Assembly: GCF_947499695.1 (NCBI RefSeq)
Contig: NZ_CANMPQ010000001.1
Span: forward strand, 124,001 to 188,000
DNA length: 64,000 nucleotides
DNA from: an uncultured Allomuricauda sp.
GTDB lineage: Bacteria; Bacteroidota; Bacteroidia; Flavobacteriales; Flavobacteriaceae
Reading direction: 5' to 3'
Program-made: the position numbers and the translations under genes
Shown here: one piece after another, positions 1 through 64,000 of the stretch
Layout: the number at the start of each line of letters is the position of its first letter
Position numbering within the stretch: position 1 is the first letter of the stretch
Notes under the pieces: model-generated
Seen by the model: the letters and a program-made list of their open reading frames with translations, nothing else
Told to the model about the DNA's origin: nothing
The model's database searches: none

Positions 1-1
1 T

Positions 2-2194
2 GCGGCAATGCGTTACACGGAGGCAAGAATGCGTAAAATAGCTGACGAGATGTTGGCAGATATCGATAAGGATACTGTAGACCATCAGCTAAACTTTGAT
101 GATTCTTTGCAAGAACCTACAGTTCTCCCAACCAGGGTGCCAGCTTTGTTGGTGAATGGAGCTTCGGGAATCGCAGTAGGGATGGCCACCAATATGCCGC
201 CGCATAACCTTTCGGAAGTGGTAGATGGCACTATTGCCTACATCGATAACAACGATATAGAGATTGACGAGCTCATCACACACATAAAGGCACCAGACTT
301 TCCTACTGGTGGTATCATATATGGTTATGATGGTGTTAAAGAAGCCTTCCATACTGGTAGAGGTAGAGTTGTTATGCGTGCTAAGGCAACTTTTGAAGAA
401 GTACAAGGACGAGAGTGCATTGTGGTAACCGAGATTCCGTATCAGGTGAACAAAGCCGATATGATCAAGAAAACAGCTGATCTTGTCAATGATAAAAAGA
501 TTGAAGGAATCTCAACAATACGCGATGAATCCGATAGAAAGGGAATGCGTATTGTTTATATTTTAAAAAGAGATGCGATTCCGAATATAGTGTTGAACAT
601 GCTTTATAAGTATACAGCGCTACAATCTTCCTTTAGTGTCAACAATATTGCACTGGTTAATGGCCGACCTCGGTTACTTAATCTAAAGGAGATTATCCAC
701 TATTTTGTGGAGCACAGACATGAAGTGGTTGTTCGTAGAACAAAGTTTGAACTTAAAAAAGCAGAAGATAGGGCCCATATATTGGAGGGACTTATCATCG
801 CTTCTGATAATATAGATGAGGTTATTGCCTTGATTCGGGCGTCTTCTAATGTGGATGAAGCCAGAAACGGTTTGATGGAACGGTTTAAATTGACCGAAGT
901 TCAAGCCAAGGCCATCGTAGAAATGCGTTTAAGACAGCTTACTGGATTAGAGCAGGACAAGCTTCGCGCTGAATACGATGAATTGCTTAAGACCATTGAA
1001 GACCTGAAGGATATTCTTGAAAAGAAAGATCGTAGAATGCAAATCATCAAAGATGAGCTTCTAGAAGTCAAGGAGAAATATGGAGATGAAAGAAGGTCCG
1101 AGATAAACTTTGCCGGAGGTGACTTAAGTATCGAAGATATGATTCCAGATGAGCAGGTGGTAATTACCATCTCTCATGCTGGTTATATCAAAAGAACACC
1201 TTTGACCGAGTATAAAACCCAAAATAGGGGTGGTGTCGGACAAAAAGCTTCTTCAACTCGAAATGAGGATTTCTTAGAACATCTTTTTGTTGGGACAAAC
1301 CACCAATATATGTTGTTCTTTACCCAAAAAGGAAAATGTTTTTGGATGAGGGTTTATGAAATTCCAGAAGGTAGTAGAACATCCAAAGGAAGAGCTATCC
1401 AAAACCTAATCAATATTGATCCACAAGATAAGGTGAAGGCATTTATATGCACTCAGGACCTTAAGGATGAAGATTATGTTAATACACATTATGTGATAAT
1501 GGCTACCAAAAAGGGTACAGTGAAAAAGACCTCTTTGGAACAATACTCCAGACCACGCCAAAATGGTATTAACGCTATCACCATACGAGAAGAAGATGAA
1601 TTGCTTGAAGCAAAATTGACCACAGGAACAAGTGAGATATTCCTGGGCCTAAAATCAGGTAAAGCTATTCGTTTTGAAGAAAGCAAGACACGCCCTATGG
1701 GAAGGAATGCTTCTGGTGTTAGGGGTATTACCTTGGCCAATGACAAGGATGAGGTAATTGGAATGGTCTCTGTACACAATTTTGAAGATGATATCTTGGT
1801 TGTTTCAGAAAATGGGTATGGAAAACGCTCAACAATTGACGATTATCGAGTAACCAATAGAGGCGGAAAAGGTGTAAAAACTATTTCTATCACAGACAAG
1901 ACAGGTGGTCTTGTGGCTATCAAGAGTGTTTCCGATACCGATGATTTGATGATTATCAATAAATCTGGAATTGCCATTAGGATGAGTGTAGAGGATCTTC
2001 GTGTGATGGGAAGGGCCACTCAAGGTGTACGTCTTATCAATTTAAAGGATAAAGATTCCATAGCCGCTGTAGCAAAAGTAATGAAAGATGAGGATGCAGT
2101 AGAGGAAGCCGATATACTTAATATAGAGGTCAATGGAGAAGATGGCACGGCAATTGATAATGATACCGACGAAAAGAATAACGATAAAGAATAA
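2..2194 (+). CDS. gyrA: DNA gyrase subunit A, 5'-truncated by the window edge
   Basis: Subunit A of DNA gyrase, the type II topoisomerase that introduces negative supercoils. The frame is open from base 2, and the Tyr of the RYTE motif (bases 14-16) matches the DNA-cleaving Tyr122 of E. coli GyrA. About 120 N-terminal residues, including the quinolone-resistance region, therefore lie outside the window. The breakage-reunion core and coiled coil follow, then the C-terminal beta-pinwheel. A GyrA-box-like QNRGGVG near base 1230 and a later NRGGKG repeat favour gyrase over topoisomerase IV ParC. The protein ends in a very acidic Asp/Glu/Asn tail. The following TPR gene starts 28 bp downstream on the same strand and may be co-transcribed. 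The identity is secure; only the start is missing. Confidence 0.97.
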
Positions 2195-2222
2195 TCATAA
2201 ACACTAATAATTACATTTAAAA

Positions 2223-3485
2223 ATGAAGACTAAAGTTTTAATGCTATTAGCAATAGGGATTTCTACAATAGGATTTTCCCAAAAAGCTGAAATCAAGGCT
2301 GCAGAAAAAGCACTTAAAGGTGGAGATACTGCTAGCGCCAAAGCTTCAGTAGATAGCGCCGCTTCCTTGATTGATGGTGCTGACGCAAAAACCCAGGCAC
2401 AGTATTTTGCTTTAAAGGGCAATGTTTATGCAGATTTGGCTAAAAAAGGAGATGCAACAGCGTTCCAGCCGGCGATTGATGCTTTCAAAAAAGTGATTTC
2501 TGTTGAAGAAGCCACTGGTAAGGTCAAGTATACTGCAGTTGCTACACAAAGCCTTGCGCAAATGACCTCTGACTTGATCAATGCCGCTGTTGAAGACAAT
2601 AACAACAAGAAGTTTGATGAAGCAGCTGATAAATTGTATTTGGGATATCAATTGAGTCCTCAGGACACCATTTATCTGTATTACGCCGCAAGTAGTGCTG
2701 TCAATGGACAGAACTACGAGAAATCATTGACCTACTACAATGAGTTGAAGGACATAGGTTATGACGGAAGTGACGTTACTTACACTGCCGTTAATATTGA
2801 AACTGGCGAGGTTGATACTATGGACAAAAATACAAGAGACCTCTATGTAAAAGCTGGAACCCACAAAGACCCAAAAGAAGAAAAAAGCCCTTCTAAAAAA
2901 GCGGAAATTGTTAAGAATATAGCATTGATATATCAGCAATTGGGTGATAATGACAAAGCATTGGCAGCATATTCAGATGCCAGAGCAGTTGATCCAAATG
3001 ATGTAAATCTTGTACTTGGTCAAGCTAACTTGCATTACGCAATGGGAGACAAAGATAAGTTTAAGGTATTGATGTCAGAGGCCTCTGATATGGCACCGGA
3101 CAATGCAGATTTGTTGTACAATATTGGTGTAATTAATATGGAGCAAGGAAACTTGGAAGATGCTAGAGAAGCTTACCGCAAGACTTTAGCTGTAGATCCA
3201 GGTTATATCAATGCCCTTTTGAACCTTTCTACTACGTTTGTAAATGAAGGAAATGGTCTTATTGATGAAATGAACACCCTTGGTAGTTCAAGAGCTGATA
3301 TCGCCAGATATGATGAGCTTAAGAAACAAAAAGATGATTTGTTTTTAGAAGGAGCCAAAGTTTTGGAAGATGCTTTGAAAACCAATCCTGATAACCAAGG
3401 AGTGCTTTCACAGCTTAAAAATATATACGGAGCTTTAGGAGATACCGATAATTTTATGCGTGTTAAAAAGCTATTGGGAGAATAA
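2223..3485 (+). CDS. Secreted tetratricopeptide-repeat protein
   Basis: A 420-residue exported protein of unknown specific role. Residues 1-20 form a Sec signal peptide ending in Phe-Ser-Gln, typical of flavobacterial secreted proteins. The rest is helical and rich in Ala, Asp and Lys. TPR-like units are clearest around residues 225-340 (for example DNDKALAAYSDARAVDP and GNLEDAREAYRKTLAVDP), with weaker repeats before them. TPR arrays usually mediate protein-protein contacts, so a periplasmic scaffolding role is an inference. It lies directly behind gyrA and ends at a strong hairpin terminator. The A-rich stretch before the ATG has no clear Shine-Dalgarno sequence. Confidence 0.85.
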   Translation: MKTKVLMLLAIGISTIGFSQKAEIKAAEKALKGGDTASAKASVDSAASLIDGADAKTQAQYFALKGNVYADLAKKGDATAFQPAIDAFKKVISVEEATGKVKYTAVATQSLAQMTSDLINAAVEDNNNKKFDEAADKLYLGYQLSPQDTIYLYYAASSAVNGQNYEKSLTYYNELKDIGYDGSDVTYTAVNIETGEVDTMDKNTRDLYVKAGTHKDPKEEKSPSKKAEIVKNIALIYQQLGDNDKALAAYSDARAVDPNDVNLVLGQANLHYAMGDKDKFKVLMSEASDMAPDNADLLYNIGVINMEQGNLEDAREAYRKTLAVDPGYINALLNLSTTFVNEGNGLIDEMNTLGSSRADIARYDELKKQKDDLFLEGAKVLEDALKTNPDNQGVLSQLKNIYGALGDTDNFMRVKKLLGE

Positions 3486-3504
3486 TCAGTTAATTTTCTC
3501 AGAC

Positions 3505-3537
3505 AAAAAAGCCCCATAAAATGGGGCTTTTTTTTAT
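3505..3537. terminator. Bidirectional rho-independent terminator
   Basis: A perfect 7-bp GC-rich stem (GCCCCAT / ATGGGGC) with an AAA loop, flanked by an A-run on the left and a T-run on the right, so it can act on both strands. It separates the convergent TPR and NlpC/P60 genes. The stop codon of the minus-strand gene (TAA, complement of 3534-3536) lies in its T/A tract. Confidence 0.9.
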
Positions 3538-4286
3538 AGAATCTTTTTAATTACCCTTAGTTTATGGGTGTATAACTTTTCTTCAGTATTAAAAATACCA
3601 GTGTGGTCTATTCGATCTATACGAACATGGCCATTGACATGAATAATATAGTTGTCTTCTAGAATAATTCCGACGTGATCGATAATTCCCTCATTGTTAT
3701 CAAAAAAAGCCAAATCGCCAGGTTCGCTCTCTTCGATAAAACTTAAAGCCTCTCCTTGTTTAGACTGGGATTCAGCATCTCGCTTTAACTCATATCCATT
3801 AATCTTATAGACCATTTGGGTAAACCCTGAACAATCTATTCCAAATGGAGTCTTTCCACCTTTTTGGAAAGGTGCTTTGATGTATAATAGGGCAATAGCA
3901 GCTAAATGCTCTTTTTGTAATTGTTGGTCAATGGAACCTCCCTCAAAGGTATGCCCCAATAGGCTTGCCGAAGAAATCATCGAACCCAATAAAACAGGAA
4001 GTAACATTTTATCTTCAGTGCAAATATGGGAGATTATATCCGAAGCAATTTTTGAAGTGGTTTGTGAGTTCAAGTGCTCAAAATCCTCTTCGCTTATTAA
4101 AGTAATTTGATTGTTCGACACCCAACCCTCGCAACCATCATAAGCTACCCGAACTCTACTCCATTTCTTTCGTTGCTCTAAAACTTTAAAATGTTCGCCA
4201 TAGAGCAGTTGAGATACCATTTCCATGGTATCATCTGGAGATATACGAATGGAAACAATGCTTAAATGGCAAACTCCGTATTGCAT
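3534..4286 (-). CDS. C40-family (NlpC/P60) peptidase with SH3b domain
   Basis: A probable cell-wall peptidase that cleaves D-gamma-glutamyl-diaminopimelate or related bonds in peptidoglycan. Residues 1-65 look like a bacterial SH3 domain, ending GWVSNNQITLI. The NlpC/P60 domain occupies about 125-250. The catalytic Cys152 sits in FGIDCSGF and the catalytic His204 in IDHVGII; a further His in the IIHVNGH segment is suitably placed for the third polar residue. No Sec signal peptide is visible, which is unusual for a wall hydrolase; the upstream bases give no better start. It ends inside the bidirectional terminator and lies 19 bp downstream of the thiolase gene on the same strand, so the two may be co-transcribed. 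Confidence 0.9.
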   Translation of the reverse strand: MQYGVCHLSIVSIRISPDDTMEMVSQLLYGEHFKVLEQRKKWSRVRVAYDGCEGWVSNNQITLISEEDFEHLNSQTTSKIASDIISHICTEDKMLLPVLLGSMISSASLLGHTFEGGSIDQQLQKEHLAAIALLYIKAPFQKGGKTPFGIDCSGFTQMVYKINGYELKRDAESQSKQGEALSFIEESEPGDLAFFDNNEGIIDHVGIILEDNYIIHVNGHVRIDRIDHTGIFNTEEKLYTHKLRVIKKIL

Positions 4287-4305
4287 CTGTGGCCCCTAAT
4301 GTAGA

Positions 4306-5484
4306 TTAGTTTCTTTCAAGGACAATTGCTGATGCCCCACCACCTCCATTACAAATTGCGGCAGCACCCAATTTACCATCGTTCTGTGCTAATACGTTAA
4401 GCAGTGTGATGGTAATACGTGCTCCAGAGCAACCCAAAGGATGTCCGAGAGAAACCGCTCCACCATTCACATTTACATTGGAATCATTAAGCCCTAAAAG
4501 TTTCATATTAGCTAGACCAACGACTGAAAATGCCTCATTGAACTCAAAAAAATCAATGGTATCAATAGAGACACCAGCTCTATCCAATGCTTTAGGCAAT
4601 GCTTTTGCAGGAGCCGTAGTAAACCATTTAGGCTCATGGGCCGCATCTGCATACCCTTTTATGGTAGCTAAGGGAGTTAGGTTTAGTTCTGCAGCTTTTT
4701 CCTCGCTCATTAGCACAACAGCAGCAGCACCATCATTAATTGTGGATGCATTCGCAGCTGTAACCGTACCCTCTTTAGTAAAAGCGGCACGTAAGGCTGG
4801 AATCTTTTCTATTTTCACATTCTTATACTCTTCATCTTCGCTAACGAGAATTGGTTCTCCTCTTCGCTGAGGAACTTCTACTGGAACGACTTCATCAGCA
4901 AATTTTCCAGCTTTCCAAGCAGCTGCAGATCTTTCGTAGGACTGAATGGCAAAAGCATCTTGGTCTTCTCTACTGAAATTGTGTTCAACCGCACAAGCGT
5001 CCGCACAGACTCCCATAGCGTTCTGATCATAAACATCGACCAATCCATCCTTTTGCATACCATCCACTAATGTAGAAGGACCAAACTTATGTCCATTACG
5101 CATGTGCACATAATGTGGAATAAGGCTCATATTTTCCATTCCACCTGCAACTACAATCGAGTTCTCACCCAACGCTATGGATTGGGCAGCTTGCATAATT
5201 GACTTCATTCCAGAAGCACATACTTTATTCACCGTGGTGCAAGGAACAGAATCTGGAATACCCGCATAAATCGCGGCCTGTCTTGCCGGTGCTTGACCGG
5301 TACCGGCCTGTACAACATTTCCCATTAAGACTTCTTCAACCTGATCAGGTTTTAAACCGATTTTATCCAAAGCTCCTTTGATAGCTACAGCTCCCAATTT
5401 TGGTGCTGGAATACTGGACAAAGCGCCCATAAAACTTCCTATTGGAGTCCTTACGGCAGAAACGATTACTACTTTATTCATCAA
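4306..5484 (-). CDS. Acetyl-CoA C-acetyltransferase (thiolase II)
   Basis: Catalyses reversible condensation of two acetyl-CoA to acetoacetyl-CoA, or thiolysis of 3-ketoacyl-CoA in beta-oxidation. The 392-residue length is normal for the family. The nucleophile Cys89 lies in NKVCASGMKS, the catalytic His is in GHPLGCSGAR, and the C-terminal Cys motif is CNGGGGAS. The NEAF motif is present (FFEFNEAFSV). The start Met-Met-Asn-Lys may use either of the first two Met codons. It is divergent from the PgpH-like gene. Whether it serves fatty-acid degradation or acetoacetate metabolism cannot be told from the window; degradation is plausible given the propionyl-CoA genes at the far end. Confidence 0.95.
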   Translation of the reverse strand: MMNKVVIVSAVRTPIGSFMGALSSIPAPKLGAVAIKGALDKIGLKPDQVEEVLMGNVVQAGTGQAPARQAAIYAGIPDSVPCTTVNKVCASGMKSIMQAAQSIALGENSIVVAGGMENMSLIPHYVHMRNGHKFGPSTLVDGMQKDGLVDVYDQNAMGVCADACAVEHNFSREDQDAFAIQSYERSAAAWKAGKFADEVVPVEVPQRRGEPILVSEDEEYKNVKIEKIPALRAAFTKEGTVTAANASTINDGAAAVVLMSEEKAAELNLTPLATIKGYADAAHEPKWFTTAPAKALPKALDRAGVSIDTIDFFEFNEAFSVVGLANMKLLGLNDSNVNVNGGAVSLGHPLGCSGARITITLLNVLAQNDGKLGAAAICNGGGGASAIVLERN

Positions 5485-5593
5485 CGCATTTTTACTGGTG
5501 CGAAAATACTAAAATTAAATGCAATGCTTGTGTGTTTAATACCTGCCATACTTCTTATTTATATTTTCTATTTTTGAAACATTAGCGCATCGC

Positions 5594-7630
5594 ATGGGAA
5601 AAACTTTAGATAATGTTTACAAGCATCAATCACTTGCCTACAAGTATTTCCTTTATGTAGTAACAGTCGCGTTAATTGTATTTTTCTTTCCAAAAGGAGG
5701 TAAGTTTAAGTATGAGTTCCAAAAAGGGAAACCTTGGCAGTATGAGAACTTATACGCCCCTATTGATTTTTCCATAAAAAAAACCGAAGAGGAAATAGCA
5801 GAGGAGCAGCAATCAATTCGTGAGAACAAGGTAGATTACTACTCATTTGATGAAGGTGTACCAGCCAAGGTAAAACAACGTTTAGAGCAAGAACTCAAAG
5901 GTTTTTCTACTGCCAATAGTTTTTCTGTTTCACAAAACGAAGTACTATTAAATACGGGACTTGGTGTTGTGGATAGCATATATACCTTAGGAGTGTTCAA
6001 AGAATTGCCGGCGGCAAGTTCAGTTTTGGTGATTAAAAACAACGAGGCAAGACTTTTGGGCATAAATAGTTATCACAATTTGGGTCGTGCTAAAGACCTT
6101 GTTTCAAAAATCTTAGGTAACCGGAACAATGAGATTGCTGCTATTCTTGGCAATGTAATACCTAAGACCCTGGAGACGAATCTTATATATAATAAAGCCC
6201 TTACTGAAAGAGCTCTGGAGGATGAATTGGGGAAAATTTCCTTTACACGAGGTGAAGTGCCTGAAGGAAGTCTAATCATTGCAAGGGGCGAAGTTGTAGA
6301 AGCGGAAAATTTTAAAATACTTAACTCCTTAAAGGAAGAATTCGAATCCGAACTCTGGCGGGGTACCAATTATTACTTTATCATTTTGGGGTATACCATT
6401 TTGGTTGCCTTGGTTTTAATAATGCTATTTCTTTTCTTAAAGCGTTATAGAAAAAATATCTTCCAGAATAACAATAAGGTCACCTTCATTTTTGTAAACA
6501 TAGTTTTGATGGTTCTGGCTACTACACTAATGGTCAAAAACAATGAAAACTACGTTTATGTTGTTCCCTTGTGTATTCTTCCATTAGTTCTGAAAAACTT
6601 CTTCGATGCCAGGTTAGGTTTGTTTGTCCATGTATTGACGGTGTTGATTTTAGGTTTTGTGGTGCCTAATAGTTTTGAGTATATCTTTTTACAGATAATA
6701 GCAGGTATAGTTACTATTTTAACTGCTTCCGAACTGTATAAAAGAGCAAATCTCTTCATATCGGTTGGTCAGATTACCCTAATATACATTGTTGGATATT
6801 TTGCTTTTCATGCCATTCACGAAGGTAATTTGGACAATATTGAGTGGGTTTTATTCGGAGTGTTCGTGTTGAACGGACTTTTGACCCTCTTCGCACAGCC
6901 TTTGATCTATATTTATGAGAAGATTTTTGGATTGATATCCGATGTTTCGCTTTTAGAATTATCCGATACCAATTCCAAGCTTTTAAAAGAGTTGTCGGAC
7001 AAAGCTCCTGGCACCTTCCATCATTCCCTGCAAGTAGCAAATTTAGCAGAAGCAGCAGCTAATGAAATTAACGCAAATGCCATGTTGGTAAGGGTAGGGG
7101 CTCTGTATCATGATATTGGTAAAATGAGCAACCCAACCTTCTTTACCGAAAATCAGATTACCAGCGTGAACCCGCATGACGATCTTCCGCCTAGAGAAAG
7201 TGCTAAGATTATTATTGATCATGTGATTCAGGGTATTGAAATTGCGAGGAAAAATAATTTACCTGATCGTATTATTGATTTTTTACGCACCCATCACGGC
7301 ACAACATTGGTTTTCTATTTTTTCAAACGACAACAAGAAATGGAAGGAGAGGCCGATGAAAAGAATTTTAGGTATCCTGGGCCAATCCCATTCTCAAAAG
7401 AAACTGCAATATTGATGATGGCAGACGCAGTGGAGGCAGCCTCCAAGAGTTTAAAGAATCCAACTTATACCATTATTGACCAGTTTGTGGAAAAAATTGT
7501 AAGTGGTCAGATGCAAGCCAATCAATTTTTAAATGCCAATATTACCCTTAAAGAAATTGAAAAAGTTAAAAAAATACTGAAGCAAAAATTGACCAATATC
7601 TACCACCTTCGTGTGGAGTACCCAGAATGA
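5594..7630 (+). CDS. 7TM-HD (HDIG) cyclic-dinucleotide phosphodiesterase, PgpH-like
   Basis: A 678-residue membrane protein of the 7TMR-HD family; the characterised member PgpH hydrolyses c-di-AMP. One N-terminal membrane segment (about residues 18-34) is followed by an extracytoplasmic region (about 45-255), a multi-pass membrane block (about 258-440), and a cytoplasmic HD domain (about 470-640). The HD domain shows APGTFHHSL, then LYHDIGK for the metal-binding His-Asp, and further His residues in IIDHVIQGIE and RTHHGTT. A TATTTTTG element at 5569-5576 matches the Bacteroidota -7 box 17 bp before the ATG, but no good -33 TTG precedes it. The nucleotide actually cleaved in this organism is an inference from the family. 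Confidence 0.92.
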   Translation: MGKTLDNVYKHQSLAYKYFLYVVTVALIVFFFPKGGKFKYEFQKGKPWQYENLYAPIDFSIKKTEEEIAEEQQSIRENKVDYYSFDEGVPAKVKQRLEQELKGFSTANSFSVSQNEVLLNTGLGVVDSIYTLGVFKELPAASSVLVIKNNEARLLGINSYHNLGRAKDLVSKILGNRNNEIAAILGNVIPKTLETNLIYNKALTERALEDELGKISFTRGEVPEGSLIIARGEVVEAENFKILNSLKEEFESELWRGTNYYFIILGYTILVALVLIMLFLFLKRYRKNIFQNNNKVTFIFVNIVLMVLATTLMVKNNENYVYVVPLCILPLVLKNFFDARLGLFVHVLTVLILGFVVPNSFEYIFLQIIAGIVTILTASELYKRANLFISVGQITLIYIVGYFAFHAIHEGNLDNIEWVLFGVFVLNGLLTLFAQPLIYIYEKIFGLISDVSLLELSDTNSKLLKELSDKAPGTFHHSLQVANLAEAAANEINANAMLVRVGALYHDIGKMSNPTFFTENQITSVNPHDDLPPRESAKIIIDHVIQGIEIARKNNLPDRIIDFLRTHHGTTLVFYFFKRQQEMEGEADEKNFRYPGPIPFSKETAILMMADAVEAASKSLKNPTYTIIDQFVEKIVSGQMQANQFLNANITLKEIEKVKKILKQKLTNIYHLRVEYPE

Positions 7631-7672
7631 CATTGAGTTATCAATTTTCCTTTCAAAAAAATCCAAAAATAG

Positions 7673-7703
7673 TTGCGTTCTTACAGATGAAAAGGTACAT
7701 TTG
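7673..7703 (+). promoter_or_regulatory. Bacteroidota-type promoter for the tRNA genes
   Basis: TTG at 7673-7675 and TACATTTG at 7696-7703, separated by 20 bp, match the -33 TTG / -7 TAnnTTTG consensus. The expected transcription start is about 7710, giving a leader of about 34 nt before tRNA-Ser. Confidence 0.65.
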
Positions 7704-7743
7704 CATCCGCATTTTCAAAATGTACGTTCATAATAAAATGTTA

Positions 7744-7827
7744 GGAGAGGTGCCGGAGTGGTAACGGAGCAGATTGCTAATCTGTCGACGCGTAAGTGTC
7801 GCATGGGTTCGAGTCCCATTCTCTCCG
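7744..7827 (+). tRNA. tRNA-Ser (anticodon GCT)
   Basis: Type II tRNA of 84 nt. The acceptor stem GGAGAGG pairs with TCTCTCC with one G-U pair. The anticodon arm is GCAGA-TTGCTAA-TCTGT, giving anticodon GCT for AGC/AGU codons. A long variable arm and a GGTTCGAGTCC T-arm follow, with a G discriminator as expected for serine. The 3' CCA is not encoded. Unambiguous. Confidence 0.97.
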
Positions 7828-7860
7828 CAATTTTTCTTATAGACTAAATAGATAATCATT

Positions 7861-7935
7861 CGGGGTGTAGCGTAGCCCGGTTATCGCGCCGCGTTTGGGA
7901 CGCGGAGGTCGCAGGTTCGAATCCTGCCACCCCGA
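7861..7935 (+). tRNA. tRNA-Pro (anticodon TGG)
   Basis: A 75-nt tRNA. The acceptor stem CGGGGTG pairs perfectly with CACCCCG. The anticodon arm CCGCG-TTTGGGA-CGCGG gives TGG, and the T-arm is GCAGG-TTCGAAT-CCTGC with an A discriminator. CCA is not encoded. It lies 33 bp after tRNA-Ser and is directly followed by a hairpin terminator. Confidence 0.97.
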
Positions 7936-7940
7936 CGAAA

Positions 7941-7966
7941 GCCGAATCCTTACGATTCGGCTTTTT
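7941..7966 (+). terminator. Rho-independent terminator after tRNA-Pro
   Basis: An 8-bp perfect stem (GCCGAATC / GATTCGGC) with a 5-nt loop, followed by TTTTT. It ends only 15 bp before tRNA-Arg begins, so it splits the tRNA cluster into two transcription units or attenuates read-through. Confidence 0.85.
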
Positions 7967-7981
7967 AATTTAGATTATTAT

Positions 7982-8055
7982 GGTCGCATAGCTCAGCTGG
8001 ATAGAGCATCTGCCTTCTAAGCAGACGGTCGCAGGTTCGAATCCTGCTGCGATCA
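7982..8055 (+). tRNA. tRNA-Arg (anticodon TCT)
   Basis: A 74-nt tRNA. The acceptor stem GGTCGCA pairs with TGCGATC with one G-U pair. The anticodon arm TCTGC-CTTCTAA-GCAGA gives TCT for AGA/AGG codons. The T-arm is identical to that of tRNA-Pro (GCAGG-TTCGAAT-CCTGC). The discriminator is A and CCA is not encoded. Confidence 0.97.
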
Positions 8056-8070
8056 CACTTCCACTTTCCA

Positions 8071-8095
8071 AACCTCAGTTTTACTGGGGTTTTTT
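8071..8095 (+). terminator. Rho-independent terminator after tRNA-Arg
   Basis: An 8-bp stem (AACCTCAG / CTGGGGTT, with one G-U pair) and a TTTTA loop, followed by a T-run. It marks the end of the tRNA cluster. The bases from 8096 to 8271 hold no recognisable gene or promoter. Confidence 0.75.
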
Positions 8096-8271
8096 ATTTG
8101 CAAACACCTGAAGATTATATTTTTTTAAGGCGATAAATTACTCAATCCACTATCGAGAATCTGGAGCTTTAAACTCAATACTGTGTACGAATTAAGGAAT
8201 TCACACGACTTTAGCTCCCTTCTTTGAGCACTGATCTTTTCCTCATGTTATTTTAGCTAAAATCACGTGTC

Positions 8272-10140
8272 ATGAAAAGATTAATTCAACTCTTACTGGT
8301 GATAGGTATCATTTGTTGGTCTTGTGAACACAAGTTGACGAATCGAACTTCCAATTCAGAAGTGCAAAATTTAAATCAGTTGACAACAGAATTAGGGGAC
8401 CAACACAGCCCTAAATTCTCAAATGACGGCAGGTATATTGCTTATATCTCGACAGAATATGGCAAAGAGGATATTGTAATTTACGATTTCCAGGAAAAGA
8501 AAAAAGTGGCGGTAACAGATTCGGTTAACAAATACGATGACATCGAATGGTCACCCGACAGCAGATTTCTTTCTTTTACATCATACTTTAATGGGGTCCC
8601 GAGTGTCAGATTATTTAAATTATTTGATAAAAAGATTGTAACCATCAGTGATGAAAAACAAAAAGCTTCTGGGGCCAAGTGGTCACCTGACAATAATACT
8701 CTTGTTATGGATTTTGACCATGATGGGGACTTGTGGTTATTTGATCTAGTATCCAAGGAATTCAAACAATTAACGGATATGGAAGGAAATGAAACGAACT
8801 TTGGCTTTTCACCCAATGGAACATACATTGGGTTTTATTCCAGAGGGTCCGACTTTCCGCACCTGCAAGCAATCAATTTAAAAACAGGAGAAATAACACC
8901 ATTGGTAAGCGATGAATCTGGATTTGAATGGCACCCAAGATGGTCCCGCACAAAATTCGAAGTATACTTTTATAGCACATGGAACGGTGAAATGACTGAT
9001 GTTTGGATTACGGACGGGTCTGAAACAGGACTGGTGAGGGTAACCGATCGCGAAATTGAAGAATTTGGTCCTGCCATGAACTATAATGATAGCCTAATTG
9101 CCTATTTTTCTTGGGATAAATCGAATGAAATAAAGATTTATGACCGAGAATCAAAATCAGAAAAAAGTCTATTTCTCAAGGATGAAGTAATTGTGGAATG
9201 GAATCCTTTGAATTGGTCCCCTAATGATAATAGATTGGCATTTGTCGGTAAGAAAGAAAAGGACCGTTTGTATTCCGTTTCCTTGAAAGATACTTCAATT
9301 CAAATGGTGATGCCAGACCGTTCTAACAATTATGAAATGGACGCCCAGATTGATGCTAAGGGGGAATACATTCTATTCAATGATCAACATAACATCGTAG
9401 TTAGAAACATTCAAACTGGTGAGGACATCATTATCCCTCCGCAAGAAGAACATTATCTTGATATCAACCCTACATGGGTGCCAAATTCCAATGGTCAAAT
9501 AGCTTTTATTCAAATTAGTGGTGGAGCTTCGGATACGAACAATATTTGGATTATGGAAAAGGACGGTTCAAATAGACGGACTATTACCACAATCGGTGGA
9601 ATCAAAAATTATTGTTGGATTGATGCAGACCATCTCGTTTTTGCCTACGATGTAAACACCAGCTATAAGTTTTATGACATTTGGACTCACGAGATAAGTT
9701 CGAGTATTACAAAACCTTTGGTTGGGGATGACAATGCTACCTTGTTTCCATCAAGCGTTTCGTCCGATGGAAAGACTGTATTCTTTTTTGGCGATTTTGA
9801 AGGCACACAGAAATTGTATAAAATATCTGCAAGCGGAGGGGAATATCAAGAAATAACCAATTCCACCGGAGGGGGAGAGTGGCCGATAATCTCACCCGAC
9901 GGAAGAAACATAGTATTTTCATCTAATTTAAACGATGAAAATTCATATGATTTATATGTGATTCCTGTAGAAGGAAAAGAAGCTAGACGACTCACCAAAA
10001 CACCTGAGAAGGAATATGGGATAACTTGGTCAGCTGATAGCGAAAAAGTTATATTTTCAGCCAACAAGGGTAATCTGGACATCTATACGGTTGATGTAAA
10101 TCAGCGTCTTTCAGAATTCCACTTTTCAAAAAACCAATAA
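8272..10140 (+). CDS. PD40/TolB-like beta-propeller lipoprotein
   Basis: A 622-residue exported protein. The N-terminus is a lipoprotein-type signal ending at Cys-Trp-Ser-Cys around residue 19, a relaxed lipobox. The rest is made of WD40-like PD40 units with the pattern xWSPDxxxLxFxS: for example IEWSPDSRFLSF, AKWSPDNNTLVM, FGFSPNGTYIGF, PIISPDGRNIVF and ITWSADSEKVIF. The arrangement suggests two propellers in tandem. TolB has one such propeller, but this protein lacks a recognisable TolB N-terminal domain and is not next to a tol-pal operon. Its function is unknown; binding of a peptide or glycan at the cell surface is conceivable. Two smaller PD40 proteins lie within the next 7 kb. Confidence 0.85.
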   Translation: MKRLIQLLLVIGIICWSCEHKLTNRTSNSEVQNLNQLTTELGDQHSPKFSNDGRYIAYISTEYGKEDIVIYDFQEKKKVAVTDSVNKYDDIEWSPDSRFLSFTSYFNGVPSVRLFKLFDKKIVTISDEKQKASGAKWSPDNNTLVMDFDHDGDLWLFDLVSKEFKQLTDMEGNETNFGFSPNGTYIGFYSRGSDFPHLQAINLKTGEITPLVSDESGFEWHPRWSRTKFEVYFYSTWNGEMTDVWITDGSETGLVRVTDREIEEFGPAMNYNDSLIAYFSWDKSNEIKIYDRESKSEKSLFLKDEVIVEWNPLNWSPNDNRLAFVGKKEKDRLYSVSLKDTSIQMVMPDRSNNYEMDAQIDAKGEYILFNDQHNIVVRNIQTGEDIIIPPQEEHYLDINPTWVPNSNGQIAFIQISGGASDTNNIWIMEKDGSNRRTITTIGGIKNYCWIDADHLVFAYDVNTSYKFYDIWTHEISSSITKPLVGDDNATLFPSSVSSDGKTVFFFGDFEGTQKLYKISASGGEYQEITNSTGGGEWPIISPDGRNIVFSSNLNDENSYDLYVIPVEGKEARRLTKTPEKEYGITWSADSEKVIFSANKGNLDIYTVDVNQRLSEFHFSKNQ

Positions 10141-10183
10141 CCGAAGAATATTATCAAATTAACAATAAATAACATCTTCGAAT

Positions 10184-12418
10184 TCAGGGTCTCCACGCAT
10201 AGCCAATTTTAAGAAATAGGGTTTGATTGATTTGTCTTAATGAAATATCCTCAAATGGCTCGTTGCTTGTAAAACCATTGTGGTTGTCTACATATCCTAA
10301 AAATATTACAGATTGCGGGTTTAACTTATACGATAATAAAAGTTGTGCAAATACCGATTTATCCAAACGGTTGATTTCACTATCTATAAACAGGTCAGGG
10401 TTGCGAATTGTATGCCTATACTGCATAATTATTCTAAAAAATAATCTTGGATTAAAGTTATAAGCTGCTTGAATTTGTGATAGATTGGCCGCAAATATGT
10501 TTTCACCTGAAAGATGTAGTTTTAGTAATCGATGATTAAAAGTCATATCTATGTGTTTTCCGATGCGGATATCAGATTCAAGTCGAAATTGAAACTTGTC
10601 AGCTTTTCGGGTGTTTTCAAAATCAACCGCGCCCCCAAAATTTATCCAACCATTTATACCAAGATTTCCTAATGGTTGAATATCGAAGCCGGTCCATAAA
10701 TTGATGAGTTTAAACGTTTCTCCATTTGACTGTTGCCAAATTATATCTGGATTTATCCAATAATTTAATTGCAAAGGGCCGTTGAAATAAGCGCTGGTCC
10801 ATATACCCTCTAGATCAAGAATACTTCTGGTAGATTCTCTTCTAAAGCCCCCAACATTCCAGCCAATATTGCTATACCAACCTCCCTCTTGGGCCCAAAA
10901 CCTCCTTTCAATATATGCTCGATACCGTCTATAATCTACCTGAGGGACAAATCCTGCATCAGCTCGAAAACCTTTAGACCTATTTTCATAGATAAAAACT
11001 GTCTCCCAATTGCGCGTTTCAAAGGTGGCTTGAAAGTTTATCGACTTCCCGCTTAAACGGGAATCTGAGATTCCATTTGCTGCCACCAAAAGACTGTCAT
11101 ATTGCGTTTCGGTGTATGCATATTGCGCTCTCAATGTCAAGGGCTTCCATGGTCTGCTAAAGAAGTCAACACTCCCCAATCTATTAAAATATTCCTCGGT
11201 TTCCCTATTGGTGAACAATAGCCCTACATTTGTTTTCTTGCCGATATCCCTTCGGTACCGCCCAATGATATTTGTTACCTGCTGGTCAGTAGATGAGGTC
11301 TCTGAGCTTTGAAAGCCTGGTAGAACAAGATTGTTAATGCGGTCTCTTGCAACGAGAATTCCTAAAGCATTTTTGTTGATTTTACCGGTTATTTTCACTC
11401 CGTATAGTGGATCGGTAATTGTTCGACTAAAAAATACTTGCAAGGGGGTATTAAAAAAATCGGCACCCTCTAGAAAAAAAGGGCGTTTTTCAGGAAATTG
11501 GAGTGTAAACCGGTTGTTAACATCCAATTGGGCATCATCTGCCTCCACTTGAGAAAAATCAGGGTTTAAAGCAAGATTTAAAGTTAGATCCGTTGTAATG
11601 CCCCATCTGGCATCAAGCCCTATGTTATTATCTACTTTACCTTTCTCCAAGGGCTTTTCTGAGTCATTTTTTCTTTCATCAAATCTACTGACCGTTAGTG
11701 TTGGAACAAATTCCAGATTCGTTCCAGGCTTTATTCCTTGAAGTCCACTAAGTAAATTTGCTTGACAAAGCTGACAATTATCGCCTTGATCAATGGGCAT
11801 GGAATGAAATGACTTGAGCAAACTTCTTGGGTAAGATCGAACACCAAAGAATCTCCAAGTTTGAATATTATCTGTACCTGGAAAGCGTAAGGATTTAAAA
11901 GGAATTGCACCTTCTACAATATATCCATTAGCTGTAACCCTACCAGAAGATTTCCAAATGGCGTCCCAGCTTAGATCCCCATCTTCAGATTGCTCTTCAA
12001 AGAGTCCATCTTGTTGTATTCCCAAAGGATTAGTTGTAAAGAAAAATGCACGTCTAGAATCATTAAAAGGATCCAAAAATAACGAGACCGTATCATTGTC
12101 ATCTAGTTTATCCCTATCGTTCAATACAGCACGTATATTTTCTGGGTTGGGGTCTTTGGCTTCAAAGGAGAAGTAAAAATAATTCTTGTCGTAAGCCAAT
12201 CTAAGGATAGTTGTCACTTCGGCTTTGTTATTATTTCCGGGATGAGTTTCGTAACCTAGAAGTAAGGTGTCAGCTTGGGTCCAGAATGCCTCGTTCAAGT
12301 ATGCATCGATTCTAACTTCTTGATCTTTAATTTCTTTGATTTGATATGCTGCTTTTTCTTGAATTTGTCCCAAAGCAAATATTGGGAATGAAGCCAACAG
12401 AGTAAATAAACGGACCAT
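10184..12418 (-). CDS. DUF5916 protein with N-terminal CBM9-like domain
   Basis: A 744-residue secreted or outer-membrane protein. Residues 1-18 form a signal peptide ending Ala-Leu-Gly-Gln. Residues about 35-210 resemble the family 9 carbohydrate-binding fold: an opening IDAYLNEAFWTQAD, a central YFYFSFEAKDP and a later DDTVSLFLDP-like segment (DDNDTVSLFLDPF). The remainder, from about 225, has alternating hydrophobic and polar strands with many aromatics and ends in an aromatic-rich strand, as expected for an outer-membrane beta-barrel (DUF5916). This architecture is common in Bacteroidota, but its substrate is not known to me. It is convergent with the preceding PD40 gene, with 43 bp between them. 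A role in binding or passing a saccharide is only an inference. Confidence 0.85.
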   Translation of the reverse strand: MVRLFTLLASFPIFALGQIQEKAAYQIKEIKDQEVRIDAYLNEAFWTQADTLLLGYETHPGNNNKAEVTTILRLAYDKNYFYFSFEAKDPNPENIRAVLNDRDKLDDNDTVSLFLDPFNDSRRAFFFTTNPLGIQQDGLFEEQSEDGDLSWDAIWKSSGRVTANGYIVEGAIPFKSLRFPGTDNIQTWRFFGVRSYPRSLLKSFHSMPIDQGDNCQLCQANLLSGLQGIKPGTNLEFVPTLTVSRFDERKNDSEKPLEKGKVDNNIGLDARWGITTDLTLNLALNPDFSQVEADDAQLDVNNRFTLQFPEKRPFFLEGADFFNTPLQVFFSRTITDPLYGVKITGKINKNALGILVARDRINNLVLPGFQSSETSSTDQQVTNIIGRYRRDIGKKTNVGLLFTNRETEEYFNRLGSVDFFSRPWKPLTLRAQYAYTETQYDSLLVAANGISDSRLSGKSINFQATFETRNWETVFIYENRSKGFRADAGFVPQVDYRRYRAYIERRFWAQEGGWYSNIGWNVGGFRRESTRSILDLEGIWTSAYFNGPLQLNYWINPDIIWQQSNGETFKLINLWTGFDIQPLGNLGINGWINFGGAVDFENTRKADKFQFRLESDIRIGKHIDMTFNHRLLKLHLSGENIFAANLSQIQAAYNFNPRLFFRIIMQYRHTIRNPDLFIDSEINRLDKSVFAQLLLSYKLNPQSVIFLGYVDNHNGFTSNEPFEDISLRQINQTLFLKIGYAWRP

Positions 12419-12775
12419 AGTTTTGAAAAGTGATTGATGAATTTCAAAACAATATATGAGTAGTTGGTATCGAAAGGTTTATGCTACTGGGACACTTTGT
12501 ACGATGACATCTATCCGGACGTTTTGCCTTGCTTACTGGATTAATAGGCCAGGCTGATCTTAATTTTTAGAAATAACAATATTGTTGCTATTTGGATACT
12601 AAAGGTTAGCTTAATCATTTAGGGTCTGGTACAGAACTAAAGGGATTTGTTCGAATCTTTCTAAGTGGACATTCTTGAGTTGTGCAGCCTTTTCAACTTA
12701 CGTATTACCTTAGACTGGTGTAAATCTAAATACCATTAATTACTCGTGAAATTTCTTATAATTACAATTCTGGTT
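12419..12775. other. Intergenic stretch without a recognisable gene
   Basis: These 357 bp contain no ORF with coding character. The only structure I see is a perfect 12-bp palindrome AACAATATTGTT at 12575-12586, of unknown meaning. It should include the promoter of the downstream minus-strand DUF5916 gene, but no good TTG / TAnnTTTG pair was found on that strand. Confidence 0.5.
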
Positions 12776-13684
12776 TTAGTAAAAGAGATTAATTTTTTTA
12801 ATCTCACCAGTGGAAATATCCAAAGTGTGAAGTCCTTTTGAACCATTGTTATACCATCCAAAGATTAGTTGATCTCCCGAAGGGTGCCATTTGGCATGGA
12901 GCTCTTGCCCTGGTAAATCAGTAATTCTCCGAAGTTGATTTCCTTCCGTATTAATGATATACAGATTATAGTCCCCTGCATCGCTCAATTCCGGATCATC
13001 TCGATTTGAATGGAATACTATTTTGTCCTCGTCTGGGGAATATTCAGGAAACCAATTGATGGCCTTTACTGAGGTCAATTGTCGAATGTTTGAACCGTCT
13101 AGATTCATGATATAAATATCATAATAGTTCTCATGATCAAAGTCAGATGTAAAAATAATCTCATTTCTATTATTCATTCTAGGATACCAATTCTGTCCGT
13201 CTGGGTTATATAGCTGTTTAACATTAGACCCATCTAAATCTATCATCATCATTTTAACTTTGCCTGCTTCGGGGATTGAATTAAAAATAATATGATTTCC
13301 ATCAGGGGACCAATGGGGTTCTACATTATAACCACTCAAATCTGTAAGTTGGTTCAAATTTTTGCCATTAGCATCCATTACAAAGATCTGGGCACCATCA
13401 TTGATGTCCGCATGAAAGGCTATCTTTTTGCCATTGGGTGACCAGACTGGACCTTTTTTTATTTGTGCTTTTGGAAAATGGGTTAACCGTTCTACGTTTT
13501 CACCGTTTATATCCGCAGAATAAATTTCCCTGGCCCCTTTAGACTCATCTTTTATGTAAACAAAAACTATTTTACTACCGTCAGGGGAAATATCTGGTCT
13601 GCTAATATGCCCTACAAGTTCTGTTTTATTGGCTTGGCAAGCAGCCATTAGCGCTGCTACAGCAATAAACACTACTTTTTTCAT
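12776..13684 (-). CDS. PD40/TolB-like beta-propeller lipoprotein
   Basis: A 302-residue lipoprotein. The start at 13684 is preferred because it directly precedes a classic lipoprotein signal (MKKVVFIAVAALMAAC); the frame extends 18 codons further upstream without signal character. About six PD40 blades follow: PDISPDGSKIVF, PVWSPNGKKIAF, PHWSPDGNHIIF, PRMNNRNEIIF, PEYSPDEDKIVF and AKWHPSGDQLIF. Repeated YIMNLDGSNIRQLT-type strands are the second half of each blade. The length suits one closed six-bladed propeller. It shares style with the genes at 8272 and 15598. The biological role is unknown. Confidence 0.85.
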   Translation of the reverse strand: MKKVVFIAVAALMAACQANKTELVGHISRPDISPDGSKIVFVYIKDESKGAREIYSADINGENVERLTHFPKAQIKKGPVWSPNGKKIAFHADINDGAQIFVMDANGKNLNQLTDLSGYNVEPHWSPDGNHIIFNSIPEAGKVKMMMIDLDGSNVKQLYNPDGQNWYPRMNNRNEIIFTSDFDHENYYDIYIMNLDGSNIRQLTSVKAINWFPEYSPDEDKIVFHSNRDDPELSDAGDYNLYIINTEGNQLRRITDLPGQELHAKWHPSGDQLIFGWYNNGSKGLHTLDISTGEIKKINLFY

Positions 13685-13829
13685 AAACTTCCCTTTTTGA
13701 TTGATTTTCTTTTCTCGATTTATATTAGCAGCAATCACCGTTGGAATTTTTTAAAATTAAATTCATAAATCACGGTGCTATCTTATCATTCTTAAATTAG
13801 TTTTTAAGTCAATACTGATTATTTAGCCA

Positions 13830-14948
13830 CTATTTCAGAATCGCTGGCAACACGTAATCATAGAGCAACGAAATAGGTCGGATTTCGTCTGAATACGAGG
13901 CGGAGCTGTCGTTAGTGAAAACAACTATCATATCATAATTTGGAATCACAAAAATAAACTGACCCCAATGCCCGTAAGCCATATAAATTTCGGGTGATTC
14001 ACTGGATTTACTCTTTTTATCCATGTTCATCAACCACCACATATATCCATAACTGATTTTGGAAATACCAGCAATATTTTCCGTATCAGGCACGTGCCTT
14101 TGCGTTGCTTTTTCTACCCACCACTCTGGTAATATTTGTTTTCCGTTCCATCGTCCGTTTCTTAGATACAGATATCCAATTTTTGCCAAATCGGTTGGTT
14201 TAAGAAAAAGGCCACCACCGGTATGTGGTATTCCCTTGTGACTCCATCTCCATTTTGCATCTTCAATATGCAGAGGGTCAAAAAGATACCGCAGAGCAAA
14301 ATCTTGTGTCGACATCCCTGTTACGTTTTTTAAAAGCCCTCCCATTAATATCGCTATGCCACTATTGTAGTACCATACTTTACCTGGCTGAGTTTCCATT
14401 GTATAATCCAGCACATATTTCATTCTATCTCCTTGATATCGATTCAAAGGATCTAGATGACGTTCTCCCGTCCATGCCTGTCCTGTTCGCATGGTTAGTG
14501 CATGTTCCAAGGTCATAGCTTTCTTTCGGGCATCCAGGTGGTCAATTTGCTTGTATTCTGGAAAAAAAGAGATCACCTTTTGATCAAGATTGGAAATAAA
14601 CCCATTCTGGATAGCCGCCCCGACCAAGGTAGATGTAATACTCTTGGTAACTGATTGCAAAGTATGTGGTGTACCGTTATAACTTCCAAAGGTTTCATTA
14701 ACGACTAAATAACCGTTTTTCACAATCAAAAAAGAGCTTATGGGTTTTTGGACTTTCCCAGTCTTTAATTGCGCCACAAACTCCTCTATCCTGTTCTGGT
14801 CCATATTATGATCCTTTGGACTGGCAATACGCCAATCGGATTTGGGAAAATAATCCGAAGCTTGTGCGAATAGACAATGAAGACCTAAAAACAAAAATGT
14901 AGGAATAAATAGCAGCAGTTGATAAAAAATTCTTTTCCAGTATTTCAT
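13830..14948 (-). CDS. Serine hydrolase, class C beta-lactamase / EstB family
   Basis: A probable exported esterase, D-aminopeptidase or beta-lactamase-related hydrolase of 372 residues. The start at 14948 gives a signal peptide ending near Phe-Ala-Gln-Ala30; the frame is open 9 codons further upstream. The active-site motif Ser99-Val-Thr-Lys102 lies in QSVTKSI, the second motif Tyr-x-Asn is in WYYNSGIAI, and a late GHWGQ near the C-terminus is placed like the third (KTG/HxG) motif. This fold covers many activities, so the substrate cannot be read off. It sits in the block of PD40 and DUF5916 genes, but with about 145 bp gaps on either side it is probably transcribed alone. Confidence 0.85.
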   Translation of the reverse strand: MKYWKRIFYQLLLFIPTFLFLGLHCLFAQASDYFPKSDWRIASPKDHNMDQNRIEEFVAQLKTGKVQKPISSFLIVKNGYLVVNETFGSYNGTPHTLQSVTKSITSTLVGAAIQNGFISNLDQKVISFFPEYKQIDHLDARKKAMTLEHALTMRTGQAWTGERHLDPLNRYQGDRMKYVLDYTMETQPGKVWYYNSGIAILMGGLLKNVTGMSTQDFALRYLFDPLHIEDAKWRWSHKGIPHTGGGLFLKPTDLAKIGYLYLRNGRWNGKQILPEWWVEKATQRHVPDTENIAGISKISYGYMWWLMNMDKKSKSSESPEIYMAYGHWGQFIFVIPNYDMIVVFTNDSSASYSDEIRPISLLYDYVLPAILK

Positions 14949-15109
14949 AGATGGTTTGAGTAATTCCGCAGGCAAATAAAGTTAGAGATTACTGTTCAAT
15001 CCGAGGCCATTCGGTTTCATAAATCCACCTCATTTCATGTGCTGATAGAAGTATTCGTACATTTTGAAAGCAACTGAAAATACCAAGAAAGGATCATCCA
15101 TTAAATTTA

Positions 15110-15559
15110 ATGTCCATAATAGGTAAGTCGTTTTTCCCTCAATTTGTCTTATTCTTTTCTGTAACGGTTCATACTTTGCTTGGGCAAGAGAACCCTACCA
15201 AAGATGATCTTCAAAAACTGATTGTAGAGTGTGATATAGAGCCTTTATACCTAGAAGGGAATCTTGATAAGATTAAAGAAGGTTCTCATGAAGAATTCCG
15301 AATGAATGTGCTCTACAAAGGAACTTTTTATACTAGGACGCGATCAGAATGGCTAGAAGATACTAAAAGTGTTCGCAAAAGAAACCTTCCTTTAAAGTCG
15401 ACCACATGGGAATTTGCGCAGATAGATTACGAGGGCCATACTGCAGTGGTAAAGTTGATTCTTTATGAAGAGGAGGAGTTAAAATATGTTGACTACCTCA
15501 CTTTGTATAAATTTGAAACGGGCTGGCGAGTGATTACCAAACAATTTTCGATGAATTGA
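15110..15559 (+). CDS. Exported NTF2-like (lumazine-binding-like) small protein
   Basis: A 149-residue protein with a signal peptide ending Leu-Leu-Gly-Gln at about residue 26. The rest looks like the NTF2-like alpha-plus-beta barrel: an opening helix ending in LYLEGNLDKIKEG, a basic middle part, and final strands HTAVVKLILY and YVDYLTLYKFETGWRVITKQF. Family members bind small molecules or have lost enzymatic function, and no catalytic residues can be assigned. It is the only plus-strand gene in this part of the block and is convergent with the PD40 gene at 15598. The assignment rests on fold pattern alone. Confidence 0.7.
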   Translation: MSIIGKSFFPQFVLFFSVTVHTLLGQENPTKDDLQKLIVECDIEPLYLEGNLDKIKEGSHEEFRMNVLYKGTFYTRTRSEWLEDTKSVRKRNLPLKSTTWEFAQIDYEGHTAVVKLILYEEEELKYVDYLTLYKFETGWRVITKQFSMN

Positions 15560-15597
15560 AGGATTGATTTTTCGATCCTTGCTGATGTATCGATGAA

Positions 15598-16464
15598 TTA
15601 AAAACTATTCCCACTTGATATTAGTTTTTCTTCTCCTTTCATGTCAACTACAAAAAGAGCCGGCAACCCCTCTTGAGTTCCTTCAGTAACATCACGTGTA
15701 AAGGCGATGTGCTTGTTGTCTGGAGACCAATTTGGATAGAAAGCTTGATAACCACTTTTACTAACTAATTTATGACTTTCCCCGCCCTCTGATGGCATGA
15801 CATGGACTTCGAAAATCCCATTTACAACTTTTATATAACAAATCTGCTTGCCATCTGAAGACCAACTTTGATGGAATTCTCCTTCAGGACTATTGGTTAG
15901 CCGCATTAATTTACCGCTCCCTATGGTAAGGGTATAGAGTTCTGCTTCGGCCTCTTCACTTATCTGATGTCTAAAAAGAATTTTAGAACCATCTGGCGAC
16001 CAACGGGGAGTACTCTCCAATGCCTCGGTGTGGGTGAGCTGTTTTAGGTTTGAACCATCATTATCCATTATATAAAGTTCTTGGTTGCCAGTTCTGTTAC
16101 TACTAAATACGATATGTTTCCCGTTTGGAGAATAATCGCCATCTTCACTGTTATGGTCACTTTCGGTAAGTTTTTCCAATCGCTCACCCTGTTTATTGAA
16201 ACGGTATATTTCATGATGTCCATCACGTACGGATGTGAAAATTATATGTTTTCCATCAGGTGACCAGCGAGGAGCGAAATCCCGTTCAGGGTGCCCTTCA
16301 AGAATCTTGAAATTAGTACCATCAATGTTTACCGTATAGATATCTTCGATGGTATGAATATAGAAAAAGGCGATTTTATTACCATCTGGTGACCAAACTT
16401 GCCCGAATCCAAATTGGAATCCAAGCCAGAACATTAATAAGAACATTGAAATACGCATATGCAT
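15598..16464 (-). CDS. Short secreted PD40/TolB-like beta-propeller protein
   Basis: A 288-residue protein with a hydrophobic N-terminal signal ending Gly-Phe-Gly-Gln at about residue 22. It runs straight into the first blade without a linker. About six PD40 blades follow: VWSPDGNKIAF, PRWSPDGKHIIF, GDYSPNGKHIVF, PRWSPDGSKILF, QSWSSDGKQICY and PNWSPDNKHIAF. This is the most regular of the three propellers in the region. Either Met1 or Met3 could be the start. The gene is divergent from the AraC-family regulator at 16741, which makes that regulator a candidate controller, though no operator was recognised. The function is unknown. Confidence 0.83.
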   Translation of the reverse strand: MHMRISMFLLMFWLGFQFGFGQVWSPDGNKIAFFYIHTIEDIYTVNIDGTNFKILEGHPERDFAPRWSPDGKHIIFTSVRDGHHEIYRFNKQGERLEKLTESDHNSEDGDYSPNGKHIVFSSNRTGNQELYIMDNDGSNLKQLTHTEALESTPRWSPDGSKILFRHQISEEAEAELYTLTIGSGKLMRLTNSPEGEFHQSWSSDGKQICYIKVVNGIFEVHVMPSEGGESHKLVSKSGYQAFYPNWSPDNKHIAFTRDVTEGTQEGLPALFVVDMKGEEKLISSGNSF

Positions 16465-16740
16465 GGGTTAAATTGAAATTTATAATTTAAAAACCGTCAA
16501 GTTTTCACATGAAGCGTTTGCTGACTTGTCTAGAAAAAGCATCATAAAATTATTCCTAACAAGCACCTTTAGCGGTCTAGGTCCGGAGTCATTTTGTATG
16601 AATTCTTCCAAACGTACATTTCTTTCCATTAAAAGAAGCTTTTAACCTAGATGTCAACTTAGTTGTGGATAATTAACAGGAACTTTAGAACTCTATTTGG
16701 TATTTTTATAATCATTGGTCCAATAAGGAATGAAACTAAT

Positions 16741-18096
16741 ATGAAACTGTTTTTTGTTTGTTTTATGATTACGCTTTTAGGGGCGTATGGCTTTCAAAAA
16801 GAAGACGTGAGTGCCGAAAAGACAGTTGTTTATAGATGTCCTCCTTGCGGCTGTGACCATGATGGACTATTATTTCATGAAGAAGGTTTGTGTCCTAGAT
16901 GTAGCATGCAGTTGGTGGAAAGTCCGATTGGATTTAGCAAAAAGATAGATGAGGAACTTTCACCTTTTTTGGAAACGGGTATGCTAGGTCAGGTTTATAC
17001 CAAGTTGATATATCCGGTATTTGCAATTGGTATTTTGTTATCTCTTTTCTTCTTGATCAGCAGTGTACGCAGGAGGTCTTTGAATGTATTTCTTGCCAGT
17101 GTTATTTTGATTCTATCCCTTTATGGTTTTAAGAATCAGTTATACGGTGTAAACTATGGTTTGACCAATTCTTACAAAAGCTTATTTACTCCCATTTCAT
17201 TCATTTTAATGTTGGGCCCTCTGGTTTTTTTCTATATAAAAAGTTTAACTGTGAACTCTTTTAAATGGAACAAATACTACTGGCTTCATTTTTTGCCTGG
17301 CGGAGTAATGTTCCTATATTATACAATACTGTTGCTAGCACCTGAAGCTACCAAGCAACTATTTATGTTTTCTCCTTTTGAGGTTCGATTATCCCATTTC
17401 GAACAATTTCTTTCAGTTTTCCTGGGCTTAATCTATGTGTTTCAAGCTTATCGTTGTTTTAAACAATGGAAGACTGAGAACGTAATCAAAAATATCAAAT
17501 TAACCACATGGATATTCCGTTTCCTATCTGGATTAACAATGTTGTTTCTGTCTTGGGCCGTCATTATCTTTTTAAATTTTTGGATATATGATTTTGGAGT
17601 GGCCACGGTTTCTTATAACCCGCTATGGCTGATTTTCGGAATGGTCCTATTATGGCTGGGAATTGAAATTTTTTCTAATTCAAAATTCTTTTTACTCCAT
17701 AAAAAAATTAACCGGTTCAATGGAAATCACTCAATGACAACTGAGGTTCTTTCGCATTTGAAAAATGAACTCCATTCTTTAATGGAGGATCAGAAGTTAT
17801 ATACAGATGTCAATCTGAGTCTAGACACTTTGGCAAATGCGTTAGAGTTGAATCCAAAACAACTGAGTATGGTTCTCAATAACGTTTTGGGTAAAAATTT
17901 TTATGACTTTGTTAATCACTATAGGGTAAAAGAAGTTAAGGAAAGATTGAAAGACCTAAGTAGTAGAAATCTAACTATTGAGGCAATCGCTAATCAGGCC
18001 GGTTTCAAATCGAAGTCAAGTTTCAATGCAGCGTTTAAAAAACAAGTACATATGACCCCAAGAGAGTTTATGAGACAGGAACGAAATACTTCATGA
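16741..18096 (+). CDS. Membrane AraC-family regulator with Cys-rich metal-binding-like domain
   Basis: A predicted transmembrane transcription regulator of 451 residues. The chosen ATG starts a signal-like segment (MKLFFVCFMITLLGAYGFQ); the frame extends 26 codons further upstream. Residues about 30-60 contain CPPCGCDHDG and then CPRCSMQL, resembling the heavy-metal-binding domain seen next to copper/zinc pumps. About seven hydrophobic segments follow (roughly residues 85-330). The C-terminal 110 residues are an AraC/XylS helix-turn-helix pair, with ANALELNPKQLSMVLN and a final FKSKSSFNAAFKKQVHMTPREF. The predicted order places the Cys-rich part outside and the DNA-binding part inside, so direct one-component sensing across the membrane is possible. 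The ligand is unknown. Confidence 0.85.
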   Translation: MKLFFVCFMITLLGAYGFQKEDVSAEKTVVYRCPPCGCDHDGLLFHEEGLCPRCSMQLVESPIGFSKKIDEELSPFLETGMLGQVYTKLIYPVFAIGILLSLFFLISSVRRRSLNVFLASVILILSLYGFKNQLYGVNYGLTNSYKSLFTPISFILMLGPLVFFYIKSLTVNSFKWNKYYWLHFLPGGVMFLYYTILLLAPEATKQLFMFSPFEVRLSHFEQFLSVFLGLIYVFQAYRCFKQWKTENVIKNIKLTTWIFRFLSGLTMLFLSWAVIIFLNFWIYDFGVATVSYNPLWLIFGMVLLWLGIEIFSNSKFFLLHKKINRFNGNHSMTTEVLSHLKNELHSLMEDQKLYTDVNLSLDTLANALELNPKQLSMVLNNVLGKNFYDFVNHYRVKEVKERLKDLSSRNLTIEAIANQAGFKSKSSFNAAFKKQVHMTPREFMRQERNTS

Positions 18097-18180
18097 TGTC
18101 ATTTTCCTATTTGAGCCGCATTTTCACTTGTAATTTGGGCTCGATATGTGGTGGGCAGTATATGGCCAGAATATGATATT

Positions 18181-19254
18181 CTACAAGCTAGGAAAAATGG
18201 TATAATCCTTTTGTTGTCCATTCGGCAAATTTTCCTTGGTGATAATCTCAATAGGAGATAAAATATCGGGTTGAAGTGGTGTATTGTATAACAAGAATTT
18301 CGAAAGACCGCTAACTGATTGGTACCCCTGTTGAAACGGTTTTTGTGAGATTAGAAAGGTGATTTTACCATCTGCCAGTGCATTCGAATTGTGCTCGGTA
18401 ATATCAAAACCAATTAAATAGGGAATTTTATTTCCGAAATCCTCGATGTGCTTGGCAATAATGTGTGCTCTACTATTAGGCACAAAGATTCCTTTAATTT
18501 CATTGCCTTCCTGTGGTAGCGAAGTAATTTTATCTCGGAACTTTTTGGCATCCCAAAAATCCTCTATCTCAATTTTGTGGTTGGTATTTTTCAGTTTTAG
18601 CGCTTTGAAATAATGTTCAAAACCTTTAATCCGTTTTGATATATTATTGACGTTGGAAAGGTTCGATCTTGAGTGAACCGTAAGGATGTCGTCATTCTCG
18701 TTTAGACAGAGCTGCATCAGCTTAGCTGCCAGGTAGCCACTTTTGAATGAATCTTGTCCAACAAAACAAAGATTGTCATGACCCTCCAAGGCAATATTTA
18801 AAAAAATGAACGGAATCTCTTTTTCCAACAATATCTGGGTAAGTTCCTTAGTCTCTTTTTTAAAAGTGGGAACGAGAACAACACCTTGAGGATTGGTTTT
18901 CAAAAGAAGACCGAACGAGTCCACATAGGATTTTGGGCTTTTTTGGTCAAAAGCGAATGTTTTAACATCAATTCCAAAACTCATAGCCTCTTCTCCAGCC
19001 TTATGAATGCCTTCAAGTGGTGATTTCCAAAATTGATTCTCTTCATCATAGCCCGGAAGCATAACGGCGATGGTAAACTTCTTTTTTAAAGCCAACGATT
19101 GAGCGATTCGGTTAACTTTAAAATCATGCTCCTTTAAAATTTCCCGTATCCGTTGTGCTGTTTTCTCAGAAACACCGGGTCTGTTATGTATCACTCTGTC
19201 TACCGTTCCAGGGGACACATTGGCAAGTTTTGCTATTTCCTTAATCGTTATCAT
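18181..19254 (-). CDS. LacI-family transcription regulator
   Basis: A 357-residue repressor or activator. The start at 19254 is chosen because MITIKEIAKLANVSPGTVDR is the conserved LacI helix-turn-helix; the frame continues 9 codons upstream. The hinge region RIAQSLALKKK follows. The periplasmic-binding-protein-like effector domain occupies residues about 60-345 and includes GIFVPNSRAHIIAKHIEDFG and YLIGFDITEHN. The gene is divergent from the SDR-UxuA-MIOX operon, with 139 bp between the two starts. A perfect palindrome with a central CpG lies in that gap. Local regulation of the inositol/uronate genes is therefore likely, with a sugar, uronate or inositol as effector (inference). Confidence 0.93.
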   Translation of the reverse strand: MITIKEIAKLANVSPGTVDRVIHNRPGVSEKTAQRIREILKEHDFKVNRIAQSLALKKKFTIAVMLPGYDEENQFWKSPLEGIHKAGEEAMSFGIDVKTFAFDQKSPKSYVDSFGLLLKTNPQGVVLVPTFKKETKELTQILLEKEIPFIFLNIALEGHDNLCFVGQDSFKSGYLAAKLMQLCLNENDDILTVHSRSNLSNVNNISKRIKGFEHYFKALKLKNTNHKIEIEDFWDAKKFRDKITSLPQEGNEIKGIFVPNSRAHIIAKHIEDFGNKIPYLIGFDITEHNSNALADGKITFLISQKPFQQGYQSVSGLSKFLLYNTPLQPDILSPIEIITKENLPNGQQKDYTIFPSL

Positions 19255-19307
19255 GCGTTGAACAAAGTTGTTAATATACAACCTTCAGTGATTTTCCAGG
19301 CCTAAGA

Positions 19308-19337
19308 TTTGTATTATGTGAGATGAATTTATATTTT
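19308..19337 (+). promoter_or_regulatory. Probable promoter of the inositol/uronate operon
   Basis: TTTG at 19308-19311 and TATATTTT at 19330-19337 are 18 bp apart. This is a Bacteroidota-type promoter with one mismatch in the -7 box (T instead of the final G). The expected start point, about 19343, falls inside the palindrome at 19341-19354. Confidence 0.5.
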
Positions 19338-19340
19338 TAA

Positions 19341-19354
19341 CGTGTGCGCACACG
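19341..19354. promoter_or_regulatory. Probable LacI-family operator
   Basis: A perfect 14-bp palindrome, CGTGTGCGCACACG, with the central CpG typical of LacI/GalR-family operators. It lies between the divergent LacI-type gene and the SDR gene and overlaps the predicted transcription start, so a bound repressor would block initiation. A second short inverted repeat, GGTTTTGAAAACC, lies at 19381-19393 directly before the SDR start codon. Confidence 0.65.
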
Positions 19355-19393
19355 AAAATAACTAAAAATACGTAATACGAGGTTTTGAAAACC

Positions 19394-20200
19394 ATGTTCA
19401 ACTTAAAAAATAAGGTAGCCGTGATAACAGGAGGAACTGGGGTTTTGGGAAGCGAAGCAGCCCAGAGCCTAGCCCTTTCAGGTGTTAAGTTGGCGCTACT
19501 CACAACGAATAAACAGAACGGTACTGAGCTGGTAAGTTCTATTCGCAATAGCGGGGGTGAAGTAGTATTGTTGGAAGGAAATGTATTGTCAAAATCATCA
19601 ATGGAAGCTGTTCGTGATGTTGTTCTGGAAAAATTTGGAAGACTTGATATCCTTCTTAATGTTGCAGGAGGAAATTTACCCGGCGCTACCATACAACCGA
19701 ATCAAACCATCTTTGATATAGAATTAGATGATTTCAACCAGGTTACGGAATTGAACCTGAACGGAACGGTAATTCCCTCTTTGGTATTCGGAAAAGTGAT
19801 GGCCGACCAAGGCTCTGGAACGATCATAAACTATTCTTCTATGGCTGTACCACGCGTACTTACTCGAATTGCGGGGTATTCTGCATCCAAGGCTGCCATG
19901 GAAAATTTCACAAAATGGATGGCTGTGGAAATGGCCACAAAGTTTAATGATGGCATAAGGGTAAATGCAATCGCTCCTGGTTTCTTTATCGGAAATCAAA
20001 ACAGAAGCCTACTGCTGAATGAAGATGGAACATACACTGAACGTGGGGCTGACATCATTAGAAACACACCCATGGGCAGATTTGGGGAACCGGATGAGCT
20101 TAACGGCGCTTTACATTTTCTGTGCAGTGATGCATCAAAATTTGTTACGGGAGCTGTAATTCCTATTGATGGAGGGTTCAACATTTTTAGTGGGGTATGA
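19394..20200 (+). CDS. SDR oxidoreductase, probable D-mannonate (fructuronate) oxidoreductase
   Basis: A 268-residue short-chain dehydrogenase/reductase. The NAD(P)-binding motif TGGTGVLG is near residue 14 and the catalytic YSASK near residue 160, followed by the usual proline-glycine turn NAIAPGF and a C-terminal [10 protein letters not shown]. The ATG at 19394 is preferred; the frame also has a TTG three codons earlier. Its stop overlaps the next gene (uxuA) in an ATGA arrangement. By context it should interconvert D-fructuronate and D-mannonate, as the SDR-type UxuB enzymes of other bacteria do. The fold alone does not prove this substrate. Confidence 0.85.
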
Positions 20201-21396
20201 AAGAGTTAAGAATGAAACAAACGTGGAGATGGTATGGTCCAGATGACCCCATATCGCTTCAAGATGTTAAACAAACTGGAGCCACAGGCATAGTTACCGC
20301 ATTGCACCATATCACTAATGGAGAGGTTTGGCCAATTTTTGAAATCAGAAAGCGGAAGGAAATTATAGAATCGCAAGGATTGGAATGGACGGTTGTTGAA
20401 TCCGTACCTGTCCATGAAGATATTAAAACCCAAAAAGGAAACTTTCAGCAATTCATTGAAAACTATAAGGATAGCATTAGAAATTTGGCAAGTTGTGGAA
20501 TAAAAATAGTCTGTTACAATTTTATGCCCGTTTTGGATTGGACACGCACTTCACTGGATTATGAAATGCCGGATGGATCTAAGGCCTTGCTTTTTGAAAA
20601 GGACGTTTTTACTGCGTTTGATTTATTTGTATTGAAGAGATCTGAAGCGGAAAAGGAATATTCTATAGAGGAACAAGCAGATGCAAAATCCGCATTTGAT
20701 GTGATGAGTGACAAAGATATTGCCAAGCTGACCCAAAACATTTTAGCTGGACTGCCCGGGGCAGAAGAGGGGTACTCTTTGGAAAACTTTCAAGCCGTTT
20801 TGGACACCTATGAGGGAATCTCAAAATCAAAATTACAGGAGCATTTGGTTTATTTCCTCTCAGAAATCGTTCCTGTTGCCGAAGAAGTCGATGTACTTCT
20901 TTGTGCCCATCCGGATGACCCTCCTTTTTCGATTTTGGGATTGCCCAGAATTTTAAGCACGGAGGATGATTATCAATATCTGTTTGATAAGATTCCGTCG
21001 ATACATAACGGTATAACTTTCTGCACAGGGTCTTTAGGAGTTCGGGAAGACAATAATTTGTCACAAATCTTTAAAAAATTTGCGTATCGTGTTCATTTTC
21101 TGCATTTTAGAAATACCAGGCGGACGAAAAAAGGAGATTTTTACGAAGCCGATCATTTGGATGGAGATTCGGATATGCATGAAATAATAAAATTGGTGCT
21201 TTTGGAACAGCAGAGACGCATGAATGAAGGTCGAAAAGACATTGAAATACCGATGAGACCTGATCACGGACACCAAATGATAGATGACCTTAAGAAAAAA
21301 ACAAACCCCGGATATTCCTGTATTGGAAGATTAAGGGGGTTGGCGGAGCTTAGAGGATTGGAAATGGGTATAGCCAAATCTATATGGAACCAATAA
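20197..21396 (+). CDS. uxuA: Mannonate dehydratase
   Basis: Dehydrates D-mannonate to 2-keto-3-deoxy-D-gluconate, the last cluster-encoded step of the Ashwell uronate route. The opening [14 protein letters not shown] and [12 protein letters not shown] are almost the same as in E. coli UxuA, and the length (399 versus 394) agrees. Further conserved blocks are [13 protein letters not shown] and [17 protein letters not shown], with metal-binding Cys/His/Asp, and MRPDHGH near the C-terminus. The annotated ATG overlaps the SDR stop codon. The E. coli protein begins at the equivalent of Met6 (base 20212), so that start is also possible. KDG kinase and KDPG aldolase are not in the window and must be supplied from elsewhere. 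Confidence 0.96.
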
Positions 21397-21417
21397 AATT
21401 CAAAAAAACTATCGAAC

Positions 21418-22287
21418 ATGAAAAAGATGGATAAAAACAACCCTTTGGAATCTTTGGAGCATTGGGAAGATGATGTGCTAAAACGTTATCCTGACCCTGA
21501 TACACCAAAAAAGGAAAAGGAAGAATTTAGGGATTATCAAAATTCAGATAGGGTAGATACCGTTCGGGAATTTTATAAGCTTAACCACCAGTATCAGAAC
21601 TATGATTTTGTCTGCAAAAAGGAAAATGAGTTTTTGAAGTTTGATAAAAAAGAAATGTCACTTTGGGAAGCTGTCGACTTCCTTAACACTTTGATAGATG
21701 ATAGCGATCCCGATATAGATCTGGACCAATTACAACACCTTTTGCAGACTAGTGAAGCTATTCGAGCTGATGGCCATCCGGATTGGTTTGTGTTGACCGG
21801 TTTCTTGCATGATGTAGGTAAGGTACTATGCCTGTTCGGAGAACCGCAGTGGGCCGTCGTCGGAGATACCTTCCCTGTTGGATGCGAGTTCTCAGATAAA
21901 ATTGTATATCCAGAATTTTTCGAAACAAACATGGATTCTATCGATGATCGATATAACCATAAATATGGGATTTACGAAGAAAATTGTGGCTTGGATAATG
22001 TCAAAATGAGTTGGGGGCACGATGAATATCTCTATCAAATCATGAAAGACTATTTACCAGAACCTGCACTATATATGATTCGATACCATTCATTCTATGC
22101 ACAGCATCGTGAAAACGCTTACGACCATCTTATGAGTGAACATGACCATAAAATGTTCGAGTGGGTGAAAAAATTCAATCCGTATGACCTGTATTCAAAG
22201 GCCCCTGTACCACCAGATGTTAACACTCTAAAACCATATTATGAAGATCTAGTGGCAAAGTATTTACCTGAAAAATTGAGATTCTAG
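21418..22287 (+). CDS. myo-Inositol oxygenase (MIOX family)
   Basis: Cleaves the ring of myo-inositol with O2 to give D-glucuronate, using a mixed-valent diiron centre. The 289-residue protein matches animal MIOX (285 residues) over nearly its whole length. Shared blocks include EAVDFLNTLIDDSDPDID, LFGEPQWAVVGDTFPVGC, MSWGHDEYLYQ and a C-terminal PYYEDLVAKYLP. All six iron ligands are in place: His107, His131, Asp132, His201, His224 and Asp257, corresponding to human His98, His123, Asp124, His194, His220 and Asp253. Lys135 matches the substrate-binding human Lys127. It lies between uxuA and a sodium symporter in a tight plus-strand series. Codon 4 is a second possible start. A generic HD phosphohydrolase call would be wrong here. 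Confidence 0.95.
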   Translation: MKKMDKNNPLESLEHWEDDVLKRYPDPDTPKKEKEEFRDYQNSDRVDTVREFYKLNHQYQNYDFVCKKENEFLKFDKKEMSLWEAVDFLNTLIDDSDPDIDLDQLQHLLQTSEAIRADGHPDWFVLTGFLHDVGKVLCLFGEPQWAVVGDTFPVGCEFSDKIVYPEFFETNMDSIDDRYNHKYGIYEENCGLDNVKMSWGHDEYLYQIMKDYLPEPALYMIRYHSFYAQHRENAYDHLMSEHDHKMFEWVKKFNPYDLYSKAPVPPDVNTLKPYYEDLVAKYLPEKLRF

Positions 22288-22312
22288 CTTTTTAACCTAA
22301 CTATCCAATACA

Positions 22313-23878
22313 ATGCTGGCCACATATATAGGCTTTTTTGGATTCACCCTTTTCGTAATTGTCTATACCACGTATAGATTACGAAAAGACAACTTTAAGT
22401 CCGCCAAAGGATACTTCTTGGCTGGCAAAAGTCTTACAGGTCCCATTATTGCAGGGTCAATGATTCTGACCAATATTTCTACAGAACATCTAATAGGAAT
22501 GAACGGCAGTTCCTATAAGAATGGTATAATCGTAATTGCATGGGAAGTAACATCGGCAATTGCATTGGTAATCGCAGCTATATTTTTTATTCCCAAGTTC
22601 ATTAAAATGGGATTGGCCACCATTCCGCAATTTTTAGAAGAAAGATATGATGGCCTTACGAGGTCCATTGTTGCATTCCTCTTAATGCTATCCTTTGTAA
22701 TAACGCTATTGCCAATAGTTCTTTATTCTGGAGCTATCAATATTGAAAGTGTTTTTGACTTTTCCACAATGTTCGGGATTGGAAAAGAAAGAGCGATGCT
22801 TTTTACCGTGTTTGTGATAGGTATTATTGGCTCTATGTATGCCATTTTTGGTGGATTGAAAGCAGTGGCCTATTCTGATAGTTTAAACGGATTAGGACTT
22901 TTGCTAGGAGGACTGTTAATTCCAGCCATTGCATTATATCAAATCGGAGATGGGAACATTCTTAGCGGTTTGGGAACAGTGTATGATTTTGCACCTGACA
23001 AGTTCGATATTGTAGGAAGTGAAGATTCTGTAATGCCCTTTTCAACGCTGTTCACCGGTTTAATGATTAACCAATTATATTTCTGGGGAATGAATCAGGC
23101 TATCATACAAAGAGCTTTTGGTGCTAAAAATTTGGTAGAAGCACAAAAGGGCCTCATTTATACAGGAATACTTAAGCTGTTTGTCCCTTTGATTATCGTG
23201 TTGCCAGGATTGATCGCATATTATTATTTCCAAGACCAATATTTAAATACTCCTGATTTAATCTATCCACTGTTGGTTAAGAAGGTATTACCGACCTACC
23301 TTTTTGGATTTTTCGCTGCGGTTGTCCTAGGAGCTGTGCTGAGCACGTTCAATAGTGTGCTCAATTCAGCGAGCACCATATTTTGTTATGACATTTATAA
23401 AAAACTGATTAACAAGGAAGTTTCAGATGCAAGACTGGTTCATTTCGGTAAGATTACTTCTGTTATTCTTGCCGTACTTGCAATTGGCATTGCCCCTTTG
23501 GTTGCCTATGCCCCGGACGGATTGTACTTTTTGCTTCAAGAACTTAATGGTATCTTTTTTATTCCCATCTCCTCAGTGATTATTGCTGGAATATTCTTTA
23601 AGAATATAAACAAAACGGGAGCTAAGGCAGGTCTGTTTTTTGGCTTCGCATTTTATATTTTGACGACTTTCATTTTAGATGTTGATATCCATTTTATCCA
23701 TCTGTGGGGAATAGAATTTGTACTGAATTTTATCATTATGTTTTTAGTTTCAAAAATGTATCCTGAAGCTGCATACGTGGAACGAAAAGGAAGCGAAGAG
23801 AAGTCTTGGCGTTTTGTTAATGCTTTTGGAGTTGCACTTACAGCAATTACAATTTTGATTTATGTTTTATTATCATGA
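22313..23878 (+). CDS. Sodium:solute symporter (SSS/SGLT family)
   Basis: A 521-residue inner-membrane protein with about 14 hydrophobic segments, of the family that includes Na+/glucose and Na+/myo-inositol symporters. Early blocks fit the family: YFLAGKSLTGPIIAGSMILT, then a TEHLIGMNGSSYKNG segment and ATIPQFLEERYD. The last bases overlap the start of uxaC (ATGATG), so translation is probably coupled. Its position right after the MIOX gene makes myo-inositol the most attractive substrate, but glucuronate or another uronate cannot be excluded. No substrate-specific residues can be judged by eye. Confidence 0.92.
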   Translation: MLATYIGFFGFTLFVIVYTTYRLRKDNFKSAKGYFLAGKSLTGPIIAGSMILTNISTEHLIGMNGSSYKNGIIVIAWEVTSAIALVIAAIFFIPKFIKMGLATIPQFLEERYDGLTRSIVAFLLMLSFVITLLPIVLYSGAINIESVFDFSTMFGIGKERAMLFTVFVIGIIGSMYAIFGGLKAVAYSDSLNGLGLLLGGLLIPAIALYQIGDGNILSGLGTVYDFAPDKFDIVGSEDSVMPFSTLFTGLMINQLYFWGMNQAIIQRAFGAKNLVEAQKGLIYTGILKLFVPLIIVLPGLIAYYYFQDQYLNTPDLIYPLLVKKVLPTYLFGFFAAVVLGAVLSTFNSVLNSASTIFCYDIYKKLINKEVSDARLVHFGKITSVILAVLAIGIAPLVAYAPDGLYFLLQELNGIFFIPISSVIIAGIFFKNINKTGAKAGLFFGFAFYILTTFILDVDIHFIHLWGIEFVLNFIIMFLVSKMYPEAAYVERKGSEEKSWRFVNAFGVALTAITILIYVLLS

Positions 23879-25287
23879 TGGAAAAATCATTTATAAATAA
23901 AGATTTTTTATTGCAAAACAGCTTTGCTGAAGAACTGTACCACAGCTATGCAAAAGATTTACCCATAATAGATTACCACTGCCATCTTTCACCAGAAGAT
24001 ATTGCCATCAATCGTGAATTCAATACTATAACCGAGGCTTGGATTCATGGAGATCATTATAAATGGCGAGCCATGCGAACCGCAGGAGTTAGTGAGAAAT
24101 TTATAACAGGAAAGGCTTCCGACGAAGAAAAGTTCATGGCCTGGGTAAAAACAGTTCCGCAAACCATAAGAAATCCATTATACCATTGGACACATCTAGA
24201 ACTGGCTCGGTATTTTGATGTATTCGATCTATTGAATGAAAATAACGCCCAAAGTATATACCATATAACCAACGAAAAGTTGAGGTCAAAAGAATTTTCC
24301 TGTTCATCCTTACTTGCTAAAATGAAAGTTGAGGTAGTGTGCACCACAGAAGACCCAACAGATTCTTTGGAGTACCATCAAAAAATGACTCAAAATGACT
24401 CAGATTTTCTGATGAGTACTTCTTTCAGACCAGACAAGGCTTTATTAATCGGTGCTGAGAACTTTAATGGATATATCGATAAGTTGTCAGAAGTGTCCAA
24501 CATAGAGATTAGTTCTTACGATGAGCTGTGCGAAGCCTTAGCCAAACGAATAGCTTATTTTGATACCAATGGATGTACTTTATCGGATCATGGATTGGAA
24601 AGTATACCCTTTGAACTTTCAACACATAAGGAAGTTTCAGCCATTTTCAAGAAAAAAAGAAGTGGAAAACAACTTGCTGAAAAAGAAATCAAACAATTTG
24701 AAACTGCTCTTTTGCTGTTTCTTTCTGAGACCTATCATGATTACAATTGGATACAGCAATTCCATTTGGGTCCATTACGAAACAATAATACCAGAATGTT
24801 GAGGACCTTGGGTCCGGACACAGGTTGGGATTCCATAGGTGATTTTTCACATGGTAGAAGTCTATCTCAATTTTTGGATGCGTTGGATTCCAAAAACAAA
24901 TTGACCAAGACCATCTTATACAATTCCAATCCAGCGGATAACGAAGTTTTCGCTGCTATGACAGGCAATTTTAATGATGGTACTAGTAAAGGGAAAGTGC
25001 AATATGGTTCAGGATGGTGGTTTTTGGACCAAAAAGATGGTATTACCAGACAGTTGAATGCGCTATCCAATGTAGGACTGATAAGCTGTTTTATTGGAAT
25101 GCTTACCGATTCTCGAAGCTTTCTGTCTTTTCCAAGGCATGAATATTTTAGAAGAATACTATGTAATCTTTTTGGGGAAGAAATTCAGAATGGAGAGTTG
25201 CCAAATGACATGGATTTGATTGGAAAGACCATTCAAGACATCTGTTATTTTAATGCAAAGGAATACTTCAATTTTAAAAATGATTAA
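23875..25287 (+). CDS. uxaC: Uronate (glucuronate) isomerase
   Basis: Isomerises D-glucuronate to D-fructuronate (and D-galacturonate to D-tagaturonate). The length of 470 residues equals that of the E. coli enzyme. The metal-binding His35 and His37 lie in DYHCHLSPEDIA. Other typical blocks are EVVCTTEDPTDSLEYH, the LGPLRNNN motif and LTDSRSFLSFPRHEYFRRILC near the C-terminus. It joins the MIOX product to the SDR/UxuA steps. The start overlaps the symporter stop, and the last codons overlap the DctP start. Confidence 0.97.
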   Translation: MMEKSFINKDFLLQNSFAEELYHSYAKDLPIIDYHCHLSPEDIAINREFNTITEAWIHGDHYKWRAMRTAGVSEKFITGKASDEEKFMAWVKTVPQTIRNPLYHWTHLELARYFDVFDLLNENNAQSIYHITNEKLRSKEFSCSSLLAKMKVEVVCTTEDPTDSLEYHQKMTQNDSDFLMSTSFRPDKALLIGAENFNGYIDKLSEVSNIEISSYDELCEALAKRIAYFDTNGCTLSDHGLESIPFELSTHKEVSAIFKKKRSGKQLAEKEIKQFETALLLFLSETYHDYNWIQQFHLGPLRNNNTRMLRTLGPDTGWDSIGDFSHGRSLSQFLDALDSKNKLTKTILYNSNPADNEVFAAMTGNFNDGTSKGKVQYGSGWWFLDQKDGITRQLNALSNVGLISCFIGMLTDSRSFLSFPRHEYFRRILCNLFGEEIQNGELPNDMDLIGKTIQDICYFNAKEYFNFKND

Positions 25288-26263
25288 AATAAAGTCCAAA
25301 TATCTCTGCCTTGTAGTTTTCATCATTCTTTTTATGGGATGCAATAAGACGAGGACCACAAAGACCATTAAGTTGGCTCACGGATTGGACATAAACCATT
25401 CCGTTCACAAGGCTTTGGTAAAAATGGGTGAAGATCTGGCAAGACTTTCTAGTGGAGGACTTTCGGTAAAGATTTACCCGAATCAGCAATTGGGAACAGA
25501 AAGACAGATAATGGAATTGTTGCAGATTGGCAGCTTGGACATGACCAAGGTTTCAGCAGCGACACTCGAAAATTTTGCACCAAAAACCAAAGTCTTGGGA
25601 CTGCCGTACTTGTTTCGGGATAGGGAACATTCATTTAAAGTCTTTGATGGCCCCATTGGTCAGGAATTACTGAATGACGGTAAAAAATATTGGTTAAAAG
25701 GCCTTGGATTTTATGATGCAGGGAGCCGAAGTTTTTATACTAAGGAAATACCCGTACGGCACCCTGATGACCTAAAAGGTCAAAAAATCAGGGTGATGCC
25801 CAGTGTTACTGCTATGGAAATGGTAAGAGGATTTGGAGGCTCTCCCACACCGATATCTTGGGGAGAATTGTATACATCACTTCAACAAGGTGTTGTTGAT
25901 GGAGCGGAGAACAATCCCCCCAGCTTTTATCTATCAAAGCATTATGAAATATGCAAGTACTATTCTTTAAACGAGCATACCTTTTCTCCTGACGTTGTGA
26001 TTATCGGCACCCATTTTTGGGATGAACTTACGAAACAGGAACAGGATTGGCTTCAGCAAGCAGTGGATGCATCTGTGGTTTACCAGAGGAAATTATGGGC
26101 AAAAGCCGAAGCCGAAGCTCTAGAGGCCATTCAAAAATCGGGAGTACAGATTGTAAGGCCTAATAAAATTCCTTTTTCAGAAAAAACACACCAATTATAT
26201 GAGGAGTACCAGAGTGATAAAACCCTTCAGACATTGATTCAACAAATAAGAGCCGTAAACTGA
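25280..26263 (+). CDS. TRAP transporter substrate-binding lipoprotein DctP
   Basis: Extracytoplasmic solute receptor of a TRAP transporter, 327 residues. The start at 25280 begins a lipoprotein signal ending Leu-Phe-Met-Gly-Cys; the frame runs 20 codons upstream inside uxaC without signal character. Family signatures include KIYPNQQLGTERQIMELLQIGSLDM (residues near 65-90), the substrate-carboxylate-binding region GQKIRVMPSV, and WGELYTSLQQGVVDGAENN. The conserved Arg in KIRVM normally binds an organic acid, which favours a uronate or other sugar acid over uncharged inositol. Many DctP proteins are freely periplasmic, so a lipid anchor is worth noting. Confidence 0.94.
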   Translation: MIKIKSKYLCLVVFIILFMGCNKTRTTKTIKLAHGLDINHSVHKALVKMGEDLARLSSGGLSVKIYPNQQLGTERQIMELLQIGSLDMTKVSAATLENFAPKTKVLGLPYLFRDREHSFKVFDGPIGQELLNDGKKYWLKGLGFYDAGSRSFYTKEIPVRHPDDLKGQKIRVMPSVTAMEMVRGFGGSPTPISWGELYTSLQQGVVDGAENNPPSFYLSKHYEICKYYSLNEHTFSPDVVIIGTHFWDELTKQEQDWLQQAVDASVVYQRKLWAKAEAEALEAIQKSGVQIVRPNKIPFSEKTHQLYEEYQSDKTLQTLIQQIRAVN

Positions 26264-26271
26264 AACTGGGA

Positions 26272-26730
26272 ATGAGAAAAGCAATAGATAAAATACTGGG
26301 TAGTGCATTGATTGTTATTATGGCGATGATGGTATTAAATGTATTGTGGCAAGTATTTACGCGGTTTGTTGTTGGTACACCAAGCTCATTTACTGATGAG
26401 TTGGCTCGTTACCTCATGATTTGGGTCGGAATCTTGGGTGCTGCATATGCAGCAGGTCAAGATATGCATGTTGCTATAGACGTCCTCCCTCAAAAATTGA
26501 AAAAGACAACGCAAATGAAATTGTCAATTATGGTTAAACTGATTATAGCACTGTTCGCTTTAGTTGCGATGATTGTTGGTGGGGGTAGGTTGGTTTATAT
26601 CACCTACGTACTTGACCAACTGTCACCGGCACTTCAGATACCGCTGGCATATGTGTATTTGGTGATTCCCATAAGTGGATTTTTAATTATGTATTACAAG
26701 ATTTCAGATATTTTAAAACCCACTACTTGA
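26272..26730 (+). CDS. TRAP transporter small membrane subunit DctQ
   Basis: A 152-residue protein with four hydrophobic segments, the small integral subunit of a TRAP transporter. The pattern NVLWQVFTRFVVGTPSSFTDELARYLMIWVG contains the usual Phe-x-Arg-Phe-Val and Glu-Leu-Ala-Arg features of DctQ (quoted in part from residues about 24-55). It starts 8 bp after dctP and its stop overlaps the dctM start (TGATG), so the three subunits form one unit. Confidence 0.93.
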   Translation: MRKAIDKILGSALIVIMAMMVLNVLWQVFTRFVVGTPSSFTDELARYLMIWVGILGAAYAAGQDMHVAIDVLPQKLKKTTQMKLSIMVKLIIALFALVAMIVGGGRLVYITYVLDQLSPALQIPLAYVYLVIPISGFLIMYYKISDILKPTT

Positions 26731-28034
26731 TGGAGTATTTTCCAATTTTAGTGTTGATTATTAGCTTTTTGGGCTTGTTGGCGATAGGAACTCCAGTTGC
26801 TTGGAGTATTTCCGTTTCGGCTTTATTGACCATGCTAGTGAGTATTCCTTTTCTACCAGCCACAACTACAGTTGCACAAAGAATGGGAGCAGGACTTGAT
26901 AGTTTTGCGCTATTGGCGATTCCTTTCTTCATATTGGCTGGCAATCTAATGAACAAAGGTGGAATGGCGCATCGGCTTATTGCTTTTGCAAAAACCTTGG
27001 TGGGGGCACTTCCAGGAGGATTGGCGTTGATAAATATAGTCGCTGCCATGCTCATGGGAGCTATTGCCGGTTCCGCTATGGCATCTGCATCCGCTATGGG
27101 GAGCATTCTAGGTCCAGAAATGGAGAAAGAAGGATACTCAAAAGAATTTGGTGCAGCCGTCAATATCACATCAGCAACAACCGGATTGATCATCCCCCCA
27201 AGCAATATCTTAATTGTGTACTCCTTAGCAAGTGGTGGAATCTCTATTGGAGCATTGTTCCTCGCAGGATATGTGCCTGGCATCTTAACAGGAGTATTTT
27301 TAATGATAGTTGCCCTTCTATGGGCCAAAAGGAAGGGGTATACCAGTAAAACTAAAAAAGGCAGCATTGGCGTTTCCGAGATTGCAAAAACCTTTGTTAG
27401 TGCATTCCCAAGCCTCTTATTACTTTTCATTGTTATAGGAGGAATCGTGGCCGGTATATTTACTGCAACAGAAGCTTCTGCCATAGCCGTTTTATACTCC
27501 ATGCTTTTAGGTTTTCTGTATAAGGAAATCTCATTCAAGAATTTACCTAATATTTTATTGGAATCATCTATTACCACTGCCATTGTGATGCTGTTGATAG
27601 CGGCATCGATAAGTATGTCATGGGCGATGTCTTATGAAAATATTCCTCAGGCCACCAGTGATGTGTTATTGGGAATTAGCGATAACAAGTTCGTAGTTCT
27701 TTTGATTATCAACGCCATTTTACTTTTTGTTGGAATTTTTATGGATATAACACCGGCGGTACTCATTTTTACTCCGATTTTTTTACCTGTGGTCACTAAA
27801 CTGGGAATTGACCCGGTTCATTTTGGAATCATAATGATTTTGAATCTCTGCATTGGATTATGTACTCCTCCAGTCGGGTCTGTACTTTTCGTAGGGATCG
27901 GTGTGGCAAAAACTTCAATTCAGAAAGTGATACGACCCTTATTACCATTGTTTTTGGCGATGATCATTGCGCTATTTCTTATTACCTATATCCCACAATT
28001 GACTATGTGGTTGCCTAATTTATTTGATGTATAA
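26730..28034 (+). CDS. TRAP transporter large permease subunit DctM
   Basis: A 434-residue polytopic protein, the transport channel of the TRAP system driven by the sodium gradient. It has about 12 hydrophobic segments. Family motifs include FALLAIPFFILAGNLMN, GAIAGSAMASASAMGSI, TTGLIIPPSNILIVYSLASG and a C-terminal GLCTPPVGSVLFVG. The ATG overlaps the stop of dctQ. With dctP and dctQ it makes a complete TRAP transporter next to uxaC, most simply read as uronate uptake. Confidence 0.95.
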   Translation: MEYFPILVLIISFLGLLAIGTPVAWSISVSALLTMLVSIPFLPATTTVAQRMGAGLDSFALLAIPFFILAGNLMNKGGMAHRLIAFAKTLVGALPGGLALINIVAAMLMGAIAGSAMASASAMGSILGPEMEKEGYSKEFGAAVNITSATTGLIIPPSNILIVYSLASGGISIGALFLAGYVPGILTGVFLMIVALLWAKRKGYTSKTKKGSIGVSEIAKTFVSAFPSLLLLFIVIGGIVAGIFTATEASAIAVLYSMLLGFLYKEISFKNLPNILLESSITTAIVMLLIAASISMSWAMSYENIPQATSDVLLGISDNKFVVLLIINAILLFVGIFMDITPAVLIFTPIFLPVVTKLGIDPVHFGIIMILNLCIGLCTPPVGSVLFVGIGVAKTSIQKVIRPLLPLFLAMIIALFLITYIPQLTMWLPNLFDV

Positions 28035-28044
28035 AGAACAAAAG

Positions 28045-29445
28045 ATGAATAGTTTAAACTATATAAAAGTGAAGAATAAACAAAGAGGCCTATATCAGCT
28101 GTCCATAATTTTGATGCTGACAATGATAGTAGGTTGTGAACAAAAACCTAAAGACAATGCCCCTTGGGTGTCAATTTTTGATGGTGAAACCTTAAAAGGA
28201 TGGACAGTAAAAGGAGGTAACGCGGAATATGCGGTGAATGATGAGGCCATAGTTGGGATTACAAAGCACGATACGCCCAATACCTTTCTTACTTCCGATA
28301 AGATGTATGGGGACTTTATTTTGGAATTGGATTATCTGGTGGATTCTACAATGAATTCAGGAATTCAAATACGGAGTAACAGTATCCCTGATTATTACAA
28401 TGGGCGTGTACATGGCTATCAAATAGAGATTGACCCATCAGAACGAGCTTGGAGCGCCGGAATTTATGAAGAAGGCCGCAGAGGGTGGCTGAATCCATTA
28501 TCCAAAAACAGTGCAGCTCAAAAGGCTTTCAAGCAAAATGAATGGAACCATTATCGGATAGAAGCTATTGGTGATACTATAAAAACTTGGATTAATAATG
28601 TGCCAGCGGCATATGTAATTGATGATGCTACTGCATCCGGGTTTATTGGTTTGCAGGTCCACAGTATAGGCGAAAAACAGGAAGCAGGAACTGAAATACG
28701 TTGGAAAAATATTCGGATTCTTACCGAAGATTTGAAAAAGTATAGCACAAAATCCCTGCTGCAACCTGTAATTACGAAAAATAGACTCACCGAACACGAG
28801 CAAAATGAAGGGTGGACTATGCTTTGGGATGGTGAGACAACTACGGGTTGGCGCGGAGCAAAACTGGACCATTTTCCAGAATCAGGATGGACAATTGAAA
28901 ATGGCGAATTGACCGTTCTTGCCTCTGGAGGCGGAGAATCCGAAGCTGGTGGTGATATAGTCACGGAAACACAATATGACAATTTTGAACTTAAACTTGA
29001 ATTTAGGATTACGGAAGGAGCCAATAGCGGCATCAAATATTATGTGAATACCGATTTGAATAAGGGTGCTGGATCTTCCATAGGACTTGAATTCCAAATT
29101 TTGGACGATGAACGCCATCCAGATGCCAAATTGGGTAATCATGCAGGCAGCCGAACCCTGGCATCACTTTATGACCTCATTCAAGCAGATACTGCAAAAT
29201 ATGTAAAGCCCATTGGAGAATGGAATGCGGCACGCATCATTTCAAATAACAACCATGTGGAGCACTGGTTGAATGGAATCAAGGTATTGGAATATGAACG
29301 TAAAAGTGACGAATACCGAAAATTGGTCTCAGAGAGCAAGTATGTGACATGGCCTCAATTTGGAGAAGCAGACAAAGGAAATATTCTACTTCAGGACCAT
29401 GGAGATAAGGTGGCTTTCAGAAATATAAAAATCAAACAACTTTAA
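28045..29445 (+). CDS. Tandem DUF1080 (3-keto-disaccharide hydrolase-like) lipoprotein
   Basis: A 466-residue lipoprotein with two DUF1080 domains. The N-terminus has a lipoprotein signal ending Met-Ile-Val-Gly-Cys at about residue 31; a start 6 codons earlier is possible. Domain 1 begins at SIFDGETLKGW and spans about residues 40-225. Domain 2 begins at MLWDGETTTGWRG and spans about 255-466. Both contain the typical NSGIQIRS / NSGIKYYV and IGLQVH / LEFQILDD strands. DUF1080 proteins have a concanavalin-like fold, and some act on 3-keto-glycosides made by Gfo/Idh/MocA enzymes. Two such oxidoreductases follow directly, so this trio probably works on one oxidised sugar. The substrate is not known. 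Confidence 0.9.
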   Translation: MNSLNYIKVKNKQRGLYQLSIILMLTMIVGCEQKPKDNAPWVSIFDGETLKGWTVKGGNAEYAVNDEAIVGITKHDTPNTFLTSDKMYGDFILELDYLVDSTMNSGIQIRSNSIPDYYNGRVHGYQIEIDPSERAWSAGIYEEGRRGWLNPLSKNSAAQKAFKQNEWNHYRIEAIGDTIKTWINNVPAAYVIDDATASGFIGLQVHSIGEKQEAGTEIRWKNIRILTEDLKKYSTKSLLQPVITKNRLTEHEQNEGWTMLWDGETTTGWRGAKLDHFPESGWTIENGELTVLASGGGESEAGGDIVTETQYDNFELKLEFRITEGANSGIKYYVNTDLNKGAGSSIGLEFQILDDERHPDAKLGNHAGSRTLASLYDLIQADTAKYVKPIGEWNAARIISNNNHVEHWLNGIKVLEYERKSDEYRKLVSESKYVTWPQFGEADKGNILLQDHGDKVAFRNIKIKQL

Positions 29446-29455
29446 ACCTAAAATA

Positions 29456-30787
29456 ATGGGTACGAGAAGAAATTTTATTAAAAAGACAACAGCGGGGACT
29501 ACAGGTTTAGCCTTAAGTGGAATGATACTGCCTAACACCGCGTACACTAACATTTTGGGAGCTAACGACCGTCTTGGTGTTGCTGTCATTGGAGTTAGAA
29601 GTCGAGCCAAAGCACATTGCATCGCAATTCATCAAGATCCAAATGCTAGAATTCTGTATAGCTGTGATGTAGATGACAAAATTATTGAAGAACACAATAC
29701 TTGGTGTCAAGATAATATTGGTTATGTTCCCAAAGTTGAAAAAGATTTTAGAAAAATCTTAGAAGATAAAGACGTTGATGCCGTCTTTATAGCTACTCCA
29801 GAACATTGGCATGCCCCCATGTCCATTATGGCTATGCAGGCAGGAAAACACGTTTATGTTGAAAAACCATGCAGTCATAATCCACATGAAAATGAACTGT
29901 TGGTCGCTGCGCAAAATAAATATGGCAAAAAAGTGCAGATGGGAAACCAGCAAAGATCAGCTAGGACATCTGCCTCGGCCATAACGGATATCAGAAACGG
30001 AATTATTGGAGAAGTATACAAGGGGGAAGCCTATTATTCCAATAACCGAGGTTCTATTGGAAAAGGGAATAAAATAAACGTACCCAAAACTTTGGATTGG
30101 GACCTTTGGCAAGGACCGGCGCCACGGGAGGATTATAGAGACAATGTACATCCCTATAATTGGCATTGGTTCCGGACATGGGGAACAGGGGAAATTCATA
30201 ATAATGGTACCCATGAGATTGATATTTGTCGATGGGCGCTAGGAGTGGATCTTCCAGAGAGTGTGACCTCTTTTGGCGGAAAATATACCTATAATGATGA
30301 TTGGGAATTTGTAGACAATCAGCAGGTGACCTATTCCTTTCCAGGCAATAAATTTATTACTTGGACCGGACATAGTAGAGGTATCATGAAACCAGAACGC
30401 CCGGGAAGGGGAGTTACAATTTATGGAAGCAAGGGAAGTATTCAACTCGATAGAAATTTTTACAAATTATACGATTTGGCGGGCAATCCGGTCAGGATGG
30501 AGTTTGAGACGAACCAAAGTGCAACCACCAATACACAGGGAATAGGTGGATTGGATGTAGATCATGTAGGTAATTTTTTCAATGCCATTAGAAAAGATGA
30601 ATCTCTGTATGCTGACATCAATGACGCCAGTATCTCAACCATGTTGTGCCACTTGGGAAATATGGCGCAAGACGCCGGGCACACACTGGAAGTGGATACA
30701 AAGACCGGAAGAGTGGTCAATGATGATACAATTATGACGAAAAGTTGGAAACGGGAATATGCAAAAGGTTGGGAGCCTAAACTTTAA
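29456..30787 (+). CDS. Gfo/Idh/MocA oxidoreductase with twin-arginine signal
   Basis: A 443-residue NAD(P)-dependent sugar or cyclitol oxidoreductase of the Gfo/Idh/MocA family. Residues 1-30 look like a Tat signal (RRNFIKKTTAG, then a hydrophobic stretch), which implies export with bound cofactor. The dinucleotide-binding region begins at LGVAVIGVRSRA. The catalytic EKP motif is present in HVYVEKPCSHN. Further along, GTGEIHNNGTHEIDICRWALG carries the conserved Asp and His of the active site. It lies 10 bp after the DUF1080 gene. It could oxidise a glycoside or inositol to the 3-keto (2-keto) form in the periplasm; this is inferred from neighbours and family. Confidence 0.92.
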   Translation: MGTRRNFIKKTTAGTTGLALSGMILPNTAYTNILGANDRLGVAVIGVRSRAKAHCIAIHQDPNARILYSCDVDDKIIEEHNTWCQDNIGYVPKVEKDFRKILEDKDVDAVFIATPEHWHAPMSIMAMQAGKHVYVEKPCSHNPHENELLVAAQNKYGKKVQMGNQQRSARTSASAITDIRNGIIGEVYKGEAYYSNNRGSIGKGNKINVPKTLDWDLWQGPAPREDYRDNVHPYNWHWFRTWGTGEIHNNGTHEIDICRWALGVDLPESVTSFGGKYTYNDDWEFVDNQQVTYSFPGNKFITWTGHSRGIMKPERPGRGVTIYGSKGSIQLDRNFYKLYDLAGNPVRMEFETNQSATTNTQGIGGLDVDHVGNFFNAIRKDESLYADINDASISTMLCHLGNMAQDAGHTLEVDTKTGRVVNDDTIMTKSWKREYAKGWEPKL

Positions 30788-30790
30788 GAG

Positions 30791-31969
30791 ATGAAACGAA
30801 GAGATTTTGTGTCCAAAACGGGGTTGGCCATAGCAGGAGTGTCTGCGATGAATGCCGGAGTACTCCATCCATCAAAAGAAGATAGTATAAATATTGGTGT
30901 TATTGGCACTGGAGACCGTGGTGGTGGACTGATTCCAATTATAAATAAAATTGAAGGTCTAAATGTCTCCGCTTGTTGCGATGTACTGCCTTTTAGATTG
31001 GAAAGTGCATTGAAAAAAGTCGAGGGCAAGGCAAAGGCATATTCAGATTATACAGCGCTGTTGAATGATAAAAAAATAGATGCAGTTTTGATTGCCACTC
31101 CATTTAGTGAGCACTCCCATATAGCTCTTGACGCTTTGGATGCCGGAAAACATGTTTACTGCGAGAAAACTATGGTTAAGGGATATGAATCCATTGAAAG
31201 TTTGATTAAAAAAGCTTCACAATCAAAAAATATTTTTCAGACTGGCCACCAATACCATAGCTCTAGATTGTATACCCATCTTGTAGATTTAATTCAGAAT
31301 GGGAAAATAGGTAAGATTACAGCTATCGAATGTCAATGGAATAGAAATGGTGATTGGCGAAGACCTGTGCCGAGTCCAGAATTCGAAAGAGCTATTAATT
31401 GGAGAATGTATAAACAATTCTCAGGAGGTTTACTGGCCGAGCTTTGTTCACACCAATTGGATTTTTGTAATTGGGTATTAGACGCAGTTCCAATAAAGGT
31501 GGTAGGAGACGGCGGCATCGACTATTGGAAAGATGGTCGAGAAACATACGATAATGTTCATATGATTTATTCCTATCCCAACGGAGTACGAGCGAAATTC
31601 ACCTGTTTGACCAGCAATTCCAAAGATGATTATCAGATTAAAGTGTTAGGGGACAAGGGAACAATAACTATTGATTACACCGAGGCTTGGTTTTATCCAG
31701 AGAAGAAGGAAGAATCCAGACAAATAGGTGAAGTCGATGGTGTTTCTGGTGCAACTGTCAAATGGGACCAAGAAAAAGGGATTCCAATCACTGTAGAACA
31801 TTTGGATCCAAGTAAACAGGCATTACTTGATTTTAGAGATAGTATTGTGACCAACTCGATGCCAAAATCGAATGTGATAAGCGGAGCAAAAGCAGCCATT
31901 TGTGTACAAATGGGCCTCGATGCCCTTCACACTGGAAAAGTAGTTGATTGGAAGGGAGGATTAATCTGA
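30791..31969 (+). CDS. Gfo/Idh/MocA oxidoreductase, second copy, with twin-arginine-like signal
   Basis: A 392-residue Gfo/Idh/MocA-family protein 3 bp behind its relative. The N-terminus KRRDFVSKTGLAIAG again fits a Tat signal. The nucleotide-binding glycine motif is NIGVIGTGDRGGG. The usual EKP is replaced by EKT in HVYCEKTMVKG: the catalytic Lys is kept but Pro is lost. SGGLLAELCSHQLDFCNW supplies the conserved Asp and His region. It differs enough from the preceding protein to act on another substrate or in the reverse direction. It is the last gene of the series and is convergent with purA. Confidence 0.9.
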   Translation: MKRRDFVSKTGLAIAGVSAMNAGVLHPSKEDSINIGVIGTGDRGGGLIPIINKIEGLNVSACCDVLPFRLESALKKVEGKAKAYSDYTALLNDKKIDAVLIATPFSEHSHIALDALDAGKHVYCEKTMVKGYESIESLIKKASQSKNIFQTGHQYHSSRLYTHLVDLIQNGKIGKITAIECQWNRNGDWRRPVPSPEFERAINWRMYKQFSGGLLAELCSHQLDFCNWVLDAVPIKVVGDGGIDYWKDGRETYDNVHMIYSYPNGVRAKFTCLTSNSKDDYQIKVLGDKGTITIDYTEAWFYPEKKEESRQIGEVDGVSGATVKWDQEKGIPITVEHLDPSKQALLDFRDSIVTNSMPKSNVISGAKAAICVQMGLDALHTGKVVDWKGGLI

Positions 31970-32004
31970 TTTAAACGCAGCCTTTAACTTTTTAATTACT
32001 ACGA

Positions 32005-33273
32005 TTAGCGATGTATGGTCTGCACCCTGTCAGGTCCCACAGAAACTATTTTGATGGGTACATTCAATTGCTCCTCTAAAAATGCAATATAGTCGTTAAG
32101 TGCAGGAGGAAGTTCTTCAGCCTTGGTCATTTTGGTTAAATCCTTGGCCCATCCTTTCAGTTCGGTATATATTGGGGTAATGTTTTCACTTTCTATATTA
32201 TAGGGTAGGTGTTGAATTTCCTCTCCTTTATATTTATAAGCGGTACAAACTTTAATGTTTTTAAATCCGCTCAATACATCAGCCTTCATCATCATCAGTT
32301 CGGTAACCCCATTTATTTGCACGGCATATTTTAGAGCTACAAGATCAAGCCATCCACAGCGTCTGGGTCTTCCAGTTGTAGCGCCGAATTCATTTCCTAC
32401 GCGACCCATAGTCTCACCGTCCTTGTCGAATAACTCTGTAGGGAAGGGACCGCTACCAACTCTTGTCGTGTATGCTTTGAAGATTCCCAATACTCGTCCA
32501 ATTTTGCCAGGTGCCACTCCCAAACCGGTACAGGCTCCAGCAGCAGTTGTGTTGGATGAGGTTACAAACGGATACGTTCCAAAATCAATATCCAGCAAAG
32601 AGCCTTGGGCACCTTCAGCCAATATTTTTTTTCTTTCATCCTGTGCTCTGAACATGTATTCCTCACTATCGATGAAGGTGAGCTTTTTGAGTTTTTCAAC
32701 CGCTTCATAGAACTCTTCTTCCAATTCAGCCAAATCATATTGGATATCCACATTGTAGAATCCGATCATGGCTTCATGTTTGTCGGCCAAAGCACGATAC
32801 TTTGATTTCCAATTTTCAAATTCCAAATCACCCACACGCATACCGTTTCTTCCCGTTTTATCCATGTAGGTAGGACCAATGCCCTTTAGAGTAGAACCAA
32901 TTTTCGCCTTCCCTTTGGCGGTTTCCGAAGCAGCATCAAGCAACCGGTGAGTAGGTAAAATAAGATGTGCCTTTCTTGAGATTAGAAGTTTGGAAACAAT
33001 ATCAATATTGAACTTGTCCAGATTGTCCAATTCTTTTTTGAAGATGACAGGATCGATAACTACTCCGTTACCCACTATATTCATGGCATTTTTATGAAAA
33101 ATTCCTGAGGGAATGGTATGAAGAACATGTTTAATGCCATCAAATTCCAAAGTATGTCCAGCATTCGGACCTCCCTGAAAACGGGCTATAATATCATAGT
33201 CTTTGGTTAATACATCAACAATTTTCCCTTTTCCCTCGTCTCCCCACTGGAGTCCAAGCAATAAATCTACCAT
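32005..33273 (-). CDS. purA: Adenylosuccinate synthase
   Basis: Joins IMP and aspartate with GTP to form adenylosuccinate, the first committed step to AMP. The 422-residue protein starts with the signature LLLGLQWGDEGKGKIVD and GPNAGHTL, and contains GIGPTYMDKTGRNGMRVGDL, GAQGSLLDIDFGTYPFVTSSN and the sequence TTGRPRRCGWLD. It follows fur by 12 bp and is probably in one transcript with rel and fur. AMP synthesis and the stringent alarmone enzyme are thus linked genetically here. Confidence 0.98.
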   Translation of the reverse strand: MVDLLLGLQWGDEGKGKIVDVLTKDYDIIARFQGGPNAGHTLEFDGIKHVLHTIPSGIFHKNAMNIVGNGVVIDPVIFKKELDNLDKFNIDIVSKLLISRKAHLILPTHRLLDAASETAKGKAKIGSTLKGIGPTYMDKTGRNGMRVGDLEFENWKSKYRALADKHEAMIGFYNVDIQYDLAELEEEFYEAVEKLKKLTFIDSEEYMFRAQDERKKILAEGAQGSLLDIDFGTYPFVTSSNTTAAGACTGLGVAPGKIGRVLGIFKAYTTRVGSGPFPTELFDKDGETMGRVGNEFGATTGRPRRCGWLDLVALKYAVQINGVTELMMMKADVLSGFKNIKVCTAYKYKGEEIQHLPYNIESENITPIYTELKGWAKDLTKMTKAEELPPALNDYIAFLEEQLNVPIKIVSVGPDRVQTIHR

Positions 33274-33285
33274 GAAATGTGTTGG

Positions 33286-33741
33286 TTATTCGGTTAGGTT
33301 TTCTTCTTTGTTTTTAGTTCCGTAGAAATAGAGTGAATGGTTATGGATTTTAATATCAAAAACCTCCTCTATGGTTTTTTTGATGGTTTGAATACGTGGG
33401 TCACAAAATTCCTTTACTTCACCAGTATCTGTAAGAATGACATGATCGTGCTGTCTATCGAAATACGACTTCTCATATTGCGCCTGGTTTTTGCCAAATT
33501 GATGTTTTCTGACCAATTTGCAGTCCAATAAAAGTTCGATTGTGTTGTACAACGTAGCCCGACTTACTCGATAGTTTTTGGTTTTCATTTTAATGTAGAG
33601 GGATTCCACATCAAAATGATCATCACTGTTGTAAATTTCCTGTAAAATAGCGTAGCGTTCTGGAGTTTTTCGGTGTCCTTTTTCTTCCAAAAAGGAGGTG
33701 AACACACTTTTTACTATTTCTTGATTCTTGTTGTTTCCCAT
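33286..33741 (-). CDS. Fur-family metal-responsive repressor
   Basis: A 151-residue ferric-uptake-type regulator. The start at 33741 has a good AGAAGG ribosome-binding site just upstream; the frame extends 9 codons further. The winged helix has the pattern [26 protein letters not shown] and [13 protein letters not shown]. The metal-binding region reads [22 protein letters not shown]: the HDH motif is present, but the structural CxxC found after it in classical Fur is replaced by Thr-Asp-Thr. Whether it senses iron, zinc or peroxide cannot be decided. It sits between rel and purA in one minus-strand series. Confidence 0.9.
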
Positions 33742-33783
33742 AGCCTTCTCACCAATGCTAAAGGACAAAGGTACAGCTAAAAA

Positions 33784-35988
33784 TTAAATTCTGGTCACTT
33801 TATCGATGCCCTCAACCTGCTTCAGATTGTTCATCAATTTTTTAAGGATATTGTTGTTTTTTACTACCAATTTTATTTTTCCGGTAAAAGTACCTCCATC
33901 CGCACTAAAATTGAGGTTACGCATGTTCACATGCATGTTGTCCGATATGATATTGGTAATATCGTTTACCAATCCTAAATTGTCAATTCCGGTTAATTCA
34001 ATATCCGCTGCGAATTCTTCTTGGGTGGAGTCAATCCACTTGGCCGACATAATACGATATGCATAGTTCGATTGCAATGAGATGGCGTTTGGACAGTTTT
34101 TTTTGTGCACTTTTATTCCGTCGTTCACGCTTACAAAACCAAATACTTCATCCCCGGGAATTGGATTACAGCATTGGGACAATTTGTATGTTAGCTTTTC
34201 CTCTTCCTTTCCAAACACAAGCATGTCGTACTTGGTGGTTATTTCCTCCTTGTCAACATCTTTGGGTACAGGATTTCTACGAATCTTATTCTTGAAGAAA
34301 TTCAAAAATGCATTGTGATACGATGAGGCAAAGTCTTTTATGCGTTCATTGTCGATAACCCCGATTCCTACTCTATAAAAGAGGTCTAAACTGGTTTTAA
34401 GCTTGAAAAAGGTCACCAGTTTATTGACGGTATCCTCATTAAGCGTAATTTTTTGGGATTTTAATTTTCTTCGCAGAATTTCCTTTCCATCTGAGGCAAT
34501 GCTTTTTTTCTCCTCGCTCAGCGAAGACTTAATTTTAGAGCGTGCCCTGGCCGTTTGAGCATAATCAAGCCAGCTTTGATTGGGTTTTGCGCTTTCCGAG
34601 GTAATGATTTCAACTTGGTCGCCACTGCTCAATTCGGAGCCGAGAGGCACTAGTTTTCCATTCACCCGCGCTCCTCGGGTCTTCATGCCAACCTCTGTAT
34701 GGATGTGAAAGGCGAAATCCAATGGTGTTGACCCTTTGGGCATCGATTTTAACTCTCCTTTTGGCGTAAAAACAAAAATCTCTTTTGAGTATAAGTTCAG
34801 TTTGAATTCCTCTACAAAATCCACTGCATTTCCATTTGAGGTTTCCAGTGCTTCTTGCAAACGGTTCAACCATTCTTCAATTCCCTGTTCTTTTTGTACC
34901 CCATGCTTGTATTTAAAATGCGCAGCATACCCTTTTTCAGCGATTTCGTGCATACGCTCACTTCGTATCTGTACTTCGACCCATTTTCCTTTTGGGCCCA
35001 TCACCGTAATATGAAGGGCTTCATAGCCAGTAGACTTTGGAGAAGTTATCCAATCACGAAGACGAATAGGATTGGGTGTGAAGTGATCAGTGACTATGGA
35101 ATAGATTTTCCATGCCAGGAACTTCTCATTTTTTTTATCGGACTTGTAAATGATTCGAATCGCAAACTTGTCATATACTTCATCAAAAGTTACGTTTTGG
35201 GCCTTCATTTTCCTGCGAATGGAAAAGATGGACTTCATCCGCCCCTTAATGTTATAGTTTAGTCCCTCCTTATCCAAGGAATTTCGAATAACATTGGAGA
35301 AATCATCGATATAGGCCAACTGCTCTTCCTCGGTATCCTCGATTTTCGCCTGTATATCTTGATATACTTCTGGTTCAGTATACTTCAAACTCAAGTCCTC
35401 AAGATGGGTCTTGATGTTATAAAGACCTATCCTATGAGCCAATGGCGCATAGATGTAGAGGGTTTCGGATGCAATTTTAACCTGCTTGTGCTCGGGCATG
35501 GAATCCATGGTGAGCATATTGTGGTACCGGTCCGCAATTTTGATGATGATTACACGAACATCATCATGTAAGGTGAGCAGCATTTTTCGGAAATTCTCCG
35601 CTTGCTGACTAATATCCTTGTCCTTTTTAAGGTGAGCTATTTTGGTTAGTCCGTCAACAATACGTGCTACGGTCTCCCCAAACATGCGCTCAATATCATC
35701 TAATGTATATGGAGTATCCTCAACAACATCATGGAGTAGGGCGGAAGCTATGGAGACAGCATCAAGCCCAATTTTTGAAGCAACAATTTTTGCCACGGCA
35801 ATGGGGTGAAAAATATACGCCTCACCTGATTTGCGTCGTTGGTCTTTATGCGCATCAACCGCCACATCAAAAGCAGAGCGTATCAGTTTCTTGTCCTCAT
35901 TGGTCAAGGTCTGATAGCTAATGCGAAGCAATTCTTTGTATTGCTTGGCAATCTCCTTATTCTCTTTTTCGATAGCAGCCTCCGTCAT
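33784..35988 (-). CDS. Bifunctional RelA/SpoT-type (p)ppGpp synthetase/hydrolase
   Basis: A 734-residue Rel/Spo homologue controlling the stringent response. The N-terminal HD hydrolase domain has HPIAVAKIVA and LLHDVVEDT (residues about 60-100) and appears intact. The synthetase domain follows with GRMKSIFSIRRKM, VYDKFAIRII, STGYEALHITV and EVQIRSERMHEIAEKGYAAHFKYK (given here in part, residues about 240-370). The TGS domain starts at EIFVFTPKGELKSMPKGSTP, and an ACT domain forms the C-terminus. Both catalytic halves seem complete. It leads the rel-fur-purA series, 42 bp before fur. Confidence 0.96.
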   Translation of the reverse strand: MTEAAIEKENKEIAKQYKELLRISYQTLTNEDKKLIRSAFDVAVDAHKDQRRKSGEAYIFHPIAVAKIVASKIGLDAVSIASALLHDVVEDTPYTLDDIERMFGETVARIVDGLTKIAHLKKDKDISQQAENFRKMLLTLHDDVRVIIIKIADRYHNMLTMDSMPEHKQVKIASETLYIYAPLAHRIGLYNIKTHLEDLSLKYTEPEVYQDIQAKIEDTEEEQLAYIDDFSNVIRNSLDKEGLNYNIKGRMKSIFSIRRKMKAQNVTFDEVYDKFAIRIIYKSDKKNEKFLAWKIYSIVTDHFTPNPIRLRDWITSPKSTGYEALHITVMGPKGKWVEVQIRSERMHEIAEKGYAAHFKYKHGVQKEQGIEEWLNRLQEALETSNGNAVDFVEEFKLNLYSKEIFVFTPKGELKSMPKGSTPLDFAFHIHTEVGMKTRGARVNGKLVPLGSELSSGDQVEIITSESAKPNQSWLDYAQTARARSKIKSSLSEEKKSIASDGKEILRRKLKSQKITLNEDTVNKLVTFFKLKTSLDLFYRVGIGVIDNERIKDFASSYHNAFLNFFKNKIRRNPVPKDVDKEEITTKYDMLVFGKEEEKLTYKLSQCCNPIPGDEVFGFVSVNDGIKVHKKNCPNAISLQSNYAYRIMSAKWIDSTQEEFAADIELTGIDNLGLVNDITNIISDNMHVNMRNLNFSADGGTFTGKIKLVVKNNNILKKLMNNLKQVEGIDKVTRI

Positions 35989-36032
35989 AGTAAATTAAAG
36001 TTACCATAATCTTTAATGGTAAACAACAAAAA

Positions 36033-37265
36033 CTATGCCTTTAAGTTCCTTATTCGTTCAATTAAGGGAGGGTGGGAATAATGAACAAAAACATATGCCG
36101 GATGCGGCGTAAGATTGCTCAAACTGTTCTTCGACAACTTTTTTAAAGATGTAATCAATGGTTGTGCAGCAAAGGTAGTTTTGGCATAATCATCCGCCTG
36201 GAATTCGAATTTTCTAGATAAATAATTCATGGCGAGACTGGTTATTTCGGAGATAGGACTGTACAACAAAACAAACCCAATAAGTCCTGCATGAAAGCTT
36301 GGTATGGAAACTCCAATGGCCAAAGATATTTCGGGAGTGTTTATAAAAAGGGATAAAATGTACAGCGTAAAACCCATCAACCCTAGTGAAACCACAAGGT
36401 TGAAAATAATATGTTTACGCTTATAATGGCCAACTTCATGCGCTAGAACTGCAACAATTTCATCTTCATCCAAATCGTTGATCAAAGTGTCGAACAAGGT
36501 GATCCTCTTTTCCTTTCCAAATCCAGAAAAATAAGCATTGGCTTTGGTAGACCTTTTTGAACCGTCAATCACAAAAATGTTCTGCAACTCAAAGCCCACT
36601 TTTTTCGCGTAGGTTTCAATGGCGCTTTTTAAGCTTCCGTCTGATAGCGGAGTCTGCTTGTTGAACAAAGGAACAATCAATCGACTGTAAAACAGATTCA
36701 TAAATAGGATGAAGGCTGCTGCCAATAACCAAGCATACATCCAAAATTCAGGTCCCGTCCATTGGTAGAACAAGATGAATAAAGACAGTATTCCTCCACC
36801 AAACAAAGCAGCAAGCAACATTCCCTTTAGTTTGTCTAAAAAGAATATTTTTTTTGTGGATTTGTTAAACCCATAGCGCTGTTCAATAACAAAGGTCTGG
36901 TAATACGAAAAGGGTAATCCTAAAATGCCACTTCCCAATAAGATGATACCAAAAAATACTAAGGCCATGGGAATAGTTTCGTCAACCCAGGCACGTGTAA
37001 GTCCATCTACCCATTCAAATCCTCCAAAGAATAGAAAACCAAGTGTTAGAAGAAGTGAGAAGCCATCTGAAAACATACCGAATCTATAATTGGTAAGCTT
37101 ATATTCCTGGGATTTTTGATATTCGGCTGTGTCGAAAACATCATTTAACTCCTGCGGAACATTCGATTTAAAACGACGCGCATTTAGGTACTCCAGTAGC
37201 TGTTGAATAAGGTATTGAATGACCAGAATTGCAATGATCACGTAGAACAAAGTAGTTTTTTCCAT
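36033..37265 (-). CDS. M48-family membrane zinc metalloprotease (STE24-like)
   Basis: A 410-residue integral-membrane peptidase related to CAAX prenyl protease 1 / Ste24. Several hydrophobic segments precede the zinc site VLAHEVGHYKRKH (HExxH), with the third ligand Glu in SRKFEFQADDYAK. The N-terminal CAAX-protease extension with about four membrane spans is present (for example LPFSYYQTFVIEQRYGFNK, typical of Ste24). Because bacteria do not prenylate proteins, quality control of membrane proteins is the likely role. It follows the RNA methyltransferase gene by 3 bp. Confidence 0.94.
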   Translation of the reverse strand: MEKTTLFYVIIAILVIQYLIQQLLEYLNARRFKSNVPQELNDVFDTAEYQKSQEYKLTNYRFGMFSDGFSLLLTLGFLFFGGFEWVDGLTRAWVDETIPMALVFFGIILLGSGILGLPFSYYQTFVIEQRYGFNKSTKKIFFLDKLKGMLLAALFGGGILSLFILFYQWTGPEFWMYAWLLAAAFILFMNLFYSRLIVPLFNKQTPLSDGSLKSAIETYAKKVGFELQNIFVIDGSKRSTKANAYFSGFGKEKRITLFDTLINDLDEDEIVAVLAHEVGHYKRKHIIFNLVVSLGLMGFTLYILSLFINTPEISLAIGVSIPSFHAGLIGFVLLYSPISEITSLAMNYLSRKFEFQADDYAKTTFAAQPLITSLKKLSKNSLSNLTPHPAYVFVHYSHPPLIERIRNLKA

Positions 37266-37268
37266 AGC

Positions 37269-38072
37269 TTAAAATCCGCGCTGACGCTTTGCCTCAAATA
37301 TAAGTATTGCTGCCGAGACGGAAACGTTCATGGAGTCAATTTCGCCTTGCATGGGAATTATGATGTTCTGGTCCGAACTTTGTAGCCAATCGTCCGTTAA
37401 ACCGCTGGACTCTGTGCCCACAACTATAGCAGTACTTGAATTAAAGTCGCAATCCACGTAGTTTTTGGATGCAGTTAGGGCTGCGCAAAATATTTGGATG
37501 TTTCTATCCTTAAGAAAAGCAATGATTTCGGAAGTGGTCCCCATTCCGATGGTATTGGTAAAAACACAGCCAACACTTGAACGAATTATGTTTGGATTAT
37601 AGAGATCTGTTCTTGGATTGGCTATCAAAACTGCATCTACTGCAGCTGCATCCGCGGTTCGTAGCAAAGCACCAATATTGCCCGGTTTTTCAGGAGCTTC
37701 AGCCACTAAAATCAATGGGTTCTTCTTCTCCAACATAAGATTTCCTAGAGTTTGATCTTTTGTCTGGGCAATACATAATATTCCTTCAGTACTTTCGCGA
37801 TAAGCTATTTTTTCATAGACTGATTTGGACAGCTGAACACATTGGACCTCTGAGTTTTTGGAAATAGCTGTTTGGGAAAAATCAGGAAGAATATCAGGAC
37901 AGTAAAGCAAGGTATTGATGCTATAACCTCCCTTTAGGACCATCTCGATTTCGCGTTGTCCTTCCACCACAAAAAGTCCTGTCTTTTTTCGCTCCCTAGA
38001 TTTCTCCTTAAGCAGAATTACCTTCTTTATTAGGGAATTCTGGGCACTACTGATTAATTTGATTTCCTCCAC
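37269..38072 (-). CDS. SPOUT (TrmH/RlmB-type) RNA methyltransferase
   Basis: A 267-residue SAM-dependent 2'-O-methyltransferase acting on rRNA or tRNA. An N-terminal substrate-binding domain (VEGQREIEMVLKGG) precedes the SPOUT knot with its three motifs: NIGALLRTADAAAVDAVLI, VGTESSGLTDDWL and IPMQGEIDSMNVSVSAAIL. The start codon is GTG. A TATTTTTG box lies on the minus strand at 38077-38084, only a few bases before this GTG, which would give an almost leaderless message if used; no -33 partner was found. The modified nucleotide is unknown. Confidence 0.93.
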   Translation of the reverse strand: MEEIKLISSAQNSLIKKVILLKEKSRERKKTGLFVVEGQREIEMVLKGGYSINTLLYCPDILPDFSQTAISKNSEVQCVQLSKSVYEKIAYRESTEGILCIAQTKDQTLGNLMLEKKNPLILVAEAPEKPGNIGALLRTADAAAVDAVLIANPRTDLYNPNIIRSSVGCVFTNTIGMGTTSEIIAFLKDRNIQIFCAALTASKNYVDCDFNSSTAIVVGTESSGLTDDWLQSSDQNIIIPMQGEIDSMNVSVSAAILIFEAKRQRGF

Positions 38073-38140
38073 ACATCAAAAATACATATTCTTGTAATCT
38101 TAGAATTGCTTTTACGACAAAGCGGCAAACAACTACCCAC

Positions 38141-38947
38141 ATGAGAAATTTTAGTATTATACTTCTTGCATGTATGGCTTTTGCTTGTAAGAACAACCCT
38201 CAAAAAGAAGTTATCACCACAGAAACTGAAAAGGTGGAAATGGCTATGGTGAAGAGTTATCCTGAAGCTCTTGAAAATGTATTTGCAGCCCATGGTGGAT
38301 TAAAAAACTGGAAAAAACAGCGAACGCTGTCTTATGAGATTCCAAAATCCGATTTGAAAGAACTGCATACCATAGATCTTTGGACACGAAACGACCGAAT
38401 TGATACCGAGAAATTTGCTATGGGCTCCAATGGTTCCAAGGTTTGGCTTTTAGACGTTGCCGAGAATTACGAAGGAGATGCCGTTTTTTATCATAATCTA
38501 ATGTTTTATTTCTATGCAATGCCCTTTGTTTTGGCGGATGATGGTATAAACTATGGGGAAACCGAAGATTTAGTATACGAGGGCAAGAGTTATCCAGGAA
38601 TTCGTATTTCATACGATTCGGGTGTAGGAACTTCGCCAAAAGATGAATATTTTATTCATTTTGACGCTGAGACCCATAAAATGACATGGCTGGGTTACAC
38701 CGTTACTTACCGAACTGGAGAAATTTCGGATAACGTAAAGTGGATTCGATACGATGATTGGCAAGATGTAGAGGGGTTAAACCTGCCAAAATCGATAACC
38801 TGGCACAATTACGAAGGGACCAAAATCTTAGATGCTAGAAGTACTGTGAATTTTGAAAACATATCGTTAAGCACTGCAGCTAAGCCTGAAGGGTATTTTG
38901 CAAAGCCTGATGATGCGATTTTCGTTGAGGCAAAGAAAAAGCAGTAA
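38141..38947 (+). CDS. DUF6503 lipoprotein
   Basis: A 268-residue lipoprotein with signal MRNFSIILLACMAFAC. A conserved opening AHGGLKNWKKQRTLSYEI begins the domain, followed by alternating strands rich in aromatic residues that resemble outer-membrane-lipoprotein sorting folds (LolA/LolB-like). I recognise it as the DUF6503 family of Bacteroidota; no enzymatic residues are evident and the function is unknown. It is divergent from the RNA methyltransferase and convergent with the DUF3810 gene. Confidence 0.8.
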   Translation: MRNFSIILLACMAFACKNNPQKEVITTETEKVEMAMVKSYPEALENVFAAHGGLKNWKKQRTLSYEIPKSDLKELHTIDLWTRNDRIDTEKFAMGSNGSKVWLLDVAENYEGDAVFYHNLMFYFYAMPFVLADDGINYGETEDLVYEGKSYPGIRISYDSGVGTSPKDEYFIHFDAETHKMTWLGYTVTYRTGEISDNVKWIRYDDWQDVEGLNLPKSITWHNYEGTKILDARSTVNFENISLSTAAKPEGYFAKPDDAIFVEAKKKQ

Positions 38948-38953
38948 CGCTTT

Positions 38954-40024
38954 TCAAAATCCATTTTGGTCGTGGTAGCTTATCAATAGGCCCACGACCG
39001 AATTGTAGCTTTGAATTCCCTCTTCTTGGTTATTTGCTTTTAAAAAGGTATTGAAAATTGATTTAAACACAGGTTCCAAAGGATTTTCATATCCTGCCCA
39101 GAATTCTGATAGTTCCCTGAAATTCTTTTTAACCCCAGGGTTAAGTTTTTGAACAATTTCTTTGGACTTTGCCTCATCTTTTCGAGCCAAATCGGACAAG
39201 CAGTAACCAAGTGCGTGATTGTATGCCGCGTATTTGAAATAAGGGTCTTCATTCTGTGAAGTAACAAGAAATCCTATAAAATTGGTGGCATCCTCCGCAG
39301 AATAACCCAATTGATGACCCACTTCATGACCACTAACCGTTGGCAACCTAAATAATGGTGTTATACCGTTTACTTGTGCTTCATTGGAAAATGGATTGAG
39401 GTATCCGCCATACCCCATATAAGTTAAGGGAGTACTGAATAACGAAGCTTTTAAACTAACTTTTTTGTATTCAAAGTCAGGATAAGTTTCCTTCAATTTT
39501 GAATACCCTTCTTCCGTTTTTTGAAAAATCTCTTTTCTGGAATACGGTATTTTTACTGGATCAATAGTGTCTCCGGTAATCTTGGTTTGATAATAGTTGG
39601 TTCGGTCCGCGATGTACTCGGTGAAATCTGTCAATCCTTCTAAACTGTATTCTTTTTCAATACCCATTTTGGTAGTGATGGGCAAACGATAATAGTTCAT
39701 CCCCCATAAAAGATGAAAGGCAAAATAGACTATGGAGAGCACCACCAAGATATCTTTGCCAAAAAGCAACGGTTTTCTTCTAATGGATTTCCAATTTTTG
39801 AAAAGATATTTTACTGCAAACCAAAATAGTAGGAGGTAAAAAATATCACCTATAGAAAAGGGAATCCAACCAAAAAGAGTTCTGAAAAATTGAGATATAG
39901 GTGGATACAATCCATTGCTATAATAGTTTTCCACGAATTCTGGATAGCTGCCAATCCATTTTACGAGTATGATTTGTATTGGCAGGGCAATCGCAATAAT
40001 TGTTTTGACTTTCTGTCCTTTCAA
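38954..40024 (-). CDS. DUF3810 membrane protein, putative zinc metalloprotease
   Basis: A 356-residue protein with about three N-terminal hydrophobic segments (residues about 8-28, 50-75 and 88-110) and a soluble domain behind. The soluble part contains SGHEVGHQLGYSAEDATNFIG, an HExxH zinc-protease motif with a downstream Glu suited as third ligand. The protein is of the DUF3810 family, for which I know no characterised substrate. It ends 6 bp after the DUF6503 stop on the opposite strand. Confidence 0.85.
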   Translation of the reverse strand: MKGQKVKTIIAIALPIQIILVKWIGSYPEFVENYYSNGLYPPISQFFRTLFGWIPFSIGDIFYLLLFWFAVKYLFKNWKSIRRKPLLFGKDILVVLSIVYFAFHLLWGMNYYRLPITTKMGIEKEYSLEGLTDFTEYIADRTNYYQTKITGDTIDPVKIPYSRKEIFQKTEEGYSKLKETYPDFEYKKVSLKASLFSTPLTYMGYGGYLNPFSNEAQVNGITPLFRLPTVSGHEVGHQLGYSAEDATNFIGFLVTSQNEDPYFKYAAYNHALGYCLSDLARKDEAKSKEIVQKLNPGVKKNFRELSEFWAGYENPLEPVFKSIFNTFLKANNQEEGIQSYNSVVGLLISYHDQNGF

Positions 40025-40108
40025 AATAGCAAGCTGGGTATTATTTGCTTCTAATCTAGTTCTTAATTCCTAGATTGCCAATACAGACTTTCATCTTAAC
40101 AAAGCTTT

Positions 40109-40143
40109 ATACAAAAGAAAAAGCAGCACCTAGTGCTGCTTTT
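40109..40143 (-). terminator. Rho-independent terminator of the nrnA-gldI-PPIase operon
   Basis: An 11-bp perfect stem (AAAAGCAGCAC / GTGCTGCTTTT) with a 3-nt CTA loop. Read on the minus strand it is followed by TTTTTCTTTTG, giving a good T-tract. It lies 23 bp after the stop of the PPIase gene. Confidence 0.85.
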
Positions 40144-40165
40144 CAGAATATTTGATGGAATAATA

Positions 40166-41281
40166 TTATTCCTGAATTCCAGTAATCTCCAAATCGAAAA
40201 TAAGATCAGAGTTGGGAGGGATTGGACCTCCGCCTTGAGCACCATAACCTAAATGAGGAGGAATAAAGAGACGAACTTTATCGCCCACAGACATGGTTTG
40301 CAAACCTTCTTTAAAACCTGCTATCAATCTGGCCTCTGGACTGTAGTCCATTGGAAATGGTTGATAACCGCCCTGGTCTCTTCTACCCGGATTCAATTTA
40401 TTGAATTTTGCCGCCATTTCTTCAACATTACTATCAAATAAATCTCCATTAGGTAACCAACCAGCATAGTTAACAAATACCTTTTGACCGATTTTTGGTT
40501 TCTCACCATCTCCTTTTTTCAAAGACAAAATGCGCAGTCCTGATGTGGTTTCTTCAGCTTCCTCTTTTTGTTTGGCAAATTCAATGGCGTAGTCCCCAAT
40601 CATTTTTTTGAAGGCTGCAACTGCGGCCTCTTCTGCTTTAAAATAGTCTTGAATTACCTGGACAGCATCGAATTTTTTAGCTTCTTTACCATTCCGAACG
40701 ATTTCCACCTTGTTCATGACTACGTCAACTTCAGGCTTGTCTACAGGTACGGTTTTTACATTGGCGATAGTATCTAAAACTTCGATTCCAACAATAACTT
40801 CACCAAAAACAGTATGTTTTCCGTTTAACCAAGGAGTTTCTTTGTGCGTAATGAAAAATTGACTTCCGTTGGTTTTTGGACCTGAATTGGCCATTGATAA
40901 AATTCCTTTTTTGGAATGTGCTAAAGAATCATGGAATTCATCTTTGAACTTATAACCTGGGTTTCCTTTTCCGGTACCCAACGGATCACCACTCTGAATC
41001 ATAAAATCCTTTATAACTCTATGGAAAATGATACCATCATAGTAGTTTTTTCCTTTTAGGCTATCCGCAACATAGGGGTTTGTACCTTCGGCAAGTGCTA
41101 CAAAATTGGCAACAGTTACAGGAGTTTTCTCATGCTCCAGTTTAATGATGATATCTCCCTTTGTTGTCTGAATATCAGCAAAGATACCATCACCTAAATC
41201 GGCATATTTGCTTGATTTGCATCCTAAAAGAGTAATTGAGAATAGGGTGAGTAAAACAAGTGATTGTTTCATTGTATTCAT
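40166..41281 (-). CDS. Lipoprotein fusing cyclophilin and FKBP peptidyl-prolyl isomerase domains
   Basis: A 371-residue lipoprotein with signal ending Leu-Leu-Gly-Cys. Residues about 30-200 form a cyclophilin: GIIFHRVIKDFMIQSGDPLGTG, NGSQFFIT and WLNGKHTVFGEV carry the usual catalytic Arg, Phe, Gln and Trp/His positions. A helical linker rich in Glu and Lys follows. Residues about 255-371 form an FKBP domain: KIGQKVFVNYAGWLPNGDLFDSN, IAGFKEGLQTMSVGDKVRLFIPP and GYGAQ. Two unrelated prolyl isomerase folds are thus joined in one exported chain. The start overlaps the gldI stop (ATGA). It probably assists folding of exported proteins. Confidence 0.95.
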   Translation of the reverse strand: MNTMKQSLVLLTLFSITLLGCKSSKYADLGDGIFADIQTTKGDIIIKLEHEKTPVTVANFVALAEGTNPYVADSLKGKNYYDGIIFHRVIKDFMIQSGDPLGTGKGNPGYKFKDEFHDSLAHSKKGILSMANSGPKTNGSQFFITHKETPWLNGKHTVFGEVIVGIEVLDTIANVKTVPVDKPEVDVVMNKVEIVRNGKEAKKFDAVQVIQDYFKAEEAAVAAFKKMIGDYAIEFAKQKEEAEETTSGLRILSLKKGDGEKPKIGQKVFVNYAGWLPNGDLFDSNVEEMAAKFNKLNPGRRDQGGYQPFPMDYSPEARLIAGFKEGLQTMSVGDKVRLFIPPHLGYGAQGGGPIPPNSDLIFDLEITGIQE

Positions 41282-41835
41282 GGTTTAAGATTTAAACTAT
41301 CTTGATTTATAATGATTGTATGTAGTTCTATTGTAGATTTTATGGGGGTTCTTGGACCAATTCTTTCTCCATCACCATGGTAGCCATAAGCTTGCAATGA
41401 AGGGAAAAGAAAGGTCGCCCTTTCGTTGATTTTAAGCAATTTAACTGCATTTTGTAGACCTGGGAACAATTGTTCCTTGTCCACTACGTATGAGGTCGGG
41501 CCTATTTCCTTTGCAGAATATAGAGTGTCATTGCCCATTGTTAGCAGATTATAGGAAAACAAAATTTGATCATCTGTTTTTGGTAAATATGCTGAAGTCT
41601 CATTTGTGTTTTCAAAATAGTACCAAAACCCACTTGGACTTGCCACATAAGTATGTGCAGTGTCTTGATTAATAATTTCTTGAATCAACTTTTCTTCCTT
41701 AGCCAAGAGTGCTTTGTTTCGTTCAACCGATTCTTTGAAGAAACTCCCTGATTTTACCTTTACAGGCTTACGAGGTTCTGGACCACCGCAGGAGACCATT
41801 GCTAAAACTAGACTAAAGAGTAGCATCCTTCTCAT
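41278..41835 (-). CDS. gldI: Gliding-motility lipoprotein GldI (FKBP-type isomerase)
   Basis: A 185-residue lipoprotein with signal ending Met-Val-Ser-Cys. It is related to FKBP-type peptidyl-prolyl isomerases: an N-terminal helix, then GFWYYFENTNE and FPGLQNAVKLLKINERATFLFPSLQAYGY (in part) as in FKBP. The flavobacterial GldI is needed for gliding and T9SS-linked surface adhesin function. This supports a gliding organism or a T9SS user. It is the middle gene of a three-gene operon with overlaps at both ends. Confidence 0.9.
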   Translation of the reverse strand: MRRMLLFSLVLAMVSCGGPEPRKPVKVKSGSFFKESVERNKALLAKEEKLIQEIINQDTAHTYVASPSGFWYYFENTNETSAYLPKTDDQILFSYNLLTMGNDTLYSAKEIGPTSYVVDKEQLFPGLQNAVKLLKINERATFLFPSLQAYGYHGDGERIGPRTPIKSTIELHTIIINQDSLNLKP

Positions 41836-42848
41836 GGATTCAATTTTGATTTATAAGTCTTTAGGATTTCATTGAAATTCTCAATTGTAGTCTCCATATT
41901 TGTGTCACTTCGACCTCCAGCTGCGTTGTCATGTCCGCCACCATTAAAATGTTTACGGGCAAATTCGTTTACTGAAAAGTCTCCCACGGAACGGAAGGAA
42001 ATCTTGATGATGCCTTCTTCCTTATTTTCAATAAAAATAACAGCGAATACAATTCCTTCCAGAGTTAGTCCGTAGTTGACAAAACCTTCGGTATCTCCTT
42101 TTTTAAAGTTGTTGGCGTCCAACTCATCTTGAGATAGGGTAATATATGCGGTCTTATATTCTTGCAAAATCACCATATTGCTCAGTGCAACCCCCAAAAG
42201 ATGAAGTCGTGAGGGCGAATTAGTATCAAAAACCTGTCTGTGGATTTCCATGTTGTCCGCACCTCTATCAATTAAATCCGAGACTACTTTATGGGTCCTG
42301 CTGGACGTAGAACGATATTTAAACGAACCAGTATCGGTCATGATGCCAGTATACAAATTGGTCGCAATTGAAGCATCAATTTTATCCAATCCTCCAAGGT
42401 ATTCTATAAAGTTGTATACCATTTCACAAGTTGAACTCATCGATACATCGGAGTAGGTCACCCTCGCATAATCTTTAGGCTGCTGATGGTGATCTATCAT
42501 AATAAAATCGGCTTGTTTATCTTTTAGAATTGCTTCCAATTGACCGGTTCTGGAAAGATCGTTAAAATCCAAAGTGAAAATTACAGTTGCTTCCTCAAGT
42601 CTTTTTTTGGCTTGTGAATTTTCCTTTTCAAAGTTGAGGACGACCTCGTTTTTGGGCATCCATTTCAAAAATTTTGGATAGTCGTTAGGAGCAATTACCG
42701 AAACCTCTTGCTTAAGCGACTTAAGAAAGCAATACAATCCCAAGCACGAACCAATGGCGTCGCCATCTGGGTTTTTGTGGGGTATGATCACGATCTTTTG
42801 GGGTTGGGAAAGTATCGACTTTACCGTCGCAATATCCTCTAAATTCAT
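41832..42848 (-). CDS. nrnA: DHH/DHHA1 phosphoesterase, NrnA-type oligoribonuclease / pAp phosphatase
   Basis: Degrades short RNA oligonucleotides and dephosphorylates pAp. The 338-residue protein shows PHKNPDGDAIGSCLGLY (motif I), FTLDFNDLSR, the DHH motif as IDHHQQP, and the DHHA1 substrate site as HFNGGGHDNAAGGRS. The order is normal and the protein is complete. Its stop overlaps the gldI start. It is divergent from ndk. In Bacteroidota, which lack the orn-type enzyme as far as I know, NrnA-type proteins probably finish RNA turnover. Confidence 0.93.
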   Translation of the reverse strand: MNLEDIATVKSILSQPQKIVIIPHKNPDGDAIGSCLGLYCFLKSLKQEVSVIAPNDYPKFLKWMPKNEVVLNFEKENSQAKKRLEEATVIFTLDFNDLSRTGQLEAILKDKQADFIMIDHHQQPKDYARVTYSDVSMSSTCEMVYNFIEYLGGLDKIDASIATNLYTGIMTDTGSFKYRSTSSRTHKVVSDLIDRGADNMEIHRQVFDTNSPSRLHLLGVALSNMVILQEYKTAYITLSQDELDANNFKKGDTEGFVNYGLTLEGIVFAVIFIENKEEGIIKISFRSVGDFSVNEFARKHFNGGGHDNAAGGRSDTNMETTIENFNEILKTYKSKLNP

Positions 42849-42955
42849 GCCGGCAAAGATACAATAATATCAGAAAGACGTATTCTTTGAATGACTTTTA
42901 GATTGAAGTGTTATCCAAAAAAACTGAAAATTAACGTAAGCTTGTTCAGCGAATC

Positions 42956-42985
42956 TTGTACGTTGCATGAAAAAGCGTAAGTTTG
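42956..42985 (+). promoter_or_regulatory. Promoter of ndk
   Basis: TTG at 42956-42958 and TAAGTTTG at 42978-42985, spaced by 19 bp, make a perfect Bacteroidota promoter. The predicted start at about 42991 gives a leader of only about 10 nt before the ATG at 43002. Confidence 0.75.
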
Positions 42986-43001
42986 CGCAAAATTTTAAAA
43001 A

Positions 43002-43421
43002 ATGACTGGAAATAGAACATTTACCATGATTAAGCCCGACGCCGTTGAAAATGGTCATATTGGGGCGATTTTGGAAAAGATAACAGCTGCAGGATTTAAA
43101 ATTGTAGCTATGAAATATACTCAATTGAGCAAAAGAGACGCGAGGGAATTTTATGCAGTTCATAAGGAGCGTCCTTTCTTTGGAGAGTTGGTCGATTTTA
43201 TGACCAGAGGTCCTATTGTGGCTGCCATTTTAGAAAAGGACAATGCGGTTGACGATTTCCGAGCTTTGATTGGAGCAACAAACCCCGCTGAAGCTGCTGA
43301 AGGTACAATCCGTAGATTATACGCTACTAGTATAGGTGAAAATGCCGTTCACGGTTCTGATAGCGATGAAAATGCAGGAATTGAAGGTGCTTTCCATTTT
43401 TCAGGAAGAGAAGTATTCTAA
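43002..43421 (+). CDS. ndk: Nucleoside diphosphate kinase
   Basis: Transfers the gamma-phosphate of ATP to nucleoside diphosphates. The 139-residue protein is of normal length. It starts with [17 protein letters not shown], has [15 protein letters not shown], and carries the phospho-accepting His117 in NAVHGSDS. A well-formed promoter precedes it and a hairpin terminator follows, so it is monocistronic. Confidence 0.98.
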
Positions 43422-43443
43422 TAATACCGGAAATAGAAAAAAT

Positions 43444-43473
43444 AAAAGCCACCTATTTGGGTGGCTTTTTTTT
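43444..43473 (+). terminator. Rho-independent terminator of ndk
   Basis: A 10-bp stem (AAAAGCCACC / GGTGGCTTTT) with a 6-nt loop, continued by an eight-base T-run. It lies 23 bp after the ndk stop. Confidence 0.9.
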
Positions 43474-43515
43474 GTTGTTAAATCCAATAATTGGGTTCTT
43501 CATTAACTTTGTATA

Positions 43516-44043
43516 ATGATTAATGTGGTTTCTACAAAGACAAAAAGTCTGTCCTTACAAGAACGTAAAAGACTTTATGAAATTCTGACAATTGCTTATG
43601 CAGAAACGGAAAAGGAAATCTGGGGCGAGAATTATCCTCGAATTTCGTTCGATGATTATAATGAGATTATAAATAAAGGCGAAATACTTGTAGCTTATAA
43701 CGAAGGGTTGGTCGTAGGCGGAATACATTATTATAAACTGAATCCAAATAGTTATGGATTTGGTCTACTATGCGCAGATTTTGAAAAAAGTGGAATGGGC
43801 ATTGGGCGTGCCTTGATAAATTCAGTAGAGCAAATCGTGGCGACGGAGAGCGTAAAACTCATTAAAATTGGAATTTTAAGACCTAAAACTATAGAAGTAG
43901 AATTCAAAACTAGAATCAGTGCTTGGTATCAACGGTTGGGGTATAAATACACACATTCTCAAGATTTTGGAGAAGTAGACTCAAAAAAATCAACTGACCT
44001 TATAACACCTAGCTGTTTTGATTACTATGTTAAGTCGTTGTAA
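43516..44043 (+). CDS. GNAT-family N-acetyltransferase
   Basis: A 175-residue acetyltransferase-like protein. The acetyl-CoA-binding motif A is seen as EKSGMGIGRALINSVE, preceded by the strand YGFGLLCAD. The C-terminal WYQRLGYKYTH is the usual GNAT finish. No substrate can be assigned. It is a single gene after ndk, convergent with another GNAT. Confidence 0.8.
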   Translation: MINVVSTKTKSLSLQERKRLYEILTIAYAETEKEIWGENYPRISFDDYNEIINKGEILVAYNEGLVVGGIHYYKLNPNSYGFGLLCADFEKSGMGIGRALINSVEQIVATESVKLIKIGILRPKTIEVEFKTRISAWYQRLGYKYTHSQDFGEVDSKKSTDLITPSCFDYYVKSL

Positions 44044-44102
44044 AGACCGTAATCTATAGTTGAAAACTTCCTCGGATTAAGGGAATAAGGTTGGCTTTCT
44101 TT

Positions 44103-44603
44103 TTAGGTAGAATAAAGTAAAAACTCTTCCTTGTTTGGTTTGATAATTCCAGAACTGTTTAATCCAATTTTGGAAAGAAGAGCCTGTGATCTAACATTTT
44201 TTTCAGTGGTAATAGCTAGGATGGGGTGCAAGCTTAAAATCTCTTTTCCATAAATCAGAAGCGAGTTGCACGCCTCAAAAACAAAACCCTTTCCCTCGAA
44301 TTGGGGGAGTATGGCAAAACCAATGTCAGGATGTTCCAAATAATCCCGCTTCACAAAACCACAAATACCAATGGGTTCCAAAGATTGGCGAAGCACCATT
44401 TTAAAAAGTCCGTAACCGTTATTTTCATAGGACGAAATAAGACTTGATTGGATGTAGGCTTCGGCATGTTTTTCTGTTTTGATACCTCTGTCTCCGATAA
44501 ACTCCAACCAATTTGGACTATTCAACAACTCAAAGAAGAACTTTGAATCTTCCAATTCTGCCTCGACGACTAGTAATCTCTCAGTTTCAACAATTAGTTT
44601 CAT
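44103..44603 (-). CDS. GNAT-family N-acetyltransferase (RimJ/RimL-like)
   Basis: A 166-residue protein starting VETERLLVVEAELED, the typical opening of the RimJ/RimL branch that acetylates protein N-termini or small molecules. Further family blocks are GICGFVKRDYLEHPDIGFAI, FEGKGFVFEACNSLL and ATTEKNVRSQALLSKIG. The acetyl-CoA loop is slightly atypical (EGKGFVFEA). It may follow the recF-lipocalin-DUF721 operon after 22 bp. Confidence 0.88.
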   Translation of the reverse strand: MKLIVETERLLVVEAELEDSKFFFELLNSPNWLEFIGDRGIKTEKHAEAYIQSSLISSYENNGYGLFKMVLRQSLEPIGICGFVKRDYLEHPDIGFAILPQFEGKGFVFEACNSLLIYGKEILSLHPILAITTEKNVRSQALLSKIGLNSSGIIKPNKEEFLLYST

Positions 44604-44625
44604 CTTTTTCGAGGTAATGAACTTT

Positions 44626-44922
44626 CTATCGTAATACCAACTTTTTGATCAGTTCTTTGCCTAACTCTTCGTTGAGCATAGCGATAATTTTAGTTTTTCC
44701 AAAGCTTAACTCTTCACGAAGTACCGATGATGAAAGAGATATATAAAGTGTTTCATTTTTTAGCTCAACAGAGGTAGTGTAATTGTTCACTCCGTTGCCC
44801 ATGAGTTTTTCCCAAGCTTCCCTGGCATCAACCTTGTCCATGCCCTTTTGAAGCTTATTCTCTTTTATGAACTCATTCAGTGCCTCGTTCATACGTAAAT
44901 GTGAATTATTCCGCTTCGCCAT
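44626..44922 (-). CDS. DUF721 (DciA-like) protein
   Basis: A 98-residue protein of the DUF721 family, whose best known member DciA loads the replicative helicase in bacteria without DnaC. The protein carries a helix followed by strands, ending SSVLREELSFGKTKIIAMLNEEL, a family mark. The start codon shares one base with the lipocalin stop (TAATG). The position behind recF is common in Bacteroidota and supports a DNA-replication role. Confidence 0.85.
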   Translation of the reverse strand: MAKRNNSHLRMNEALNEFIKENKLQKGMDKVDAREAWEKLMGNGVNNYTTSVELKNETLYISLSSSVLREELSFGKTKIIAMLNEELGKELIKKLVLR

Positions 44923-45353
44923 TATTTTGGGAGAATTATAGGTTGAAACCTTTTATAGGTGTATAAATTACCGTCATCACCCATTACTGAAAAGGAAATG
45001 GAATCAAGATGCGTTAAAACCTCTTCACGATCACTGAACTCATTGGAGTACCGTAAAACAAAATCAGAATCAGTTCGACTTACTTGTAATAGTTCTGCAT
45101 CATGTATATCACCGGATGTTTTATAGGTTCCATCAAATTTCGGTTGCATCTTTTTTCTGAACCCCTCATTGTTTTCCAATTGGATAAAATCAACGGTTGG
45201 ATTAACAGTATAGCTCTTTTTTGTACCATCCGAAAATACTACTTCGGAAATTTCCCAATACCCATTCAAATATTTCAGGCTCTCTTCTGAAATTGGACTT
45301 TTCTTGCAAGCAAAAAGCAATAATAATCCCCCAAAAAGAAATAGCTTCTTCAT
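44922..45353 (-). CDS. Lipocalin-like lipoprotein
   Basis: A 143-residue lipoprotein. The start at 45353 begins the signal MKKLFLFGGLLLLFAC; the frame extends 34 codons upstream inside recF without meaning. The mature part starts with YLNGYWEISEVVFSDG, a GxW-type lipocalin opening, followed by strands and a final LYTYKRFQP. Ligand unknown. It starts 1 bp after recF and is in the same operon. Confidence 0.85.
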   Translation of the reverse strand: MKKLFLFGGLLLLFACKKSPISEESLKYLNGYWEISEVVFSDGTKKSYTVNPTVDFIQLENNEGFRKKMQPKFDGTYKTSGDIHDAELLQVSRTDSDFVLRYSNEFSDREEVLTHLDSISFSVMGDDGNLYTYKRFQPIILPK

Positions 45354-45354
45354 G

Positions 45355-46434
45355 TTACAAGGTAAAGATTTTATAACTCTGACGAATATTTTTAACAACG
45401 TTTTCCGTGCGTTCTGCGTGGGTGTCGCTGATAAAAATCTGGCCAAAATTATCATTATCTACCAAGCCTACTATTTGAGATACCCGATTTTCATCCAACT
45501 TATCAAAAATATCATCCAAAAGAAGAATCGGAGTGGTCTTTGCTTGCTCTTTTATAAAATGAAACTGCGCAAGTTTCAATGCTATTAAAAACGACTTTTG
45601 TTGCCCCTGACTTCCAAACTTTTTGATGGGGTGTCCGGCTATGGTAAAGCTCAAATCGTCTTTATGTATCCCGACACTGGTGTATTGTAAAGCTCTATCC
45701 CTGTCTATGGCACTTTCTAAAAGCTCCATTAGGTTTTTTGATGACAATTGACTCTCATACGATAGCATGATTTGCTCATCTTTTTCGGAAATATGGGCAT
45801 ACTGTTCTTTGAATATTGGAGTAAAGGATGATATAAAATCAACTCTTTTTTTATGTATTTCAGTGCCTAAAAGATGTAATTGCTCGTTGTAGACAGACAA
45901 GGTGTCCCGGTCGAAGGTGTTGTTGACTGTAAAATACTTCAGCAAAGAATTTCGCTGCACCAGAACTTTATTATATTTAATGAGTGATTGGAGATACGCC
46001 TTGTCTGATTGCGAAATGACTCCGTCAATAAATTTTCTACGGGTATCACTCCCTTCAATAATTAGATCACGATCCGATGGCGATATAATCACCAAGGGTA
46101 AAAAGCCAATATGTTCAGAGAACTTTTCATAGGCTTTTCCGTTTCGTTTAATTACTTTTTTTAACCCTCGTTTAAAACTGCAAATAATTTTTTCGGTACG
46201 CTCATCTTTTTCAAATTCACCCTCAACCACAAAAAAATCCGTGTCGTGTTTTATATTTTGGGTAGACACCGGATTGAAATAACTTTTTCCAAAAGAAAGA
46301 TGATAAATAGCGTCCAAAATGTTTGTTTTCCCCACACCATTATCACCCACCAAACAGTTGATTACGGGGTCGAAATCTAGAATTTTGGAATCAAAATTTT
46401 TGTAATTAACTAAGGATAAGTGTTTTAAAAACAT
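45355..46434 (-). CDS. recF: DNA replication and repair protein RecF
   Basis: An SMC-like ATPase that helps load RecA at gaps. The 359-residue length is standard. Walker A is GDNGVGKT at residues 30-37, after the opening SLVNYKNFD. The signature region is [18 protein letters not shown] and Walker B is [15 protein letters not shown]. It is the first gene of a minus-strand operon with the lipocalin and DUF721 genes, and it is divergent from the TPR-ribH genes. Confidence 0.97.
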
Positions 46435-46511
46435 AAAAATCTAAAGAAGAAAGTGCTTTTGTATGGTGTTAGCGCCAATTAAGGAATCCAAAAATAACGA
46501 ATAAATTACCT

Positions 46512-46540
46512 TTTGGTTTTGGATAAAAACTTTATTTTTG
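46512..46540 (+). promoter_or_regulatory. Promoter of the TPR-ribH unit
   Basis: TTTG at 46512-46515 and TATTTTTG at 46533-46540, 17 bp apart, fit the Bacteroidota consensus. The predicted start at about 46546 is consistent with the ATG at 46561 and argues against an upstream start for the gene. Confidence 0.7.
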
Positions 46541-46560
46541 CGCGATCAATAAAATCAAGG

Positions 46561-47322
46561 ATGGCAACATATAAGAAGCGAGGCTTTAAACCAAAAAATA
46601 AGGCTGAGGAAGTACAACTGGATGAACAGAACAGTACAACGGCGGAAGTATTTAATACTTTAGATGAAAGCGCTTCCAAGACTGAGGCCTGGGTTCAAAG
46701 AAACCAAAATTATATTTTAGGAGCCATTGGGGCCATTGCTGTGGCTGTTTTGGGCTACTTGGGATATAATGAGTTTATTCAAAAACCCAAAGAGGCTTCT
46801 GCTGCTAATGAGCTATATTACCCGCAACAATATTTTGACCAAGCATTGACCAATGAAACAGCAAAAGATTCATTGTTCACCTTGGCTTTGAACGGTGCTG
46901 AAGGAAAATATGGGTTTTTAGATATTATTGAAGAATATAAAGGCACCAAAGCGGCAAACTTGGCTAAGTATTCTGCAGGGATGACCTATTTGAACTTGCA
47001 ACAATATGATGAGGCTATTTCCCACTTGGAAAGCTTTTCATCAGATGATGCGGTTTTAGGCGCCATGGCCAAAGGAGGAATTGGTGACGCTTTTTCGCAG
47101 TTAAATCAGCCAGGTGATGCTTTGGAATATTATGAAAAAGCCGTTGCTCACAGTTTAAATGAATATACTACACCTAGATTTTTATACAAGGCTGGTATCG
47201 TTGCTATTGAATTAGGTGAAAAGGAAAAAGCGCTTAGCTTTTTTGAAAAGATAAAAGAAGAATTCGCTTCTTCTCAAGAAGCTAATGGTATAGATGCTCT
47301 AATCGGGTTGACCAAAAACTAA
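46561..47322 (+). CDS. Single-pass membrane TPR protein
   Basis: A 253-residue protein. The ATG at 46561 follows AAGG and lies downstream of the promoter; the frame runs 16 codons further up. A basic, polar N-terminus of about 45 residues precedes one membrane segment (NYILGAIGAIAVAVLGYLGY, about residues 52-72), leaving the TPR region outside. TPR units are seen in YLNLQQYDEAISHLESF and QPGDALEYYEKAVAHS. The layout resembles YfgM, a periplasmic chaperone-linked protein of the Sec translocon. That similarity is by architecture only. It precedes ribH by 4 bp. Confidence 0.85.
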   Translation: MATYKKRGFKPKNKAEEVQLDEQNSTTAEVFNTLDESASKTEAWVQRNQNYILGAIGAIAVAVLGYLGYNEFIQKPKEASAANELYYPQQYFDQALTNETAKDSLFTLALNGAEGKYGFLDIIEEYKGTKAANLAKYSAGMTYLNLQQYDEAISHLESFSSDDAVLGAMAKGGIGDAFSQLNQPGDALEYYEKAVAHSLNEYTTPRFLYKAGIVAIELGEKEKALSFFEKIKEEFASSQEANGIDALIGLTKN

Positions 47323-47326
47323 AATA

Positions 47327-47809
47327 ATGGCCACCGAGAATAAGAACTTGTCGGCCTACGATAAGACCACAATCCCAAATGCGAAGTCACTTCGGTTTGG
47401 GATTGTTGTTTCTGAATGGAACGAAAACATTACAGAAGGACTTTATAAAGGAGCTATTGATGCCTTACTTGACTGTGGTGCTGTATCCGAAAATATTGTT
47501 CGCTGGAATGTTCCAGGAAGTTTCGAGCTGACCTATGGTTGTAAAAAAATGCTTTCCACCCAGAAAATTGATGCTGTAATAGCAATTGGTAGTGTGATTC
47601 GAGGGGAAACCAGTCATTTCGATTTTGTTTGTTCCGCAACAGCCCAAGGAATAAAAGATTTAAATATTCAGTTTGATACACCCGTCATCTTTTGTGTATT
47701 GACGGACAACACACTTCAACAGGCTATTGACCGAAGTGGAGGCAAACACGGCAATAAGGGTTCAGAAGCTGCAATAGCAGCAATTAAAATGGTAATGTTG
47801 GGGAAATAA
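47327..47809 (+). CDS. ribH: 6,7-Dimethyl-8-ribityllumazine synthase
   Basis: Condenses 5-amino-6-ribitylaminouracil with 3,4-dihydroxy-2-butanone 4-phosphate in riboflavin synthesis. The 160-residue protein has FGIVVSEWNENIT at the start, then VPGSFELTYG, AIGSVIRGETSHFDFVC with the catalytic His, and DNTLQQAIDRSGGKHGNKG. An imperfect AT-rich dyad without a T-run lies at 47827-47850 beyond the stop; it is not a convincing terminator. Confidence 0.97.
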   Translation: MATENKNLSAYDKTTIPNAKSLRFGIVVSEWNENITEGLYKGAIDALLDCGAVSENIVRWNVPGSFELTYGCKKMLSTQKIDAVIAIGSVIRGETSHFDFVCSATAQGIKDLNIQFDTPVIFCVLTDNTLQQAIDRSGGKHGNKGSEAAIAAIKMVMLGK

Positions 47810-47946
47810 CCCAGGATTAATAGCTTTAAACTCAAATCAAATTGAGTTTACGTTTGAACTTTCAATCCTGTTAACATTTTTTGGCATTAAGGGGCAATCC
47901 CGTTTTTTGTTTTTAAGTACCTTTGAGGTAATACGAAAAGGATGTC

Positions 47947-48231
47947 ATGCGAAATTTTCTGAAACTTCGAAAAAATAGGACCTATGATTACTCACCTAGG
48001 TACTACAAGGGAGAGGGCAATCCTTATAAAATAGAACACAAACTAGATAAATTCCGAAGTACTGCACATTCACAAAGAGGTCTCAAAAATAAATTTTCCT
48101 CCGCCGTAGATGATTTAAAAACCGAAGGCGACAAGAACCTAAAAATTCGTTTCCTTGTTATAGTTGCAGTCTTGATATTGTTGTTTTTGTATATCATCGA
48201 CTTTGATTTATCCATATTCCTCACTCCCTAA
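47947..48231 (+). CDS. Small single-pass membrane protein, function unknown
   Basis: A 94-residue protein. The first 70 residues are very basic and polar (LRKNRTYDYSPRYYKGEGNPYKIE) and are followed by one membrane segment near the C-terminus (FLVIVAVLILLFLYII). The topology should leave the basic part in the cytoplasm. An AAGGA ribosome-binding site lies just upstream, and its stop overlaps the mutL start (TAATG), so translation is coupled. I believe some flavobacterial genomes label it a riboflavin synthase subunit because of ribH next door; nothing in the sequence supports an enzymatic role. Confidence 0.8.
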   Translation: MRNFLKLRKNRTYDYSPRYYKGEGNPYKIEHKLDKFRSTAHSQRGLKNKFSSAVDDLKTEGDKNLKIRFLVIVAVLILLFLYIIDFDLSIFLTP

Positions 48232-50078
48232 TGGCCGACATCATTAAACTTTTACCCGACCATGTTGCCAACCAAATTGCAGCAGGGGAAGTGGTTCAGC
48301 GACCGGCTTCGGTAGTCAAGGAACTGTTGGAAAATGCAATCGACGCGGGAGCTGATTTAATTAAGCTTATTGTTAAGGATGGAGGAAAGACCCTTATTCA
48401 GGTAGTAGACAACGGCTTTGGAATGAGTGAAACCGATGCAAGACTTTCTTTTGAGCGACATGCAACCTCCAAAATATCATGTGCAGAGGACCTTTTCAAT
48501 TTAGATACAAAAGGCTTTAGAGGTGAAGCTTTGGCCTCAATAGCTGCCATAGCGCATGTTGACATGCAAACCCGAACCAAAAGCGCTGAAACGGGTACTC
48601 ATATTAAGATTGAAGGCAGTAAAATTATTGCCCAAGAGGTTGTGGCTACGCCAATAGGAACATCCATTTCCGTCAAGAACCTATTTTTTAATATCCCAGC
48701 CCGCCGTAATTTTTTGAAGTCCAACCAAGTTGAGTTTAGACACATTACTGATGAATTCCATCGTGTGGCTTTGGTACACCCACATATCGAATTCCATTTT
48801 TATAATAATGGTTCAGAAATCTTTAACCTACCAAAAACAAATCATAGGCAACGGATAGCCCATGTATTTGGTAGTCGAATGAAAGACCGCTTGGTACCAG
48901 TTGAAGAAGAGACCGAAGTAGTAAAAATCTCTGGTTTTGTTTGCAAGCCCGAATTTGCAAAAAAGAGTAGGGGAGAACAATACTTCTTCGCGAATAACAG
49001 ATTCATCAAAAGTCCGTATCTACACCATGCCGTTGTAGCTGCGTTTGAAGGACTAATTAAATCGGATACGTACCCAGGTTACTTTTTGTATTTGGAAGTG
49101 GATCCGTCATCGATTGACATCAACATTCATCCAACAAAAACAGAAGTGAAATTTGATGATGAAAATACCTTATATGCGATTTTAAGGTCAACTATCAAGC
49201 ACAGTTTAGGACAGTTCAATGTAGCTCCTATTTTGGATTTTGAGCACGACCCGAATATGGTAACTCCATATGCCTATAAAGAAAAGGAAGTTGTAGTCCC
49301 TCAAGTTGCTGTTGACCCTTCCTTTAATCCGTTTCAGGAAGTTGGAAATAAATCAATGGGTGGTTCATCGTACCAAAAGCAAAGTGCAAAAGGTTGGGAA
49401 AATCTGTATGAAGGTCTAACTACTCATTTGGATACCGATGATTTTAGCAGCGTAGAGATTGAATCGGAAACAGGTGTACAGGGAACTTTTTATGCAGATG
49501 ACTCCAACGAAGCACCAGCTGCTATCACATTTCAACTTCGACGAAAATATGTGGTGAGTACCATTAAATCGGGAATGTTGGTAGTTAACCAAAATAGGGC
49601 ACATGAACGGGTTCTTTTTGAAAAGTTTTTAGGAGAAATTACTGTGAAGGAAGGGGTAAGTCAACAACTGCTTTTTCCATTGGAACTTCCATTTTCAACT
49701 CAGGATAGAACTATTTTAAAAGAAATAGAAGAAAGCTTATCCAATGTTGGATTTATGTTTGATACCCTGGACAACGAAACGGTAAAAGTGACAGGTGTGC
49801 CTATGACAGTTACCGAAAGTGGAATTGGCATGGTATTGGATCAACTTATTTCGGATTACAAAGAAGGTTTTGAGGGAAGTGAAATTTCCCAAGCAGAACT
49901 TTTGGCCAAAACGTTGGCCAAAAACTTGGCGGTAAAAACGGGAGAGGTACTAGACCAAGAATCACAAATGGCTTTAGTAAACGATTTGTTCGCTTGTAAG
50001 GAACCGACATTGAGTCCATTTCAAAAAATAACATACACCATTATCTCCGAAGGGGATATCGAAAAAAAAATGAAATAA
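48231..50078 (+). CDS. mutL: DNA mismatch repair protein MutL
   Basis: The matchmaker ATPase of mismatch repair, 615 residues. The GHKL ATPase part is complete: KLLPDHVANQIAAGEVV, ELLENAIDAGA, VVDNGFGM, ERHATSKI and GFRGEALASIAA. The C-terminal dimerisation domain begins at about residue 420. The endonuclease motif DQHA-x2-E-x4-E of nicking MutL proteins is altered to NQNRAHERVLFE, so the first Asp is Asn and the His is Asn. The second motif region reads CKEPTLSPF. The protein may therefore lack nicking activity. It starts on the stop of the small membrane gene, and a rhomboid gene follows directly. Confidence 0.97.
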   Translation: MADIIKLLPDHVANQIAAGEVVQRPASVVKELLENAIDAGADLIKLIVKDGGKTLIQVVDNGFGMSETDARLSFERHATSKISCAEDLFNLDTKGFRGEALASIAAIAHVDMQTRTKSAETGTHIKIEGSKIIAQEVVATPIGTSISVKNLFFNIPARRNFLKSNQVEFRHITDEFHRVALVHPHIEFHFYNNGSEIFNLPKTNHRQRIAHVFGSRMKDRLVPVEEETEVVKISGFVCKPEFAKKSRGEQYFFANNRFIKSPYLHHAVVAAFEGLIKSDTYPGYFLYLEVDPSSIDINIHPTKTEVKFDDENTLYAILRSTIKHSLGQFNVAPILDFEHDPNMVTPYAYKEKEVVVPQVAVDPSFNPFQEVGNKSMGGSSYQKQSAKGWENLYEGLTTHLDTDDFSSVEIESETGVQGTFYADDSNEAPAAITFQLRRKYVVSTIKSGMLVVNQNRAHERVLFEKFLGEITVKEGVSQQLLFPLELPFSTQDRTILKEIEESLSNVGFMFDTLDNETVKVTGVPMTVTESGIGMVLDQLISDYKEGFEGSEISQAELLAKTLAKNLAVKTGEVLDQESQMALVNDLFACKEPTLSPFQKITYTIISEGDIEKKMK

Positions 50079-50813
50079 ATGGGGAGATTGACTGAGGCTG
50101 TAAAGCATATATTGATCATTAATGTGATATTATTTTTGGCCACCCAATTGTACGGAGACCAAATGTACCAATGGTTATCGCTTTGGTTTCCACAAAATGG
50201 AAATTTTCAATGGTGGCAGGTTGTCAGCCACATGTTCATGCATGGCAATCTAATGCATATTCTTTTTAACATGTATGCACTGTGGGCATTTGGTACCCCT
50301 TTGGAGCGCGTGTGGGGAAGAAACAAGTTTTTGTTTTTCTATTTTTCTGCTGGACTTGGTTCTGCAATGCTACACACCGGTGTCAATTATTATTTGTTTA
50401 GCGAAGGTTTAAATGCATTGGTGAATGCAGGCATGACAGAGCAGCAAGTTTTGGATATTATTTCTAGAGGACAGTATAGCCCCAGTTGGTACAATATTGC
50501 CGACCGAAGTACCATTGAAAACTTTTTGAGCGCATATAATACCCCGGTAGTTGGTGCTTCTGGTGCTATTTATGGAATCTTGGTCGCCTTCGCCTTTATG
50601 TATTCTGAGGCGAAATTGATGTTGATATTTTTACCCGTTCCAATTAAGGCAAAGTATTTTGTACCTGCATTACTGGCAATCGATTTATTCTTTGGAATTG
50701 GAAATGTAAATACGGGAATTGCGCATTTTGCGCATATTGGTGGTGCATTGATAGGTTTTATTATGATGTGGTATTGGAAAAAGAATGAGTTTAACAAAAA
50801 CCGATGGGATTGA
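50079..50813 (+). CDS. Rhomboid family intramembrane serine protease
   Basis: A 244-residue membrane protease. The catalytic Ser lies in VVGASGAIYGILVA and the catalytic His in HFAHIGGALIGF. HMFMHGNLMHILFNMYALWAFG gives the conserved His-Asn oxyanion region in the second membrane helix, and the L1-loop WGRNKF is present. An insertion of about 40 residues (LVNAGMTEQQVLDII region) lies between membrane helices. It begins directly after the mutL stop and is followed 3 bp later by a second rhomboid. Confidence 0.95.
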   Translation: MGRLTEAVKHILIINVILFLATQLYGDQMYQWLSLWFPQNGNFQWWQVVSHMFMHGNLMHILFNMYALWAFGTPLERVWGRNKFLFFYFSAGLGSAMLHTGVNYYLFSEGLNALVNAGMTEQQVLDIISRGQYSPSWYNIADRSTIENFLSAYNTPVVGASGAIYGILVAFAFMYSEAKLMLIFLPVPIKAKYFVPALLAIDLFFGIGNVNTGIAHFAHIGGALIGFIMMWYWKKNEFNKNRWD

Positions 50814-50816
50814 TAT

Positions 50817-51680
50817 ATGGCTGGAGGACTTCAATATAATTTTGCACGACTCAACATTGCTGAGAAGCTGATTGCCATTAACGTTTTGGTATTCATTCTT
50901 GACGGCCTTTCGTTGGCATTATTAGGCAAATCGGTGGTAAGATGGTTTCAGTTGCCCCAAGATTTTATTGGGTTTTTGGGCCAACCATGGTCTTTAGTAA
51001 CCTATTCACTTTTCCATGCTGGTTTGGGACATATTTTCTGGAATATGATTATGTTATACTTTGCAGGCCGCATATTTGTAAATCTTTTCGATACACAAAA
51101 ATTCCTCAACGTTTACTTTTTGGGCGTAATTATAGGAGGAGCCGTGTTTCTGCTCAGTTATAATGTTTTTCCAACATTATTGAATACACAAACGGCATTA
51201 GTTGGTGCTTCTGCAGGTGTAACCGCAGTCTTGATTTTTGTTTGCGCATATATGCCAAATCAAGAAGTAAGAATTGTTTTCTTCAATGTCAAACTATGGC
51301 ATGTTGGTTTGTTTTTTGTTTTGGTTGATTTGATTCAAATTCCTTATGGAGGTAATGTTGGAGGAAGGCTGGCGCATTTGGGCGGTGCCGCCCTTGGATA
51401 TGTTTATGCTCGACAATTGCTCAAAGGAAATGATATTGGTGCGGGATTTACAAAGGTTAGAAATGGCATAGCTCAACTGTTTAAGCCACGAGAGAAAAAA
51501 GCACCAATGAAAACCGTTTACAAAAAGAAGGTTTCTAAAAAGAAAAGTAAGGCTGAATACGACAAAGAGGCCAATCAACGAAAAATAGATACCATTTTGG
51601 ACAAAATAAGCAAGTCAGGTTATGAAAGCTTGTCAAAGACGGAAAAAGATTTTTTGTTTAAAGCTGGTAAGGAGGACTGA
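50817..51680 (+). CDS. Rhomboid family intramembrane serine protease with basic C-terminal tail
   Basis: A 287-residue rhomboid. The catalytic Ser is in LVGASAGVTAVLIF and the His in RLAHLGGAALGYVYA. SLFHAGLGHIFWNMIMLYFAG is the second conserved helix. After the membrane part, residues about 225-287 form a very basic linker and a small helical end (DTILDKISKSGYESLSKTEKDF) of the DUF6576 type. The stop lies 3 bp before the following GTG, and the strong ribosome-binding site of that gene is inside the end of this one. Confidence 0.94.
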   Translation: MAGGLQYNFARLNIAEKLIAINVLVFILDGLSLALLGKSVVRWFQLPQDFIGFLGQPWSLVTYSLFHAGLGHIFWNMIMLYFAGRIFVNLFDTQKFLNVYFLGVIIGGAVFLLSYNVFPTLLNTQTALVGASAGVTAVLIFVCAYMPNQEVRIVFFNVKLWHVGLFFVLVDLIQIPYGGNVGGRLAHLGGAALGYVYARQLLKGNDIGAGFTKVRNGIAQLFKPREKKAPMKTVYKKKVSKKKSKAEYDKEANQRKIDTILDKISKSGYESLSKTEKDFLFKAGKED

Positions 51681-51683
51681 CGT

Positions 51684-52733
51684 GTGAAAAGATTTTTTCC
51701 TTTTTTAAATAAACTTATCCTTTTTGTCAACCTTATTTTTGTTTTGGTTACGGCAATTGCACTACTAGTGCCTTATATTCCCGTTACCTATATGCCAACC
51801 TTATCTACAGTTAGTTTAGTAACACCAATTTTGGCCTGTGTCCATATGGTGTTTGTTTCTTTTTGGTTGCTTAGAAGGAAAAAATTATGGCTTTGGTCGG
51901 CTATGATGTTTATAGCATGGTATGTGATTCTTGGCTCTTTCTATGAATTTTCAAATCAAGTTGAAAATGTAAATGACGTTGAGAAATTATCAATAATGTC
52001 GTTCAATTCTCGACGATTCAATGAGCATCGCCAACTAGATATCGAAAACGTAGACAGTTTAATACTAAACTTCGTAGACCGTAAAAGTCCAGACATCCTT
52101 TGTTTTCAGGAATGCTACTATGAAATGAAGCGAAATAATGCGCTCAGTCAATACCCGTATAAATATATTGACTATGTCTACGGAAAGCCAGCTACCAGAG
52201 TAATACAGGCCATTTATTCGAAATTCCCAATTTTAGCCAAGGACTCCATTTTATTTCCGAACAGCGCAAATAGTGCGGTTTATGCTGATATATTATATAA
52301 AAAGGATACAATAAGAATATATAATGTTCACTTACAATCTTTCAGAATAATTCCGGAAATTGATGCCATTAAAAACCAAAAATCGTCCAAATTATTGGCG
52401 AAATCCAAAGGAGTTATGCTTAAGCAAGATGAGCAGGCGAATTTGATTAGAGCCAGTATGGAGTCGACGAGTCATAAAAAAATTGTTGTCGGGGATTTCA
52501 ACAATACTCAATATTCCAATATTTACAAAACCATTAAAGGAGATTTACAAGACACCTTTTTAGAAAAAGGCAAGGGATTTGGACGAACCTACAACCTTCT
52601 CGGTTTTCCCATGCGAATTGACTACATATTCGCTGATTCTGATTTTGAGGTTATTTCCCATGAAAACTTCGATGTGAAGTTATCAGATCATTACCCGGTC
52701 ATGTCTACTCTGAGACTTAAATCAGATGAGTAG
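51684..52733 (+). CDS. Membrane-anchored endonuclease/exonuclease/phosphatase family protein
   Basis: A 349-residue protein. It starts with GTG, which is chosen because a perfect TAAGGAGG ribosome-binding site (51668-51675) lies 8 bp before it. Three N-terminal membrane segments (residues about 10-32, 40-62 and 70-88) precede a periplasmic EEP (DNase I-like) domain. Catalytic elements are MSFNSRRF, ILCFQECYYEM, VVGDFNNTQYS, RIDYIFAD and LSDHYPVMSTL, so metal and His/Asp sites are intact. The substrate (nucleic acid or phospholipid/phosphoester) is unknown. The 3' end overlaps the convergent DUF6122 gene by 12 bp. Confidence 0.9.
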   Translation: MKRFFPFLNKLILFVNLIFVLVTAIALLVPYIPVTYMPTLSTVSLVTPILACVHMVFVSFWLLRRKKLWLWSAMMFIAWYVILGSFYEFSNQVENVNDVEKLSIMSFNSRRFNEHRQLDIENVDSLILNFVDRKSPDILCFQECYYEMKRNNALSQYPYKYIDYVYGKPATRVIQAIYSKFPILAKDSILFPNSANSAVYADILYKKDTIRIYNVHLQSFRIIPEIDAIKNQKSSKLLAKSKGVMLKQDEQANLIRASMESTSHKKIVVGDFNNTQYSNIYKTIKGDLQDTFLEKGKGFGRTYNLLGFPMRIDYIFADSDFEVISHENFDVKLSDHYPVMSTLRLKSDE

Positions 52734-53030
52734 ACAGTCTATTGTGTCTGCTATTATATGGATGATTAATCCAAGGCCCAATATCCTTGTCCATCTAAAA
52801 AATGGGAGAATGCAATAAACTGTTATGGCCACGTAGCTATGCAAAGGATGAAAATTTATACTGCAACGATTTGGGTCGAAAATCGGATTTGCCAACAGGT
52901 GGTCTAAATCTATTAGCATTCCAGCCATAAGTATCAAAAACACCTTAAGCCGTCTTTCCTTAAAAAAGATTACTGCGATGAGAATAGGTACTATGATATG
53001 AATTCCATAATGGACTAAAAACCTAAGCAT
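52722..53030 (-). CDS. DUF6122 small membrane protein
   Basis: A 102-residue protein of about four short hydrophobic segments. It carries ILMAGMLIDLDHLL, HPLHSY and LGLIIHIIADTIDC, a set of Asp/His pairs inside membrane helices that recalls metal-dependent membrane hydrolases of the YdjM/LexA-regulated type. I place it in DUF6122; no function is proven. It is the last gene of the parA operon; it overlaps WbqC by 8 bp. Confidence 0.8.
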   Translation of the reverse strand: MLRFLVHYGIHIIVPILIAVIFFKERRLKVFLILMAGMLIDLDHLLANPIFDPNRCSINFHPLHSYVAITVYCILPFFRWTRILGLGLIIHIIADTIDCLLI

Positions 53031-53655
53031 TTAAAAAGTCCAGGGATTGATTTCTTAAGTAGGTAAGTGCATTGGTTCCTTCGTTGAACAAAAGATCAAG
53101 AATACTTAAATTGGGAACAAAACCATGTCGTTCCTCAAAGACTTGAGGGTACGGATTCATATCAATCAATAGTTCTTTCTTGGCTTCTACCAGAAACCGA
53201 GCGTCTTCTTTTTCTGAAAGCTCTCGCTCGTAGGTTTCCGTTTTTTCATCCGGAATTTGAACGCCCAAACAATCTCCAATTACTTTGATGGTTTTCATAT
53301 TGAAATCAAAAAGGGAAGAGCAAGGCTCCTCAAAAATTGGTTTTAAATCATCTTCATAAAACTCAAAAAAAGGGGAAGTTCTATAGGCCGTTTCCAAAGT
53401 TCTCCAATGGATTTTTTGCCAGGGGTAACTATTATCAGGGGCCACAGCATTATACTTTTGCCTTCCTTCTTTTTTACCTAAGTGTCGAATAGGAACGTTT
53501 AGCATATGCTTGCCCTGATCGGTACAGACATAGCATCGGTTTCGGTAAGATTGTTTTTGAAAATTGTCATGCGCCTCCCATAAGACCTCTTTTTGGATGA
53601 GAACCGAAAATGTGGCCACACTTGGAAAATAGGTCGGATGAACAACAGTTTTCAA
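53023..53655 (-). CDS. WbqC-like protein
   Basis: A 210-residue protein of the WbqC family, which is linked to O-antigen or glycan gene clusters but has no firm reaction. The typical opening HPTYFPSVATF, the block RCYVCTDQGKHMLNVPI and WQKIHWRTLETAYRTSPFFEFYEDDL (in part) are present. No ATG exists at the 5' end; TTG at 53655 is the best start, 14 bp after the lepB stop, so coupled translation is likely. Confidence 0.88.
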   Translation of the reverse strand: MKTVVHPTYFPSVATFSVLIQKEVLWEAHDNFQKQSYRNRCYVCTDQGKHMLNVPIRHLGKKEGRQKYNAVAPDNSYPWQKIHWRTLETAYRTSPFFEFYEDDLKPIFEEPCSSLFDFNMKTIKVIGDCLGVQIPDEKTETYERELSEKEDARFLVEAKKELLIDMNPYPQVFEERHGFVPNLSILDLLFNEGTNALTYLRNQSLDFLNA

Positions 53656-53669
53656 CTGAACAGAGGGTA

Positions 53670-55409
53670 TTATGCTTTCTTTTTTCTTCGTTTTCTGACA
53701 AAATCAAAAATAAACCAACCGGCTATCACCATTAAAAAGTACTTAAAGTATGAGACGGGCTCTCCGCCACCTCCAACGGTTGTGAAAATCCTATCCCAGC
53801 GTGGCTTCCAATTAAACAGTCCATCATTAAAGTTATCAAAGCTCATCCACAGGAATACCGGTTTGCCTACAATATGATTGGCTGGGACATAGCCCCAAGC
53901 TCTGCTGTCTTCTGAATGGTCTCTATTGTCACCCATCATCCAGTAGTAATCTTGCTTGAAGGTGTAGGATGAAGCCTCTTGGTCGTTTATGTAGACTTTG
54001 TTGCCAGATACTTTTACATCATTGTATTCGTAATCACGGATGATTTTCTTGTAAAGCGGAATGGTTCTGTAATTGATTTCTACCGTAGTTCCTGCTTTTG
54101 GAATATATATAGGTCCGAAATTATCACTGTTCCAAGGATAGAAATTAGCCTTTTGTGGGAATGAACCACCATACCTTCCTTTGGGTTCCATGGTCTTCAC
54201 CACAGAGTCGATAGCTGGATTGTTGCGCAATTGAGCAACCATCTCATCAGTCATGTTGGCTACTCTGGATCTTGGCTTTTCTTCGGTCAAGGATAATCGT
54301 AACTGACGTATAACTTCAGTAGGAATTCCTTTTTCGCGAGTGGTGAGCTCAATTTTTCCATTGGCGGCCTGTCCGACTCCAACAATGTAAGATGAAAGCG
54401 CATTTACTTGATTCTGATTAATACCAGTTGCAAAATATTTTCTCAGGTAATCAGAGGCATCGACTTCTTCTAAAAGTCTGCTAGATACGCCTTTTTTAGA
54501 GTATATTATGTAGTCGTACATGACTTTGGCGCGATCAGAAAGTGTCAGCTTTTTACCGTTAATATGGACAAAACCGTCAATGACGGCCAACGAATCTCCA
54601 GGTGTTCCAACGCATCTTTTTACATAGTTGGATTTTTTATCAATCGGTTTTTTTACAGCTTTTTCCGCCTTGAAAAACTGGTATAAGGTGTCAGAAGGAA
54701 GGCTAAAAACGACAATATCATTCTTTTTGATTTCCTGGAAGCCAGGCAATCTCATATAGGGCAACTGCAATTTATTCTTCCATGAAATTTTATAAGTTTC
54801 AGGTTCAACATCGGCAATGTAGGACCTCTTTTTGATTCCTGGCAGGGTATCGTGAACCATCGGTGCGGCCAAAGTGGTCATGGGTATCCTTGCACCATAA
54901 TGAAACTTACTCACAAAAAGAAAATCACCAATACGGAGTGTTCTTTCCAATGAACCGGTGGGAATCACGTATGGTTGAATAAAGTACGTATGCACAAAGG
55001 TTGCAGCTACAATGGCAAATACGATAGAATTTACCCATTCACCTAACCCTGTTCTAGGTTTCAGATCCCTGTCTTCAATATATTTTACGTCTTCCGCATA
55101 ATTTATATAATAAATGTAAAAGCCGAGGGTAAGAATAACAGCCCAAGTATCAACAAGCTTGTTTTTTCCAAAACTTCGTATCGTTTCAACCCAAACCACA
55201 GGAAACATCAACAAATTGATTATGGGAATAAATAGCAACAACACCCACCACCATGGACGGTTGATAATTTTCATTAAAACCACACCATTATAAATTGGGA
55301 TTGCGGCTTCCCAAGCTTTTCTACCAGCTTTTACGTAAAGTTTCCAGGTTCCTAGGAAGTGAATTACCTGTATGATCAAGATAAAAATGATCCACTGTGT
55401 ACCGTTCAT
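53670..55409 (-). CDS. lepB: Signal peptidase I, long form
   Basis: Cleaves signal peptides of exported proteins in the inner membrane. At 579 residues it is far longer than E. coli LepB (324). An extra N-terminal region of about 115 residues contains several membrane segments (DUF5684-like). The catalytic Ser153 lies in VIPTGSLERTL and the general base Lys264 in NYVKRCVGTPGDS. The box MGDNRDHSEDSRAWGYV closes the site, with a large insertion between. A final membrane segment and a basic tail (RKRRKKKA) end the chain. It follows dapB by 48 bp in the parA series. Confidence 0.95.
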   Translation of the reverse strand: MNGTQWIIFILIIQVIHFLGTWKLYVKAGRKAWEAAIPIYNGVVLMKIINRPWWWVLLLFIPIINLLMFPVVWVETIRSFGKNKLVDTWAVILTLGFYIYYINYAEDVKYIEDRDLKPRTGLGEWVNSIVFAIVAATFVHTYFIQPYVIPTGSLERTLRIGDFLFVSKFHYGARIPMTTLAAPMVHDTLPGIKKRSYIADVEPETYKISWKNKLQLPYMRLPGFQEIKKNDIVVFSLPSDTLYQFFKAEKAVKKPIDKKSNYVKRCVGTPGDSLAVIDGFVHINGKKLTLSDRAKVMYDYIIYSKKGVSSRLLEEVDASDYLRKYFATGINQNQVNALSSYIVGVGQAANGKIELTTREKGIPTEVIRQLRLSLTEEKPRSRVANMTDEMVAQLRNNPAIDSVVKTMEPKGRYGGSFPQKANFYPWNSDNFGPIYIPKAGTTVEINYRTIPLYKKIIRDYEYNDVKVSGNKVYINDQEASSYTFKQDYYWMMGDNRDHSEDSRAWGYVPANHIVGKPVFLWMSFDNFNDGLFNWKPRWDRIFTTVGGGGEPVSYFKYFLMVIAGWFIFDFVRKRRKKKA

Positions 55410-55457
55410 ATCGAAGTTTATTTTTTAGACTGAAAGTCTATGGTATTGTTACGTTTT

Positions 55458-56159
55458 TTAGTTTAGGTTTAACACATCTTTCATTGAAAAAATCCCAGCT
55501 TTTCCTTTGATCCACTCCGCAGCAATTACGGCACCTAGTGCAAAACCCTCCCGATTATGGGCAGTGTGCTTTATTTCTAGGGCATCCACCGCGCTTTGAT
55601 AGTTAATGGCGTGCGTTCCTGGAACCGTACCTTCGCGCTTGGATGTTATTGGAATGGTGGTTGCTCCATCTTCATCCAATTTCCAATTAGCATAAGCGGT
55701 GTTTGCTATGATACCGTCTGCTAAGGTTATGGCTGTTCCACTAGGTGCGTCCAGTTTTTGTGTATGATGTATTTCTTCCATAGAAACCTTGTATTGGTCT
55801 ATGGAGGACATCATTTTGGCCAAATAAGAATTCAACTCAAAAAATATATTGACACCCAAACTGAAATTCGAGGCATAAATAAATGCTCCATTTTTCGCAT
55901 TGCAAACATCCAATGCTTCATCAAACCTTTCAAGCCACCCAGTAGTTCCAGAAATCACGGGGACATTATGCTCAAAACAGGTTGTTATGTTATTGAAAGC
56001 GGCATCTGGAGTACTAAAATCTATGGCGACATCCATATTAGAATAATCTACATCTGTAGCGCCAACATCGACCTTGGAAACAATAGTATGATCTCTTTGC
56101 AGTGCTATTTGCTCTATCATTTTACCCATTTTACCATAGCCGAACAAACCGATCTTCAT
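55458..56159 (-). CDS. dapB: 4-Hydroxy-tetrahydrodipicolinate reductase
   Basis: Reduces the cyclic intermediate of the lysine/diaminopimelate pathway with NAD(P)H. The 233-residue protein starts GLFGYGKMGKMIE (nucleotide-binding glycine motif). It has VISGTTGW, NFSLGVNIFFEL and the catalytic EIHHTQKLDAPSGTA with His-His and Lys. It lies between DUF5683 and lepB in the minus-strand series, 3 bp after DUF5683. Confidence 0.97.
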   Translation of the reverse strand: MKIGLFGYGKMGKMIEQIALQRDHTIVSKVDVGATDVDYSNMDVAIDFSTPDAAFNNITTCFEHNVPVISGTTGWLERFDEALDVCNAKNGAFIYASNFSLGVNIFFELNSYLAKMMSSIDQYKVSMEEIHHTQKLDAPSGTAITLADGIIANTAYANWKLDEDGATTIPITSKREGTVPGTHAINYQSAVDALEIKHTAHNREGFALGAVIAAEWIKGKAGIFSMKDVLNLN

Positions 56160-56162
56160 AAG

Positions 56163-56810
56163 CTAGAATTTAACGACCAATGCCATTCCATAGTTTGGAT
56201 TATTGGTCAGTGGATTAAGGTCTAAATATGGTTTAAAATCTATGGAAAGATTGTCATCCACGTTATATTGTTTGAGATGGGCATCAACATTTGCATCAAT
56301 AATATTGAATGCGTAGAGAGCAATGGTAATCAATAATGCCAAATCACGGTCTCTTTGCCTTGCTTCTTGTGCATCTTGAAGGGCTTCCAAAGAAATATCC
56401 GGACCACTGCCATCACCATTTAAATCAAAAAACTCATCATCACTGAAACCTGCCCTTCGTCTTTTAAAAGCATCCCTGGCCTTATTATATTGAGTATTGT
56501 TGATGGAATATACATAAATACCTGTACCAATAGCTCCCCACACTATGGGTGCTTTCCAATACCTTTTATTATAGATTTGACCCAGACCTGGAAGTATGGC
56601 CGAATAAAACGCTGCCTTGCTCGGTGCTAAAGGATTGATTCTTTTTTTCTGGTAGGTAACCTCGTCAATAGTAATGCCTTCACCTTCAAGATCTAGGGCA
56701 AGTGAATCAATTTCCTGTGGATGCTGTTTTTCACCCTCTTCCTTTTCTTGGGAGAAAGTGAAACTAAACGAAAGCAGAAAAGCGCAAACAAAAAGGAGGT
56801 TCTTAATCAC
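56163..56810 (-). CDS. DUF5683 membrane-associated protein
   Basis: A 215-residue exported protein with signal LLFVCAFLLSFSFTFSQ. The conserved part is PSKAAFYSAILPGLGQIYNKRYWKAP (in part) followed by a hydrophobic stretch, and ALYAFNIIDANVDAHL, which is the DUF5683 pattern. The start is GTG, overlapping the last codons of parB by 8 bp. Located between parB and dapB, as in other Flavobacteriia. The function is unknown; two hydrophobic segments suggest a membrane location. Confidence 0.88.
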   Translation of the reverse strand: MIKNLLFVCAFLLSFSFTFSQEKEEGEKQHPQEIDSLALDLEGEGITIDEVTYQKKRINPLAPSKAAFYSAILPGLGQIYNKRYWKAPIVWGAIGTGIYVYSINNTQYNKARDAFKRRRAGFSDDEFFDLNGDGSGPDISLEALQDAQEARQRDRDLALLITIALYAFNIIDANVDAHLKQYNVDDNLSIDFKPYLDLNPLTNNPNYGMALVVKF

Positions 56811-57714
56811 CTGTCAATAATTTTCTTAATCGCTGGAATTCCTCTTTGGAGTGGAAAGGAATTACGATTTTTCCTTTTCCGTTTTGTGAGGTAGAGATGT
56901 CAACTTGAGTTGATAGACGCTTTTTTAAAGCATCCAACCCTTTAGAGATAAAATTGGGCACTTCTTTTTCAGCATCCTGTTTTTTAACCGAAGGAGTCCC
57001 ATTCTTTCCATCTTTATAAGTTTTGACCAATCGCTCTGTTTCTCTAACAGAAAGTCCATCGGAAACCACTTTTTCATAGATGTTGATTTGATCCTTTTTC
57101 TTTTCGATGTTTATTAGGGCTCGGCCGTGGCCCATTGTTACAAATCCATCACGCATCCCAGTTTGGATGATTGGATGTAATTTCAACAATCGCAGGTAAT
57201 TGGTAATTGTAGATCGCTTTTTACCAACACGATCACTCAGTTTTTCTTGTGTGACCTGAATCTCATCTATAAGACGTTGGTAAGAGAGGGCTATTTCAAT
57301 AGGATCAAGATCTTGACGTTGAATATTTTCAACCAATGCCATTTCCAATGATTCTTGATCATTGGCAATTCTTATATATGCAGGAATAGTCTTAAGTCCA
57401 ACCAATTTTGAAGCTCTAAACCTTCTTTCCCCTGATACAAGCTGAAACTTGTTGAAATCTAGTTTTCTTACCGTAATCGGCTGGATGATTCCAAGCTCTT
57501 TTATAGAACTTGCCAATTCTTTAAGCGCTTCGTCATTAAAGTTAGAGCGAGGCTGAAAAGGATTTACTTCTATGGATTCAATATCCAATTCAACGACATT
57601 ACCAATGACCTGGTCCGCATTTTTATCCGATACTGATTGAATATCATTTTCGGGATCTTTTAATAGAGCGGACAGACCTCTTCCCAAAGCCTGTTTTTTG
57701 GTTGCTTTCGCCAT
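56803..57714 (-). CDS. parB: Chromosome-partitioning protein ParB
   Basis: CTP-dependent DNA clamp that loads at parS and recruits SMC. The 303-residue protein has the opening RGLSALLKD, the box NPFQPRSNFNDEALKELA, the CTP-binding motif SGERRFRAS and the helix-turn-helix EKLSDRVGKKRSTITNYLRLL. The C-terminal dimerisation part is present. The start follows the parA stop directly (TAAATG). No parS site (TGTTTCACGTGAAACA-like) is seen in the window. Confidence 0.97.
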   Translation of the reverse strand: MAKATKKQALGRGLSALLKDPENDIQSVSDKNADQVIGNVVELDIESIEVNPFQPRSNFNDEALKELASSIKELGIIQPITVRKLDFNKFQLVSGERRFRASKLVGLKTIPAYIRIANDQESLEMALVENIQRQDLDPIEIALSYQRLIDEIQVTQEKLSDRVGKKRSTITNYLRLLKLHPIIQTGMRDGFVTMGHGRALINIEKKKDQINIYEKVVSDGLSVRETERLVKTYKDGKNGTPSVKKQDAEKEVPNFISKGLDALKKRLSTQVDISTSQNGKGKIVIPFHSKEEFQRLRKLLTGD

Positions 57715-58488
57715 TTAAACTTTCTCCTTATTTTTCTTCAATACTTCATTGGCCAGGTTCAAATAATTGGTAGCTCCTTTGCTACTTGCATCATATTTGA
57801 TGATACTTTCGCCATAGCTTGGTGCTTCACTTAGCCTAACATTTCTTTGGATTATGGTGTCAAAAACCATATCTGCAAAGTGTTTTTTAACTTCTTCCAC
57901 AACTTGGTTGGAAAGACGTAATCTTGAATCATACATTGTCAGCAACATACCTTCAATGTCTAAATCATTATTATGTATTTTCTGAACACTCTTAATAGTG
58001 TTCAATAGTTTTCCCAATCCTTCCAATGCAAAATATTCACATTGAATAGGTATCATGACGGAATCCGCTGCTGTAAGGGCGTTCAATGTCAATAACCCTA
58101 AGGATGGAGCGCAATCAATTAGAATATAATCATAGCGATCACCAAGACCTTTGAGTGCTTCCTTCAACATATATTCTCTGTTATCCTTGTCAACCAACTC
58201 AATCTCAATGGCTACTAGGTCAATATGAGCTGGAATCAAATCAACATTGGGAGAATCGGTCGGTATGATAACCTCATCAACAGTTTTGGTATGTTCCAAT
58301 AACTGGTACGTACCATGTTCAACACTATCCACATCAATGCCCAAACCGGATGTGGCATTGGCCTGAGGGTCGGCATCAATCAACAACACCTTTTTTTCCA
58401 GTACACCAAGAGAGGCAGCTAGGTTCACTGTAGTTGTTGTCTTACCTACACCACCCTTCTGATTCGCAATAGCAATTATCTTGCCCAT
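57715..58488 (-). CDS. parA: Chromosome-partitioning ATPase ParA/Soj
   Basis: A 257-residue deviant-Walker ATPase that drives origin segregation with ParB. The Walker A box is KGGVGKTTTTVNLA at residues 11-24, with the ParA-specific Lys. LIDADPQANATSGLG and DCAPSLGLLTLNAL are the other motifs. It is the first gene of a seven-gene minus-strand series ending at DUF6122. The upstream 58489-58623 gap should contain its promoter, but no good consensus was found there. Confidence 0.97.
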   Translation of the reverse strand: MGKIIAIANQKGGVGKTTTTVNLAASLGVLEKKVLLIDADPQANATSGLGIDVDSVEHGTYQLLEHTKTVDEVIIPTDSPNVDLIPAHIDLVAIEIELVDKDNREYMLKEALKGLGDRYDYILIDCAPSLGLLTLNALTAADSVMIPIQCEYFALEGLGKLLNTIKSVQKIHNNDLDIEGMLLTMYDSRLRLSNQVVEEVKKHFADMVFDTIIQRNVRLSEAPSYGESIIKYDASSKGATNYLNLANEVLKKNKEKV

Positions 58489-58623
58489 TTCATAGTAAGT
58501 TAGGTGCTAAAAATACGATTATTTAAGACGTTAAAAAATGTATTTTGTTAACACTAGGTGAATAACACACCCAATGCACGTTAAAGAAAGTTAAAGTTAT
58601 AATTCTAAGGGTTTTAAGGGACT

Positions 58624-60702
58624 TCAGTCCATCAAAATCTTTAAAATTTCAATGGCTGCTTGGCTTATTTTAGTTCCCGGGCCGAAGACTGCTACAGCGC
58701 CGTGGTCGAGCAGGTACTTATAATCTTGCTTTGGGATTACACCTCCTACAATGACAAGAATATCTTCCCTTCCGTAGCTTTTCAGTTCTTTGACGACCTC
58801 AGGGACCAGTGTTTTGTGTCCTCCCGCCAATGATGAAATACCCAAAACATGCACATCGTTTTCCACAGCTTGCTTGGCCACTTCTGAAGGTGTTTGGAAG
58901 AGTGGACCGATATCTACATCAAAGCCCAGGTCGGCATAGCCAGTAGCAACAACTTTTGCTCCTCTATCATGGCCATCCTGTCCCATTTTTGCAATCATGA
59001 TTCGTGGTCGTCTTCCTTCTTGAACCGCAAAATCATCAGCCATTTTTTTGGCCCTTTCAAAACTCTCGTCTTTTTTGATTTCTTTGGAATACACTCCTGT
59101 AAATGATTGAATTTTTGCTTGATACCTTCCAAAGGCACTTTCCATAGCATCACTAATCTCACCCAAGGTGGCTCTTAGTTTAGCTGCGTCAACAGCTAAA
59201 GCTAACAAATTTTCACGGTCAGCACCGATTTGTAATGCCTTTTTGGATGCTGTTATGATCCTGTTCAAGGCCTGTTGAACCGCATCTTCATCTCTAGCGG
59301 ACTTAAGCTGTTTTAACTGAGCAATTTGCTGTTTACGGACTTTATCATTGTCTACTTCAAGGATTTGAAGCTCATCTTCGTCATTCAAAACATACTTATT
59401 CACACCAACAATAGTATCTTGACCACTGTCGATTCTAGCTTGTTTTTTGGCTGCGGCTTCCTCAATACGCATTTTGGGAATACCAGCCTCAATGGCTTTG
59501 GTCATTCCGCCTAGTTTTTCAACTTCCTGAATCAAATCCCAGGCTTCTTCAGCAATTTCTTTGGTACGTTTTTCTACTTCATGACTGCCGGCCCAAGGGT
59601 CAACCGTTTTGGTAATATGGGTTTCTTGCTGTAGATAAATTTGTGTATTCCTCGCAATTCTGGCTGAAAAATCTGTTGGTAACGCAATAGCTTCATCCAA
59701 AGCATTGGTATGTAAACTTTGTGTTCCTCCGAATGCAGCTGCCATCGCCTCGATTGTGGTTCTTGCCACATTGTTGAATGGGTCTTGCTCGGTCAAACTC
59801 CAGCCACTGGTCTGACTATGCGTACGTAGCATTAGCGATTTTTCATTTTTCGGATTGAACTCCTGAACCAATTTGGCCCATAGTATTCGACCAGCTCGCA
59901 TTTTCGCAATTTCAGTAAAGTGGTTCATTCCAATTCCCCAGAAAAAGGAGAGACGAGGTGCAAAATCATCAATCTTTAGTCCTGCTTTTATACCTGTTCT
60001 TATATATTCAATACCATCGGCAAGCGTATATGCAAGTTCTATGGCTGCTGGGGCACCCGCTTCGTGCATATGATATCCAGAAATACTGATACTGTTAAAT
60101 TTTGGCATGTATTTACTCGTAAACTCAAAAATATCAGCCACGAGTTGCATGGAAGGAGGAGGAGGGTAGATATACGTATTTCGAACCATGAACTCCTTAA
60201 GAATATCGTTCTGGATTGTTCCGGAAAGCTGTTCCATGGAAACTCCTTGCTCTTGGGCAGCGACTATATAGAAAGCCATAATTGGAAGAACAGCTCCGTT
60301 CATGGTCATGGAAACGGACATTTTATCCAACGGAATGCCGTCGAAAAGAACTTTCATGTCCTCAACAGAATCAATGGCAACACCAGCCTTTCCAACATCT
60401 CCTACTACTCTATTGTTATCGCTATCATATCCACGGTGTGTGGGTAGGTCAAAAGCGACTGAAAGCCCTTTTTGACCTGCTTCTAGATTTCTTCTGTAAA
60501 AGGCATTACTTTCCTCTGCCGTAGAAAAGCCAGCATATTGTCTAATAGTCCACGGACGACGAACGTACATGGTGGAGTATGGACCACGGAGAAAAGGAGG
60601 GATACCAGCTGCAAAGTTGGAATATCCACTTGTTGTACCTTTTGCATTGTGCGGTTCGGTAGCAGCGGATAACTCAAGATGTTGAAGATTTTTTCTACTC
60701 AT
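58624..60702 (-). CDS. Methylmalonyl-CoA mutase, large (B12-binding) subunit
   Basis: Adenosylcobalamin-dependent isomerisation of (R)-methylmalonyl-CoA and succinyl-CoA. The 692-residue subunit has the TIM-barrel substrate domain with [34 protein letters not shown] and [15 protein letters not shown], and a C-terminal cobalamin domain with [15 protein letters not shown] (DxHxxG) and [10 protein letters not shown]. It overlaps the small subunit gene by 8 bp. Confidence 0.97.
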
Positions 60703-62089
60703 CGTCCAGCCTTTTTTGTTCCAATTCTTCTGAGAGGCGCCTTTCTATTATGGGGACCAGTATAGTTTTTCTAGGTTTGATTTTCACAAAAGGATATAAC
60801 TCAACATCAGCTTTCATTTTATCTGATGCATTTTGATATTTGTTGGTGCCCACCGCTGTTATTTCACCTGAATCAAAAAGTTGCTGTTCTTTGGAAGCAC
60901 TCTCTTTTATTTTTCGTTGTATGGTGCCTTTTTTCAATTCTGACAAGAATCCACCTGAATTTTCAATTTGCTTGAAAAGATCTAATGCCTTTTGTGCTAA
61001 CTGTTGTGTTAGGGATTCAATATAGTAAGCACCTTCAGACAATTTTGAGGCTTGGGCCAAATAACTTTCCTCTTTTAACAACAACAATTGGTTTCTAGCA
61101 ATACGGTCTGCAAACTCATTATCTTTATGATAAACAGCATCGTATGGCATATTACAAATGGTATCGGCTCCTCCTAAAATAGCAGACATACATTCGGATG
61201 TAGTTCGAAGCATGTTCACGTTGTAATCGTATAAGGTTTTGTTGCGCTTGGATGGAGTGGCCAAAATATGGCAATCGGCGTTAAAGCCATGGGCAGGAGC
61301 AATCGTATTCCATAGCCAACGTAACGCCCTCAGTTTTGCTATTTCAAAGAAATAATTGCTGCCGACCGATACTTTGAAAGTGATGGGAAATTCCCTTTTG
61401 GTGTGCTCAGAATTAGTATTAAAATGGTTGAGATATTCGTTGGCATGGGCAAGACCATAGGCCAATTGCTGAACCATATTGGCACCAGCATTTTGATACA
61501 GCGATAAATCAGCACTAAATGTTGAGGCCCATTTTTGGTTTTCAGTTGCACTATAGATTTCTTCTAAAATTGTGTGGTCTTCTTCCAAATTGTGAAACCA
61601 GTTTCCCGTCCTTGCCAGATTGCCAATAATATCAATGTTGAGGTGAGCTGTGGTATTTTGTTCTTCTAAAAATGTAAGTAGCTCTTTGATGGACTCAGCT
61701 GCTAAAAATTGAAAATTAAAATGCAGTGTAGTGGACTTCAAATCAATATTTGCAAGCAATGTTTTTACATCCAACTTTTTATCGGGTACGGTGAACACGA
61801 GACTTTCTGCACCTCTATTAGGCGAGTCGATTGCTTTTTTGTTGGCTAGTTTTGCATCACCAGCATATATTGATTGTCCAATTTTCCAATTATGTTTTTC
61901 AGGAAGATAGAACGTTTTTAATTCACCCAAGTCTTCGGCATGATAGAAAGGTTTTACATTGATTCCTTCTAAAGATTCCCAAATAAGGGTCTCATTGTAA
62001 TCTGCTCCCTTTAAATCAAATTGAATTTTTTGTTTCCACTGTTTTGCAGAAACACCCGGAAATTCATCAAACAGCTCGACCTTACTCAT
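60695..62089 (-). CDS. Methylmalonyl-CoA mutase, small subunit
   Basis: The 464-residue non-catalytic partner of the mutase. It resembles the TIM-barrel part of the large subunit but lacks the C-terminal B12 domain. Family traits are [30 protein letters not shown] (in part), [15 protein letters not shown] and [27 protein letters not shown] (in part). It starts inside the end of the preceding DivIC/FtsB-like gene by 8 bp and runs into the large subunit. Confidence 0.96.
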
Positions 62090-62414
62090 GCTTTTTGGTT
62101 TTTAGGCTGTCTTCATATTCGATCAAGAAAATTTCTTCGTTCTCCTTCTTCATATAAAACTTCTCTCGAGCAAATTTTTCCAGCTCACCTTGATCCGATA
62201 GTTTTTCCAAGATTTCTTTGTCTTTAGCTATTTCTTCTTGAAGAAATTCCTGTTGTTTTTTCAACTTTTGAATTTCGCTTCGAAGCTCCAAATGAATCAT
62301 CAAGGAATTGGTGTCAAAAAAAGCCATCCAAATGACAAAAACAGTTAGCACAAGAACATAAATGTTCTTCATGAACTTGAACCATTTTTTATTTCTCAGC
62401 TCTTTCAATCCCAT
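62082..62414 (-). CDS. Septum-formation initiator (DivIC/FtsB-like)
   Basis: A 110-residue bitopic protein: a basic cytoplasmic start, one membrane segment (NIYVLVLTVFVIWMAFF), and a coiled coil (ELRSEIQKLKKQQEFLQEEI). The C-terminal block ELEKFAREKFYMKKENEEIFLIE matches the DivIC/FtsB family (given in part). It would join FtsL/FtsQ in the divisome. The gene is between udk and the mutase genes, with a 1-bp gap upstream. Confidence 0.9.
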   Translation of the reverse strand: MGLKELRNKKWFKFMKNIYVLVLTVFVIWMAFFDTNSLMIHLELRSEIQKLKKQQEFLQEEIAKDKEILEKLSDQGELEKFAREKFYMKKENEEIFLIEYEDSLKTKKHE

Positions 62415-62415
62415 T

Positions 62416-63024
62416 TTAGTTCAACCTGTCATTTATAATGGTGCGCACCATATCCACAGCCACAGTATTGTAATGGTTGTTGGGGATGATGATGTCAGCG
62501 AATTCTTTTGAGGGCTCTATAAATTGTTGGTGCATGGGCTTTACAGCCGTTTGATATCGGGTCAATACTTTTTCTAAATCATGCCCGCGCTCACGGATAT
62601 CTCTTTGCAACCTTCGAATTAGGCGCTCATCAGAATCGGCATGTACATAAATTTTGATGTCGAACATTTCTCTGAGTTTTGCGTTGCTCAACACCAGGAT
62701 CCCCTCAACGATCATTACCTTTCTTGGTTCGGTTAGAATAGTATCCTGTAAGCGGTTTTCTTCAACAAAAGAATAGATGGGTTTCTGGATAGACTTGTTC
62801 TGCTTCAATTCTTCCAAGTGAGAAATCAGTAAATCAAAATCTATGGAATTTGGATGATCAAAATTAATTGCCCCTCTTTCTTCCTTGGTCAAATGGGAAA
62901 GATCTTTGTAATATGAGTCTTGTGAGATCACACCGACTTCATTTTCTGGTAGTTGATCTACAATTTGATTTACAACGGTGGTTTTTCCGCATCCAGTACC
63001 TCCCGCAATCCCCAATATAAGCAT
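62416..63024 (-). CDS. udk: Uridine kinase
   Basis: Phosphorylates uridine and cytidine in pyrimidine salvage. The start at 63024 begins MLILGIAGGTGCGKTTV, the P-loop; the frame extends 10 codons further up. Other motifs are ISQDSYYKDLSHLTKEE, NFDHPNSIDFDLL and RLIRRLQRDIRERGHDLE. The 202-residue length is typical. First gene of the minus-strand udk-divIC-mutA-mutB series. Confidence 0.95.
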   Translation of the reverse strand: MLILGIAGGTGCGKTTVVNQIVDQLPENEVGVISQDSYYKDLSHLTKEERGAINFDHPNSIDFDLLISHLEELKQNKSIQKPIYSFVEENRLQDTILTEPRKVMIVEGILVLSNAKLREMFDIKIYVHADSDERLIRRLQRDIRERGHDLEKVLTRYQTAVKPMHQQFIEPSKEFADIIIPNNHYNTVAVDMVRTIINDRLN

Positions 63025-63217
63025 GGTGATAATTTTAGTTCCAAAAGTAAGCATTTGATAAGATTTCCAAACTACTATTCTTGATGCATAGTTACGCAGC
63101 TAAAGTTCAATACGGAATGATTATTATCATAATCCAATAAAGTTTATGAGACTAGTTTTGTGTGGCATTGTAGCATTAACCTTATATTTATATGGGTAAC
63201 CTATGGGAACAATTTTT

Positions 63218-63703
63218 ATGGAAAAATCATACATGGTTCAGGTTAGGGAAGACTTTGATTTTAAGTTGTCGGAGGACAATATTTCTGAACTGGATATTCT
63301 TAAAACAGGAAGCAATACCTTCCACATTCTAAAAAATGGAGCTTCATACAAAGTGTCGATTTCCGATGCTGATTTTGGTAAAAGAAGGTACTTGGTAAAA
63401 GTAAACGGAGACGAATACGAGGTTTCAATAGGCACTCCATTGGATGAGCTTATTAAAAATATGGGTTTTGCATCAAATGGTTCAAAAAATATTGACTCCA
63501 TCGAGGCTCCTATGCCAGGCCTTATTTTGGATATTTCAGTTAAGGAGGGTGAAGAAGTTGCAGAAGACCAACAGCTATTGGTACTTGAGGCTATGAAGAT
63601 GGAAAACATCATTACTTCACCACGAAGCGGAGTGATTAAAAAAGTCGCTGTCAAGCAAGGTGAAGCCGTGGACAAGAAGCAATTGCTAATAGAATTTCAA
63701 TAG
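63218..63703 (+). CDS. Biotin carboxyl carrier protein / biotinyl subunit
   Basis: A 161-residue biotin carrier of an acyl-CoA carboxylase. The C-terminal domain has [20 protein letters not shown] and the biotinylated Lys in EAMKMENII. The N-terminal 80 residues are of the form seen in propionyl-/acetyl-CoA carboxylase carriers. Three Met codons (63203, 63218, 63233) are possible; 63218 (MEKSYMVQV) is my choice by comparison. A TAGTTTTG box at 63153-63160 may serve as -7 element but no -33 partner was found. The biotin carboxylase gene starts 8 bp after it. Confidence 0.93.
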
Positions 63704-63711
63704 AAAGGAAT

Positions 63712-64000
63712 ATGAAAAAAATATTAGTGGCCAACAGAGGTGAAATTGCTCTTAGGGTAATGAAAACCGCTAAAAAAATGGGAATAAGTACGGTGGCCGT
63801 ATTCTCTGAAGTAGATAGAAATGCCCCACATGTGCGATTTGCAGATGAAGCGGTATGCATTGGCAAAGCACCATCCAATAAATCCTATTTGCTAGGGGAC
63901 AAAATCATTAAAGTAGCCAAGGAATTAAATGTTGATGGAATACATCCCGGATATGGCTTTTTAAGCGAGAATGCTGACTTTGCTGAAGCCGTTGAAAAAA
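63712..64000 (+). CDS. Biotin carboxylase subunit, cut by the window end
   Basis: The first 96 codons of an acyl-CoA carboxylase biotin carboxylase. It starts [19 protein letters not shown], followed by a run that includes EAVCIG and [19 protein letters not shown], all family signatures. An AAAGGA ribosome-binding site precedes the ATG. The open frame reaches the last base of the window. With the preceding carrier subunit it is either an acetyl-CoA or propionyl-CoA carboxylase; the neighbouring methylmalonyl-CoA mutase favours propionyl-CoA. Confidence 0.95.

Follow-up and report, generated by a model that had tools for sequence, protein, structure and literature searches.

Gene organization of the locus

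Profile searches of the ORFs in the window (the whole stretch of DNA analysed, 64,000 nucleotides from an uncultured Allomuricauda sp.) identified an eleven-gene, same-strand cluster at 19385–31969 that holds a gene of the myo-inositol oxygenase (MIOX) family. Its members are listed in Table 1 together with a divergent LacI-family gene and a palindrome. The original prediction placed MIOX between uxuA and uxaC with an SDR gene upstream, and this arrangement is confirmed at the positions given, with a sodium:solute symporter (SSS) gene also lying between MIOX and uxaC. The symporter, the TRAP transporter, the DUF1080 gene with two Gfo/Idh genes, and the divergent lacI with its palindrome had been overlooked.

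Table 1. Features of the MIOX-containing cluster and its upstream region (window coordinates).
Feature	Position	Strand	Evidence
LacI-family regulator, divergent	18181..19281	-	Pfam LacI 51.4 bits (cut-off 27); Peripla_BP_4 114.7 (cut-off 35.1)
Perfect 14-bp palindrome CGTGTGCGCACACG, predicted LacI operator	19341..19354	.	core GTGTGCGCACAC
SDR-family D-mannonate oxidoreductase (UxuB function)	19385..20200	+	NF006132 364 bits (cut-off 281)
UxuA mannonate dehydratase	20197..21396	+	TIGR00695 592.6 bits (cut-off 199.55); PF03786 445.8 bits
MIOX, myo-inositol oxygenase family protein	21418..22287	+	PF05153 359.2 bits; PDB 2huo E 1.5e-81; metal ligands intact
SGLT-like sodium:solute symporter, predicted inositol importer	22313..23878	+	NF007790 666 bits (cut-off 401); PF00474 193.2 bits
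UxaC uronate (glucuronate) isomerase	23875..25287	+	PF02614 676 bits; NF002794 601 bits (cut-off 387)
DctP, TRAP substrate-binding protein, lipoprotein-like N-terminus	25280..26263 (ATG 25280)	+	PF03480 279 bits
DctQ, small TRAP permease	26272..26730	+	PF04290 94.5 bits
DctM, large TRAP permease	26727..28034	+	PF06808 403.9 bits; TIGR00786 454 bits
DUF1080/3-keto-disaccharide hydrolase, two domains	28024..29445	+	PF06439 299 bits, 2 stretches
Gfo/Idh/MocA oxidoreductase (gfo1), Tat-like N-terminus (own reading), not IolG	29456..30787	+	PF01408 55.8 bits; TIGR04380 82.7 (cut-off 355)
Second Gfo/Idh/MocA oxidoreductase (gfo2), Tat-like N-terminus (own reading), not IolG	30791..31969	+	TIGR04380 90.2 (cut-off 355)

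The SDR ORF starts at TTG 19385, with an alternative ATG at 19394. A longer dctP ORF begins at a TTG (25220) that looks wrong as a start: with it the intergenic gaps from SDR through gfo2 range from −68 to +25 nt, and ATG 25280 leaves an 8-nt overlap with uxaC and gaps of −11 to +25 nt. On the same strand, 21 nt separate uxuA from MIOX and 25 nt separate MIOX from the symporter gene, which overlaps uxaC (−4 nt). The G+C content of the MIOX gene (0.384) is close to that of the window (0.387).

The symporter has a sodium/glucose cotransporter (2xq2, E 3.5e-61) as its best PDB match, followed by further sodium/glucose cotransporters 1 and 2, and the inferred cargo, inositol, is deduced from its pairing with MIOX. 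For DctP (query from 25292), the best 60 of 100 PDB matches include 4n8y (1st), 4x8r (3rd), 4mhf (6th) and 4n91 (10th), all of which were published as bound to or binding hexuronates. Compared with solved structures, gfo1 gave 8tdf (‘dehydrogenase’) and 8tdh (‘predicted dehydrogenases’) as its top hits, and a weak hit (E 4e-4) to 8tdi, an entry named glucuronide-3-dehydrogenase. Both Gfo/Idh proteins were considered as IolG and rejected on their TIGR04380 scores.

The palindrome core GTGTGCGCACAC occurs once in the window and nowhere else in the 3.73-Mb genome; it therefore looks local and was rejected as a regulon-wide motif. By our own estimate about half a site would be expected by chance at a G+C content near 0.38, and the weight of the palindrome rests on its conserved place rather than on its rarity. 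Of 155 loci, four contain GTGNGCGCNCAC (L049, L058, L135 and L136); each has it in the form GTGTGCGCACAC, placed between the lacI and SDR gene starts. A lacI gene also adjoins the operon in L135 and L136 (69–70% identity) and was not found at the L133 locus.

The MIOX protein and its phylogeny

As originally predicted, the ORF at 21418–22287 encodes a 289-residue MIOX-family protein, which matches PF05153 over positions 2–249 of 249 (E 1.6e-107, against a bit-score cut-off of 25). Both of the distinct inositol oxygenase sequences in the PDB were matched, 2huo and 2ibn (E 1.2e-78), which we take to be the mouse and human enzymes, respectively. Aligned over 263 residues, the window protein and mouse MIOX share 51% identity. 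Fifteen mouse positions that are presumably functional, including the HD-type diiron ligands H98, H123, D124, H194, H220 and D253, were mapped, and 14 are identical in the window protein (P0001). The expectation that all six iron ligands would be present is borne out (H107, H131, D132, H201, H224 and D257), and the ligands are invariant across an alignment of 11 sequences; the single mismatch is mouse E86, which is replaced by D95. Flagellimonas has the genes nearest to that of the window. From these features the protein is predicted to catalyse the O2-dependent cleavage of myo-inositol to D-glucuronate.

A MIOX tree was built from 60 rows comprising the window, half (11 of 22) of the remaining genus loci, 18 from a draw of genomes across the phylum, 10 of 80 wider loci, three plasmid loci and 17 database proteins. 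It is midpoint-rooted with several long branches, and its eukaryotes are vertebrates and two protist rows, plants and fungi being absent. In this phylogeny of eukaryotic and bacterial MIOX, of the kind proposed with the original prediction, the window row lies deep within a Bacteroidota clade (38 rows, 99/97), with Gemmatirosa and Granulicella as sister, and the five vertebrates form a separate branch (99/98) outside it. MIOX from F. philomiragia falls in a separate gammaproteobacterial clade. Within the Bacteroidota clade, the rows of one genus appear in separate parts. At least 8,000 candidates score below E 1e-3, and those with a name among the 120 matches listed are all bacterial. The window MIOX is not one of a kind and is very unlikely to be a recent animal gene, though an old transfer, in either direction, may have occurred.

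The view of MIOX as classically eukaryotic is out of date given the bacterial candidates listed, the Flavobacterium johnsoniae enzyme (FjMiox) that, according to a review (PMC12076931), worked in yeast, and the Francisella operon reported in 2012 (PMC3479022). Horizontal transfer and an underestimated bacterial branch had both been suggested as origins; the bacterial branch is the better option, and a recent animal transfer is unsupported by the tree.

Uronate enzymes and the search for an iol pathway

The three enzymes of the Ashwell hexuronate pathway, UxaC (NF002794), the mannonate oxidoreductase (UxuB; NF006132) and UxuA (TIGR00695), are all over their curated cut-offs. Elsewhere in the genome, a KDPG aldolase scores 278.8 with NF005499 (cut-off 275) and 153.7 with TIGR01182, just below the cut-off of 156.05. 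It is adjoined by a PfkB kinase that is above the Pfam cut-off, short of the cut-offs of all listed KDG-kinase models, and at 95 of 300 with the IolC model.

The bacterial iol pathway consists of IolG, IolE, IolD, IolB, IolC and IolA. Like the route proposed for the window it uses inositol as a carbon source, but it begins with dehydrogenation and ring hydrolysis, without O2. Whole-genome searches at NCBIfam cut-offs detected none of iolD (best score 244.1 of 715 bits, two weak places), iolE (61.4 of 290, two weak places) or iolG (108.9 of 355, 15 weak places) in the window genome, while the iolD controls from Bacillus subtilis, Caulobacter vibrioides and Corynebacterium glutamicum passed. The predicted lack of iol genes is therefore true for these three at these cut-offs.

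Conservation and distribution

The gene order SDR-uxuA-MIOX-SSS-uxaC-TRAP-DUF1080-Gfo-Gfo is also present in three congeners (L133, L135 and L136; the L133 SDR is just 43% identical to that of the window), and a shorter form in L131. SDR-uxuA-MIOX-SSS is found in three Maribacter loci (L040, L051 and L054). The symporter gene lies directly 3′ of MIOX in all 23 genus genomes that have MIOX and in 37 of 80 wider loci, the latter being the best 80 of 463 confirmed (at least 593 stretches matched), biased to close kin and many ending less than 10 kb away on one side. Among the phylum-draw loci, fetched for 18 of the 28 MIOX genomes outside the genus, it is directly downstream in none and anywhere near in seven. 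The pairing is thus weaker outside the genus. UxuA and UxaC are near MIOX in 12 and 3 of the 80 wider loci, respectively, and UxaC is inside the fetched stretch in five of the 23 genus loci and 25–27 kb away in three (G006, G020 and G025). In 18 of the 23, neither uxuA nor uxaC is inside the fetched stretch. Since these genes are near MIOX in few loci, operon membership is a local arrangement.

Across whole genomes, UxaC is present in all 51 MIOX genomes (23 from the genus and 28 from the phylum; completeness 83–100%) compared with 15 of 29 MIOX-free congeners. The MIOX-free set represents 29 of 37 congeners, eight with completeness of 71–96% having been left out (G014, G024, G027, G030, G038, G041, G055 and G059). 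Phosphatidylinositol-specific phospholipase C (PI-PLC) is over cut-off in 17 of the 51 MIOX genomes and in none of the 29 MIOX-free congeners, sub-cut-off matches in three of the latter (G001, G029 and G044) not being counted, and it lies ∼7 kb from MIOX in six of the 23 genus loci; neighbour clusters (PI-PLC, metallophosphoesterase, GH115 and others) were each named from one representative. PI-PLC would release inositol phosphate, and its association with MIOX suggests that inositol is the substrate. No PI-PLC-C1 was found in the window genome, and PI-PLC was rejected as that genome's own source of inositol.

Among the 395 genomes drawn from across the phylum, one of which is the window's own, 29 score above the cut-off for MIOX and 18 for iolD, and the two sets do not overlap. 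MIOX was matched at E 1e-3 in 63 of the 395, of which 34 weak partial matches below cut-off were not counted. We rejected a general rule that MIOX and iolD exclude each other, as zero overlap is within chance (Fisher p 0.38, which ignores relatedness).

Discussion

The eleven-gene cluster and divergent lacI embed a MIOX/SGLT-type symporter pair among hexuronate genes, and we consider it likely that together they encode a route from inositol to 2-keto-3-deoxygluconate (KDG). This reading draws on the protein families, the iron ligands, the gene order, the lack of iolD, iolE and iolG over cut-off, and the KDPG aldolase and PfkB kinase elsewhere in the genome. The symporter would import myo-inositol, which MIOX would cleave with O2 to D-glucuronate; this would be converted to fructuronate by UxaC, to mannonate by the SDR and to KDG by UxuA. 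The same order of reactions had been predicted originally, and it is well supported by the sequence and by the genome-wide association with UxaC. MIOX would thereby provide a uronate catabolic operon with a second entrance that is neutral and oxygen dependent. The TRAP system probably imports ready-made uronate, and the DUF1080 and Gfo/Idh proteins may release sugars outside the cytoplasm. LacI would bind the palindrome and repress the operon until an inducer, derived from uronate or inositol, is present.

It is improbable, though it deserves more weight than the other alternatives, that the operon serves glucuronate or glucuronides, and that MIOX-SSS is a mobile pair of genes inserted into it, which uses inositol when present without this being the purpose of the operon, and may not share its induction. 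The genus MIOX-SSS pair occurs in three unrelated settings, most genus loci have neither uxuA nor uxaC in the fetched stretch, and the MIOX rows of one genus are scattered over the Bacteroidota clade; the close spacing on both sides of MIOX and between SSS and uxaC, and the retention of the arrangement in three congeners, argue against it. Less probable still is a MIOX homologue whose main substrate is a different cyclitol (chiro- or scyllo-inositol) or an inositol glycoside rather than free myo-inositol. Family membership does not fix stereochemistry and a 3-keto-glycoside module lies downstream, but the near-complete identity at the mapped mouse positions and the PI-PLC association favour myo-inositol.

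We regard two further alternatives as very unlikely. Use of inositol through iolG, iolE and iolD elsewhere in the genome, with MIOX as a minor side branch, might be suggested by the weak model matches, yet their best scores are far below the cut-offs, and the three iolD controls pass the iolD one. Recent acquisition of the MIOX gene from an animal or other eukaryote might be suggested by the identity of half of the aligned residues to mouse MIOX and by the midpoint rooting, which places vertebrates on the Bacteroidota side, adjacent to that group, rather than the gammaproteobacterial/protist side. Recent transfer from an animal is rejected by the position of the window row within the Bacteroidota clade of a tree without plants and fungi, with vertebrates outside, and the G+C content of the gene is close to that of the window.

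The proposed inositol route has precedents. A Francisella glucuronate operon with an inositol oxygenase (F7308_1388-1396) was described in 2012, and its authors already proposed a route from inositol through glucuronate to the Entner-Doudoroff pathway (PMC3479022). According to the operon description in that paper, a MIOX-family gene is clustered with uxuA, uxaC and a uxuB as in the window, but the Francisella cluster has a D-xylose-proton symporter, RhiT, an alpha-glucosidase and a 490-residue UxuB, with KdgK and KdgA inside (PMC3479022). The window instead has an SGLT-type symporter, an SDR-type UxuB, TRAP, DUF1080/Gfo and a lacI with palindrome, with the kinase and aldolase elsewhere. Relative to the Ashwell pathway, which it shares downstream of glucuronate, the window would add the MIOX entrance. 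Animals also combine MIOX with SGLT/SMIT-type transport, but direct glucuronate to the glucuronate-xylulose pathway, and their genes are not in an operon. According to the review PMC12076931, which cites Marques 2020, FjMiox, a Bacteroidota MIOX like that of the window, has served as a biotechnological part in yeast making glucaric acid.

Our broader proposal is tentative, and somewhat less likely than not to hold. MIOX and the SGLT-like symporter would form a portable two-gene cassette that is the main inositol route of aerobic Bacteroidota, replacing the iol pathway by which inositol use in bacteria is currently defined. The cassette would plug into uronate operons and into PI-PLC/phosphatase lipid-headgroup loci (some with a GH115 alpha-glucuronidase), where inositol and glucuronate stripped from eukaryotic inositol lipids would merge on one uronate pathway. 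An inositol-phosphorylceramide reading of the PI-PLC/GH115 loci is a lead; no such bacterial loci were found in the literature searched by title and abstract start. The PI-PLC link suggests that eukaryotic membrane lipids are the inositol source in some relatives.

A 2022 survey of 193,757 genomes, which measured inositol use by iol gene clusters, reported it in just 3% of Bacteroidetes species (n = 2,227) and 2% of Flavobacteriaceae (n = 810), and the word ‘oxygenase’ appears once in its main text, for Cryptococcus (PMC9430895). Provided that these MIOX proteins are functional, counting by iol genes would overlook over half of the candidate inositol users in our sample, whose inositol use would depend on oxygen and yield carbon for the uronate pathway.

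A myo-inositol oxygenase-family gene in an eleven-gene uronate operon

The MIOX (myo-inositol oxygenase-family) protein matches PF05153 at 359.2 bits over profile positions 2–249 of 249. A PDB search (E 1e-3 or better) returned two distinct sequences, both labelled inositol oxygenase: 2huo (E 1.5e-81; 133 identical residues of 263 aligned) and 2ibn (E 1.2e-78), which we take to be the mouse and human enzymes. Fifteen positions of the mouse protein were assumed to be functional, six of them as iron ligands; 14 of the 15, including all six ligands, are identical in the window protein, the sole difference being mouse E86, which is D95 here. The profile, the PDB matches and the mapped mouse positions bear out the original prediction of a MIOX with six metal ligands. 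The closest named homologues among the matches listed are from Flagellimonas and Allomuricauda (91–93% identity), in keeping with a host from this flavobacteriaceal group.

MIOX lies in a run of eleven genes with gaps of −11 to +25 nt when dctP is started at ATG 25280. The four genes originally named (SDR, uxuA, MIOX and uxaC) are present as described, but the sodium:solute symporter gene (SSS) between MIOX and uxaC had been overlooked. Both Gfo/Idh proteins at the 3′ end carry Tat-like N-termini, and together with DUF1080 they may act outside the cytoplasm in a 3-keto route, releasing sugars or uronates from glycosides ahead of TRAP uptake. Three PD40 beta-propeller proteins, one long and two short, are encoded ∼11 kb or less upstream.

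Features of the MIOX operon and its surroundings, in gene order
Feature	Coordinates	Strand	Annotation (score versus cut-off)
PD40 genes	8272-10140; 12776-13738; 15598-16464		beta-propeller proteins
lacI	18181-19281	divergent from operon	LacI family
Palindrome	19341-19354		CGTGTGCGCACACG
Operon	19385-31969	+	eleven genes
SDR		+	NCBIfam D-mannonate oxidoreductase (364 versus 281 bits)
uxuA		+	mannonate dehydratase (592.6 versus 199.55 bits)
MIOX	21418-22287	+	PF05153, 289 residues
SSS		+	sodium:solute symporter (666 versus 401 bits)
uxaC		+	uronate isomerase (601 versus 387 bits)
dctP, dctQ, dctM		+	TRAP transporter
DUF1080, gfo1, gfo2	28024-31969	+	3-keto-disaccharide hydrolase (two domains); two Gfo/Idh/MocA oxidoreductases

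Pathway and transport

A single MIOX is present in the window's genome, which is 99.71% complete at 3.73 Mb on 14 contigs. The route originally proposed, from inositol through glucuronate, fructuronate and mannonate to KDG, very likely applies. In a profile search of the genome IolD, IolE and IolG were all far under cut-off (best scores 244.1 versus 715, 61.4 versus 290 and 108.9 versus 355, respectively), which bears out the predicted lack of iol genes for these three. A KDPG aldolase is encoded at 262.5 kb on contig 1 (278.8 bits versus 275 for NF005499; just under for TIGR01182, 153.7 versus 156.05). The adjoining PfkB kinase comes nearest to a KDPG-aldolase/kinase fusion model, in the kinase portion of that model, and falls under the cut-off of every KDG-kinase model among those listed.

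Among solved structures, SSS is closest to a sodium/glucose cotransporter, 2xq2 (E 3.5e-61), followed by sodium/glucose cotransporters 1 and 2. The best solved relatives of the TRAP binding protein include 4n8y and 4x8r, reported with galacturonate and glucuronate bound (PMC11668362), and 4mhf and 4n91, reported as glucuronate binders (PMC7660916). Because of these relationships the cluster would have two entry doors, one taking uronate and the other a neutral sugar or polyol. We infer that the neutral door admits inositol, and an inositol symporter is probably the missing piece of the proposed pathway.

MIOX neighbourhoods in relatives

MIOX is present in 23 of 60 genomes of the genus sample (the window's own counted), and SSS is directly 3′ of it in all 23 loci, whose neighbourhoods were all examined. 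Three settings occur. Setting A is the uronate operon, found in the window, L133, L135 and L136 and, in a shorter form, MIOX-SSS-uxaC-TRAP, in L131. In setting B (L116-L119, L121 and L137) MIOX and SSS follow PI-PLC-C1, a metallophosphoesterase and a hybrid two-component regulator. The other twelve loci have MIOX-SSS in housekeeping surroundings (setting C), with the same flanking genes in 11 (L120, L122-L129, L132 and L134); tentatively, these encode a regulator like DtxR, a protein like a TonB receptor and proteins of carotenoid type.

Among the best 80 of at least 463 contig loci, 62 have SSS in the vicinity of MIOX, 37 of them directly downstream; UxuA is nearby in 12 loci and UxaC in 3. 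Three Maribacter loci (L040, L051 and L054) share the order SDR-uxuA-MIOX-SSS. In 18 loci from other genera of the phylum draw (395 genomes), SSS is near MIOX in 7 and directly downstream in none. Therefore, the uronate operon is a minority form of MIOX neighbourhood, and direct MIOX-SSS pairing is strongest in the window's genus and near kin.

Loci L075 and L085 have the window's gene set, symporter excepted, in another order: DUF1080-Gfo1-uxaC on the MIOX strand (with dctP and dctQ in L075) and uxuA-SDR-Gfo2 on the opposite strand. MIOX and SSS of L135/L136 are 92% identical to those of the window whereas UxaC is only 63% identical (56% in L133), so uxaC looks replaced or fast-evolving inside a conserved operon.

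Origin of the window MIOX

Horizontal transfer and an underestimated bacterial branch had both been suggested as origins. They were weighed on a 60-row tree, drawn midpoint-rooted and with several long branches, in which five vertebrates and two protist rows represent the eukaryotes and 11 loci stand for the 22 others of the genus. The window MIOX groups with L133, L135 and L136 (support 100/99) inside a Bacteroidota clade (38 rows, 99/97). Gemmatirosa plus Granulicella is sister to that clade, and L154 and L155, divergent rows that are also from Bacteroidota, join next. The five vertebrates form a separate branch (99/98), which in this drawing is the next neighbour of that bacterial group. 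On this sampling the placement argues against a recent animal origin, which we rejected, and favours an old lineage within bacteria. Of the genus loci in the tree (11 of 22 besides the window's), those of settings A and B occupy one part of the Bacteroidota clade and those of setting C another. On the far side of the drawing, Francisella/Catenovulum-type MIOX lies with two eukaryote rows, one of them a dinoflagellate.

L154 (genome G237) and L155 (G193), from the phylum draw, represent a second, divergent Bacteroidota MIOX lineage (47–49% identity to the window) with a symporter gene (56% identical) upstream of MIOX, i.e. the pair recurs with gene order reversed.

A predicted operator

A perfect palindrome lies between lacI and SDR. 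The window has a single copy of its core, against 0.02 expected in shuffles with one mismatch allowed, and the whole genome has it at one place. Of 155 loci retrieved, four (L135, L136, L049 and L058) contain GTGNGCGCNCAC, in each as GTGTGCGCACAC between the lacI and SDR gene starts. The LacI proteins of L049 and L058 show only 41–42% identity, yet the site position is kept; in these loci MIOX-SSS lies outside the operon with the palindrome, and uxuA and SDR are on the opposite strand. L133 has the operon with neither lacI nor palindrome. This pattern suggests that the palindrome, a predicted LacI target, is a conserved operator serving the uronate genes; in the window MIOX appears to have come under it.

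Association with UxaC, PI-PLC and GH115

UxaC is over cut-off in 51/51 MIOX genomes versus 15/29 MIOX-free congeners (within the genus 23/23 versus 15/29; Fisher p 6e-5, relatedness ignored). Since it is missing from 14 of the 29 MIOX-free congeners searched, gain or loss of MIOX may go along with that of uronate isomerase. PI-PLC-C1 is over cut-off in 17/51 versus 0/29 (within the genus 7/23 versus 0/29; Fisher p 0.002, relatedness ignored); profile search found none in the window's genome.

Gene clusters adjoining MIOX in the best 80 of at least 463 loci, each named from one representative, include metallophosphoesterase (18 loci), PI-PLC-C1 (9, a lower bound because several loci end inside or beside the gene) and GH115 alpha-glucuronidase (8); 7 of 8 GH115 loci also hold PI-PLC-C1 and metallophosphoesterase. 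All three accompany MIOX in L025, L050, L057, L058, L071, L084 and L089 (left 6 kb). The PI-PLC/metallophosphoesterase loci, setting B among them, are candidate systems by which inositol lipids would be stripped of their inositol (and glucuronate). On Granulicella and Catenovulum plasmids MIOX is ∼9 kb or less from PI-PLC genes; on the Gemmatirosa plasmid none is near MIOX within the stretch read.

Known systems and prevalence

A uronate operon with MIOX, and the same proposed route, was described in 2012 for Francisella in a study that, at that date, saw no homologue in bacteria of other genera (PMC3479022). The window's operon resembles it, although the two MIOX types lie on opposite sides of the midpoint-rooted tree. 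According to a review, a glucaric acid screen in yeast had F. johnsoniae MIOX in its top two (PMC12076931). No Bacteroidota MIOX operon was named in titles or abstract openings of the literature searched, which covered few subscription papers. A 2022 survey of 193,757 genomes scored inositol use by iol clusters, finding it in 3% of 2,227 Bacteroidetes and 2% of 810 Flavobacteriaceae species; its main text has 'oxygenase' once, for Cryptococcus (PMC9430895).

The original observation is right and richer than first described, and the surprise for a specialist is the prevalence of MIOX relative to iolD: in the phylum draw 29 of 395 genomes have MIOX over cut-off, 18 have iolD and none has both, a non-overlap within chance (p 0.38). 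With these counts, iol-based tallies of bacterial inositol users would miss most candidates in the 395-genome sample.
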